In this document: one piece after another, positions 1 through 43,681 of the stretch
Layout: the number at the start of each line of letters is the position of its first letter
Position numbering within the stretch: the first letter of the stretch is position 1
Assembly (NCBI GenBank): GCA_027024225.1
Contig: JALVSR010000041.1
Span: forward strand, 1 to 43,681
Direction of reading: 5' to 3'
Length of the DNA stretch: 43,681 nt
Source of the DNA: Hyphomicrobiales bacterium
Lineage (GTDB): Bacteria; Pseudomonadota; Alphaproteobacteria; Rhizobiales; Aestuariivirgaceae
Position numbers and translations under genes: made by a program
The notes under the pieces: model-generated
The model's database searches: none
What the model was told of the DNA's origin: nothing
What the model saw: only the letters and a program-made list of their open reading frames with translations

Positions 1-1094
1 AAGATGCGGAAGCGCTTGTCATCCGTCGTCCTGCCGACGATGGAGAAGTCCAGCTCCCATTTCCGGAAGATGCTCTCCGCCAGCTCGCGCTTCTCGGGCT
101 TGAGGATCATCAGCATGCGTTCCTGGCTTTCCGAGAGCATCATCTCGTAGGCCGTCATGCCCTCTTCGCGCTGGGGCACCTTATCGAGGTTAAGCTCGAT
201 GCCGAGGTTGCCCTTCGCCCCCATCTCCACCGCCGAGCTGGTCAGGCCCGCCGCTCCCATGTCCTGAATGGCAATCACGCAGTCGTTCTCGAACAGCTCC
301 ATGCAGGCTTCCAGCAGGCATTTCTCGGTGAACGGGTCGCCCACCTGCACGGTGGGGCGCTTCTCCTCCACGTCATCGCCGAAGGTGGCGGACGCCATGG
401 TGGCGCCGTGAATGCCGTCGCGCCCCGTCTTCGCGCCCAGGTACACCACCGGCAGGCCCACGCCCTTGGCCTTGGAGTAGAAAATCTTGTCTTTCGTGGT
501 CAGCCCGGCGGCGAAGGCGTTCACCAGGATGTTGCCGTCGTAGCGCGCGTGAAAGTTCACCTCGCCGCACACCGTGGGCACGCCGAAGCAGTTGCCGTAG
601 CCCGCGATGCCCGCCACCACGCCGGAGACAAGATGCCGCGTCTTCCAGTGCTCCGGGCTGCCGAAGCGCAAGCTGTTGGCCGCCGCGATGGGCCTGGCGC
701 CCATGGTGAACACGTCGCGCAGAATCCCGCCCACGCCCGTGGCCGCGCCCTGATACGGCTCGATGTAGGAGGGGTGGTTGTGGCTCTCCATCTTGAACAC
801 CAGCGCCTGGTTGTCGCCGATGTCGATCACGCCCGCGTTCTCGCCCGGCCCCTGGATGACCCACGGCGCCTCCGTCGGCAGGGTGCGCAGCCATTTCTTC
901 GACGACTTGTAGGAGCAATGCTCGTTCCACATGGCCGAGAAGATGCCCAGCTCCGTGAACGTCGGCTCCCGGCCCAGCAATTGGAGGATTTTCTCGTATT
1001 CCTCCGGCTTCAGCCCGTGCTCCGCCACCAGCTCCGGCGTGATCTCGATGTCGATCTCGTTTACCGGCGTGTTGTCCTGCCTGCGCTCGCTCAT
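1..1094 (-). CDS. purL: Phosphoribosylformylglycinamidine synthase subunit PurL (3' part outside window)
   Basis: PurL is the ATP-dependent synthetase subunit of FGAM synthase. It converts FGAR to FGAM in the fourth step of purine synthesis, in the cytoplasm, together with PurQ and PurS. The visible N-terminal 364 codons start [14 protein letters not shown] and contain the conserved stretches [45 protein letters not shown] and LSESQERM. The family is usually about 730 residues, so roughly half the gene lies beyond the left edge. The start codon overlaps the purQ stop as ATGA, which supports translational coupling. The reading frame stays open to the window edge. Identification is firm; only the missing C-terminal half is unknown. 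Confidence 0.97.
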
Positions 1095-1765
1095 GCCACC
1101 ACCTCCCGCATGATGGACTGGAACAGCGGCAGGCATTCCGTGCCGCCATGCAGGGCTTCCACCCGGTCTTCCGGGTGCGGCATCATGCCAATCACGTTGC
1201 CGCGTTCGTTCATGATGCCGGCGATGTCGTTGACCGACCCGTTCGGGTTGGTGCCTTCGGCGTAGCGAAATACCACCCGGCCTTCGCCCTCCAGCCGCTT
1301 CAGCGTTTCCTCGTCGGCATAATAGTTGCCGTCATGGTGCGCCACGGGGCAGGGGAGGATGTCGCCCTTGTTCAGCCGGTTGGTGAAAAAGGTGGAGTCG
1401 TTCTCCACGCTGAGCTTCACCGTCTTGCACACGAACTTCAGGCCTAAGTTGCGCATGAGCGCTCCGGGCAAAAGGTGCGTTTCGGTGAGGATCTGAAAAC
1501 CGTTGCACACGCCCAGCACCTTCACGCCCTTTTCCGCCGCCGCGATGACCGCCCTCATGATGGGCGAACGCGCGGCGATGGCCCCGGCGCGCAGGTAGTC
1601 GCCATAGGAAAAGCCACCTGGAATGACCACGAGGTCAACGCCTGCGGGCAGCTCCGTGTCCGTATGCCAGACGGTTTCCGGCGTGCGCCGCGTGGCGATC
1701 CGCAAGGCACGGATCATGTCATGCTCGCGGTTGATGCCGGGAAAGAGAACGACGGCGGATTTCAT
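1091..1765 (-). CDS. purQ: Phosphoribosylformylglycinamidine synthase, glutaminase subunit PurQ
   Basis: PurQ is a class I glutamine amidotransferase that releases ammonia from glutamine and passes it to PurL. The 224-residue protein opens [17 protein letters not shown]. It has the nucleophile-elbow motif GVCNGFQIL, whose Cys is the catalytic residue, and the His-Glu dyad in MMPHPEDR near the C-terminus. The length fits stand-alone PurQ, as opposed to the large fused enzyme of enterobacteria. The stop codon overlaps the purL start, and 11 nt separate it from purS upstream, so purS-purQ-purL read as one operon. The oxyanion and dyad motifs are intact and nothing is unusual. Confidence 0.97.
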
Positions 1766-1776
1766 CGGCTCGGCCT

Positions 1777-2019
1777 TCAGCTTTCGATGTCGATTTCATA
1801 GTTCTCGATGACGGTGTTCGCCAGCAGCTTTTCGCACATTTCCTTCACCGTTTCGCGCGCCTTGTCCGCGTCCGTCTCGTCAAGCTCCAGCGTAATCAGC
1901 TTGCCCTGGCGCACCTCGCCCACGCCGGAAAAGCCAAGGGCCGAGAGCGCATGCGCAATGGCCTTGCCCTGCGGGTCCAGCACACCCGGCCGGAGCATGA
2001 TTTTCACGATGGCCTTCAT
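1777..2019 (-). CDS. purS: Phosphoribosylformylglycinamidine synthase subunit PurS
   Basis: PurS is the small subunit that bridges PurL and PurQ in the three-part FGAM synthase. I use the ATG at 2019, which gives an 80-residue protein opening [18 protein letters not shown] and ending ENYEIDIES, the normal size and boundaries of the family. A longer in-frame extension upstream is not supported, because the extra residues are encoded by the palindromic intergenic repeat. The motifs [17 protein letters not shown] and [13 protein letters not shown] match PurS. The gene is first in the purS-purQ-purL run. A 265 bp gap containing a repeat separates it from purC. Confidence 0.96.
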
Positions 2020-2188
2020 GAAACCGTCGCCTCCTGCTTGCCGCGCCATGAGAGGCGCGTTTGCCCGATATGCAGCGCCATAGCAGATTCCCTTGCCCGC
2101 CGCACCCCCGTCAGGCATGGCTGTGCACAAGGAAGGCGCGAGGCAAGGATGCTCCGGCATGTCCCCGGCGGCATTTGCCCCCCGTTGT

Positions 2189-2261
2189 CCGGGCGAAAGC
2201 CGGGGGCTCAAGTCTCCTGGCTCCATGGTCTGCCGCACGAGATGTCGGCTTGCGCCGGCAT
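2189..2261. repeat. REP-like palindromic intergenic repeat
   Basis: The purC-purS gap holds two imperfect palindromes. One has CCGG arms around GCGAAAG at 2189-2203. The other is an 8-bp stem with one G.U pair and a TTGC loop at 2242-2261. The wording (a GCCGGC core, a CATGAC edge, and a CCATGG.CTGCCGCACGAG linker) resembles short dispersed palindromes common between genes in alphaproteobacteria. With only one copy visible, the repeat family is an inference. It could also form an mRNA hairpin between purC and purS. Confidence 0.4.
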
Positions 2262-2284
2262 GACGAGGATCGGCTGAGTGGCGC

Positions 2285-3052
2285 TCAGCCCTTCACCAGC
2301 TTCGGGCCTGAGCCGCCGCCGTTGTTGCCGGAGATGATGCCAAGCCGCCGCGCCACTTCCGTGTAGGCGTCCACCAGCCCGCCCAGATCGCGGCGGAAGC
2401 GGTCCTTGTCCAGCTTCTCGCCCGTCTTCATGTCCCACAGGCGGCAGGAATCGGGGCTGATCTCGTCGGCCAGGATGGTGCGCACCATGCCATCGGGCGA
2501 ATATTCGCGGCCGAACTCCAGCTTGAAGTCCACGAGCCTGATGCCGATGGCCGCAAACAGGCCAGAGAGGATGTCGTTCACGCGCAGCGAGAGGTGGATC
2601 ATGTCGTCCACCTCCTGCGGGTTGGCCCAGCCGAAGGCGTTGATGTGCTCTTCCGTCACCAGCGGGTCGCCCAGCTCGTCGTTCTTCAGGCAGAACTCCA
2701 CGATGGCCCGCGGCAGCGGCTCGCCCTCCTTCAGGCCCAGCCGCTTGGCGATGGAGCCCGCCGCGATGTTGCGAACGATCACTTCCAGCGGGATGATCTC
2801 CACCTTCTTCACCAGCTGCTCGCGCATGTTCAGCCGCTTGATGAAGTGGGTGGGTATGCCCATGTCCATGAGCCGCTGGAAGATGAACTCCGAGATGCGG
2901 TTGTTCAGCACGCCCTTGCCCTCGATGACCTCGAACTTCTGGCCGTTGAAGGCGGTGGCGTCGTCCTTGAAGTGCACCACCAGCGTGCCCGGCTCCGGCC
3001 CCTCGTAGAGCACCTTGGCCTTGCCCTCGTAGAGTTTCCTGCCCTTTACCAT
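2285..3052 (-). CDS. purC: Phosphoribosylaminoimidazole-succinocarboxamide synthase (SAICAR synthetase) PurC
   Basis: PurC condenses CAIR with aspartate, using ATP, to give SAICAR in purine synthesis. The 255-residue protein has the family start [13 protein letters not shown], the ATP-site segment [11 protein letters not shown], the substrate-loop motif [13 protein letters not shown], and the C-terminal [14 protein letters not shown] block with metal and nucleotide ligands. The length is typical of bacterial PurC. It lies upstream of purS on the same strand and is divergent from the DUF1476 gene. A purC-DUF1476 neighbourhood is familiar from alphaproteobacteria. There is no sign of damage. 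Confidence 0.97.
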
Positions 3053-3123
3053 GACCTACGTGTCCCGTGTTCGCGGGCGGCGGCCTTTCGCGCAGGTCAG
3101 GGTGCGCCACGCCGCCGCCTTCA

Positions 3124-3150
3124 TTGCAAGTGTTCATTCCTTCATATACA
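3124..3150 (+). promoter_or_regulatory. Possible promoter of the DUF1476 gene
   Basis: TTGCAA (3124-3129) and TATACA (3145-3150) are separated by 15 nt, shorter than the usual 17. They lie in an AT-richer part of the divergent purC/DUF1476 gap, about 80 nt before the DUF1476 start. The spacing makes this tentative. Confidence 0.25.
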
Positions 3151-3226
3151 TGATAGACGAACGCGGAACAGATGCCAGCGGGCATTGCTCAACAGGTTTG
3201 AAGCCAATTCAGGGAGACGGCCGGAC

Positions 3227-3553
3227 ATGAGCGACGGTTTCGAGGAAAGAAAGAAGGCCTTCGAGGAAAAATTCGCCCACGACCAGGAGCTGCTGTTCAA
3301 GGCCCAGGCACGGCGCAATTACAAGCTGGGCCTGTGGGTGGCGGAGCTGCTGGGGCTGTCCGGCAAGGAGGCGGAGGAATACGCGAAGTCTCTCGTGATA
3401 ACAGACCTGGAAGAACCCGGCGAGGAGGACGTGTTCCGCAAGGTGCGCGCCGATCTGGATGCGAAAGGCGTGGATGTTTCCGACCACCGCATTCGCCACA
3501 AGATGCAGGTGCTGCTGGAAGAGGCGGTGGAGGAAATCAGGAAGGAAGGATAG
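3227..3553 (+). CDS. DUF1476 protein, ATP synthase inhibitory zeta subunit
   Basis: This 108-residue protein belongs to the alphaproteobacterial DUF1476 family. Its Paracoccus denitrificans member is the zeta subunit that blocks ATP hydrolysis by F1Fo-ATP synthase. The start ATG at 3227 follows an AGGGAGA ribosome site. The N-terminus MSDGFEERKKAFEEKFAHD is the inhibitory helix region. The rest (ARRNYKLGLWVAELLG, then the acidic middle and a C-terminal helix ending EEIRKEG) gives the four-helix fold expected of the family. It acts in the cytoplasm on the F1 head. The gene is monocistronic and divergent from purC, and is one of the best taxonomic markers in this window. Confidence 0.92.
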   Translation: MSDGFEERKKAFEEKFAHDQELLFKAQARRNYKLGLWVAELLGLSGKEAEEYAKSLVITDLEEPGEEDVFRKVRADLDAKGVDVSDHRIRHKMQVLLEEAVEEIRKEG

Positions 3554-3979
3554 GGTGGAGCACCATCCGCACGATGCATGGCCAAGGCTGGCGGCCGCTC
3601 CGGGCGATTGTACGCCCAGGGGGCCGATCATCGCGTGAACACGATAAGTTGTTTATTCTTCTGGCGGATTTTGCTCCGCGCAGATGATAATCATGATATT
3701 ACGACACTGCTGGAGATGAAACCCGCTGTCCTTGGCGGGTCTGGCGCGGTGTTGCCGGTGGCAGCAAGGATCTTTGGCGGCTCGTGAAATGCCGGGGAAG
3801 ATGCTGCGGTCATCATTCATCTTCCATTCAGACGCGCAGTGAAAACATGAAATGGGAAGTGATTTCAGTGAGGCGGCGCTGGTTATCCTGAATATTTCCA
3901 TGCGCCATGCACTGATAATGATGCACTGATAATGCGAAAGACTGGAAGAATTTGTTCTTTTTCAAAACAGGGGGAGAAA
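3554..3979. other. Intergenic region without a recognised gene
   Basis: This 426-nt stretch separates the DUF1476 gene from the L,D-transpeptidase gene. I see short hairpins only (GGGCG/CGCCC at 3603-3618 and ACCCGC/GCGGGT at 3721-3740), neither followed by a T run, and no credible reading frame. The 3' part is AT-richer than its neighbours and probably holds the transpeptidase promoter and leader. Confidence 0.5.
3907..3934. repeat. Perfect 14-bp tandem duplication
   Basis: ATGCACTGATAATG occurs twice back to back at 3907-3920 and 3921-3934, about 50 nt before the L,D-transpeptidase start. The copies are identical. It may be a slippage product or a duplicated regulatory site. Confidence 0.8.
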
Positions 3980-4627
3980 ATGAAACGCCTATGGACATTT
4001 CTGGCCTTGTTGCTGATGCTGCCCTTTGCCGTCACACAGGCATGGGCCAAGTTGGAAGTGATTGTCGATCTTTCGGCCCAGCGAATGCATGTAAAGGTGG
4101 ATGGCCGCCATTATGCCACCTGGCGTATATCTTCCGGCCGCCACGGCTACTATACCCCGCGCGGAACCTATCGGCCAAAGTGGCTCAAGCGCATGCATTA
4201 TTCGCGCAAATACGATAACGCCCCCATGCCATATTCCATTTTCTTCCGTGGCGGATACGCCATTCATGGCACCAATCACGTCTCGCGGCTGGGCAGACCG
4301 GCTTCCCATGGTTGCATCAGGCTGAGCCCCGCCAACGCCGCGACGCTCTTTGGCCTGGTGAAAAGGCATGGCCGCAAGAACACCATCATCCGTATCACGG
4401 GTTCCACGGCGGTGGCTTATGCCAAACTGCCCAAGATCAGGAAAAAGCGCAGCGTGAAACGGCGCAAGGTTTACCGTTCGCGCTCGGCGCTGGCGCGCCG
4501 CGCCGCACTGCGCAAAAAGCGCCGGGCGGCCCGCCACTCGAGGCAGCGATCCCATGCAAGGCGCCACCAGCGCCGCGCGCCACGCCTTGATTTCATTCAG
4601 GTTTACGGGGCCACGCTGTTCCGTTGA
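3980..4627 (+). CDS. Secreted L,D-transpeptidase (YkuD domain) with arginine-rich tail
   Basis: L,D-transpeptidases cross-link peptidoglycan stems or attach proteins to them in the periplasm. The 215-residue protein starts at the ATG at 3980, behind a GGGGAGA site. A signal peptide (residues 1-23, LALLLMLPFAVTQAWA) is followed by a YkuD fold of about 120 residues. The catalytic signature is complete: AIHGTNH (His96) and SHGCIRL (Ser109, His110, Cys112). From about residue 150 the protein becomes extremely basic (runs such as KIRKKRSVKRRKVYR and RKKRRAARHSR) up to the end, unlike typical short YkuD proteins. The tail may bind acidic wall or surface polymers; that is inference. The gene appears to be alone, with a terminator 35 nt downstream. 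Confidence 0.9.
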   Translation: MKRLWTFLALLLMLPFAVTQAWAKLEVIVDLSAQRMHVKVDGRHYATWRISSGRHGYYTPRGTYRPKWLKRMHYSRKYDNAPMPYSIFFRGGYAIHGTNHVSRLGRPASHGCIRLSPANAATLFGLVKRHGRKNTIIRITGSTAVAYAKLPKIRKKRSVKRRKVYRSRSALARRAALRKKRRAARHSRQRSHARRHQRRAPRLDFIQVYGATLFR

Positions 4628-4661
4628 TACAGGCCTGGGTGGGTCGGGAAAAACAGCCCCA

Positions 4662-4693
4662 CGGCACTGGCCGGTAAGCCGGTGCCGTTTTTT
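4662..4693 (+). terminator. Rho-independent terminator of the L,D-transpeptidase gene
   Basis: A 9-bp stem with one G.U pair (4662-4670 with 4679-4687) and an 8-nt loop is followed directly by six T. It lies just past the transpeptidase stop and touches the end of the converging small membrane-protein gene. Confidence 0.85.
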
Positions 4694-4974
4694 CATTTGT
4701 CCGTGGGCAGAGTGGATGATTTGTCATTGCGCTCCCGGGCGCTCTTGCGGTTTTCCCACTTGCGCGTGAACCACACCATGAATCGCCGCCGCCAGCGCCG
4801 CACGAGGGGAATCTCGAACGACAGGATGGTCAGCCCCAGCGGGATCATCCAGAACCCGAGAATGGGCAGAAAGCCGAACAGGCCGCCGATGATGAACAGG
4901 ATGCCGACGAGAATGCGCAAGATGCGGTTCTTCGGCAGGCGGATTGTCCACTTGTGGATGCGTATCTCGTTCAT
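4693..4974 (-). CDS. Small membrane protein, PGPGW-like
   Basis: This 93-residue protein has two closely spaced hydrophobic segments (about residues 18-33 and 36-53) joined by a short turn, then basic residues (RRWRRRFMVWFTRKW) and a charged tail. The pattern GGLFGFLPILGFWMIPLGLTILSFEIP resembles the PGPGW family of small inner-membrane proteins, whose role is unknown, although the eponymous motif is degenerate here. I prefer the start MNEIRIHKW at 4974. An ATG at 5037 would add 21 residues; neither has a strong ribosome site. The gene converges on the L,D-transpeptidase and its 5' end faces the tRNA promoter. Confidence 0.6.
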   Translation of the reverse strand: MNEIRIHKWTIRLPKNRILRILVGILFIIGGLFGFLPILGFWMIPLGLTILSFEIPLVRRWRRRFMVWFTRKWENRKSARERNDKSSTLPTDK

Positions 4975-5053
4975 GCGGCGCAAGGTGGCCCAGATGTGCG
5001 CGAAACGCAAGACACGGGGCTTGAAAATGCAAGCCATGAACCCAAATTGGGCT

Positions 5054-5082
5054 TTGACAATCGGCGCCGATTTGCTTAATAA
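5054..5082 (+). promoter_or_regulatory. Sigma-70-type promoter of tRNA-Asn
   Basis: A consensus -35 box TTGACA (5054-5059) and a -10 box TAATAA (5077-5082) are separated by 17 nt. The -10 ends 24 nt before the tRNA, which places the start of transcription near 5089. Confidence 0.75.
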
Positions 5083-5106
5083 CCTTCAACGCAAATCACC
5101 TGATGT

Positions 5107-5182
5107 TCCCCGGTAGCTCAGTTGGTAGAGCAAGCGGCTGTTAACCGCTGGGTCGCTGGTTCGAGTCCGGCCCGGGGAGCCA
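5107..5182 (+). tRNA. tRNA-Asn (anticodon GUU)
   Basis: The 76-nt sequence folds as a standard cloverleaf. The acceptor arm is TCCCCGG/CCGGGGA (5107-5113 with 5172-5178), followed by discriminator G and an encoded CCA (5180-5182). The D arm carries AGCTCAGTTGGTAGAGC. The anticodon stem AGCGG/CCGCT encloses CTGTTAA with anticodon GTT at 5140-5142, and the T arm contains GGTTCGAGTCC. It reads asparagine codons. A T-rich stretch follows, and I see no integrase or duplicated attachment site beside it. Confidence 0.98.
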
Positions 5183-5604
5183 TCTTTCTTTTCAGCCAGC
5201 CACTTCCCAACGGTTTTCTGCCTACCACGGTTCTCATCGAAAGGCTCCGTGCAAGCCGTGATGGGGATATTGCAATCCTTTTTACGGATTTCGGCTGCGC
5301 AACCGCCACGGGTGTGGGCTTCGGCCGAGGCGCCGTGGCTTCTTTCACCATTTCCCGGCGACTTGATGACGATGCATCGGACTTGCGCGTTGGCGATCTT
5401 TCAAAATGGCGATATGCGGGATGGCGCGGAAAGGACGGCCTCCACCCACCTGCTGAGGCGGCTCAATCGAGACAGCGAGTGCGATGACGGGAATGAACGG
5501 AAGAGTTGAGAGCATCGCCCGTCAGGAGCCGTGGAAGGCCTCAATGGGTGCGCCCACGGCATGAAAACCGAACTGGGCGTAGCGTTGGTCTGCCGGCGGC
5601 GGCG
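5183..5604. other. Intergenic region without a recognised gene
   Basis: These 422 nt lie between tRNA-Asn and the end of the small secreted-protein gene. The first 15 nt are T-rich and may help end tRNA transcription. Open frames here lack recognisable protein features and usable start signals. I see no attachment-site repeat of the tRNA 3' end. Confidence 0.5.
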
Positions 5605-5886
5605 TCATTTCTTGCAGGGAGACTTGTCCTTTTTCTTGATGACGACGTTGTGCTCCATCGGCTTGGCCTTGCGCATGCGCTCCGGCGTCCAATATTTCTC
5701 CACTTCTTTTGGAGAAGTCTTCAGATGTTTGCCGCTTTCGCTGATGGCTCCCCTTTTTTCTTCTTCGCAAGCGCCCTTGTCATCCATGTCCTTGGGTGGG
5801 CGCTCCATCGCCAAGGCGGCAGAACATCCAATGGCAAGCAATAATGCCAGGACCATGGGCTTGAAGCGTGTAGCTTGATCATGCAT
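5605..5886 (-). CDS. Small exported protein with YWTPERMR motif, last gene of the T2SS minus-strand run
   Basis: This 93-residue protein starts at the ATG at 5886, behind a good AGGGAGG site. Residues 1-26 form a signal peptide with an Ala-Leu-Ala cleavage site before MERPP. The mature part (about 67 residues) is highly charged, has Cys near its middle and near its C-terminus, and ends KKKDKSPCKK. The only recognisable feature is YWTPERMRKAKP at residues 65-76. The same motif occurs in the N-terminal region of the trypsin-like protease encoded at 18652-19881, where it precedes the catalytic domain. There is no catalytic domain here. The gene lies 79 nt downstream of gspG on the same strand, so it may be co-expressed with the secretion system. 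A role as free-standing propeptide, inhibitor or chaperone of the protease is inference. Confidence 0.8.
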   Translation of the reverse strand: MHDQATRFKPMVLALLLAIGCSAALAMERPPKDMDDKGACEEEKRGAISESGKHLKTSPKEVEKYWTPERMRKAKPMEHNVVIKKKDKSPCKK

Positions 5887-5965
5887 TGGCAGCCTCCCTG
5901 GGTTGAGGCCATCGCGCCCCCTATCGCCCGACCCGCGGAAAAAGGACAATGCGGCAAACGACCTG

Positions 5966-6445
5966 TCACCAGCTGGTAATGTCCGCATCCTCGCCCGTTC
6001 CGCCGGGTTTGCCATCTCGGCCAAGGCTGAGGATATCGAATTTTCCGTGTTGGCCCGGATAACGATAGACATAGGGCCTGCCCCACGGGTCGATCAGGCC
6101 GCGTTCCGACTTCAGATACGGCCCTTGCCAGCCGGCAACACCCGGAGGCGGGGTGAAAAGCGCCTGCAACCCCGTTGTGGCGTCCGGGTATCTGCCGGTA
6201 TCCAGAAAATACAACTCCACCGCACTGACCAAGTTGTTGATCTGGGCCCGTGCCACCTGGCTGCGGGCCGTGCCGAGATATTTCAGCACCTGCGGCACCG
6301 CGAAGGTGGCGAACAACGCCAGAATGGCCAGCACCACCAGCATTTCCACCAGTGTCAGGCCGACGTCCCTTCCCGCCAGAACGTCCTTGTCACATCGGCC
6401 GGCCGATGGAGCGCGAGAAGAATTGTCGAGATTTCCAGAATGCAA
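5966..6445 (-). CDS. gspG: T2SS major pseudopilin GspG
   Basis: GspG polymerises into the periplasmic pseudopilus that drives substrates through the secretin. The prepilin signature is clear: cleavage after Gly29, then LTLVEMLVVLAIL with Glu at position +5 and a long hydrophobic helix. The body has the GspG pattern, including YFLDTGRYPDATTGLQAL, GPYLKS, DPWGRPYVYRYPG and the C-terminal FDILSLGRDGKPGGTGEDADI loop that binds calcium in the family. The leader is long because the only in-frame start found is a TTG at 6445 behind a weak AAGAAAGAG site, so the exact start is uncertain. It follows the prepilin peptidase gene (85 nt) and precedes the small exported protein. Confidence 0.93.
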   Translation of the reverse strand: MHSGNLDNSSRAPSAGRCDKDVLAGRDVGLTLVEMLVVLAILALFATFAVPQVLKYLGTARSQVARAQINNLVSAVELYFLDTGRYPDATTGLQALFTPPPGVAGWQGPYLKSERGLIDPWGRPYVYRYPGQHGKFDILSLGRDGKPGGTGEDADITSW

Positions 6446-6530
6446 GAGACTCTTTCTTCACCGAATGACATCAGCCGATCCCCTTACACCCGGATACTAT
6501 CGTGGCGCGTGTGGCTTTTCAAGCTGCCAG

Positions 6531-7010
6531 TCACGCGCACGAAAAGGCCACCACCGCGCCAAGCGCCAACCACGGGCCAAACGGCAGGATTGTTTTTCGC
6601 GATGGTCGGGAGGCGGCCGTCCATTGCCGGACAATACTCCATGCGATTGCCGTCAGGGCGGCCACCAGCAGCATGATTCCGACACCTTGCGGCCCCAGCC
6701 AGAAACCGCAGGCCGTAACCATCTTCACATCTCCCAGGCCCAGGCCATGGCGCCCCCGGGCGCGGTGATAGGCCACGCGCACAAGACCGGTAATCGCCAG
6801 CCCCAGCATTGCGCCGGCGAAGGCCTGCTGCGGCGGAAGACCATGGCCGCTGAAGGAAAACAGGATGCCCGCAATGGCCAGGGAAGCATTCAATGCATCC
6901 GGAATGCGCTGATGACGCATGTCATGGATGGCGATCGCTCCCAGCAGGGTCAGCATCACCAGGCCCGGCAACAGGCTCGTCAAATTCAGTGGCATCGGGT
7001 TCTCGTCCAT
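6531..7010 (-). CDS. Minimal prepilin peptidase (A24 family), GspO/CpaA-like
   Basis: This is the membrane aspartyl protease that removes leader peptides from pseudopilins. The protein of about 159 residues is almost all membrane segments. It contains both catalytic Asp motifs: IAIHDMRHQRIPD near the N-terminus and GLGLGDVKM in the middle. Classical GspO/PilD is about 280 residues, with an N-terminal methyltransferase half and a zinc Cys cluster; both are absent, so this is the peptidase-only form. Start choices are the ATG at 7010 and the ATG at 6995, which has a GGACGAG upstream. It sits between gspC and gspG, which ties it to processing GspG, H, I, J and K. Confidence 0.88.
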   Translation of the reverse strand: MDENPMPLNLTSLLPGLVMLTLLGAIAIHDMRHQRIPDALNASLAIAGILFSFSGHGLPPQQAFAGAMLGLAITGLVRVAYHRARGRHGLGLGDVKMVTACGFWLGPQGVGIMLLVAALTAIAWSIVRQWTAASRPSRKTILPFGPWLALGAVVAFSCA

Positions 7011-7401
7011 GCGGCTTCGGGGGGCGTTTCTGGCCAGACTGGCGTTTTCGGAAGCATTCTTGCAAGAAGCATCGGCACTCATCCGCGAAAAAACGGCCGG
7101 AAGAATTTTCCGGGTCAAACCGGCGGGGGAAGGCGGGCGCACCCGCGCTCGGGGCAGGATCGAGAACTTCCAGCGATGCCGAATTGCGCAAGGGTTGGCC
7201 GGTGCAAGCCTCCCCCGCCTCGTCCAGTCCCTTGTTCTCGGCCATCGGGGGTGATGACGAGGAGCGGTGGGAGGGTCTTAGGGTATTTCGGCCTGACTTC
7301 ACCGGCGTTTCGTCTCCGGCGATCCATCACCCGGCCGATATCTCGAAATTCGGCGCAACTTCGGGCATCACTTGTTTCTTGCATGTTCCCGCCGTGCCGA
7401 T
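7011..7401. other. Gap between gspC and the prepilin peptidase gene
   Basis: About 390 nt inside the otherwise compact minus-strand T2SS run. Open frames exist on both strands, but none shows a family motif, hydrophobic segment or convincing ribosome site. It could carry a secondary promoter for the peptidase and gspG, or a decayed gene. Confidence 0.4.
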
Positions 7402-7899
7402 TCAGCGCTTGTAGAGATCGATGCGTTCGGTGCGGCCGTTTTTGCGAACCACCACGAAACCCGGCTCGATGCGATCAATGCGCCAGCCTGCGATGGTGTC
7501 TCCCTGATCGAACCACCGTGGCGCCCCTCCGGCCGCCCCCATGATGGCGCGGCGCTTGTTGCCATGCATCATGATGCCAAACAGCTTCAGCCTCGCCACA
7601 TCCCGGGCCTTTTCCTCCCTGTCCCCGTCTTGCTCCGCCGTGACGGAAACGGCTTCCGCCCGAGGCAACTTGCGGGAAGAAAAGAATATCGGCGCATTCA
7701 GAAGGTGGGTAAGACGCTCGAAGGAAGGCAGAGCGAGCTCCGGCAGGGATGGCGCGGCGGAGTTGGCGACGCTTGTGGCATTCGGCGAAACCATCGGCAA
7801 TGCGGGGGGATGCAACGCTTCCCGCACCCGTGGTGCCAGCGCCCACAAGGCCACCAGGCAGGCCATGATCAACAGCACCTGTATCGTGATCCGGATCAT
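7402..7899 (-). CDS. gspC: T2SS inner-membrane protein GspC (homology-region domain)
   Basis: GspC links the inner-membrane platform to the secretin GspD through its periplasmic homology-region domain. The 165-residue protein has one N-terminal membrane helix (IQVLLIMACLVALWAL), a linker and a C-terminal HR-like domain. That domain has the expected pattern: LKLFGIMMHGNKRRAIMG, WFDQGDTIAGWRIDRIEPGF, then VVVRKNGRTERIDLY. No PDZ or coiled-coil extension follows, so it is the short form. Its start overlaps the gspM stop as ATGA. Similar domains occur in PilP-like proteins, but the position next to gspM and gspL makes GspC the best name. Confidence 0.8.
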   Translation of the reverse strand: MIRITIQVLLIMACLVALWALAPRVREALHPPALPMVSPNATSVANSAAPSLPELALPSFERLTHLLNAPIFFSSRKLPRAEAVSVTAEQDGDREEKARDVARLKLFGIMMHGNKRRAIMGAAGGAPRWFDQGDTIAGWRIDRIEPGFVVVRKNGRTERIDLYKR

Positions 7900-8549
7900 T
7901 TCGGCGCCTCGCCACCTGGCTGATAGCCGTGAATGTTCGCCTCCACCAGCAGCTGCGCCCCGATTTTGCCGGCCACCAGCAGCCTGTTCTGCGCATCGCC
8001 AAACAGGCGCACGGTGGCCTTGTCGATGAACAGCAACGGAACGCCGGTTTCCACGGCGTGAAGAATGCCGAAGGCCTTTTCGACCGGCGCGCGAAAACGC
8101 ACCGCCAGCCCCAGACGAATGGCATCCTTTTCCGCTTTTGGCGGTAGGGGCCTGACCTCCATCATGGTGCCCCCATGCGTGGCGATGAGTTTGCCGATTT
8201 GTCCCTGCATGTCGGCGAGGATCAGGGAAGGATCTCCACTCGCCAACAGATCCGCCGCCGCCCGTCTGGACAATTCCTCCAGTTGCGCCAGGGCGCCGCC
8301 CTGGGCGCGGTGCAACACCGCCTTCAAGCGGCCCAGCCGCCTGGCCTTCAAGACGGCCTCCTGGCGCAATTCATCGACGAAGGTCTGCCACGGCCGAACG
8401 ATGCCGAACCATCCCACGGCGACAAGCGTGGCGAGCAACAGCCAGGCGGCCGCCACGTTGACAACCGCGCCGGCATGAGCCAGCCCCCCTTGCAGCGCTT
8501 GGCCCTGCAACCCATTGCCACGGAGCGATGTTTTGGCGCCTTTCGTCAT
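7896..8549 (-). CDS. gspM: T2SS assembly-platform protein GspM
   Basis: GspM is a bitopic inner-membrane protein that pairs with GspL in the T2SS platform. The 217 residues comprise a short cytoplasmic N-terminus, one membrane helix (about 30-50, VAAAWLLLATLVAVGWFGIV), a coiled-coil-like periplasmic stretch (FVDELRQEAVLKARRLGRLKAVL) and a ferredoxin-like C-terminal domain with FRAPVEKAFGILHAVETGVPLLFID, as in GspM subtype b. Both ends overlap neighbours by ATGA (gspL upstream, gspC downstream), so L-M-C are translationally coupled. The family is weakly conserved in sequence; topology and context carry the call. Confidence 0.82.
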   Translation of the reverse strand: MTKGAKTSLRGNGLQGQALQGGLAHAGAVVNVAAAWLLLATLVAVGWFGIVRPWQTFVDELRQEAVLKARRLGRLKAVLHRAQGGALAQLEELSRRAAADLLASGDPSLILADMQGQIGKLIATHGGTMMEVRPLPPKAEKDAIRLGLAVRFRAPVEKAFGILHAVETGVPLLFIDKATVRLFGDAQNRLLVAGKIGAQLLVEANIHGYQPGGEAPK

Positions 8550-9643
8550 TTTTTCGATGCCAGCTGGATGCGCAAGGCGAAATGTTCCTTGCCGCCGGCC
8601 TGATCCATCCGCACCGGCGAAATGAAGCTGACCTTGTCGAACATCGGCGAAGCCGACAAGGCCCGCACCAGGGCGGAAGCGGACGTGGCGTGGCCGGTCA
8701 GGCGCACTTCGTTCCCGTTCAGGGCGAGCCGTTCCACGTAGGCGGAGGATGGCAATATCCGCGAGAGTTCATCGATGATGGCGACCAGTATCGGGCGTGT
8801 GTTCTTGCGCGTGCGCAACAAGGTGGCGAGCTCCACATGGCGCTGTAACTGCGCGGATTTGCCCATGACCGCCCTTGCCTGCTGCATGCTGGAGGCGATC
8901 ATGGCGTCCAGTTGTTGGTTCGCCTTCCACAACCACCAGCCTTGCATGCCGGCCACGAACAGGGCCGTGATGATGACGATCGCGGCAAGGGCCATGAGCG
9001 CCCTGTTCAGCCATCCGCTCAGGCCCGCGGGCAACTTGCGTCTTTTCTCCGCAGGCAGCAGATCCAGCGGCAGCGCTTCGCCATCGGCGGTTTCCACCGT
9101 GACCGCGTGGATGGGAAAACGAAGGACGGCGAGCTCATCCAGCACGGGATCCACCAGCGCCCGCTTCACCAGGTACAGACGGGCGCGCACACGACGGCGA
9201 TCACCCGCAACGGGTTCGACGTGGCAGGCGGCGTAAACGCGGGAATCGTCCAGCAGACCAACCCGGTGCTGTTCCATCCGCAGGATTTCCCGCGCGCGAT
9301 GACGCGCCGAAGCGGGCAGCAGGTTCTCCAGGATCACGCAGTCCCTTTCGGCGACGCGCACCTCCAGCATGCGAAATGCCCGCAGCGGGCGCGGAATCCG
9401 CGCCAGCCGTACCGTCATTTCCGTCAGCGACGAGGCCAGCGGAACATCTCCCGCCCGCCGGCCATGCCACGGGCGCAGTTCGCAGCCTTCGCGGCGCACA
9501 AGCACGATCGCCGAGATGGGAGGGCGGGTCAGGGCGCTGCGCACGGACGGGGGCAGCACCCCTTGCAGCGCATCGCGCCACCACCTGAAAAACGCTTTCA
9601 ACCTGCCGGAAAAGGCCCGCCTTTTCGCGCCGGGGTGACGCAT
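8546..9643 (-). CDS. gspL: T2SS platform protein GspL (PilN-like C-terminal domain)
   Basis: GspL recruits the ATPase GspE through its cytoplasmic domain and pairs with GspM. The cytoplasmic part contains an actin-like remnant (ISAIVLVRREGCELRPW, VILENLLPASARHRAREIL, VYAACHVEPV). A membrane helix follows (ALMALAAIVIITALFVAG), then a periplasmic PilN/GspL domain with ILVAIIDELSRILPSSAYVERL and LTGHATSASALVRALSASPMF. I use the ATG at 9643 (365 residues). Upstream in-frame starts at 9739 (ATG) and 9781 (TTG) cannot be excluded, since no start has a strong ribosome site. It is the first gene of the minus-strand run and diverges from gspE. Confidence 0.84.
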   Translation of the reverse strand: MRHPGAKRRAFSGRLKAFFRWWRDALQGVLPPSVRSALTRPPISAIVLVRREGCELRPWHGRRAGDVPLASSLTEMTVRLARIPRPLRAFRMLEVRVAERDCVILENLLPASARHRAREILRMEQHRVGLLDDSRVYAACHVEPVAGDRRRVRARLYLVKRALVDPVLDELAVLRFPIHAVTVETADGEALPLDLLPAEKRRKLPAGLSGWLNRALMALAAIVIITALFVAGMQGWWLWKANQQLDAMIASSMQQARAVMGKSAQLQRHVELATLLRTRKNTRPILVAIIDELSRILPSSAYVERLALNGNEVRLTGHATSASALVRALSASPMFDKVSFISPVRMDQAGGKEHFALRIQLASKK

Positions 9644-9834
9644 GTCGCCAGTTGCGTGAAAAAAATCGGAAGAGGCTGCCCGCTCGTGAGGATGCCCATT
9701 GACTGCCGTCACCCACACACTCCTTGCACCCCGTGGCATCCGGGCGTCGTCCTGTATGGATTTTCCAATGTCAATGCTCAATAATACATGAGCCGCAATC
9801 GAGTTACAATGTGCTTTCCCGGAGGGCTGGTTTC

Positions 9835-11631
9835 GTGCCTCTCACATGGCGCCGCGCCGAAAGTGGAAAACCGACCGACAAGGCCAGTGCTGGCGGCGCG
9901 CCCCGGCCGGCCCTGACGGATGCGGAGGGCGCCGGCGATCGCAGGGGGGCTGCCTTGCGTGAGCCTGACGGCGATTTTCTGGATTTCCTGCACGATGCCG
10001 GCTTGCTGGACAAGGCGGCCGCGGGACGCGTGCGCAAGGTGGCGCAGGAAACCGGAGCCGCCATCGAAACGGTAATCCTCGAGCTGGGGCTGCTGCCGGC
10101 AGTCCAGCTGCGCGACAAGCTCGCCGAATTCCTGGGCCTGCCGGTGGTCGAAATGGCCGATTTTCCGCCTCGGCTGCTGCTCCCGGACCAGCTGCCGCAC
10201 GATTTTCTGCTGCGTCATCACATGGTGGTGCTGGACGCCGATGAACAAACGGTATGGCTGGCCGTCGCCAACCCCCACGCCCATAACGAGCTGCAGGCGG
10301 TGCGCTTCGCCACGGATCGCGAAGTGCGGGTGAAACTCGCGCTCCAAAGCGACATCGAGAACTGGTTGCGTCGTCATGTGCCCGCCCCGGATACGGCGGC
10401 GGAGCTGACGCCCGAGAAGGTCAGCGACAGGGACATCCAGCGGCTGCGCGATACCGCGTCGCAGGCGCCGGTGATCCGCTATGTCAACAGGCTGATCGCC
10501 CGCGCCATCGCCGAGCGCGCCTCGGATGTGCACCTGGAGCCGCAGGCCAACACCATGAGGGTGCGTTTTCGGCTCGACGGGCAATTGCACGAGGTCGAGC
10601 ACGTGCCCCCAGACCTGCAGGCCGGGGTGGTTTCGCGCATCAAGATCCTGGCTCGGCTGAACATCGCCGAGCGGCGGTTGCCCCAGGATGGACGCACCAA
10701 CTTCATTGTCGATGGTCGCAACATCGATCTGCGCGTGTCCACCATGCCGGTCATGCACGGAGAAAACATCGTGTTGCGCATTCTCGATGCCGGGCGGGTG
10801 GACCTGTCGTTGCCGGCGTTGGGGTTCGATGCGCACCAGGTGCGAATTTTCGAGCACATCCTGGAGCGGCCGAACGGCATGGTGCTGGTCACCGGGCCTA
10901 CCGGCAGCGGCAAGACGACGACGCTCTACGCCGCCCTGCGGCGGCTCAACACGCCGGAGCGCAAACTGTTCACGGTGGAGGATCCCATCGAGTACGAACT
11001 GCCGGGGATCAGCCAGATTCAGGTGGCCCCCGCGATCGGGCTGGATTTCGCCCGCGCCCTGCGCAGCATCCTGCGGCAGGACCCGGACATCATCATGGTG
11101 GGCGAGATGCGCGACCTGGAAACCGCCCGCATCGGGGTGCAGGCGGCATTGACCGGGCACCTGGTATTATCCACCTTGCATACCAATTCGGCCTGTGGCT
11201 CCGTGACGCGCCTGCTGGACATGGGTGTTAAGGACTACCTGCTGGCGTCCTCCCTGGTGGCGGTCATCGCACAGCGTCTGGTGCGTCGCCTGTGTCCGCG
11301 CTGCGCCACACCGGCGCCGGAGGTGGCCGAGCGCATTCGGGCCATGGGCTTCGATCTGGAAGGCGCCCTGGCGCCGGATGAAATCAGGCCGGGGGAGCCC
11401 GTCGGGTGTGAAGAATGCCATGGCACCGGCTATGCGGGCCGGATGGTCGTGGCCGAATTCCTCCTTGTCGACGATGCGGTGCGCGGCATGATCCACGCTG
11501 GCGCGGACGCGGCGGCCCTGGAGGAGGAGGCCCGGCGGCGCGGGATGCGCAGCCTGGCGGAAGACGGTATGATCAAGGTGCTGAAGGGCCACACCAGCCT
11601 GCGGGAAGTCTTGCGGGTGGCGCAGCTTTAG
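9835..11631 (+). CDS. gspE: T2SS assembly ATPase GspE
   Basis: GspE is the cytoplasmic hexameric ATPase that powers pseudopilus assembly. I choose the GTG at 9835, which follows a clean GGAGGG site, giving 598 residues. An N-terminal GspE/MshEN domain comes first. The ATPase core has Walker A GPTGSGKTTT (about 354-363), an Asp box, Walker B with DPDIIMVGEMRD (about 416-427) and the His box LSTLHTNSA. The four-Cys zinc element of T2SS ATPases is present (LCPRC at 486-490 and GCEEC at 524-528). An ATG further upstream would add residues without family similarity. It leads the plus-strand run E-F-H-I-J and diverges from gspL. Confidence 0.96.
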   Translation: MPLTWRRAESGKPTDKASAGGAPRPALTDAEGAGDRRGAALREPDGDFLDFLHDAGLLDKAAAGRVRKVAQETGAAIETVILELGLLPAVQLRDKLAEFLGLPVVEMADFPPRLLLPDQLPHDFLLRHHMVVLDADEQTVWLAVANPHAHNELQAVRFATDREVRVKLALQSDIENWLRRHVPAPDTAAELTPEKVSDRDIQRLRDTASQAPVIRYVNRLIARAIAERASDVHLEPQANTMRVRFRLDGQLHEVEHVPPDLQAGVVSRIKILARLNIAERRLPQDGRTNFIVDGRNIDLRVSTMPVMHGENIVLRILDAGRVDLSLPALGFDAHQVRIFEHILERPNGMVLVTGPTGSGKTTTLYAALRRLNTPERKLFTVEDPIEYELPGISQIQVAPAIGLDFARALRSILRQDPDIIMVGEMRDLETARIGVQAALTGHLVLSTLHTNSACGSVTRLLDMGVKDYLLASSLVAVIAQRLVRRLCPRCATPAPEVAERIRAMGFDLEGALAPDEIRPGEPVGCEECHGTGYAGRMVVAEFLLVDDAVRGMIHAGADAAALEEEARRRGMRSLAEDGMIKVLKGHTSLREVLRVAQL

Positions 11632-11684
11632 CGTTTCCGCCGGCCACGGACGCAAGACGCGGGGAATCGAAGCGCGAGGCGTGA

Positions 11685-12893
11685 ATGCCAAGGTTCCGGT
11701 ACAAGGCATATGACGAGCATGGCCGCACGGTAAGCGGCGAGATCGAGGCCTTGAGCGAACATGCCGCCCTGCAGACCTTGCACGCGCAGGGACTGCTGGT
11801 TTTCGAAACCTCCGCCACCGACGCCGGCGGCCACAAGGCCGCCACGCCCTGGCGCCGGCTCGGCTTGCCGGAATGGGAGGAGTTCACGCGCGAGATGGCC
11901 ACCTATTTGCAGGCCGGCCTGCCCGTGGACGATGGCTTGCGGCTGATCGGCCACGAAACCCGCACCGCACGGGTGCGCAAGCTCGCCATGGCGGCGCACC
12001 AGCGGCTGGTCGCTGGGCAGTCGCTGGCGGCCTCCCTGCGCGGGGCGATGGCGGACACGCCCCCCATACTGCTGGCCGCCATCGAGGCGGCGGAACGAAG
12101 TGGGCGGCTGACGGAGGCGTTCAACGACCTGCACGAACTCCTGTCCTACCAGGTGGAGCTGCGGCAGCGGGTCGGCGCGGCGTTGCTCTATCCGGCGATG
12201 CTGGCCATCAGCGCGATGGTGGTCATGGTCATCATCGCCACGGCCCTGGTGCCCGCGCTGATGCCCTTGTTCACGCAATCGGGGGCACGGCCTCCGGCGA
12301 TGTTGACCTTCATCGCGCACACGACCGATTTCCTGCGCGCCAACGGGGCCAATCTGGCGCTGCTGGCGGCCACGGCCGGCGTGTTGATCTCGCTGCTGCT
12401 TTCGACCGGGCGCGGGAAGATGTTGCGCGACCGGCTGATCCTCGGGTTGCCGTTTTTCGGGCACATCGGCAGGCAACGGGGCGTTGCCCTGTATGCCCAC
12501 ACCCTGGGCACTCTGCTCGCCAATGGCGTTTCGCTGGACGAGGCGATGAAAATCGCCGCGGCGGTGGTGGACAATGCCGTCCTGCGCGCCGAGATGACGC
12601 AGGCGGCGAAGGAGGTGGGCGAGGGCGCGCGGCTGTCCGATGCGCTGGCCCGGGCGCCGCACATGCCGGGTCTCGCCCTGCGATTCGTTCGGGTCGGTGA
12701 GGACACGGGCGATCTCGTCTCCGCCTTGCGCAATCTGGCCAGGGTCGTGGAGCGTGGAGCGCGTCGGCGGCTGGACACCGTCACCACCCTGATCGGCCCG
12801 GTGCTGACGATCGCCATCGGCCTGCTGATCGGCGGGATCATCCTGACCGTCATGCAGGCGATGCTCAGTATCAACGATCTGGCATTGCGATGA
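11685..12893 (+). CDS. gspF: T2SS inner-membrane platform protein GspF
   Basis: GspF is the polytopic membrane protein of the T2SS platform that contacts GspE and the pseudopilus base. The 402 residues show the two repeated T2SSF domains, the first around EFTREMATYLQAGLPVDDGLRLI and the second around YAHTLGTLLANGVSLDEAMKIA. Each ends in a membrane segment, and the C-terminal helix region has the family wording LIGPVLTIAIGLLIGGIILTVMQAM. The N-terminus PRFRYKAYDEHGRTVSGEIEA is the usual start. It lies 53 nt after gspE and 3 nt before gspH. Confidence 0.95.
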   Translation: MPRFRYKAYDEHGRTVSGEIEALSEHAALQTLHAQGLLVFETSATDAGGHKAATPWRRLGLPEWEEFTREMATYLQAGLPVDDGLRLIGHETRTARVRKLAMAAHQRLVAGQSLAASLRGAMADTPPILLAAIEAAERSGRLTEAFNDLHELLSYQVELRQRVGAALLYPAMLAISAMVVMVIIATALVPALMPLFTQSGARPPAMLTFIAHTTDFLRANGANLALLAATAGVLISLLLSTGRGKMLRDRLILGLPFFGHIGRQRGVALYAHTLGTLLANGVSLDEAMKIAAAVVDNAVLRAEMTQAAKEVGEGARLSDALARAPHMPGLALRFVRVGEDTGDLVSALRNLARVVERGARRRLDTVTTLIGPVLTIAIGLLIGGIILTVMQAMLSINDLALR

Positions 12894-12896
12894 CCG

Positions 12897-13379
12897 ATGC
12901 GCAAGCGGCTTGACAGGCATGCGGCACTGCAGCGCGCCGACGCCGGCCTGACGTTGATGGAGGTCATGGTGGCGCTGATGCTGGTCGCTTCCGGCCTGTT
13001 GCTGGCGCTGCAATGGCTTCCCATGGGACCGGGGCGTGCGGATGTGCGGCAAGTCGGCTACGAGATGGCGCTGGGCCTGCGCCAGGCGCGCACGAAGGCC
13101 ACGACGCAAAGCCGCGAAGTCGGCTTCATTTTCGACGCTGCCAGCCGCAGTTGGCGCGTGGGCGAGCGCGGCGCGCCTCATCCGCTGCCCAAGGGCATAC
13201 AGGTGCGCATGCAAGCGGCGGACCAGCTGAATTTGCGTCCCCGCGAGGGGCGGATTGTCTTTTTCCCCGATGCCAGCTCCACCGGCGGCGTGATCATCGT
13301 CACGGGACGAAACCGCTCGATTCGCATCGAGGTGGACTGGTTGACGGGCAAAATCTCGATCATCGAGGAAGAGCGATGA
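12897..13379 (+). CDS. gspH: T2SS minor pseudopilin GspH
   Basis: GspH is a minor pseudopilin of the pseudopilus. The 160-residue protein has a 17-residue leader ending in Gly, then LTLMEVMVALMLVASGLLL with Glu at +5 and the standard hydrophobic helix. The rest fits the GspH/FimT fold: LRQARTKATTQSREVGFIFDAASRSWRVG, then GRIVFFPDASSTGGVIIV. That last wording (FxPDGSSTGG-like) is characteristic of the family. Its stop overlaps the gspI start. The start is the first ATG after gspF. Confidence 0.9.
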   Translation: MRKRLDRHAALQRADAGLTLMEVMVALMLVASGLLLALQWLPMGPGRADVRQVGYEMALGLRQARTKATTQSREVGFIFDAASRSWRVGERGAPHPLPKGIQVRMQAADQLNLRPREGRIVFFPDASSTGGVIIVTGRNRSIRIEVDWLTGKISIIEEER

Positions 13380-13774
13380 GACGGAGCGACCGGGAAGACG
13401 GTTTCGTGATGCTCGAAGCGCTGGTGGCTTTCGCCGTGCTGAGTCTCGTCCTGGTCCTTTTCTACGAAGCCCTGGCGGGAAATTATCGCACAGCGGCGCT
13501 GACGCGGGAACGCGACCTGGCGCTGGCGGAAGCGCGGTCGCACTTGCAGGGGCTGGGCCTGGCCATGCCCATTCGGGCCGGAGGCAGCAGCGGCGTCTAT
13601 CATTCCGGAGCGTTCTGGAAGATGGAAGCCGCGCCCTTGCCCCCGCCGGAGCGTGGCGATGGCATGCCGCCCCTGCCGCGGTATCTGGTGACGCTGGAGG
13701 TGAGAAACCGGGAAGGCAGGCAGCTCACCCGATTGCAGACGGTTGTCATCGATCGGCGGATGCGGGACGAATGA
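13376..13774 (+). CDS. gspI: T2SS minor pseudopilin GspI
   Basis: GspI forms the tip complex of the pseudopilus with GspJ and GspK. The 132-residue protein has a short leader (MRRSDREDG) cleaved before FVMLEALVAFAVLSLVLV, with Glu at +5. The segment ALTRERDLALAEARSHLQ is the usual helix that follows in GspI. The start overlaps the gspH stop, and the stop overlaps the gspJ start (both ATGA), so H-I-J are translationally coupled. Its assignment rests on the prepilin motif, size and position between H and J. Confidence 0.87.
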   Translation: MRRSDREDGFVMLEALVAFAVLSLVLVLFYEALAGNYRTAALTRERDLALAEARSHLQGLGLAMPIRAGGSSGVYHSGAFWKMEAAPLPPPERGDGMPPLPRYLVTLEVRNREGRQLTRLQTVVIDRRMRDE

Positions 13775-14421
13775 CCGAGCTTGACGACACTCACGTGCCT
13801 GTGGAGGCGCATGACGCCGAGGCGGGCCTTGCCCTTGTGGAAGTGCTGGTGGCGTTGGCGCTGCTGGCGCTGATCTCGCTTTTGCTGGTGGAAACCCTGC
13901 GCGGCGGAGGACGGGCGATACGGGCCATGGAGCGCGACTTTGCGCAACTGGAGCTGCGCCAGGTGCGCGAATATCTGGAAGAAGCGCTCGTCAGCGCGCT
14001 TCCGCACGCCTTCTTTTCGGAAGATACCTCTGCCACCTTGCCGCTTCATGGCGGGCGGCAATCACTGGCGTTCGTCACCAATCATACCGTGGCGGGCCAA
14101 TATGCCGGCATTTACGTGACCCGGCTGACATTGCGCCCGGGGAAGGACGGATTGTCCGACCTGTGGCTGGATCAGCACCTCTACCATCGTTATTCCACCA
14201 CCGATTATCGGGTCTCGCCCAGGGTCAGGCTGTTGCGCAACGTGGCGCGGCTGCACTTCCGGTATTTCGGCGCGACGCAAGAAGGCTCGCGGGCGCGATG
14301 GCATGACACTTGGCGTCATCCGCACCGCTTGCCGGATGCGGTTGCTCTCGTGGTCGAGTTTGGCAAGAATGATCCGCGATATTGGCCGGTATTGATCGCA
14401 AGCCCCCGGACGTCGCCATGA
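13771..14421 (+). CDS. gspJ: T2SS minor pseudopilin GspJ
   Basis: GspJ is the largest of the H-I-J minor pseudopilins and joins the tip complex with GspI and GspK. The 216 residues begin with a 19-residue leader ending AEAG, then LALVEVLVALALLALISLLLV with Glu at +5. The C-terminal half has the pattern VRLLRNVARLHFRYFGA..EGSRARWHDTW..PHRLPDAVALVVEF, which matches GspJ. Canonical operons continue with gspK, but here the next gene is a sulfotransferase-methyltransferase fusion that overlaps the gspJ stop by ATGA. gspK is found 19 kb away. Confidence 0.9.
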   Translation: MTELDDTHVPVEAHDAEAGLALVEVLVALALLALISLLLVETLRGGGRAIRAMERDFAQLELRQVREYLEEALVSALPHAFFSEDTSATLPLHGGRQSLAFVTNHTVAGQYAGIYVTRLTLRPGKDGLSDLWLDQHLYHRYSTTDYRVSPRVRLLRNVARLHFRYFGATQEGSRARWHDTWRHPHRLPDAVALVVEFGKNDPRYWPVLIASPRTSP

Positions 14422-15956
14422 TTCTTTCGCTTTTCTCCCGCCGTTCCCGGCAGGCCGAAACAACACCGCAGCCGTTTGCCGGCCCCGGGTTTCCGCTCGA
14501 TGCGGAACCCCTGGCGCCGCGCGTGGCGATCGGTGGTGTGGGCGGCAGCGGAACGCGCGTGCTCATCACCATTCTGCAGATGGCCGGGTTGCACATCGGT
14601 GACGACCTCAACGAGGCCAATGACAATCTCTGGTTCACCCTTTTGTTCAAGGAACCGGGAATTCTGGATCTGGATGACGAGACGTTCGATTTGCGGTTGC
14701 GATTGTTCATTGCCGCCAATACCGGAGGGATGCCGCTCGACACGGCCACGGCGGAATACCTCGAATCCCTGTGCCATATTCCACGCCCCGACGCCGCCCG
14801 TCCACAACATACGCGCGAATGGCTGCAGGCCCGTGCCGCCAGCCTCAAGAAAGCGGCCGGCGGGCCGCCACGCGGTGCCGTGTGGGGCTGGAAGGAGCCC
14901 AACACCCATGTCTGCCTGGACAGGCTGATGGTGCGCTTGCCGGGGCTGAAATACATCCATCTGGCCCGCAACGGACTGGACATGGCCTATTCGGCCAACC
15001 GAGCGCAACTGGCTTTCTGGGGGGCGCGCTTTCTGGGGCGGCAAGTGTCGGACACGCCGCGTGACGCGCTGGCCTATTGGTGCGCCGTGCACAAGCGTAT
15101 TTTCAGGCTGGCGGGCCGCATGGATGATCGTTTTCTGTTCGTTCGTTTCGAGGATCTCTGCGCCGCGCCAAAGAGAGAAATCGCCCGCATTCTTGCTTTC
15201 GTCGGCCTTGAGGTTGGCGAGGAAAGGCTGGCGGAAATGGCCGCCATGGTGCGTCCTCCGGCCAGTATCGGACGCTGGCGCGAGCATGGCGCCGGAGAAT
15301 TCGATGCGGCGGATGTGGAGTATGTCCGTCAATTGGGCTTTTCGGTCGAGGAAGAGGATGAATCCGGCACAACGCCGCGCTCGCTGGAAACGCTGCTGGA
15401 TGGCGTGGAAGGGTGGCTGCCTCTGCCGGAGGCCCGATACCTGAGCGAACGGGCGCGCGAATGTGGCGGCGATGTGGTGGAGATTGGCAGCTATCGGGGG
15501 CGTTCCACCATCGCGCTGGCCCATGGGCTGGCTCTCGCAGGCGTAGAGGGTGCACAGGTTTACGCCATCGATCCGCATGCTCCCGCCCAGGGCGTGCACG
15601 GTGGGGCGTTTGGCCCCCGCGATCGCAAGGCGTTTTTTCGCAACCTGCTGGCGGCGGATCTGGTGGAACGGGTGGCCTTGATCAACCTGCCCAGCCAGGC
15701 GGCGGTGCGGGCCTGGGACAGGGAGATCGCGCTGTTGTTCATCGACGGCGATCACCGTTATGAGCAAGTCCGGCACGATGCCTTTGCATGGACACCATTC
15801 CTGCGCGATGGCGGGCTGGCCATTTTCGATGATGCTGACGATCCGCAAAGCGGTCCGGGCAGGGTGTTGGAAGAGCTCGCGAGAACGGGAAATTTCCGTC
15901 TGGCGGGCGGCGCGGGCAGGCTTCGGGCGCTGGTGAAGACAGGAGGGGCCGGATGA
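14418..15956 (+). CDS. Sulfotransferase-methyltransferase fusion protein
   Basis: This 512-residue protein joins two transferase domains. The N-terminal domain (about 36-300) looks like a PAPS-dependent sulfotransferase: a P-loop-like VAIGGVGGSGTRVLITIL, WGWKEPNTHVCLDRL, a 3'-phosphate-site-like YIHLARNGLDMAYSANR, and VRFEDLCAAPKREIARILAFVGL. The C-terminal domain (about 335-512) is a class I SAM-dependent methyltransferase of the Methyltransf_24 type, with VVEIGSYRGRST, YAIDPHA, and LLFIDGDHRYEQVRHDAFAW followed by GLAIFDDADD. Together they could sulfate and methylate one glycan, probably at the inner membrane or in the cytoplasm. The start ATG at 14418 overlaps the gspJ stop. The acceptor is unknown. 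Confidence 0.85.
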   Translation: MILSLFSRRSRQAETTPQPFAGPGFPLDAEPLAPRVAIGGVGGSGTRVLITILQMAGLHIGDDLNEANDNLWFTLLFKEPGILDLDDETFDLRLRLFIAANTGGMPLDTATAEYLESLCHIPRPDAARPQHTREWLQARAASLKKAAGGPPRGAVWGWKEPNTHVCLDRLMVRLPGLKYIHLARNGLDMAYSANRAQLAFWGARFLGRQVSDTPRDALAYWCAVHKRIFRLAGRMDDRFLFVRFEDLCAAPKREIARILAFVGLEVGEERLAEMAAMVRPPASIGRWREHGAGEFDAADVEYVRQLGFSVEEEDESGTTPRSLETLLDGVEGWLPLPEARYLSERARECGGDVVEIGSYRGRSTIALAHGLALAGVEGAQVYAIDPHAPAQGVHGGAFGPRDRKAFFRNLLAADLVERVALINLPSQAAVRAWDREIALLFIDGDHRYEQVRHDAFAWTPFLRDGGLAIFDDADDPQSGPGRVLEELARTGNFRLAGGAGRLRALVKTGGAG

Positions 15957-15978
15957 TCGTTTGTGGAGGGATGCAGCG

Positions 15979-16863
15979 ATGACCGCGAAACCGCTCGTGA
16001 TGACGTTGCTGGTGCGTGACGAGGAAGACATCATCGCGGAGAACATCGCCTTTCACCATGCCGCCGGGGTCGACCATTTCATCGTCACCGACAACCTCTC
16101 CACCGATGCCACACCGGATATTCTGGCGCCACTGGTTGAGCGGGGGCTGGTAACCCTGTTGCACGAGCGGCAGGACACCTACGATCAGGCGGTGTGGGTC
16201 ACGCGCATGGCGCGGATGGCCTGCACCGAATTCGGCGCCGATTGGGTCATCAACAGCGACGCGGACGAGTTCTGGGTGGCCGAGAAAGGGAACCTGAAAA
16301 CATTTTTCTCGAGCCTTCCACCAGAAGTGAACGTGGTCTCCGCCAAACGTCACGATTTCATTTATTGCCCGGAGGAAGATGGCCGGCCGTGGCACGAGGT
16401 GATGATCTATCGCAAGCGGCGCTCCCTAAATCACATCGGGCTGCCGTTGCCGCCCAAGGTGGCGCACCGCGCCCATCCGCAGGTGCACGTGGCGCAGGGC
16501 AATCACGAGGTAAGCGGCATCGGCCCGCAGGTGGTGGTCACGGAAGGTCTTGACATTCTGCATTTCCCGGTGCGTTCGCGGCGACAGTTCGAGCGCAAGA
16601 TCGCCAACGGCGGCGCCGCCTACGAGCGCAACACGACCGTGCCCCGGACCATGGGGCGTGGCTGGCGCCTGCTCTACGAGCGCTTGAAGGCCGAAGGCTC
16701 GCTTGCGGGGTATCTGCGGGAATATGGCTTCACGCGCGAGGAAATCCTCAGGGGCCTGCGCGACGGAGAGCTCGTGGAGGACAGGCGGGTGGCCGACTTC
16801 GTCGCCGCGCTGCGGGGCGGACGCCAGGCCTACAACATGCCGCGCAGCCGCAGCGAAAGGTGA
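15979..16863 (+). CDS. Glycosyltransferase family 2-like protein
   Basis: This 294-residue protein resembles the Glyco_tranf_2_4 group often found in capsule and O-antigen clusters. The start ATG at 15979 follows a GGAGGG site. The nucleotide-binding half has LVMTLLVRDEEDIIAENIAFHHAAGVDHFIV and NLSTDATPDIL, and the metal-binding triad sits in WVINSDADEFWV. The C-terminal half has HFPVRSRRQFERKIANGG and a helical tail. It has no membrane segment, so it is probably a cytoplasmic enzyme adding a sugar to the growing chain. Donor and acceptor cannot be read from sequence. Its 3' end overlaps the converging sulfotransferase gene by 34 bp. Confidence 0.85.
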   Translation: MTAKPLVMTLLVRDEEDIIAENIAFHHAAGVDHFIVTDNLSTDATPDILAPLVERGLVTLLHERQDTYDQAVWVTRMARMACTEFGADWVINSDADEFWVAEKGNLKTFFSSLPPEVNVVSAKRHDFIYCPEEDGRPWHEVMIYRKRRSLNHIGLPLPPKVAHRAHPQVHVAQGNHEVSGIGPQVVVTEGLDILHFPVRSRRQFERKIANGGAAYERNTTVPRTMGRGWRLLYERLKAEGSLAGYLREYGFTREEILRGLRDGELVEDRRVADFVAALRGGRQAYNMPRSRSER

Positions 16864-17699
16864 AGGACCCGCTGGTTGCGCTTCTGCATGGCGCGCACGA
16901 AGGCGGGCGAGGGCAGGGGCGGTGGCGGCTCGCACGGCGCCACGAACGCGGGATCGTAGCCGAAGGCGGCGAAATCATCGGCGTACATTTCGCGCACCTT
17001 GCGGGCCACGGCCGCCGTATACAGGTGCAGGGCGCCCTTCATTGGCGTTTCGTTGAACCGCGGCAGGCCGGGCCAGGTGCCTCCCTGTCGCTCCACGTGG
17101 TCGATAAGGCACGAAAGGCCGGTGGCGAAGTCCTCCAGGCGGATGATCAGGTTGTAACGCAGCCGCGCCGGCAGCAGCAGATCGATCATCGTCTGCCAGT
17201 GATGATTGCTGAACCGCGGTGCCTCGTGGCGGTAGAGGTAATCCACGAATTCGGCGAAGCGGGCCCGCAAGTACCCCCAGTCGGCCTCGTAACGGGGCAG
17301 GCCCAGATGCTTCACGGCCGGGACGAGAGGGGAAATGGTGTGCATGAGCATGCGGTCTGCCCAGGCCGAGGCGAGACGATGATAGGGGTTGCGCACCACG
17401 CAGAAGCGAACGACGTCATCCGCCGCCAGCAATCTGGCACGCTCCTGCGGTGAAAGGTCGGGCAGGGAAGGCAGGTTGACGAGTGCGCGGTCGTGAATGG
17501 CCTGCTCGGGTGTTTGCATGCCCATGGCCGATTGCCACAACCGTTCCATCGGGTGCGCCTCGCCGAGTGCGGCCACGAGGTGCTTGAAAGAGGTGCAGGC
17601 CACCTTTGGCGTTTCGACATAAACGATGCGCAACTTGGCGATCACGAAGCTGGCATAGCGCAGTCTGAGGCTTTCCGCTTCCGAGAGTGGTGCATCCAT
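16830..17699 (-). CDS. Sulfotransferase family 2-like (carbohydrate sulfotransferase) protein
   Basis: The 289-residue protein has both PAPS-binding motifs of carbohydrate sulfotransferases: the 5'-phosphosulfate loop YVETPKVACTSFKHL (about 27-41) and the 3'-phosphate motif FCVVRNPYHRLASAWADR (about 99-116). The region FSNHHWQTMIDLL, the IIRLEDFATG element and the C-terminal LYTAAVARKVREMYADDFAAFGYDP are also typical of the Sulfotransfer_2 group. It would transfer sulfate from PAPS to a sugar. No signal peptide or membrane helix is visible, so it is probably cytoplasmic. The gene converges on the preceding glycosyltransferase and lies 80 nt downstream of a methyltransferase on the same strand. 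Confidence 0.85.
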   Translation of the reverse strand: MDAPLSEAESLRLRYASFVIAKLRIVYVETPKVACTSFKHLVAALGEAHPMERLWQSAMGMQTPEQAIHDRALVNLPSLPDLSPQERARLLAADDVVRFCVVRNPYHRLASAWADRMLMHTISPLVPAVKHLGLPRYEADWGYLRARFAEFVDYLYRHEAPRFSNHHWQTMIDLLLPARLRYNLIIRLEDFATGLSCLIDHVERQGGTWPGLPRFNETPMKGALHLYTAAVARKVREMYADDFAAFGYDPAFVAPCEPPPPLPSPAFVRAMQKRNQRVLHLSLRLRGML

Positions 17700-17779
17700 G
17701 TATCACTTCCCGCCTGCCGCCCGGCGCCATGGTAGACGGCCCGTCACCGCTTTCCGAACCCGAATGTCCGAAACCGCGC

Positions 17780-18451
17780 TCATGCCCCTGGGGTCAACTC
17801 GATGATTCCACTGTGCCACAGCGTTTGCGTATCTTCCGCCCTGATGTGATAGCCACATTCCCTCGCCATGGCGCGCATGTCCTCCGGGCTGTTGTCGGTA
17901 AAGCCATCGTTGGCGCGCGCCAATGGTTTTGCCTTGTCGGAATATTGCAGGACGATGACGCCCCCGGGGCGGATGATGCGGCGCATGTTGCGCAGGTAGT
18001 CGGCGATGACGGGCTTTTCCAGATGAACGAACACGCCGAAGGAAAAGATGAAATCGACGCTTTCGTCCGCAATGCCCGGAAAGTCGGTGCCGTTGTTCTT
18101 GATGAACGTGATGTTGGGACGGTCGAAGTGTCGGCGCAATTCCGCCAGCAATTCCGGGTAGGGGTCCACCGCGTAGATGCGCCGCGCGTGCAGGATATAG
18201 CGTGTCCAGCGTCCGCCCCCCGGGCCGATTTCGACAACCGTAGTTTCGGGGCCGACATGCGGGATCAGATATGTATCACGAACGTGACGCAAGGGAGGAC
18301 AGGTGTCCGGATCTCCCCATTTCAGGCCATAGATGTCATCGCGTCCGATGAGGATGCGCCAGGCCTTCGCCAGCCGCCGCGCCAGGCGCCGTTCGCGCCG
18401 TGCATTGGCAAGCATGTTCAAGTGCAGGTCATCTGCTGGTGGTCGCTTCAT
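17780..18451 (-). CDS. Class I SAM-dependent methyltransferase
   Basis: This 223-residue protein has the SAM-binding motif VVEIGPGGGRWTRYIL, the motif II acidic residue in IYAVDPYPELL, and the later stretches FIFSFGVFVHLEKPVIADYLRNMRRIIRPGGVIVLQYSD. The N-terminus is basic (ARRERRLARRLAKAWR) and is followed by GLKWGDPDTCPPLRHVRDTYLIPHV, as in glycan-cluster methyltransferases that modify sugars or chain ends. Target specificity is not readable. It is on the minus strand, downstream of the protease gene and upstream of the sulfotransferase, within the glycan cluster. Confidence 0.82.
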   Translation of the reverse strand: MKRPPADDLHLNMLANARRERRLARRLAKAWRILIGRDDIYGLKWGDPDTCPPLRHVRDTYLIPHVGPETTVVEIGPGGGRWTRYILHARRIYAVDPYPELLAELRRHFDRPNITFIKNNGTDFPGIADESVDFIFSFGVFVHLEKPVIADYLRNMRRIIRPGGVIVLQYSDKAKPLARANDGFTDNSPEDMRAMARECGYHIRAEDTQTLWHSGIIELTPGA

Positions 18452-18571
18452 GGCGTGTCGAACGCATGCGGTTGCTGGTCAGGCGGCGGGAACACCGGTG
18501 AGTTTGGTATTCAATGCCGCTTTTCCCGACAAAGGCAAGCACCATCACAACAAGCCTGACGCCAAATATGA

Positions 18572-18606
18572 CGAAGGGGCGAATCCCTTCCAGAGCCGCC
18601 CCTTCG
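18572..18606. terminator. Hairpin downstream of the protease gene
   Basis: A perfect 10-bp stem CGAAGGGGCG/CGCCCCTTCG with a 15-nt loop lies 45 nt past the protease stop on the minus strand. There is no strong T run on either side, so it may be a weak terminator or an mRNA 3'-end stabiliser. Confidence 0.5.
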
Positions 18607-18651
18607 CCTTATCAGTGCGGATGCACAATCCAGCCTTGTGACCGCCACGGA

Positions 18652-19881
18652 TCAGTTGCCACCGTTTGACAGGCACGCATTGAAGACATCGACGACATCC
18701 CTGGGATCATTGTCGGAATTCGTGAACTGCGGGCTGCCCATTTCGTTAACGTACCCCCTCAGCCGATGGCTGTTCACGCCATTGAGAAACGGCATGTTGG
18801 AGGCGCTGGCTCCGGCGGGCGGATCGGTCAGGCCGGTGGAGTCGAGACGATCGTAAGCGGCCGACCTGTGTTCCCAGTTAATGAACCACGGACCACCGCT
18901 GGAACCACCGGTCATGTCATTGCCCATGTATTTCGACACGACGCCGCCATCGTTGCTGGACAGGTCCCGCTCATACCATTCGACGCCAGCCACGTGAATG
19001 ATGTGATAGCCGGGGAATGGCGCGCCTGCCGGATAGCCCAGCGCCATCACCAGGTACCTGGTCGCCCAGTTCCAGGTCATGCCGGCCCAGCCCGTGATGT
19101 TGCCGATCTTGGTGTTGTGCACCGTGCCCGTGGGCGAGAGGACGACACAGGCGTAATCGCGGTCGATCCTCTTATACATATGCCAGTCCGTTGGCGTGTA
19201 GGCGGTTCCCGTCCATGACCAGCAGCCACGCTGAGGGTGCGGCGCACCACTGCCGCTGCCCTTGTAATAGGACGGGCAGAACAGGAGGTTCGTGGACCAA
19301 TTGCCTTGGCCGTCGGAGACGCAATGTCCGGCCGTGAAGATCGTGGATTTCTGGACCACCGTCGCCGAGCAAACATAGCTGTTTCCGTTCTGTTTGAAGA
19401 ACAGTTTGCCGATCACCGAGCGCGGATATGTCAGGTAATTGCCGAAATGCGTCCAGCGCTGAAATGGCCCATAGTTGGCATAGTCCGTGGAGCTGCTGGG
19501 CGGAGTGCCCGGCGGAACGGAATATTGCGGTTGGACTTTGTTGAGCTTGATGATGGTGCCGGGCTTTGGCTGTGGCAAGCCACTTTGCGGATCCCACCCC
19601 GGCATGACCCCCGGCTCTCCAAGTGGCGGGCGTTCCTCGGCGTTCATCGGCGCCACTTTCGCCGGGTCAACCGAAATGACGTCCAGCGGCTTCGCCTGAC
19701 GCATCCGCTCGGGCGTCCAGTACGACAGGGTTTCCGACACGACAGTGGCAATGTTCTTGCCTTTCATCGATCCCGAAATGCCTTCGTTCGCCTGCTCTTG
19801 CCCCACCGCAGGCGCGGCGGCCAGCAGGCCCAAAAGCGCCACACCAAGACCGGCGCGCTGAAGCATGTCAAAGCGTTTCAT
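18652..19881 (-). CDS. Secreted trypsin-like serine protease with YWTPERMR propeptide motif
   Basis: This is a 409-residue chymotrypsin-fold (S1-type) endopeptidase with the complete triad: TAGHC (His186), DYACV (Asp242) and GGSSGGPW (Ser328). A signal peptide (1-27, ending APAVG) and a propeptide-like region of about 110 residues precede the catalytic domain. That region carries YWTPERMRQAKP at residues 54-65. The catalytic domain begins near GKLFF...YVCSATVV. Cys pairs are likely (171/187 around the His loop). The start has a GGGAG site 8 nt upstream. With a full T2SS encoded on both sides, type II export is plausible, but the sequence does not show it. The shared motif with the exported protein at 5605-5886 suggests a functional pair. 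Confidence 0.92.
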   Translation of the reverse strand: MKRFDMLQRAGLGVALLGLLAAAPAVGQEQANEGISGSMKGKNIATVVSETLSYWTPERMRQAKPLDVISVDPAKVAPMNAEERPPLGEPGVMPGWDPQSGLPQPKPGTIIKLNKVQPQYSVPPGTPPSSSTDYANYGPFQRWTHFGNYLTYPRSVIGKLFFKQNGNSYVCSATVVQKSTIFTAGHCVSDGQGNWSTNLLFCPSYYKGSGSGAPHPQRGCWSWTGTAYTPTDWHMYKRIDRDYACVVLSPTGTVHNTKIGNITGWAGMTWNWATRYLVMALGYPAGAPFPGYHIIHVAGVEWYERDLSSNDGGVVSKYMGNDMTGGSSGGPWFINWEHRSAAYDRLDSTGLTDPPAGASASNMPFLNGVNSHRLRGYVNEMGSPQFTNSDNDPRDVVDVFNACLSNGGN

Positions 19882-20744
19882 TTTCTCTCTCCCATCTGAC
19901 AGACCGCCCTCCCGAAACCTGAAAAATGATCCAAAAAATGGAAACTCCCTGGCAAATTTTCACACGTCGTTGGCGCCTTTCAAAAAATCCTGTAAAATCA
20001 AGGCAATGGATAGCGCCTGTTTACCAGAGATGTTCATCCGCCATTTTTCTGTATAATATTATAGCATTTTTTACCAAGATTGTAAATATTATATATGTTT
20101 ATAAAGAATTCATGGTAAATGCATAACTTTTCGATGCTTTTTCCATGGGGTGTATTTCAGCCAGATATCTTTTCACGAAGAAGAGGTAATATAGTCATGC
20201 ATGTGATGTTTGTTTTTCGATTATAAACGCCAGGGCAGGCCTTCCGCGCCGCCATTTTGGTATTTGAATTTCCATCGAATGCACTTAAAAGGTGTTTACA
20301 TATTGTTTATGCATCTTGAAATTGTAAACATTTTTCCTTTCACGTTGAGGTTAGGGGCTCTCGGCTTGCCAGGGAGGGATTCCAAGCTTCCCGTATCATG
20401 TGCCTCCCATCGGGAGCAGGAAGGCCATATCCAAATGATCAGTCGACGGGATGAAGCGAGAATATTGCCGTCTGGGGGACTGGCGAGAATTCCGGAGGAA
20501 ATTCGCCATCATGTCGGATTTGCGGGAATTTTCGGCAGCTCTTTGCACCGCTTTCATGAACTCGGGCTCTGGCCCTATCGCAGGAATTCGAATAATTCCG
20601 CAATCCATTGATCTTGAACAATCCATTTCCTGGCCGAGGCCGTGAAACTGTCAAAAGCCGGGGCCGGGTCCAAGTCGGCCATTTTTCATGCCATCCTGTT
20701 GGCAGGCCGCATGCTGCAACAAGGTCTTTCCGGACTGGCGGGAC
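19882..20744. other. AT-rich non-coding region
   Basis: This 863-nt stretch between divergent protease and glycosyltransferase genes is markedly AT-rich from about 19910 to 20340, unlike the GC-rich neighbours. It holds TATAAT at 20052-20057 and an imperfect inverted repeat (20064-20076 with 20113-20122, a GCATTT.ACCA core). A 9-codon frame at 20197-20226 lies behind AAGAGGT, and a hairpin lies at 20293-20330. I find no credible longer gene. It may be a long regulatory region, an untranslated leader or a remnant of transferred DNA. Confidence 0.5.
20293..20330 (+). terminator. Possible hairpin terminator or operator in the AT-rich region
   Basis: Arms TGTTTACA (20293-20300) and TGTAAACA (20323-20330) form a perfect 8-bp inverted repeat with a 22-nt spacer, followed at once by five T. 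It could end a leader transcript upstream of the glycosyltransferase gene, or bind a dimeric regulator. Confidence 0.4.
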
Positions 20745-21872
20745 ATGAAGATTCTGATCGCGGACAACAGCTATCGTTCGTTGTGGCACTTTCGCGGAAG
20801 TTTGCTTCGTCGGCTTGTGGACGAAGGGCACGAGGTGACGCTCGTTGCGCCGCCGGACGCGGGCGTCATGCGGCCTGAAGAAACGGGATGCCGATATATT
20901 CCCTTTCCCTTTTCTCCGCGCAAACTCGATCCATTGGAAAACGGCGGCCTGTTCTTCCGCTATCTGGCCGTTTTGCGACGCGTGCGCCCCGATGTCTTCA
21001 TCGGCTATACCATCAAGCCGAACATTTTCGGCTCACTGGCCTGCCGTCTTCTCGGAATTCCCACCATCAACGTCATCCCCGGCCGGGGGCGCGCCTACGA
21101 GCGCGACGACTGGCTGCAAAAATTGGTCAGCGCGTTGTATCGGCTGGCCCTGAAGGGAAGCCACCGGGTGCTTTTTCTCAATCCCGACGATCTGGACATG
21201 TTCGTCAGCCGCGGAATCGTTTCCGGCGAGACAGGCACCTATTTGCCGGGAGAGGGAATCGACCTGCAACACTATGGCTACGAGGCCCTGCCAGACGCGG
21301 AAAACGGGCCGTTCCGCTTCTTGTTCATTGGCCGAATGCTGAAAACCAAGGGAGCGATTGAATTCGTTTTCGCGGCACAGCATTTCAAGCGCCGCCGGCC
21401 TGAAGTGGTTTTTCAGTTGCTGGGTGAATGTTGTGATGACGATTCGGCCTATATTCCGTGTCGTGAATTGCGGAAATGGCATGCGGAGGGGATCATCGAA
21501 TATCTCGGCGTGACCGAGGACGTGCGTCCCATCATGCGCGATGCTTCCTGCATCGTGCTGCCGACCTTCTATCCCGAAGGACTGCCACGCGTGCTGCTGG
21601 AGGGGGCGGCGATGGGGCGGCCGCTGATCGCCAGCGACTGGCCCGGATGCCGGGAGATCATCAAGAACGAGGAGAGCGGCTTCTTGTGCAAGCCCAGGGA
21701 CATAATGGACCTGGTGCGGCAGATGGAGCGCATGTTGCAGTTGTCGCAGCAGGAGCGTTGTCGCATGGGGCGCAAGGGACGCGAAATCGTGGAACAGAAA
21801 TTCGATGAGGAAATGGTGCTGGCCCGGTATATGGAGGCCCTGGCCGAAATCCGCGGATCGGGCATTGCCTGA
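20745..21872 (+). CDS. Glycosyltransferase family 4 (GT-B fold)
   Basis: The 375-residue protein starts MKILIADNSYRSLWHFRGSLLRRLVDEGHEVTLVAPP, a typical GT-B N-terminal domain. Its C-terminal domain has the GT1/GT4 nucleotide-sugar signature: FRFLFIGRMLKTKGAIEFV, then YPEGLPRVLLEGAAMGRPLIASDWPGCREII with the Glu pair that binds the donor. Similar proteins act in O-antigen and capsule assembly, often transferring N-acetylated or galactose-type sugars to lipid-linked acceptors. The specificity here is not readable. The ATG at 20745 gives the natural N-terminus; residues further upstream have no family similarity. It stops 2 nt before the converging wzt gene. Confidence 0.9.
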   Translation: MKILIADNSYRSLWHFRGSLLRRLVDEGHEVTLVAPPDAGVMRPEETGCRYIPFPFSPRKLDPLENGGLFFRYLAVLRRVRPDVFIGYTIKPNIFGSLACRLLGIPTINVIPGRGRAYERDDWLQKLVSALYRLALKGSHRVLFLNPDDLDMFVSRGIVSGETGTYLPGEGIDLQHYGYEALPDAENGPFRFLFIGRMLKTKGAIEFVFAAQHFKRRRPEVVFQLLGECCDDDSAYIPCRELRKWHAEGIIEYLGVTEDVRPIMRDASCIVLPTFYPEGLPRVLLEGAAMGRPLIASDWPGCREIIKNEESGFLCKPRDIMDLVRQMERMLQLSQQERCRMGRKGREIVEQKFDEEMVLARYMEALAEIRGSGIA

Positions 21873-21874
21873 TG

Positions 21875-23323
21875 TCAGGAAGGGTCGGAGGCTGTCATGG
21901 TCGTGCCGGATGCCATGTTGGAATCCAGGATTTTCCATCGTGGACGCAGGCCGAGGTCAACCAGGCCCGTGGTGATGGATCCGGGAGCTTCAACCACCTG
22001 GAACATCAGGATATCCACCAGGCGATGCAATACGCGCCGGTCGTTGTTGCCGCGCGAAACGACGCCGCAATTGATGAAATAGGCCCCTTCCGTGAGCAGG
22101 CATCGGAATGGAAAATGCACCTCCAGCAGCTGACCGGCGCCAGCCTTGTGCAGCCGCGTGGCGGCACGGCAGCCGCTGGCGACGCCGGCCACCACCAGGC
22201 CGCTCACGGTCTTGATGGTCACCGAGAAACCTACATCCCACTGATCGTCGAAAAATCTCACCTGGCTTACGATGGCGTATTCCTCTCCCGCGCGCAGGGT
22301 GGTGACATCCTCTCCGGCCATATCGACCAGGCGCACCTGCGTTATTTCCGCTCCATCGGGGGGATAGGCCTTCGCATATCTGTTCATCGCCACCGGATTG
22401 AAGGTGTTTTTCACGTTTTCTTCGGTGGTCGCCATCGAGCGTGGAAAAGGATGGCGCCTATCGACCTCCTCGCCTTCCGGGGGCTCGTTCAGGTCATCAT
22501 GCGCCTTGTCGGCAATGTGGCCCTGCCGGATCGCTTCACGGATGAGATCGCGCCGTTCCGCCGGGGCGTCAAGCAGACGTTCATAATAGAAGGTGACCTT
22601 TTCGGGCGTGCCATCCATGAGCAATTCTCCTTCGTCCAGCATGATGGCCCGGTCACACAGCTCCAGGATGGTCCCGATCGAATGGGAAACCAGCAAGATG
22701 GTGGCGCCCTTCGCACGGATTTGCTCGATTTGCGCGAAACATTTGCGCTGAAAGGCCACATCTCCCACGGCCAGGGCCTCGTCGATGACCAGGATTTCCG
22801 GGTCGATGTTGATGGCCACCGCGAAGGCAAGGCGCATGTACATGCCGGAAGAATAGGTTTTCACCGGCTGATCGATGAATGATCCAATATCGGCAAATTC
22901 CAGGATATCTTCCAGGCGGGCATCGATCTCGGCCCGCGAAAGGCCAAGAATGGTGGCGTTCATGTAAACGTTTTCCCGCCCGGTGAACTCGGGGTTGAAC
23001 CCCGCTCCCAGCTCCAGCAAGGCTCCTATGCGGCCGTTGACCATCACCTCGCCATCGCTGGGTTGCAATGTGCCGCAGATGATTTGCAGCAGCGTGGACT
23101 TGCCGCTGCCGTTGCGCCCGACGATTCCCACCACCTGCCCCCGCGGCACGTCGAACGATATGTTCCTCAAGGCGATGAAGTCGGTGAAATAGCGCGATTG
23201 CGGCCGGCCCAGCAGGCGCTGCAGGCGCGGGATGATGGCCTGCTTGAGCCGATCTTCCGGGCGCTGGTAGATCTGGTAGTGCTTGCAGACGTTGCGTACG
23301 CTGATGGCCACGTCCTCTGACAT
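21875..23323 (-). CDS. wzt: Glycan-export ABC transporter ATPase Wzt with C-terminal glycan-binding domain
   Basis: Wzt powers export of an undecaprenyl-linked polysaccharide through Wzm. The N-terminal ATPase (about 1-250) has Walker A GRNGSGKST (69-77), the signature YSSGM (157-161), Walker B ILVIDE (177-182) and the switch His in LLVSHS. It also has the MNATILGLSRAEID region typical of the Wzt/TagH group. About 230 further residues contain a Wzt_C-type beta-sandwich (from about 330, TQVRLVDMAGEDVTTLRAGEEYAIVSQV to the C-terminus). In characterised systems such a domain reads the chain terminus, often a methylated or phosphorylated cap. Methyltransferases in this cluster fit that logic. It is the last gene of the minus-strand run and lies 12 nt after rfbA. 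Confidence 0.93.
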   Translation of the reverse strand: MSEDVAISVRNVCKHYQIYQRPEDRLKQAIIPRLQRLLGRPQSRYFTDFIALRNISFDVPRGQVVGIVGRNGSGKSTLLQIICGTLQPSDGEVMVNGRIGALLELGAGFNPEFTGRENVYMNATILGLSRAEIDARLEDILEFADIGSFIDQPVKTYSSGMYMRLAFAVAINIDPEILVIDEALAVGDVAFQRKCFAQIEQIRAKGATILLVSHSIGTILELCDRAIMLDEGELLMDGTPEKVTFYYERLLDAPAERRDLIREAIRQGHIADKAHDDLNEPPEGEEVDRRHPFPRSMATTEENVKNTFNPVAMNRYAKAYPPDGAEITQVRLVDMAGEDVTTLRAGEEYAIVSQVRFFDDQWDVGFSVTIKTVSGLVVAGVASGCRAATRLHKAGAGQLLEVHFPFRCLLTEGAYFINCGVVSRGNNDRRVLHRLVDILMFQVVEAPGSITTGLVDLGLRPRWKILDSNMASGTTMTASDPS

Positions 23324-23335
23324 GTCAGACGTCCC

Positions 23336-24226
23336 TCATTCCTGCCGCGTGGCGTCTTCCATCAGCTTCAGCAAGTAGGCTCCATATGCCGAATTGCTCA
23401 ATTCGTTGGCCAGTTTTCGCAATTGCGCGGTGTCGATGAAGCCCTCTCGCCAGGCGATTTCTTCCGGGCAGGATATGCGCAGCCCCTGGCGCCTCTCCAG
23501 CGTACGCACGAAAGCGGCCGCCTCGTGCAGGCTGTCCGGCGTGCCCGTGTCCAGCCAGGCGTGTCCGCGCCCCATGGTTTCCACATGCAGGGCCCCGTCT
23601 TGCAGGTACGAGAGGTTCAGATCGGTGATTTCCAGCTCCCCTCGTGCCGAAGGCTTCAAGGCCGCTGCTCTTTCCACCGCGGTCGCGTCATAGAAATACA
23701 GCCCCGTCACCGCCCAGTTGGATTTTGGGCGTTGCGGCTTTTCCTCCAGGGTTATGGCCTGTCCGGTGGCGTCGAGCTGCACCACCCCATAGCGCTGCGG
23801 ATTCGTGACATGATAGGCGAAAATCGTGGCGCCCCCCTGGCTTTCCACCCTGTTGCGCGCCGATTGGAGAAGTTTTTTCAATCCGTGGCCATAAAAGAGA
23901 TTGTCGCCGAGTATCAGCGCGGACGGAGCGCCGGCGACAAAATCGGCGCCGATGACATAGGCCTGGGCCAGGCCTTCGGGCCTGGGCTGTTCGGCATAGG
24001 AAAGCGAAATGCCCCACTGTGAGCCATCGCCCAGCAGACGCCTGAAAAGCGGCAGGTCGTGAGGGGTGGAAATGAGCAGTATTTCTCGGATGCCGGCAAG
24101 CAACAGAACCGACAGGGGATAGTAGATCAGCGGCTTGTCGTAAATGGGAAGAAGCTGTTTGGATATGGCCAGCGTCATCGGATGCAATCGGGTCCCCGCG
24201 CCACCGGCCAGAACGATTCCCTTCAT
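23336..24226 (-). CDS. rfbA: Glucose-1-phosphate thymidylyltransferase RfbA/RmlA
   Basis: RfbA makes dTDP-glucose from glucose-1-phosphate and dTTP, the first step toward dTDP-L-rhamnose. The 296-residue protein begins [18 protein letters not shown], the nucleotidyltransferase signature. It contains [17 protein letters not shown], the substrate-site ILGDNLFYG and the characteristic [20 protein letters not shown]. The length is normal (about 290). The start overlaps the rfbD stop by 4 nt, and the order B-D-A is coupled by overlaps. dTDP-rhamnose normally inhibits this enzyme allosterically. It is intact and typical. Confidence 0.97.
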
Positions 24227-25119
24227 CTCGTGTCACCCATCGTTGTCAGCAGTCGTTGCACACACCTCGCCACTCCTTCTCGCCAATGCGGCAGGCGGAT
24301 GCCGAAGGTGGCCGCCAGTTTCGTGCAGTCAAGCCGCGAATTCGCCGGTCTTCTGGCGGGCGTGGGATAGTCGGCGGTGGCAATCGGCACCACCCTCGCC
24401 ACCGGCCCGCCATGGCGCTCCGAATGAACGAACACTTCTCTGGCCAAGTCATGCCAGCTTGCCGAGCCGCTGCCCGCCACATGATAGGTTCCCCACGGAA
24501 AGAGGTCTTTTTGTGTTCGCACCGCCTGCAACAATGCGACGATGGCTTCGGCGAGGTGCGGGGCGTAGGTGGGGTTGCCGCGCTGGTCGTGGACAACGGC
24601 GATCTCATCCCTGTCCCGCGCTAGCTCCAGCATGGTTCTCACGAAATTCCGACCATGGGGGCTGTGCACCCACGCCGTGCGCAGGATGAGATGTTGTCGC
24701 AGCAGATTCCGCACCCTTTCCTCTCCGGCCAGTTTCGAAGCGCCATAAACGCCAATGGGAGAGGTGGTATCCGTTTCGGCATAGGGTTCATCGGCCGTCC
24801 CGTCGAAAACATAGTCGGTGGAAATGTGCACCAGGGGAATGCCCCGCTCGGCGCAGATTTCCGCCAGCAACGCTGCGCCGTCACGGTTGATGGCGAAGGC
24901 GGTCTCGGGGTCGGATTCCGCCGCATCCACGGCCGTGTAGGCTGCGGTGTTGACGATATGGTCAGGCATGATGTCGGTTATGGCCCGGTGCACGGTTTCC
25001 GGCCTGGTCAGGTCCAGCTGAGGACGCCCGCAGGCCACGACTTCCCATCCGCCTGGCCAGGCGCAGTTCAGCAACGAACGCGCCAGTTGACCGCTTTTGC
25101 CGATAACGAGAACCCTCAT
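24223..25119 (-). CDS. rfbD: dTDP-4-dehydrorhamnose reductase RfbD/RmlD
   Basis: RfbD reduces dTDP-4-keto-L-rhamnose to dTDP-L-rhamnose with NAD(P)H, the last step of the pathway. The 298 residues have the Rossmann motif [54 protein letters not shown] and the catalytic Tyr-Lys in YGASKLAGE. The C-terminal substrate part includes [20 protein letters not shown]. The start overlaps the rfbB stop by one base, and the stop overlaps the rfbA start. All key residues are present. Confidence 0.97.
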
Positions 25120-26183
25120 CAGGCATTTTCAACGTCCAACAGTCCCAGCCTCTGGCCGCGGTATCCGCTTCTTTCCAGCAAGGGCCGCCACCAGTCCTCG
25201 TTGTCCAGATACCAGCGCACCGTCTTGCGCAGGCCGGTATCGAAACTTTCCCGTGCCCGCCAGCCGAGCTCGCTTTCGATTTTCGTCGCGTCTATGGCAT
25301 AGCGGTGGTCGTGGCCGGGCCGGTCTTCGACGAAGGTGATCAGCCGTTCGTGCGGCGCGCCCCGAGGATGCATTTCGTCCAGCAGGGAGCAAAGCGCCTT
25401 CACCACCTGAAGGTTGGTGCGCTCGTTGTGACCGCCGACATTGTACTTTTCCCCGGGGCGCCCCTTTTCCACGATTAGCCGCAAGGCGCGGGCGTGGTCC
25501 TCCACGTAAAGCCAGTCGCGCACGTTGCTGCCGTCTCCGTAAATGGGCAGGGGCTTGCCCTGGAGCGCATTGAAGATCATGTGCGGGATCAGCTTCTCGG
25601 GGAACTGGCGAGGCCCGTAATTGTTGGAACAGTTGGATATCATCGTTGGCAGGCCGTATGTGCGCCACCAGGCGGTGACCAGATGATCCGCCCCCGCCTT
25701 CGAGGCGGAGTAGGGGGAAGAGGGATCATAGGGGGTGTCTTCCCGGAAGAGGCCTTGCGGCCCCAGCGAGCCATAAACCTCGTCCGTTGAAACATGCAGG
25801 AAGCGGAAGCCCTCCCGCTTGTCGGCCGGCAACTTCCGCCAGTGGGCGCGGGCCGCTTCGAGCAGGCTGAAGGTCCCCATGAAGTTGGTCTGCAGGAAGA
25901 CATGCGCATTGTTTATGGAACGGTCCACGTGGCTTTCCGCCGCCAGATGGATGACCGCATCGGGCTGAAATTTCTCGAAGGCGGCGCGCATGGTCTCGAA
26001 GTCGCAGATATCCGCCTGCAGAAAGTCATAATTCGGATGATCGGCGATGGCTGCCAGGGAAGCCGGATTGGCGGCATAGGTCAGCTTGTCGATGTTGAGC
26101 ACTTCATCGCCACGCTCCAGCACCAGGTGCAGGCAGACAGCCGACCCGATGAAGCCACACCCTCCCGTGACGATGATCTTCAT
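25119..26183 (-). CDS. rfbB: dTDP-glucose 4,6-dehydratase RfbB/RmlB
   Basis: RfbB converts dTDP-glucose to dTDP-4-keto-6-deoxyglucose using bound NAD. The 354-residue short-chain dehydrogenase has [23 protein letters not shown], and the active-site segment [10 protein letters not shown] with Asp-Glu. It also has the YxxxK pair in [12 protein letters not shown], and [17 protein letters not shown]. The length is typical. It overlaps rfbC upstream by 4 nt and rfbD downstream by 1 nt. Activity on other sugar nucleotides is unlikely, given the full rfbA-D set. Confidence 0.97.
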
Positions 26184-26755
26184 GCATCTTCCCCGTAAGC
26201 AAAGTAATCCGGTAGCGCCGCAAAGGGCGGATGGGCTCTGTCACGGTCAGAGATGATAGCCTGTTCCGGTTTGATTGGCCAGTCGATCCCAAGCGCCGGA
26301 TCGTTCCACAGCAACCCTTTGTCATGTTCGGGCGCATAGTGGGCGGTAACCTTGTAAATGACCTCGGTATCCGGCTCGAGGGTGCAGAATCCGTGCGCGA
26401 ACCCCGCCGGGATCAGCAATTGTCTCCAATTCTCCGCAGAAAGCTCCACGGCGACATGTTGGCCAAACGTGGGCGACCCCTTGCGGATGTCCACCGCCAC
26501 ATCGAAGATGCGGCCGCGTATCACGCGCACCAGCTTGTCCTGGGCATGCGGCGGAATCTGGAAGTGCAACCCCCGCACAACCCCCTGATCGCGTGAAAGA
26601 GAATGATTGTCCTGCACGAATTCCTTGTCGAAGCCGGCTTCTGCCAGAACTCTCTTGTTGTAGGTTTCGGAAAAGAAGCCGCGATGATCGACATGTTTCT
26701 CCGGCGTGATCAATAACGGTCCAGGGATGTGGAATGTCCTGATCGTCATGGTCAT
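26180..26755 (-). CDS. rfbC: dTDP-4-dehydrorhamnose 3,5-epimerase RfbC/RmlC
   Basis: RfbC epimerises dTDP-4-keto-6-deoxyglucose at C3 and C5. The 191-residue cupin has the conserved [31 protein letters not shown] with the catalytic His region, [26 protein letters not shown] and [14 protein letters not shown] double start (MTMTIR) leaves the first Met uncertain by two codons. It is the first of the four rhamnose genes in the order C-B-D-A and follows wzm by 32 nt. Confidence 0.97.
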
Positions 26756-26787
26756 GGGTGGGCCTCATGAACCGTTTCGAAAACCTC

Positions 26788-27588
26788 TCACAAAACGTCG
26801 GCAAACCCGTTGCGGCTTTTCTGAAACCACCATAACGCCACAAGCGCGAACAGCCCCGCAAGAAGAGCATAGGCAGCCAAGGGGCCGAAATCTGGCCATT
26901 GACCATAAATCAGGACCTTGCGGACATTGACGATGATCAATGTCAGCGGATTGAGCATGAGAAAGGGGCGCAGCGTTTCCGGGGCCGCCTGCAGGGGGAA
27001 GAACACCGGGCTCAAGAAGAGCATGGCGGCAATAATCGGGCCGACGATCTGCCGGATATCGCGCAGATACACACCAAGGGCGGCCAGCAGCCAGCCAACG
27101 CCCAGCAGGAATGGCACGAACGGAATGAGCACCACCGGCAGCAACAGCGCCGTCAAGGGGATGGATCCCATCACGAACAACTCGAACAGGAACAACACGC
27201 CAATGCCTATCAGGGCATGGAACAAGGCGCTGCCCACCGTCGCCATGGGCAGGACATGGAGGGGAAACACCACCTTTTTCACGTAATTCTGATGCGCCAG
27301 AATGATGCCAGGCGCGGTGCCCGCCACCTCCGCGAACAGGCCGTGGACGATCAGTCCCGCGAACAGCATCAGCGCGAACACCCCCGTGCCCGCATTTTCG
27401 ACCTCGATTCCCCACCTGGACTTGAAAATGGTGGAGAATACCAGCGTATAGACCCCCAGCATGAACAGCGGATTGAGAAACGACCACAAAAGCCCCAGCA
27501 GGGAGCCGCGATAGCGCGCCGCCACATCCCGCCGGATGAGCTGCAGAAGCAGGGGCAGATGATGCTGCCATTCGGCCAGGGCGGTCAT
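26788..27588 (-). CDS. wzm: Glycan-export ABC-2 transporter permease Wzm
   Basis: Wzm forms the membrane channel of the Wzm/Wzt exporter, which carries finished lipid-linked polysaccharide to the periplasm. The 266-residue protein has a cytoplasmic interface helix (LLLQLIRRDVAARYRGSLLGLLWSFLNPL, the classic ABC-2 opening) and about six membrane segments. It also has the AALGVYLRDIRQIVGPI element and a C-terminal PLTLIIVNVRKVLIYGQWP stretch. I prefer the ATG at 27588 over an upstream TTG at 27630, because an AAGG site sits 8 nt away and the family begins here. Its partner wzt lies at the other end of the rhamnose genes. Confidence 0.93.
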   Translation of the reverse strand: MTALAEWQHHLPLLLQLIRRDVAARYRGSLLGLLWSFLNPLFMLGVYTLVFSTIFKSRWGIEVENAGTGVFALMLFAGLIVHGLFAEVAGTAPGIILAHQNYVKKVVFPLHVLPMATVGSALFHALIGIGVLFLFELFVMGSIPLTALLLPVVLIPFVPFLLGVGWLLAALGVYLRDIRQIVGPIIAAMLFLSPVFFPLQAAPETLRPFLMLNPLTLIIVNVRKVLIYGQWPDFGPLAAYALLAGLFALVALWWFQKSRNGFADVL

Positions 27589-27747
27589 GTTAGGTGCCTT
27601 CGAAGTTGCCTGTACGCACACGGTTTTCAATTGCCGTGAAGATGGTCAGCCCGGGTCGGCCAGCGCGGTGGCAATTGACCCTGACTCGTGAGCGCGATGG
27701 ATGTTCCGTGTCCTTTCCGTTCCTGCTAGCGATATGTTACGCGGTTC

Positions 27748-28776
27748 TCAAAGTTCATTCTCGGCCTGCAGCCATTGGTAATATCCCGAGGCGTCAAAGG
27801 GGTTGGGAAACGCTTCCTGAAGGTCGCGCCTTTGCCTGTAAAGCACACGGTGTTTCTTTGCTATGTCCTTCCCATTGCTGTATTTTCCGTAAAACCAGTA
27901 TCCCTCCGGGATGCGACTGTCGGTCGCTTTCGCCACACATTTCTTGTACCAGGCCCAAAGCTCGTAAACTTCCACGTTGTCACCGGCGTACCGGCGCGTC
28001 ATCGTGTCCCCAATCGGTCCCAGCTTGGTGAAATGATAGAACCGCAGGGGATGGTGTTCATTGACCATGATCTGGCCGTCTGCGGTGATGTCGATCGTCC
28101 GGTGGCTCAGGTTCCAGCTGGCCACGTTGTAACCGGGGTCGCGAACGATGCGCACCTTATCAAAGAGCGCTGGCACGAGGTCGCACCATTTTTGATCGAC
28201 GAACAACCCCCTGTCCTTTTCGTCATAGCAGAAGTCCAGGCAACGTTCAGACCACCACTGCGCAAAGTGCCGTCCCGCCTCATCATTGCGAATGGCCGTG
28301 AAGCCGAGATTGTAGGTTCCATGCAGCAGCGAGCCCATTTCATTGTCCATGATCGCCTGAAGCCCGCTTTCCGGCGCCAGTTGATGCGGTGTCAGGAGGA
28401 TCGAACTTTCATCGAGCATATCGACCAGCGGATCGAGCGGGTTGAAAACGGCGATATCCGGATCGAGATAGAAGACCTTTTCGGCCTTTTCCATTTCGAT
28501 CAGCCTGTGAATGATGGGCCCCTTGACCGCGGTGCAGGCCTCCACGATGTCGTGTCGAAATAGCCAGGATTCCATGTCCTCGATGTCCAGGTCGGTGACA
28601 TACAGGACTTCGTCCCATGGCTCGTTTGCCATGTCGAAAGGAAATTCCGCCGGCGGGATGTCGGTGACGCACAGCCAAAGCGTCCAGTCCGGGTGAAATT
28701 TTTTCAGTGTTGCCCCCAGCACCCGCGCCCGGTTCAGGTATGAAAATGTCATGCTCGTGAAACAGTGAATCGTCAT
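27748..28776 (-). CDS. Glycosyltransferase, GT8-like nucleotide-diphospho-sugar transferase
   Basis: The 342-residue protein begins with a GT-A N-terminus (IHCFTSMTFSYLNRARVLGATLKKFHPDWTLWLCVTD) and has a DxD-like metal site in VFYLDPDIAVFNPL. Further matches are YNLGFTAIRN, FVDQKWCDLVPALF and the late His in RFYHFTKLGP. This pattern fits the putative glycosyltransferases often found in polysaccharide clusters and related to GT8. Donor and acceptor are unknown. There is no signal peptide. It follows the sulfotransferase-glycosyltransferase fusion by 19 nt and precedes wzm by 159 nt, so these genes probably share one transcript. Confidence 0.85.
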   Translation of the reverse strand: MTIHCFTSMTFSYLNRARVLGATLKKFHPDWTLWLCVTDIPPAEFPFDMANEPWDEVLYVTDLDIEDMESWLFRHDIVEACTAVKGPIIHRLIEMEKAEKVFYLDPDIAVFNPLDPLVDMLDESSILLTPHQLAPESGLQAIMDNEMGSLLHGTYNLGFTAIRNDEAGRHFAQWWSERCLDFCYDEKDRGLFVDQKWCDLVPALFDKVRIVRDPGYNVASWNLSHRTIDITADGQIMVNEHHPLRFYHFTKLGPIGDTMTRRYAGDNVEVYELWAWYKKCVAKATDSRIPEGYWFYGKYSNGKDIAKKHRVLYRQRRDLQEAFPNPFDASGYYQWLQAENEL

Positions 28777-28795
28777 GAATGAAACCCGTGTTCCG

Positions 28796-31561
28796 TCAAT
28801 CCATCGCTTGGCGTGAGAATGCGCTGAAATTCATGGCGAAAAGCCTGCGTCCACGTGCCCGTCGCTGCCTGATGATCCGTTCCAGTTCGCCGCCTTCGAA
28901 GAGCCGGATCAATTCGTCTTCGTTTTCGCAGACCAATCCCGCATCACGTTCCTTCACCACGGCCTGGATGTTGCCCGAAATGCCATTCGTCACGATGAAC
29001 GCATCGGCCGCGAGGGATTCGAAGAGGGTAAAGGAAAAGGTTTCCGGCATCATGACCCACAGCAGCACGACATCGATGGCGTTGTCCACGATTGCCCTGG
29101 TCATGGCATCTGGCCGGGACGAGCTGGTCCGCGCTTTGATGAACCTGATATGCTTGTTCTTGGTCTTTTCCTGCCCGATATGAAAGAATTCATAGCGACC
29201 GTTATTCGCCATTCTGCTCGCGATTTCCAAGAAAGCCGGCCAGCCCTTGTGAAACACGGGATAACCGAGGAAAGCGACGCGTATCGGGGAATCCGGGGGC
29301 AGACTGCGGCTTGTCTGAGGCGCTGTCTTTCGTGGCGACAGGGTGACGTGAGGAATGATCTTCTTGTCACCATGTCGCAGGGATGACTTTTCGGTCCACA
29401 GGCTCAGGGCATAGGGCGACGGTGCGGCGATGTCGAACAGGATCTCGTCGTTGAACAGCCTCTCGAGTCGCCGCAGATGCCGGCTTCGCTCCTTGCCATA
29501 GACGCATATGCCGCATGCCGGTGAGCCCACTGGTGGTGCATGGCAGAAGGTGATGTCATTGCGCAAGAGCGTATAGTTGGGGCAGATGGAAAAATTGTCA
29601 TGCACCCAGAACAGGGCCCTGTCGATATCGGCCGAGTGCAGGAGATTCGCCAGTATTTCCGGTGAATGCCCCAGAAGTGAATGAACGATGCAACTCATGC
29701 GCATCCCCTCGGCCTTCACATCCTTCAGGACATTCCCCAGCGTGGCGGCGCTTGCCGTACCAAGAGCCTGGCCGTTCGCCACGATATCGAAAAAGTAGGA
29801 ATTGGCATCGGTTTCGGGTGACAGGCAGGGCAATGGGCTATGAGGATGGAGATTCAGATACAGATAGCCGTCGGATACGAATTCCCGTTCCTCGAACTGA
29901 ACGCACAACTGAATGCCGCCGACAACGCGGGAATAGTCATCTTGCGTTACCGAAATGATCACATGCTCGCTGGATGGAGATATCTGCTTCAGACGTTTTG
30001 TGAGTTCTTCCTTGTCAAGACTTCTCTCCACGCCGATCTTGCCCCACGCCGCCATTTTTTCCTCGAGGGTTGGCAGATGGGCAAGAACGTCACGCTTGTA
30101 ATCGGCAATGAGACTCCCCGGCTGCTCCGTCGCGTTCCCTGACCGATCCGTTGAGGCGGCGGGCGGGGATGCATAGACGGGAGACTGATGGAAATTCGCA
30201 TTTTGCCCGGCGATACGGCGAAAGCGTTGCCTGAGCCCGGCAAGGCCCTCCTTTCTCAAGATCTCTCCCACTTTCGCCGCGGTAGGCAACAAGCCGCCTC
30301 CGCGCCTGATGCCATGTTTTACGGCGGCGGCAACCCTCCGCATCCCGGTCGGCCCTTTTTTCATCAATCTGCCCACGACCCTGAGAGGCTTGGTCACACG
30401 CCAACTCGTTGAGGACAGGAGCGCTTCGTTGAACGTTTCAGCGTGCTGCAAGCGGGCCTGAAGCTCAAAAAGCTGGCGTTGCAATGAAGTCTTTTCCGCC
30501 TTCAGTCTTTCGGCCTCGGCGCGTTCGGCTTCGATTTGCCGTTCCAGCTCCGCCTTCAGCCTTTCGGCCTCGGCGCGTTCGGCTTCGATTTGCCGTTCCA
30601 GCTCCGCCTTCAGCCCTTCGGCCTCGGCGCGTTCGGCTTCGACGAGAGCCTGCATGAACGGCGTGGCGGAATTGAAGGCGTGCAATATCGCATCCAGCGT
30701 TGCCATGGCCTTGCGGGACGTGGGGTGGTGGTCAAGCGTGATGAGCGCCTCCCAGGCGTCGGCCACCCATCCGGCGAGCATGGGATCGCCATGCAGTTCT
30801 TCCGCGGTACGCTCGCTGTGCCGGTGTGCCGGATTCAGGAACGCCGTGACCGCCGGTGCGATGTCGGCGGGGTCGAGCATGTTTATCAGCCGGAAGGTTC
30901 CGCGCACCTTGTCCAGTTGCGCTGTCCAGTCCTCCAGCAGCTCGGCATAATTGACGAACACCCGCTTGCGACCGCGCGTGGCCTTTTCCGCCTCCAGGAT
31001 ATGCCGCAACCACAACAGGGCGGCGGCGACGCGGGGCATGCCATCACGCCGGGCCAGGGAGTCCATGACCTCCAGTGGATTGCGCAGAGGCAGGACCGGC
31101 AGGACTTCGATGGCCGATTCATCTAGGATTTCATCGTAAAGTGATACGAAACGGCAGATGCGCGGGTCCTTCAGCACGAACAGCGGCGCATCGCCGTAAT
31201 CCGCCTCGATGACCTCCCACAGCTCCCGCTTTATCGCCTCTCGTCGTGCGGGAGGCATTCCGTCCCAGGATAGCGGCCGCCAGTCATCCCAGGCGCTGCC
31301 CAGCTCGGCCAGCAGGCGTTCATGGTGCACCACCAGCATTTCCGGCTCCCAGTGGCCGGTGGGGTTGCTTGTCTCGGTGGCGCCCATCAGGCGCTTGGGC
31401 AGGGCGGCGCCGGCCAGCGACAACACGCGGGTGAGGGCCGAGGTGCCGGAACGGTGCATCCCCAACACCAGCAAGCATTGCCGGACGGTGATGTCTTTCT
31501 TGCTGTTCCGTGGGGGATGCGCCAGCTCTTGACTGTCTGCTTGTCCCACCTTCGATGGCAT
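28796..31561 (-). CDS. Sulfotransferase - coiled coil - glycosyltransferase fusion protein
   Basis: This 921-residue multidomain protein has three parts. Residues about 27-270 form a sulfotransferase-like domain with P-loop CLLVLGMHRSGTSALTRVL, FVLKDPRICRF and VLPLRNPLEVMDSL. Residues about 306-375 are a charged coiled coil built from an 18-residue repeat encoded by a 54-bp DNA repeat. After the linker STSWRVTKPLRVVG, common in glycan-cluster transferases, a GT-B-like glycosyltransferase domain occupies roughly 500-920 (IRVAFLGYPVFHKGWPAFLEIA and PETFSFTLFESLAADAFIVTNG). It could sulfate and extend the same glycan. I use the ATG at 31561, although no strong ribosome site is visible; a TTG at 31627 would add 22 residues. 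It is the first gene of the minus-strand run ending at wzt. Confidence 0.85.
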   Translation of the reverse strand: MPSKVGQADSQELAHPPRNSKKDITVRQCLLVLGMHRSGTSALTRVLSLAGAALPKRLMGATETSNPTGHWEPEMLVVHHERLLAELGSAWDDWRPLSWDGMPPARREAIKRELWEVIEADYGDAPLFVLKDPRICRFVSLYDEILDESAIEVLPVLPLRNPLEVMDSLARRDGMPRVAAALLWLRHILEAEKATRGRKRVFVNYAELLEDWTAQLDKVRGTFRLINMLDPADIAPAVTAFLNPAHRHSERTAEELHGDPMLAGWVADAWEALITLDHHPTSRKAMATLDAILHAFNSATPFMQALVEAERAEAEGLKAELERQIEAERAEAERLKAELERQIEAERAEAERLKAEKTSLQRQLFELQARLQHAETFNEALLSSTSWRVTKPLRVVGRLMKKGPTGMRRVAAAVKHGIRRGGGLLPTAAKVGEILRKEGLAGLRQRFRRIAGQNANFHQSPVYASPPAASTDRSGNATEQPGSLIADYKRDVLAHLPTLEEKMAAWGKIGVERSLDKEELTKRLKQISPSSEHVIISVTQDDYSRVVGGIQLCVQFEEREFVSDGYLYLNLHPHSPLPCLSPETDANSYFFDIVANGQALGTASAATLGNVLKDVKAEGMRMSCIVHSLLGHSPEILANLLHSADIDRALFWVHDNFSICPNYTLLRNDITFCHAPPVGSPACGICVYGKERSRHLRRLERLFNDEILFDIAAPSPYALSLWTEKSSLRHGDKKIIPHVTLSPRKTAPQTSRSLPPDSPIRVAFLGYPVFHKGWPAFLEIASRMANNGRYEFFHIGQEKTKNKHIRFIKARTSSSRPDAMTRAIVDNAIDVVLLWVMMPETFSFTLFESLAADAFIVTNGISGNIQAVVKERDAGLVCENEDELIRLFEGGELERIIRQRRARGRRLFAMNFSAFSRQAMD
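30497..30642 (-). repeat. Coding 54-bp tandem repeat, about 2.7 copies
   Basis: Units at 30497-30550, 30551-30604 and a partial one from 30605 are nearly identical (one T/C change near the start of the first unit, one near the start of the third). They encode AERAEAERLKAELERQIE in the coiled coil. Whole 18-codon units can be gained or lost without a frameshift, so the linker length can vary. Confidence 0.9.
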
Positions 31562-31725
31562 TGTATGTATCCGCAATCCGCCACCCCCCGGACGGGCATA
31601 TATAAATTTTGAGGCCAGAGCAAGCAAGCTGGATGCAGGCGCGCGATTTCACATTCCGGTTCCATCCCTTTCCGGTTTTTCCACCCCTGGTGAATATTCC
31701 TCGCCAAGGCCGATACTGATCGGAA

Positions 31726-32688
31726 ATGATGCCCCTCGCGCTCGATCGAAAGAGTGGTCAGGATCTGTGGGTGGTTATGGCGACCTACAATGGCGCGGCC
31801 TTTCTGCGAGAGCAGCTGCAAAGCCTGGATCGCCAGCAATTGCGCCCCGCGGGCATCATCGTGCGTGATGATGGCTCCACCGACGATACCCTCGCCATCC
31901 TGCACGAATTCGCCGACACCACCCGCCTGGCGCTCGACATCGACGTCAACGCGCGGCGCCTGGGCGCGGCGCGCAACTTTCTCACCGCCTTGCGGGTGGT
32001 GCCGGAGAACGCGGCCTACGTGGCCTTTGCCGATCAGGATGATGTCTGGGAACCCTGGAAGCTGGCGCGCGCCGTGTCGTGGCTTCGGCGCGTTCCGCCG
32101 GATCGGCCGGCATTTTATGCATCGCGCCTGTGCCTGATCGACGCGAAGGGAAACAGGATCGGCCTTTCCCCGGCGTGGCCACGCCCTCCCGCGTTTGCGA
32201 ACGCGCTGGTGGAAAACATCGCCACCGGATGCACCATGGTGCTCAACCACGCCGCCTTTCGCCTGCTGCGGCAGGCGGGCGCGCCGGATGTGGTCTATCA
32301 TGACTGGTGGGCCTATTTGCTCGTGACCGGTGCCGGGGGCGCGGTGCTCTTCGATACCAGGCCGGGCATCCTCTATCGCCAGCACGGCGGCAATGTGACC
32401 GGAGCGCCGGCCACCCTGGTGCAGTCCGCCTTCCGGCGGGTCATGCGCCTGGGCGTGAAGAAGAATACCACCAGGGACGTGCTTTTCAGAAACCTCGAGG
32501 CGGCTTACGCGGCCCGGGAAATGTTGCAACCGGAGAATGCGCAAATAGTGCAGGAACTTCGTGCCGCGAGAACCGCCGGCCCGCGCGAACGTTTCGCCCT
32601 GTTGAGGCAGGCAGGAGTTTACAGGCAATTCCCCCTTGACAATCGCATCATCAAGCTTCTCCTTGCGCTCGGGGTGTTGCCCATGTGA
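31726..32688 (+). CDS. Glycosyltransferase family 2
   Basis: A 320-residue GT-A enzyme with clear family-2 motifs: VVMATYNGAAFLREQLQSLDRQ at the N-terminus, VRDDGSTDDTLAIL, and the metal-binding FADQDDVWEPWKL. The late segment VYHDWWAYLL and FDTRPGILYRQHGGNVTGA resembles rhamnosyltransferase-type GT2 proteins of O-antigen clusters, and dTDP-rhamnose genes lie nearby; that donor is inferred. It starts with two Met codons (31726 or 31729). It is divergent from the sulfotransferase-glycosyltransferase fusion across a 164-nt gap and is followed 46 nt later by cysC. Confidence 0.92.
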   Translation: MMPLALDRKSGQDLWVVMATYNGAAFLREQLQSLDRQQLRPAGIIVRDDGSTDDTLAILHEFADTTRLALDIDVNARRLGAARNFLTALRVVPENAAYVAFADQDDVWEPWKLARAVSWLRRVPPDRPAFYASRLCLIDAKGNRIGLSPAWPRPPAFANALVENIATGCTMVLNHAAFRLLRQAGAPDVVYHDWWAYLLVTGAGGAVLFDTRPGILYRQHGGNVTGAPATLVQSAFRRVMRLGVKKNTTRDVLFRNLEAAYAAREMLQPENAQIVQELRAARTAGPRERFALLRQAGVYRQFPLDNRIIKLLLALGVLPM

Positions 32689-32734
32689 GCATCGGCGGGG
32701 TGGCCTGGGCAAGGCGGGAGCAAAGGGCGGACAT

Positions 32735-33328
32735 ATGGAGCAGGACGAAAGCGTGACAACCATCGAGAAGGGGATGGTCATCTGGCTGACCGGATTGCCG
32801 GCTGCGGGCAAGACCACCTTGGCCCAATCACTGGCGGAGCGGCTGCGCAGGGAAGGGCGGCCCGTGGTCATGCTCGATGGCGATGTCATGCGAAAGGGGA
32901 TTTCGTCCGACCTTGGCTTCCGGCCGGAAGATCGCCACGAAAACATCCGCAGGGCGGCGGAAGTGGCTGCACTCATCGCAGGGGAAGGCATCACCGTCAT
33001 CGCCGCGTTCATTTCGCCCTATCGGGCAGACCGCCGCCGGGCGCGCGCCATCATTGGTGAGCGGCGGTTCATCGAAGTCTATGTCAAGGCCAGCCTCGAA
33101 GAATGCATACGGCGTGACCCGAAGGGATTGTATCGCCTGGCCCGGGCGGGGAAGATAGAGGATCTCACGGGGCTTGGCGCCCCTTACGAAGAACCGCAGA
33201 ATCCGGACATCGTCGTCGACACGACGCGCCTGAGCAAGAGCGAGGCGGTGCAGCGGATATATCAGCGAATCAGGAACTTGTGGACCCGTCAGCCCCATGA
33301 TCTCCCGGGATGGGAACAAATCCCCTGA
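32735..33328 (+). CDS. cysC: Adenylylsulfate (APS) kinase CysC
   Basis: CysC phosphorylates APS to PAPS, the sulfate donor for sulfotransferases. The 197-residue protein has the P-loop GLPAAGKTT (20-28), VVMLDGDVMRKGISSDLGFRPEDRHENIRR with the family's DGD and RxENIRR, AAFISPYRADRRRAR, the EVYVKASLEECIRRDPKGLY stretch and GLGAPYEEPQNPDIVVDT. All kinase hallmarks are present. The length equals stand-alone CysC, with no fused sulfurylase. No cysD/cysN or sat gene lies in the window. The gene follows a glycosyltransferase and sits in a cluster with three sulfotransferase domains, so supply of PAPS for glycan sulfation is more likely than assimilation. The ATG at 32735 is chosen because upstream residues are not family-like. 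Confidence 0.95.
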   Translation: MEQDESVTTIEKGMVIWLTGLPAAGKTTLAQSLAERLRREGRPVVMLDGDVMRKGISSDLGFRPEDRHENIRRAAEVAALIAGEGITVIAAFISPYRADRRRARAIIGERRFIEVYVKASLEECIRRDPKGLYRLARAGKIEDLTGLGAPYEEPQNPDIVVDTTRLSKSEAVQRIYQRIRNLWTRQPHDLPGWEQIP

Positions 33329-33644
33329 CGGCCATTCGGCCGAAAACCTCCCCTCGTTCGCCAGTGAGGCATGTGCCGATCGTGCGATAGGGAAGTGTTT
33401 GCAGGGATCCCCGCCTTTTTGAGCCACCCGGATCAACGGCTTGCATTCATGTTTCCTCCACAGGGCGGCGTCGCCTTTGCCGATGACATTCCGGGCGGGA
33501 ATGGGATAGTATCGGGGGCGAAGGCATGGCATCTTCCCCTTTGTGCGTCGTTCGGAGAGATGAAAGGCCTCGCTGAATTCCGGGAGCTTGTTGAACACCT
33601 GCCAGCCGCGATGCGCCCCCAGGCAGAATTCAGGTGATATGACC
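33329..33644. other. Intergenic region without a recognised gene
   Basis: These 316 nt join cysC to gspK. A small CGGCC/GGCCG hairpin lies just after cysC but lacks a T run. Open frames on both strands carry no family motif. It marks the right border between the glycan cluster and the returning T2SS genes, and may hold the gspK promoter. Confidence 0.4.
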
Positions 33645-34604
33645 ATGAGCGGCTATTCCGGCCCAGAACGCGATGGGGGGTTCGTTTTGGTCAGTGTGAT
33701 GTGGGCGTTGGTGCTTCTGGCGCTGATTGCCATCGTCACCACGACGGCCTTTCGCGGCAGCCATCGCGCTCTTTCCCGCGCCGATCAGCTGGCGGGCGCC
33801 AAGGTGTTGGTGGATGGACTGGCCCAGTTGCTGGCCGCGGATATCGCGGTCACCCGGCTGTTTCGTTTCAACGGCATGGCGATGCGTTCCGGCTGGCCCC
33901 TTGCCTGCCGCCATGAAAACGCCACCATCGTGCTCACCGCCACCAATTCCGTCGGCCTGGTGGACCTCAACCTTGCCGATCGAGCGACGCTGAAGACCGT
34001 TCTTCTGGCCGCTGGCGTGAAGACCGACAAGGTGGAGCAACTGCTGGACGCCATCATCGACTTTCGCGATCCCGACAACCTGACGCGGGAGGGGCTGCCG
34101 GAGGATCGCATCTATCGTGACAGGGGTGTGCTGCATCTGCCGAAGAACTCGCCTTACGAGGATGTCGGCGAGCTGGATCAGGTGGCGTTCATGAACTCCC
34201 GGATACTGGCGCGCATTCGCGCATTCCTCACCGTGTTTTCCCACGAAAGGAAGGTCGAAACGGAAGTTTCCCCGCCCCGGCTGGCCGCCATCCTGTCGGG
34301 CCGCACGATCAGCGACCGGCAAATCGCTTCGCGCGCCGCCGAGGCCAGCCGGAAATCGCGCGCTGTGGCCTCGTCCGCATACCGTCTGGAGACGAGATAT
34401 CGCATGTTCGAAATTCGCGTGATGGCGATGAGGGACAACGGCGTTCATGCCATGCGTGTGGCGGGAGTGGAAATAATGCCGGGCACCAGGGATGGGTATC
34501 GATTGGTCTACTGGAACCGAGCCACCCCCTTTTCACATGAACGGCTGTTGGCCCGTTTTCCCGATCTTCCTTCATGTTTCTTGCCTTCGCGGTCTTCCGA
34601 ATGA
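33645..34604 (+). CDS. gspK: T2SS minor pseudopilin GspK
   Basis: GspK caps the pseudopilus tip together with GspI and GspJ. I choose the ATG at 33645, since an AGGTGA site lies 7 nt upstream and would be too close to the ATG at 33639; this gives 319 residues. The leader ends in GG before FVLVSVMWALVLLALIAIV. Glu is absent at +5, as is usual for GspK. The body has the helix-hairpin-helix-like GspK pattern: VGLVDLNLADRATLKTVLLAAGV, LLDAIIDFRDPDNL and SPYEDVGELDQVAFM. It is separated by about 19 kb from gspJ, its usual neighbour, and leads into gspD. Confidence 0.92.
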   Translation: MSGYSGPERDGGFVLVSVMWALVLLALIAIVTTTAFRGSHRALSRADQLAGAKVLVDGLAQLLAADIAVTRLFRFNGMAMRSGWPLACRHENATIVLTATNSVGLVDLNLADRATLKTVLLAAGVKTDKVEQLLDAIIDFRDPDNLTREGLPEDRIYRDRGVLHLPKNSPYEDVGELDQVAFMNSRILARIRAFLTVFSHERKVETEVSPPRLAAILSGRTISDRQIASRAAEASRKSRAVASSAYRLETRYRMFEIRVMAMRDNGVHAMRVAGVEIMPGTRDGYRLVYWNRATPFSHERLLARFPDLPSCFLPSRSSE

Positions 34605-34956
34605 GGGGCTCGTTTGCGCGCGGTTTCGTCGACCGGGCTCCACTTGTGCGATGCGGGCGGCCAGCAGGGGCACCCTGCAGCGTATCCGGCGGCCTTCGCG
34701 GGCGATATTCCGGGATTTTGTCGACACCTGGCCGAGGATCGGCGCAATGACCTCCTGTTTCTTGCGGCAACCTTTCCCTGCAAGGGCATCGAGCCTTCAG
34801 GATTGCTGCATGGCTGCGTGAATGTCTCGATCCGGCGGATCTTGCCGGGCGCTGGCGAGTGAAATCATTGCGCGGGAGAAGAAATCGGGGCGGAAAGTTG
34901 CAATCTCCCACAAGAGATGAGAGAATGACCTGCATTGGCCTGGGGGGAGGCGCAAG
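34605..34956. other. Intergenic region between gspK and gspD
   Basis: A 352-nt stretch without a credible gene. Several open frames lack start signals and recognisable motifs. A G-rich run (34941-34950, including GGGGGGAGG) at its end serves as the gspD ribosome site. A promoter for gspD may lie here, but I cannot point to clear -35/-10 boxes. Confidence 0.4.
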
Positions 34957-37125
34957 GTGTGTGTCATGAAGTTCAATTTCTGGATGCATGTATTCGGCAT
35001 GCTCGCGTTGGGGGGCGCGGTTGCCGCCTGCACCACCGCCGGCGCAAGGCTTTCCAACAATCCGCTTGACACCATTTTCGAGCCCACCGAGGAACAGGTT
35101 TCGGGTGGAACGCGCCCCCGGAAAGCGAGAAATGTGTGGCGGCATGAAGACCCCGCAGGCATGGAAGTGGGCGAGGAAGAGGTCTATGGCACCGGGCAAT
35201 TCCTGCGGGCCTCGCCCAAGGGAAAATTGAATCGGGTCCAGGAAACCCGCGATGGCGTAACCATAAACCTTCGCAATGTTCCCATAGCCGAAGCCGCCAA
35301 GAGCATTTTTGGCGACATTCTGGGGTTCAATTACATCATATCCCCAGGTGTGGAAGGCACGGTGACCATCGAAACCACACGCCCCTTGCCCAAGCAACGC
35401 CTGGCGCGCATCTTTGCGAACGCGTTGCGATCCCGGGGATATTCTGTCACCTACGAAGATGGCGTCTATGTGATCGGCAAGGCCGACGGCGGCAAGGGAC
35501 CCGTGCTGGTGCGCGGCGAGCGGGGGCCGGTTGTTGGCGTGCGCACCTGGCTGGTGCCTTTGCGGCATGTGAGCGCGGAGCAGATGGCCGCCCTGTTGCG
35601 CCCGTTCGTCAAGAAGGGCTCCATTTTCGTGGCCGACAAGCAGCGTGACATTCTGGTCGTTTCGGGCACGACCGCGGAGCTTTCCGGCATAGACAAGATG
35701 ATCCGCACTTTCGATGTGGACAGCATGCGGGGCATGTCCTTCGGTCTTTATCCCGTTCGCTCGAAAAGCCCGCTGGCGGTGGTCAAGGAGCTGGAGACGG
35801 TGTTTGGCTCCGCGGGAACGTTGGTCCCCGACAAGATCCGCTTCGTGCCCAATCAGCGCATGGGCGCCATTCTCGTCATCGCCAGGCAGCCATCCCTGTT
35901 GCGCCGGGCGAAAAACTGGATCAAGAGGCTGGACCGCTTCGTTCAGGCCAACGAGGAGAGGGTTTTCATCTACAAGGCTGAAAACCGCTCGCCCAAGGAA
36001 CTGGCGGAACTCCTGGAAAAGGTCCTGAAGAGCACCGGGAAGGCCCCGCCTCCCTCCGGCTCCAAGCCCATCGCTCCCCGCTTCGCCAATGCCGGGGTGA
36101 CTGTCGGCACCGATGTGGAGGCGGGACAGGAAGAAGGCGGCAAGGGCGATGCCGAACCGCCCATGACCGGCCCCGTCACCACCACGGAACGGGATGCCCT
36201 GTCCAAGGCGGTGATCGTGGCCGACAAGATGAACAAGGCGCTGCTCATCCGCACCACTCCGCGCAATTACCGGCGGATCCTGAACATCCTGTACAAGATC
36301 GACGTTCCCGTGCCGCAGGTGATGCTCGAGGCGGTGATCGCCGAGGTCACCCTGAACGACGAGTTGCGTTTTGGTGTGAAATGGTTCCTGCAAAGCGGAA
36401 AGCACAATTTCATCCTGTCCGATCTCGTCAGCGGCGCCGTGAAATCGACCTTCCCCGGCTTTTCCTATTCCTTCGCCAGCTCCGATATCCGCTTCGTTCT
36501 CGATGCGCTTTCGGACATTACCGACGTGAATGTCATTTCAGCGCCTTCGCTGATGGTGATGGACAACGAGCCGGCGGTGTTGCAAATCGGCGATCAGGTG
36601 CCCATCGCCACCAAGGCGTCGCAAAAGCCCGACGATCCCGACGCGCCCGTGGTGACCACCATCGAGATGAAGGATACCGGCGTGATCTTCAGGGTGACGC
36701 CCCAGGTGAACGAGAATGGACAGGTATTTCTGCAGATAGACCAGGAAGTTTCCTCGGCCCAGAAAACCACCACCTCCGGCATTGATTCGCCCACCATCTC
36801 GAAGCGCCGGCTGAGCACCAAGGTGCTAGTCAATGATGGAGCCGTGGTGGCTCTGGGAGGGCTTATCCAGCAGCGGGATGCCATCACTAGGAAGCAAATT
36901 CCCGTGTTGGGCAATATCCCGGTGATTGGCACCGTGTTCCGCAGCAAGACCAGCAGCATCCATCGCACCGAGTTGATCATTTTCCTCCGGCCCAGGGTCA
37001 TTCGCAACAAGCGTGACGCCCAGGCCGTGGCGCAGGAGTTCCGCCGTCGGCTGCATGTCCGCCCCCTGCAACCGGTTCACGAAGGCGACATTTATGTCCG
37101 CGATGTGAGGCGGATCTTCAAATGA
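34957..37125 (+). CDS. gspD: T2SS outer-membrane secretin GspD
   Basis: GspD forms the outer-membrane channel through which folded substrates leave. The 722-residue protein has a lipoprotein-type signal (lipobox VAAC, Cys25), a linker, then the N0 domain (VTINLRNVPIAEAAKSIFGDILGFNYIISPGVEG). N1-N3 repeats follow, including QRDILVVSGT and ADKMNKALLIRTTPRNYRRI. The secretin core has VISAPSLMVMDNEPAVLQIGDQVPI, DTGVIFRVTPQVNENGQVFL and VALGGLIQ, and ends with VLGNIPVIGTVFRSKTSSIHRTELIIFLRPRVI. A lipidated GspD suggests it may reach the outer membrane without a separate GspS pilotin. The GTG at 34957 has a GGAGG site 6 nt away; the ATG at 34966 is an alternative. Confidence 0.95.
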   Translation: MCVMKFNFWMHVFGMLALGGAVAACTTAGARLSNNPLDTIFEPTEEQVSGGTRPRKARNVWRHEDPAGMEVGEEEVYGTGQFLRASPKGKLNRVQETRDGVTINLRNVPIAEAAKSIFGDILGFNYIISPGVEGTVTIETTRPLPKQRLARIFANALRSRGYSVTYEDGVYVIGKADGGKGPVLVRGERGPVVGVRTWLVPLRHVSAEQMAALLRPFVKKGSIFVADKQRDILVVSGTTAELSGIDKMIRTFDVDSMRGMSFGLYPVRSKSPLAVVKELETVFGSAGTLVPDKIRFVPNQRMGAILVIARQPSLLRRAKNWIKRLDRFVQANEERVFIYKAENRSPKELAELLEKVLKSTGKAPPPSGSKPIAPRFANAGVTVGTDVEAGQEEGGKGDAEPPMTGPVTTTERDALSKAVIVADKMNKALLIRTTPRNYRRILNILYKIDVPVPQVMLEAVIAEVTLNDELRFGVKWFLQSGKHNFILSDLVSGAVKSTFPGFSYSFASSDIRFVLDALSDITDVNVISAPSLMVMDNEPAVLQIGDQVPIATKASQKPDDPDAPVVTTIEMKDTGVIFRVTPQVNENGQVFLQIDQEVSSAQKTTTSGIDSPTISKRRLSTKVLVNDGAVVALGGLIQQRDAITRKQIPVLGNIPVIGTVFRSKTSSIHRTELIIFLRPRVIRNKRDAQAVAQEFRRRLHVRPLQPVHEGDIYVRDVRRIFK

Positions 37126-37456
37126 ACCCGGCTCCCCGCGCCACGAGGCGGTGGCCTGCGGCTGCGGCTTTCTCGCGAAGAACGGTCAAGCCCGTAAAGT
37201 TCTTGCCCGCGGGATGCCATTGATGAGCAATTCACATGGATGAAAGCGCCTTGGATGACATGATGAGCGGGCCGCAGCTGTCGCCGCGCCACGGGGCGGT
37301 CTTGGTCGCCCCCCGAAAAGATGGATGAAGAGCGCCCTGTAAAAAAAGGGGGGGAGGGGGGACTGTCTTGAATAAATCGTGCGACATCATTTCATATCAT
37401 TGAAATCACGATAATTTCTCTTAGTATCTGGATGGCATGACTCTTGAGGGTCAAAA

Positions 37457-37492
37457 GAAGCGCCAATGGCGAAAAATCGCCATTGGCGCTTC
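37457..37492. terminator. Perfect 16-bp hairpin with AAAA loop
   Basis: GAAGCGCCAATGGCGA (37457-37472) pairs fully with 37477-37492 around an AAAA loop. The minus strand reads TTTTGACC just after the stem; the plus strand has TTCTTTT about 8 nt later. It looks like a strong, possibly bidirectional terminator. Confidence 0.7.
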
Positions 37493-37503
37493 CTTGCCGT
37501 TCT

Positions 37504-37586
37504 TTTCACAATTCATTGAATGTCTGGCAAGAAACCGCTTCGCGGCGGCCCGCAGGGCCGTGCTTGACATTCAATGAGTTGTGAAA
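37504..37586. repeat. Compound inverted repeat with two nested hairpins
   Basis: A 21-bp outer stem (37504-37524 with 37566-37586; one G.U pair) encloses two small hairpins: CCGC-TTC-GCGG (37535-37545) and CGGCCC-GCA-GGGCCG (37546-37560). The whole forms a multi-branched, cruciform-capable structure. It may be a mobile palindromic element, a structured 3' region or a small RNA; no coding frame uses it. Confidence 0.7.
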
Positions 37587-37612
37587 CAGCGAATTCGTTA
37601 TCCAGGACAGCC

Positions 37613-37645
37613 CAAAAAGCGCCCACACGAGGTGGGCGCTCTTTT
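37613..37645 (-). terminator. Terminator of the fcc operon, probably bidirectional
   Basis: The stem AGCGCCCAC/GTGGGCGCT (37618-37626 with 37632-37640) has a 5-nt loop. On the minus strand it is followed by TTTTTGGG, and on the plus strand by CTTTT. It lies 25 nt past the fccB stop. Confidence 0.85.
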
Positions 37646-37669
37646 CCGAATGCGTGGCCTTTTGGAGGC

Positions 37670-38977
37670 TTACAGGCCGAAGCTGTCCCGCGTGATGTTG
37701 TTGAACCAGGCATGCACGTAGTTGGCCTCGCGCCGGAAATAGTCGGGCGGGGCCGTACGCGGGCTGGTGGCGCCGTGCATCTGCTCGATGCGCGAGCCGT
37801 CCTTCGCCGCCTTGTAGACGCCCATGATGGAAAAGCCCCAGTCTTCCGCCGCCAGAGAGTAGCAGGTGTTGAAATATGTCGGAGCCGGCGGCTCCTTGCC
37901 GTTCAGCAGCGCGACGATGACGGCGGCGCACACCTTGGCCTGCGAGTTCGCCGCCGTGGCGGACTTGGGCATGGCGCTGGCGATGGCCGCATCGCCCAGC
38001 ACGTGAATGTTCTTCTGCAGGGTGGATTCCATGGTGCGCGCGTCCACCGGGCACCAGTCGGCATAGACGCCTTCGCCACCCTTCGCCAGCCCGGCCGCGT
38101 GGGCGATTCCGCCCGCCTTCTGGTGCGGGATGATGTGAATCATGTCGGCCTTGTGCTTGTCGCCGAAAGCGGTGGTCACCGTCATGCTGGCCGCGTCCAG
38201 CTCCACCACGCCGGAATCCTGATCGCCGCCATACCACTCGATCATGGCGTTGTCCGTGCCATAGCCGTAGAACTTTTTCCAGGCGTCCATGAACAGGTCA
38301 AACTTGGAAAACTTGGCCTTCGGATCCAGCACGATGATCTTGGATTTCGGCTTGTGCTTCTTGAAATAGGCGGCAATCAGGGACACCCGCTCATACGGCC
38401 CCGGCGGACAGCGATAAAACGACGGTGGCGGACACACGATGAGCAACCCGCCATCCTCGAACGCTTCCAGCTGCTTGCGCAGCATCAGGGTCTGCTTGCC
38501 CGCCTTCCAGGCGTGCGGAAAGCGCTCCCGCGCCAGCTCCTCGCTGAATCCCGCAATGGCGTCGAACTTGAAGTCGATGCCTGGCGATACAACGCAGCGA
38601 TCATAGGCGAACTCCTCTCCGCCGGCGGTTTTCACCACCTTCCTGTCCGGCTCGATGGCGATGGCCTTGTCATGCACCACCTTCACCCCCGCCTTTTTCA
38701 GCCCCTCATAACCGAAACGCAGGGATTCCAGCGAGCTCTTGCCCACCACGACCTCGTTGGACAGGTAGCAGGTGTGATAATGCTTGTTGGGTTCGATGAG
38801 CGTCACCTCGATGCCGGGGTCGAAAACTTTCAGGTATCGCGCGCAGGTCGCCCCGCCGGTGCCACCGCCCACCACCACCACCTTTTTCGAAGCGCCCCAC
38901 ACCAGCGAGGGCATGCCGGCCACGCCAGCCGCCGCGCCAGCCATCTGGAGAAAGGTTCTGCGGTTGAGCCTCGTCAT
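37670..38977 (-). CDS. fccB: Flavocytochrome c sulfide dehydrogenase, flavoprotein subunit (copy 1, divergent)
   Basis: FccB oxidises sulfide at a covalently bound FAD in the periplasm and passes electrons to cytochrome FccA. The 435 residues start with a twin-arginine signal (LNRRTFLQMAG, then GMPSLVWGAS). A FAD-binding [17 protein letters not shown] follows, with [18 protein letters not shown] and [13 protein letters not shown] (Cys190). The C-terminal FCSD domain has FNTCYSL (Cys372). By motif, Cys190 and Cys372 correspond to the redox disulfide of the Allochromatium enzyme. Differences from copy 2 (such as SPGIDFK, HAWKAGKQT, GLAKGGEGVYADWCP) make this the more divergent paralog. It follows fccA copy 1 by 30 nt. 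Confidence 0.94.
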   Translation of the reverse strand: MTRLNRRTFLQMAGAAAGVAGMPSLVWGASKKVVVVGGGTGGATCARYLKVFDPGIEVTLIEPNKHYHTCYLSNEVVVGKSSLESLRFGYEGLKKAGVKVVHDKAIAIEPDRKVVKTAGGEEFAYDRCVVSPGIDFKFDAIAGFSEELARERFPHAWKAGKQTLMLRKQLEAFEDGGLLIVCPPPSFYRCPPGPYERVSLIAAYFKKHKPKSKIIVLDPKAKFSKFDLFMDAWKKFYGYGTDNAMIEWYGGDQDSGVVELDAASMTVTTAFGDKHKADMIHIIPHQKAGGIAHAAGLAKGGEGVYADWCPVDARTMESTLQKNIHVLGDAAIASAMPKSATAANSQAKVCAAVIVALLNGKEPPAPTYFNTCYSLAAEDWGFSIMGVYKAAKDGSRIEQMHGATSPRTAPPDYFRREANYVHAWFNNITRDSFGL

Positions 38978-39007
38978 GGCGAAATCTCCCTCGATAATCC
39001 GTTTCCA

Positions 39008-39625
39008 TCATTGCTGGCTGGCATAGAAGTGCAGCACGGCCCGCAGCCCTTTCTCGCCGTGCGCATCCATCAGCTTTCTGACCTTCTTTTTCATCTTCTT
39101 GGTCATTTCGCGCCGGCCGCTCACATAATCGGCCATGGTGTATTGCAGGTATGGAAGCCACTGGCCCGCAAGGGGAGGAACATCCTCGTCCCCCTTTTTG
39201 CCGCCTTCCTCGTGGCATTTTTCGCAGTATTTGTCGTGCAGCTTGGCGCCTACGCCAGCCAGATCGGCGTCGAACGGCTGCTTGGCGGGGACCCATTTCT
39301 GTTTGGCGTAATAGCCGGCGATTTTCTCTATTTCCTCCTCCGTGTAGCCCCTGGCGATGCGGTCCATGAGCGTGGCGGGCACATCTCCTTCCCTGAAACC
39401 TTCCATGACCTCCATCATGTAGTCCTTCGAAAAGCCGCCGATACTGGGAATGGAAGGGCCTGCGGAAACGCCGTTGAATCCATGGCAGCCATCGCACTGC
39501 GCCGCCAGAAGCCGGGCTGGCGCGCCCTCCAGAACCTCTTTCTTCTCCGCGGCCTGTGCGGATGCCACGGCCACCCCCAGGGCGAGGCCCGTCATCCACG
39601 CGATACATCCGGGGTTCCTTGGCAT
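39008..39625 (-). CDS. fccA: Flavocytochrome c sulfide dehydrogenase, diheme cytochrome subunit (copy 1)
   Basis: FccA takes electrons from the flavin subunit and passes them to other cytochromes. The 205-residue protein has a Sec signal (MPRNPGCIAWMTGLALGVAVASAQA) and two heme c sites, CDGCH (44-48) and CEKCH (134-138), as expected for the diheme form. Other matches are GPSIPSIGGFSKDYMMEVM, the distal Met candidates near RREMTKKMKKKV, and a C-terminal HFYASQQ. The ATG at 39625 has a GAGGAGG site; the longer upstream extension is basic and not family-like. It pairs with the adjacent fccB copy 1, 30 nt downstream, and comes 198 nt after fccB copy 2. Confidence 0.94.
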   Translation of the reverse strand: MPRNPGCIAWMTGLALGVAVASAQAAEKKEVLEGAPARLLAAQCDGCHGFNGVSAGPSIPSIGGFSKDYMMEVMEGFREGDVPATLMDRIARGYTEEEIEKIAGYYAKQKWVPAKQPFDADLAGVGAKLHDKYCEKCHEEGGKKGDEDVPPLAGQWLPYLQYTMADYVSGRREMTKKMKKKVRKLMDAHGEKGLRAVLHFYASQQ

Positions 39626-39823
39626 TTTTTTCCTCCTCTTCCTTTGTCCGATCGATCCCGAATGCGGCTGCCGAACCGTTCTCCCTCGAAGTCCATCAAA
39701 CAAATGCGCCCGGCAATATTCACTCTCTCATCCGCTCGAGAACCCGCTCGAAAGACGAAGGGCGACGTCCACCTTGTCGGTGGGCGCCGCCCCGTGATTT
39801 CGCGTTGCAGCCGCTTGCAACAA

Positions 39824-41119
39824 TCAGCCGCCGAAGATGTCGCGGGTGATGTTGTTGTACCAGCTGTGCGCGTAGAACACCTCGCGCTTGTAGTATTCCG
39901 CCGGCGCATCCGCCGGGGTCAGGCCACCGCCCACCTTCATGATCTTGGAGCCGTCCTTGGCCAGCTTGTAGACGGCGGCCACCGAGAAGCCCCAGTCATC
40001 CGCGGCGATGGAGTAGCAGGTGTTCACGTAGGCCGGCGCCGGCGGCTCCTTGCCGTTCAGCAGGGCGGCCACGGAAGCCGCGCACACCTTCGCCTCGGAG
40101 TTCGCCGCGTAGCCGGACTTCGGCATGCCCTTGGCGATGGAGGCGTCACCAATCACGTGGATGTTCTTGTGAATGGTGGACTCGAAGGTGTGCAGGTTCA
40201 CCGGGCACCAGCCCGAATCGTTGGTCAGGCCCGCCGCATGGGCGATCTTGCCCGCCTTCTGCGCCGGGATGACGTTCAGCACGTCGGCCTTCACCTTGTC
40301 GCCGAACTTGGTGGTGACCGTCTTGCTGGCCACATCCACCGCCACCGCGCCGGCATCCTGATCGCCGCCGCGCCATTCGATCATGGCGTTGTCGGTGCCG
40401 AAGCCGTAGAATTTCTTCCACGCCGCCTTGAACAGGCCCTGCTTGGAGAACTTCGCCTTCGGATCCAGAATGATGATCTTGGACTTCGGCTTGTGCTTCT
40501 TCAGGTAGTTGGCAATGAGCGAGGCACGCTCGTACGGCCCCGGCGGGCAGCGGAATGGATTGGGCGGCGGACAGATGACCACCGTGCCGCCATCCTTCAT
40601 GGCCTCCAGCTGCTTGCGCAGAATCATGGTCTGCTCGCCCGCTTTCCAGGCGTGGGGCACCTCCTTGGTGGCCTTCTCGTCATAGCCCTCGATGGTCTCG
40701 TACTTGAAATCGATGCCGGGCGCCACCACGCAGCGGTCATAGGCAAACTCCTGCCCGCCGGCGGTCTTCACCACCTTCTTGGCCGGGTCGATGGCCGTCA
40801 CCATGTCGTGCACCACGTTGATGCCCGCCTTTTTCAGCCCGTCGTAGCCATGGCGGATGGCCTCGATGGAGCGCTTGCCGCCAATGACCTCGTTGGACAT
40901 GAAGCAGGTGTGATAGTGCTTGTTGGGCTCGATAAGGGTCACCTCGATACCCGGATCGAAGATTTTCAGGTACCGCGCGCAGGTGGCGCCACCCGGGCCG
41001 CCGCCCACCACCACGACCTTCTTGGATGCGCCAAGCACGACCGTCGGCATGCCGGCCACGCCAGCCGCCGCGGCAACGCCCGTCGCCTGGATAAATGTTC
41101 TGCGATTAACTTTCGTCAT
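39824..41119 (-). CDS. fccB: Flavocytochrome c sulfide dehydrogenase, flavoprotein subunit (copy 2, canonical)
   Basis: This second FccB has 431 residues. It carries the twin-arginine signal [11 protein letters not shown], the FAD motif [26 protein letters not shown] and [13 protein letters not shown] (Cys191). Further motifs are [27 protein letters not shown] (Cys368) and the terminal [13 protein letters not shown]. From memory, wording such as VVAPGID and AGLTND.GWCPV is closer to Allochromatium FccB than copy 1 is. I choose the ATG at 41119 (MTKVNRR), which matches the start and GGGAGA site of copy 1; a second ATG lies at 41125. The substrate is sulfide, and the product is probably sulfur or polysulfide. 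It follows fccA copy 2 by 30 nt. Confidence 0.95.
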
Positions 41120-41149
41120 GGTCATCAATCTCCCTCGGATTTCTGTCCG

Positions 41150-41767
41150 TTACTGCTGGCTGGCGTAGAAATGCACGATGGCGTGCAGGCCTTTCTCGCC
41201 CTTGGCCTTGATCAGCTTGTTGACCTTCTTTTTCATCTTCTTGGTCATTTCGCGCCGGCCGCTCAGGAAGTCGGCCATGGTGAACTGCAGGTAGGGCACC
41301 CACTGACCAGCCAGAATGGCGGCGTCTTCCTCGGCTTTCCTGCCGCCGTCCTCGTGGCACTTCTCGCAGTATTTGTCGTGCAGCTTGGCGCCTTCCTTGG
41401 CCAGCTTGGCATCGAACGGCTGCTTGGCCGGCACCCATTTAAGCTTGGCGTAATGCTCCGCCAGCTTGGCGATTTCATCGTCGGTGTAGCCCTTGGCGAT
41501 GCGGCCCATGATGGTGGCGGGCACTTCGCCGGCCTTGAAGCCCTTCATGACCTCGATCATGTAGTCCTTGGAAATGCCGCCGATATTGGGAATGGCCGGC
41601 CCGGCGGAAGCGCCATTCGGGCCATGGCAGCCATCGCACTGCGCCGCCAGCATCTGGGCGCTGGCGCCTTCGATCAGCTCTTTCTTGTCGCCCGCCTGGG
41701 CGGATGTCGCGGCCAGCCCGAGGGCCAGGCCCGCCATCCAGAGTACATGCCTCATTTTGCGTGGCAT
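41150..41767 (-). CDS. fccA: Flavocytochrome c sulfide dehydrogenase, diheme cytochrome subunit (copy 2)
   Basis: Same family and length as copy 1 (205 residues). It has a Sec signal (MRHVLWMAGLALGLAATSAQA) and heme sites CDGCH (44-48) and CEKCH (134-138) at identical positions. It also has GPAIPNIGGISKDYMIEVM, RREMTKKMKKKV and the same C-terminal HFYASQQ. Conservation with copy 1 along the whole length, including the gap to fccB (30 nt in both), shows duplication of the pair as a unit. The ATG at 41767 has an AGGAGGAG site. The ankyrin-protein gene ends 135 nt upstream. Confidence 0.95.
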   Translation of the reverse strand: MPRKMRHVLWMAGLALGLAATSAQAGDKKELIEGASAQMLAAQCDGCHGPNGASAGPAIPNIGGISKDYMIEVMKGFKAGEVPATIMGRIAKGYTDDEIAKLAEHYAKLKWVPAKQPFDAKLAKEGAKLHDKYCEKCHEDGGRKAEEDAAILAGQWVPYLQFTMADFLSGRREMTKKMKKKVNKLIKAKGEKGLHAIVHFYASQQ

Positions 41768-41902
41768 TTGTCTCCTCCTCTTCTGGTTGTTGCGTGGTCC
41801 CCTCACAGTCGGGCCCACCACATTTTCCGGTTCCCCCTCTCATGGTGGCCGGAATTCCCGAGGCTCCGCGGGCTGTTTCGCGGCCCGCGGAGAAACTTCA
41901 AT

Positions 41903-43075
41903 TCATTTCCCGTTCTTCACCTGCTCCGCAGCCTCATTGGATCGGGGCGGATTTTTCATGGCTTCCTCGAGCATCTTGATGAGTTTCGGGTTGCCGTTCT
42001 TCGCCGCCCTGGCGATATCCAGCGCCGTCTGCCCCTTTCTGTTCTTCAGCGTCGGGTCCGCGCCGGCCAGCAGCAGGATGCGGGCCATGCGCGCCGAGCC
42101 GTTGCGCGCCGCCTTCATCAGCGCCGTTTCGCCGTCTTCATCCTGCGCGTTCACGTCCGCGCCGAATTGCAGCAACACCGCCACCACCGGCAAATGATCC
42201 GCCTCCGCCGCCCTGATGAGAGCGGTGGCGCCGGTTGCGTCGCGCGCATCCACTTTCGCGCCACGCTCCAGCAACAGCTTCGCCACGCCGTAGTGCCGTT
42301 CGTCCGCGGCCAGCATCAGCGGCGTGGCGCCGTGCTTGTCGGTCACGTTCGGATCGGCTCCCGCATCCAGCAGCGCCTCGGCCACATCCTCGTGCCCCAG
42401 CTGCGCGGCGCGGTGCAGGGCGGTGCGCCCCTGCTTGTCCTTCGCGTTCACGTCTGCGCCGTACTTGATGAGCATTTTCACCGCCGGCAGGTTGCCGTAG
42501 CGTGCCGCGCTCATCAGCGGCGTGTGCCCGGCGCGAGAGCGGACATCCACGAACGCGCCGTGCTCCAGCAGCATGGCGATGATGGACGGGTAGTTGTTGT
42601 CCGCCGCGAAGGTCAGCGCGGTGCACCCCACCACCGTGCGAGCGTTCACGTCTGCCCCTTTGCGGATGAGATAGGCCACCACGGCGATGTTGCCGTTTTC
42701 CGCCGCCAGCATCAGCGGTGTCTTGCCATACCGGTTGGCGGCATTGGGTGAGACGCCCCTTTTCTCGATCAACTCGCGCACCATTTCCAGGTCGCCAACG
42801 ATGGCGGCCTCGCGCAAGGCCTTGCCCTCCTCGGAGGTGTCCACGTATTTCTTGGACAGGCGCTTCCAGAATTTCTCGGCCTTTTTCTGGCTCACGACCT
42901 TTTCCGGTGGCACTTCCATGGCCATGACCGCACCGCCGAACAGGACCATTCCGGCGGGGGTGATTGCGAGAGCCAGTCCAAGGAAAACACCTCCCAGAAC
43001 ACGCGACATGTCTCCCGCCGCAAAGGACGAGCGGCGGGCCTGCTCCCCTTCGGTTTTGCCCCAGGCGGCTCGCAC
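41903..43075 (-). CDS. Exported ankyrin-repeat protein
   Basis: The protein has up to 390 residues. A hydrophobic export signal (VLGGVFLGLALAITPAGMVLFGGAVMA) is followed by EKVVSQKKAEKFWKRLSKKYVDTSEEGKALREAA and then about nine ankyrin repeats. These show the consensus TPLMLAAENGN...LI.KGADVNA, and the repeats run almost to the end. Ankyrin repeats bind proteins, so this is probably a periplasmic scaffold, as in other exported bacterial ankyrin proteins. The GTG at 43075 has a GAGGA site about 10 nt upstream; the ATG at 43009 is an alternative that places the signal at the very N-terminus. It lies 3 nt after the NapC-like cytochrome gene, so the two are likely coupled, and fccA copy 2 follows. 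Confidence 0.88.
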   Translation of the reverse strand: MRAAWGKTEGEQARRSSFAAGDMSRVLGGVFLGLALAITPAGMVLFGGAVMAMEVPPEKVVSQKKAEKFWKRLSKKYVDTSEEGKALREAAIVGDLEMVRELIEKRGVSPNAANRYGKTPLMLAAENGNIAVVAYLIRKGADVNARTVVGCTALTFAADNNYPSIIAMLLEHGAFVDVRSRAGHTPLMSAARYGNLPAVKMLIKYGADVNAKDKQGRTALHRAAQLGHEDVAEALLDAGADPNVTDKHGATPLMLAADERHYGVAKLLLERGAKVDARDATGATALIRAAEADHLPVVAVLLQFGADVNAQDEDGETALMKAARNGSARMARILLLAGADPTLKNRKGQTALDIARAAKNGNPKLIKMLEEAMKNPPRSNEAAEQVKNGK

Positions 43076-43078
43076 TGT

Positions 43079-43618
43079 TCAGCTTTCCTCTTCTTCCGGT
43101 TCATCGGGCAGCTCGTGCGCCACGCCCTTGTGGCAATCGATGCAGGTCTTGCCTTCCTCGCGCGCGCGCTGGTGCTTCTTGCGCGCCACGCGGTCCTGCT
43201 CGTCAAAGGCCATGGCATCCCACGAATGGCAGTTGCGGCATTCGCGCGAATCGGTGGCCTTCATCTTGGCCCACACACGGTTGGCCATCTTCCAGCGATA
43301 GGCCTCGAACTTTTCCTTGGTGCTGATGGTGCCGAGAATTTCGTGCCACACGTCCTTCGCGGCCATGACCTTGGCCAGCATCTTGGGGAAGAACTGCTTG
43401 GGCACATGACAGCTCGCGCAGCCGATGCGCACGCCGGCATGGTTCAGAAAGTGCTCGCTTTCCTGCCACTCCTCCAGGTTCCAGCGCATGGAATGGCAGG
43501 AGGTGCAGAATTCGGTCTTGTTGGTATAGCTCAGACCGACGTTGAACAGCCCTGCGAACACGATGCCGCCCGCGAAGATGGCGGCAATGATCCCCGCTTT
43601 GCGGACACCAAAAGGCAA
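43079..43618 (-). CDS. NapC/NirT-family membrane-anchored tetraheme cytochrome c
   Basis: NapC-type cytochromes carry electrons between the quinone pool and periplasmic partners. The 179-residue protein has an N-terminal membrane anchor (about 7-30) and four heme c sites: CTSCH (38-42), CASCH (67-71), CRNCH (127-131) and CIDCH (159-163). Spacing and wording (FCTSCHSMRWNLEEWQESEHF, GVRIGCASCHVPKQFFPKM, RWKMANRVWAKMKATDSRECRNCHSW) match the NapC/NirT domain. The C-terminus is acidic (PDEPEEEES). The start is a TTG at 43618, with GGAGGGGG upstream; no in-frame ATG is available. It opens the run that continues with the ankyrin protein and both fcc pairs. The true physiological partner is inferred from context. 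Confidence 0.93.
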   Translation of the reverse strand: MPFGVRKAGIIAAIFAGGIVFAGLFNVGLSYTNKTEFCTSCHSMRWNLEEWQESEHFLNHAGVRIGCASCHVPKQFFPKMLAKVMAAKDVWHEILGTISTKEKFEAYRWKMANRVWAKMKATDSRECRNCHSWDAMAFDEQDRVARKKHQRAREEGKTCIDCHKGVAHELPDEPEEEES

Positions 43619-43681
43619 ATTGCAATCCCCCTCCTGACTGCGCGAAAGAACTCGCGCTTTTCCTCCCTGTGGTCACTCTGC

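Follow-up and report, generated by a model that had tools for sequence, protein, structure and literature searches.

A probably exported small protein encoded behind gspG shares a pro-segment motif with an S1 protease and is a candidate for action in trans

Why should a 93-residue exported-looking protein, encoded 79 nt behind gspG on the same strand, share a twelve-residue motif with a protease encoded elsewhere on the same contig? We pursued this question in a window of 43,681 nt, by which we mean the whole stretch of DNA that was analysed. The small gene, P0001, occupies positions 5605..5886 on the minus strand (ORF and translation), and its motif, YWTPERMRKAKP, covers residues 65-76 (5659..5694, minus). 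The protease precursor, P0002 (409 aa; 18652..19881, minus), bears the corresponding motif, YWTPERMRQAKP, at residues 54-65 (19687..19722, minus), ahead of its catalytic domain. Both sites were placed from the ORF translations and the codon-pattern sites. Eleven of the twelve positions are identical, which gives the shared form YWTPERMR[KQ]AKP. The initial annotation had pointed out this likeness, the placement of the motif before the catalytic domain of P0002, and the position of the small gene, itself devoid of a catalytic domain, 79 nt after gspG; all of these observations hold. It offered two explanations: the small protein may be a propeptide with its own gene, which folds, inhibits or escorts the protease, or the motif may be a signal recognised by the secretion machinery. 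On the evidence given below, we assign a probability of about 0.5 to the reading that P0001 is a stand-alone pro-segment module of the S1 protease group, acting in trans on P0002.

P0001 starts with a hydrophobic, signal-like stretch recognised by eye, and it is from this feature alone that we judge the protein to be probably exported. A ribosome-site-like AGGGAGG lies just 5' of its ATG, two cysteines follow the signal-like part, and the plus-strand readings of the P0001 and P0002 stretches are both interrupted by stops. Searches of Pfam and NCBIfam with P0001 at E values up to 1 returned no match. The predicted model has a mean pLDDT of 61 and is mostly of low confidence or unfolded. Its best-scored part surrounds the motif, where two blocks of ten residues (61-80) have means of 79 and 81, and a helix at residues 68-73 falls within the motif. 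P0002 matches PF00089 above the cut-off and PF13365 below it. Its catalytic domain, residues 153-343 (18853..19425, minus), was delimited by alignment to PDB 3wy8 and contains the His and Ser signatures TAGHC and GGSSGG; this region aligns to PDB 3wy8 and 3cp7 with E=2.6e-25 and 1.8e-20. By alignment and signatures, P0002 is a member of the S1 (trypsin-fold) proteases of the 3wy8/3cp7 (AL20) group. The predicted model of P0002, with a pLDDT of 30, gives no docking site for the motif.

When the 2.2 Mb genome was searched with E values up to 10, P0001 matched only itself and P0002 (E=1.3e-5), and P0002 matched only itself and P0001 (E=1.2e-4). The likeness of the two proteins is thus more than chance. 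Beyond this genome the motif is rare, as judged from exact patterns applied to samples in which many genomes are incomplete MAGs. Among the 385 genomes of the class sample, one matched the exact codon pattern for YWTx[ED]RMxxA, namely the window's own, with one site in P0001 and one in P0002; the reversed-pattern control was found in none. In the phylum sample, 2 of 398 genomes matched (the own genome and G1018), and the reversed control likewise matched 2. In G1018 the site falls close to the C-terminus of a 419-aa reductase-like ORF; we took it as a chance match and not as a motif gene. A looser pattern was found in 4 of the 297 genomes of the order sample (the own genome, G050, G055 and G215). 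The matches in G055 and G215 were rejected, as they fall within DXP reductoisomerase (by Pfam in G055, the same stretch by eye in G215), and weak P0001 matches in G057, G037, G025, G017, G043 and G050:C10 (E from 6.8e-4 to 0.085) were discarded as lacking the motif by regular expression. Among phages only 3 records were returned, at E=8, and among viral contigs none. In the literature searched, we found no paper on the motif in any of several spellings.

Relatives of P0002 place the motif within the precursor. In L025, a relative from Arthrobacter, residues 103-321 match the whole 3wy8 chain and the motif lies at residues 44-53. Because the 3wy8 chain aligns from residue 103 onward, the motif falls outside the crystallised enzyme. 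That the crystallised chain starts past the motif may reflect natural removal of the preceding segment, or it may instead reflect the construct. Since it matches the whole 3wy8 chain, L025 is by this alignment a protease despite having no Pfam match. Twelve plasmid records were read, comprising 6 of the 31 with P0001 matches and 6 of the 30 with P0002 matches, and nine of the twelve stretches (all except L027, L028 and L031) hold an ORF with the motif by regular expression. These ORFs come from Streptomyces, Nonomuraea, Arthrobacter, Clavibacter and Xylella; a Nocardioides protease also bears the motif. Eight of the nine plasmid ORFs contain the His and Ser signatures of the trypsin fold together. 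In the ninth, L029, only the Ser signature is present, the motif has Leu for Met and Pfam gives no match; tblastn aligned this ORF to P0002. Pfam, applied to eight of the nine, recognised PF00089 above the cut-off in five and below it in one (Xylella), and gave no match for two (L025 and L029).

A scan of genome contigs for YWTxERMxxAKPM gave nine loci; it demanded AKPM after the motif, so other stand-alone genes were missed there. The motif was located in a protease at L032, L033, L035, L040 and L037 (the last cut by the contig end), with a stand-alone gene in addition at L033, and in stand-alone genes only at L034, L039 (both Bauldia) and L038. Pfam misses the proteases at L032, L033, L035 and L040, which were recognised through alignment to P0002 together with the signatures. 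In the proteases the motif lies tens of residues or more before the catalytic domain, and by these alignments it is part of the pro-segment of this S1 protease group. A profile built from nine protease pro-segments scored P0001 at 46.7 bits and one built from nine stand-alones scored it at 39.7 bits; in leave-one-out tests the stand-alones and the pro-segments overlapped. Judged by these profiles, stand-alones and protease pro-segments are one and the same module, and the stand-alones may have arisen more than once. We do not claim that P0001 is a recent copy of P0002 or that the stand-alones form one family, as the profiles do not decide these points. The motif was also seen outside proteases and small stand-alone genes: L036 1781-2866, from a Patescibacteria MAG, encodes an exported protein of 362 aa with YWTPERMRNAKPM mid-chain, a sub-threshold DNA-binding (HU-like) match near the start and no protease match.

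In total, ten stand-alone genes were found in eight genomes, and eight of the ten are clustered on the same strand with a protease of P0002's group. Seven of these clustered genes belong to the five Bauldia-genus genomes, all of which have them, and one belongs to L033, a deltaproteobacterial MAG contig of 3,192 bases that encodes a protease and stand-alone pair. The remaining two are P0001 itself, 12.8 kb from P0002, and a gene of an Acidimicrobiales MAG with no protease of P0002's group in the surrounding 16 kb that were read. Within the family of G050, the motif occurs in 5 of 28 genomes, all of one genus (Bauldia, of which five genomes were sampled). G731 and G733, which show identical places on a same-number contig, were counted once. 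In each Bauldia genome, small exported proteins bearing the canonical motif, one or two in number, are encoded 3' of the protease and on the same strand. The stand-alone is directly next after the protease in 4 of 5 genomes, and in G734 a pseudoprotease lies between the two. From the stop of the upstream protease or pseudoprotease to the first stand-alone the gaps are 65-371 nt. The ten stand-alones had no match in Pfam, and a profile of the ten had none in the PDB. The G734 pseudoprotease (L068 3602-4582) has TTASC for TAAHC, in which the catalytic His is replaced, and AGISGAA for GGSSGGA, and still has a form of the motif, EWTAERM.

The proposal of a propeptide encoded apart from its protease is strengthened by the location of the motif in the pro-segment and by the clustering of eight of the ten stand-alones with a protease. 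Clustering, together with the predicted lack of fold in P0001, would also be compatible with a stand-alone that serves the neighbouring protease as a substrate, or is a peptide product released by it, the motif being what the protease recognises. We consider this quite unlikely, given that the module is found within the protease's own precursor in all five protease loci of the contig scan, an arrangement that suits a pro-segment better.

The Bauldia genes allowed selection to be estimated. The proteases' own motif is altered to W[ST]PxxMERA in all five Bauldia genomes, and the stand-alones retain YWTx[ED]RM. Five pairs of stand-alones, three of which are not independent (they involve the same three genes), gave dN values of 0.22-0.41 with dS about 1 or above, up to saturation. 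An 18-codon block containing the motif had dN 0.13-0.17, against 0.25-0.51 for the rest of the gene, and was lower in every pair (5/5). In the protease pairs, the altered cis motif was better conserved than the rest in one of three. With the caution that numbers are low and dS approaches saturation, these estimates indicate purifying selection on the Bauldia stand-alones, with the strongest constraint at the motif. This bears on the idea that duplication and truncation of a protease gene left the stand-alone as a neutral remnant. A pseudoprotease without the catalytic His, such as that in the G734 cluster, and the overlap of stand-alone and pro-segment profiles are what such an origin would leave behind. 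The purifying selection in Bauldia with the motif block slowest (P0001 has no close relative for such a comparison), and the presence of intact, exported stand-alone ORFs in 5/5 Bauldia-genus genomes, make a neutral remnant improbable.

In the window, the position of P0001 suggests a different partner, namely the T2SS. The gene gspG (5966-6445, minus; PF08334 E=1.6e-37, T2SSG above cut-off) lies beside a prepilin peptidase of the type IV leader peptidase kind (6531-7142, minus; Peptidase_A24 above cut-off), a gspC-like gene (7402-7899, minus; T2SSC below cut-off, 21.3 of 27 bits), gspM (7896-8549, minus; T2SSM_b above cut-off) and a gspL-like gene (8546-9781, minus; assigned by its position, with a PilN match only). 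On the plus strand, gspE, gspF, gspH, an ORF in the gspI position and gspJ occupy 9724..14421 (T2SSE, T2SSF, GspH and T2SSJ above cut-off; the ORF in the gspI position had no Pfam match), and gspK (33588-34604) and the secretin gene gspD (34957-37125) follow on the same strand, both above the Pfam cut-off. We sought GspG (PF08334) under 14 genome handles, of which G731 is apparently G733 again. Of the eight genomes with stand-alones, the window's own is the one that encodes GspG; the other seven gave no match, some of these being incomplete MAGs and G050 being 100% complete. Among genomes with a motif protease and no stand-alone, GspG was clear in G727 and G729 and weak in G725.

We consider it very improbable that the motif is a T2SS recognition signal and P0001 a T2SS-related protein. 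Such a reading would draw on the 79-nt spacing behind gspG, on the presence of the T2SS, P0001 and P0002 on one contig, with gspG, P0001 and P0002 all undetected in ten same-genus genomes, and on the GspG matches in G727, G729 and G725. It is opposed by the seven of eight stand-alone genomes without a GspG match and by the motif proteases of monoderm actinobacteria, which to our knowledge have no T2SS. The secretion-signal proposal of the initial annotation is not supported by these observations, and its description of a free-standing motif protein linked with a gsp operon applies, among the eight genomes, to the window alone. Because the stand-alones cluster with proteases and GspG was detected in one of eight of their genomes, the motif is more likely to be linked to the protease than to the T2SS.

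Comparison within the window's genus puts the shared contig in context. Of the 11 genomes of the genus, all encode PurC as found on the window contig, and one, the window's own, has gspG; no P0001, P0002 or gspG was found in the other ten. Of 60 genomes in the wider family, 7 more gave P0002 matches; these were weaker and began at residue 99 or later, the motif region being absent. DNA similarity to the same-genus genome G004 extends from purC to just past tRNA-Asn (5107..5182, plus) and ends at window position 5201, and the T2SS, P0001 and P0002 all lie beyond this break. As judged from these comparisons, the three are together on a variable stretch, and their joint gain here, or joint loss elsewhere, may fairly be inferred. 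If they were gained or lost jointly, their three absences depend on one another and give no sign of a functional link. A contaminant contig is disfavoured: no second purC was found in the own genome, the product of the one here is 79-94% identical to ten same-genus copies, and the DNA similarity with G004 from purC to tRNA-Asn also speaks against contamination. We do not claim an island inserted at tRNA-Asn, as no second copy of the final 14-25 bases of the tRNA was found in the window.

In the reading we favour, P0001 would be exported on its own, and the short YWTxERM helix of P0001 would sit where P0002's own pro-segment does. P0002 occupied in this way would be held latent, helped to fold, or kept inactive until outside the cell. 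Both the binding of P0001 to P0002 and the effect of that binding we infer. Export of P0002 by the T2SS is plausible here and would fit the operon position. Several findings weigh against action in trans. P0001 is modelled as mostly unfolded, the genes for P0001 and P0002 are 12,765 nt apart and thus not adjacent, the Acidimicrobiales stand-alone has no protease of this group within the 16 kb read, and the L036 motif protein has no protease match. P0002 and the L033 protease moreover keep the full cis motif, so a trans copy is not needed there as a replacement.

Some of these findings would sit well with the motif being a handle for a third partner, such as a processing enzyme, a surface anchor or a quality-control factor, for which the stand-alone competes or is a second client. 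The motif is short, is helical in an otherwise low-confidence P0001 model and is set tens of residues or more before the catalytic domain, and it occurs both in a Patescibacteria protein without a protease match and in a stand-alone without a protease of this group nearby. We nevertheless find a third partner doubtful, as the protease is the only common neighbour seen in Bauldia and L033, and direct contact explains the clustering with proteases more simply. Extending the trans-acting reading beyond the window, we suggest tentatively, and with less confidence than for P0001 itself, that the short, helical pro-segment motif of a widespread S1 protease group has split off several times as an exported gene of its own, a linear-motif propeptide in trans. 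In Bauldia the function would look as if moved from cis to trans, and the window would hold such a pair on a variable stretch with a complete-looking T2SS.

Among known systems, the closest likeness is to stand-alone propeptide-like proteins of subtilases. Plasmodium SUB1-ProM is reported to be propeptide-like, to have a gene separate from that of the enzyme at a locus adjacent to protease genes, and to be a potent inhibitor (PMC6993865). P0001 resembles SUB1-ProM in being a propeptide-like protein separate from the enzyme; SUB1-ProM, however, belongs with the subtilisin family and a folded propeptide domain, whereas P0001 goes with an S1 protease, is mostly unfolded in the prediction and offers a short motif, and the case made here is sequence-based. 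A folded propeptide domain of subtilisin type was not found in P0001 or the stand-alones by Pfam, model or PDB profile. Because no such domain is predicted or matched, P0001 is, on this evidence, not a member of the subtilase propeptide families. By analogy it most likely works as their stand-alone members do: it has homology to a pro-segment, lacks a catalytic domain and appears to be exported, from a signal-like start seen by eye. The lipase-specific foldases (Lif/LipH) offer a second comparison, since they serve T2SS-exported lipases (PMC3352829, PMC13381987). Lif serves lipases and in the LipH case is membrane-anchored, whereas P0001 is a 93-aa protein without a Pfam match, and no Lif domain was detected in it with Pfam and NCBIfam at E values up to 1. 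Within the 3wy8/3cp7 (AL20) group itself, the catalytic region of P0002 aligns and the Arthrobacter match to 3wy8 has the same motif up front. We know of no stand-alone partner for proteases of this group, and in the literature searched we found nothing on their pro-segments. If the trans-acting reading is true, pro-segment function can reside in a short linear motif of a separate protein, and a Bauldia protease with its free-standing pro-segment would be a ready genetic system for pro-segment function. The motif would also be dissociated from the T2SS, to which its position in the window misleadingly points.

Other features of the window were recorded in passing. An intergenic stretch of 92 nt at 37359-37450 is 75% identical to a contig end of G008; we did not use this match as evidence of an empty site in G008, as it may stem from a dispersed repeat. 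Position 37450 is closely followed by several inverted repeats. At 14382-15953, a single ORF fuses sulfotransferase-like and methyltransferase-like parts. Two successive, similar flavoproteins resembling flavocytochrome c sulfide dehydrogenase, one of them checked with Pfam, are encoded at 37670-41821, and by eye a cytochrome-like ORF lies ahead of each.
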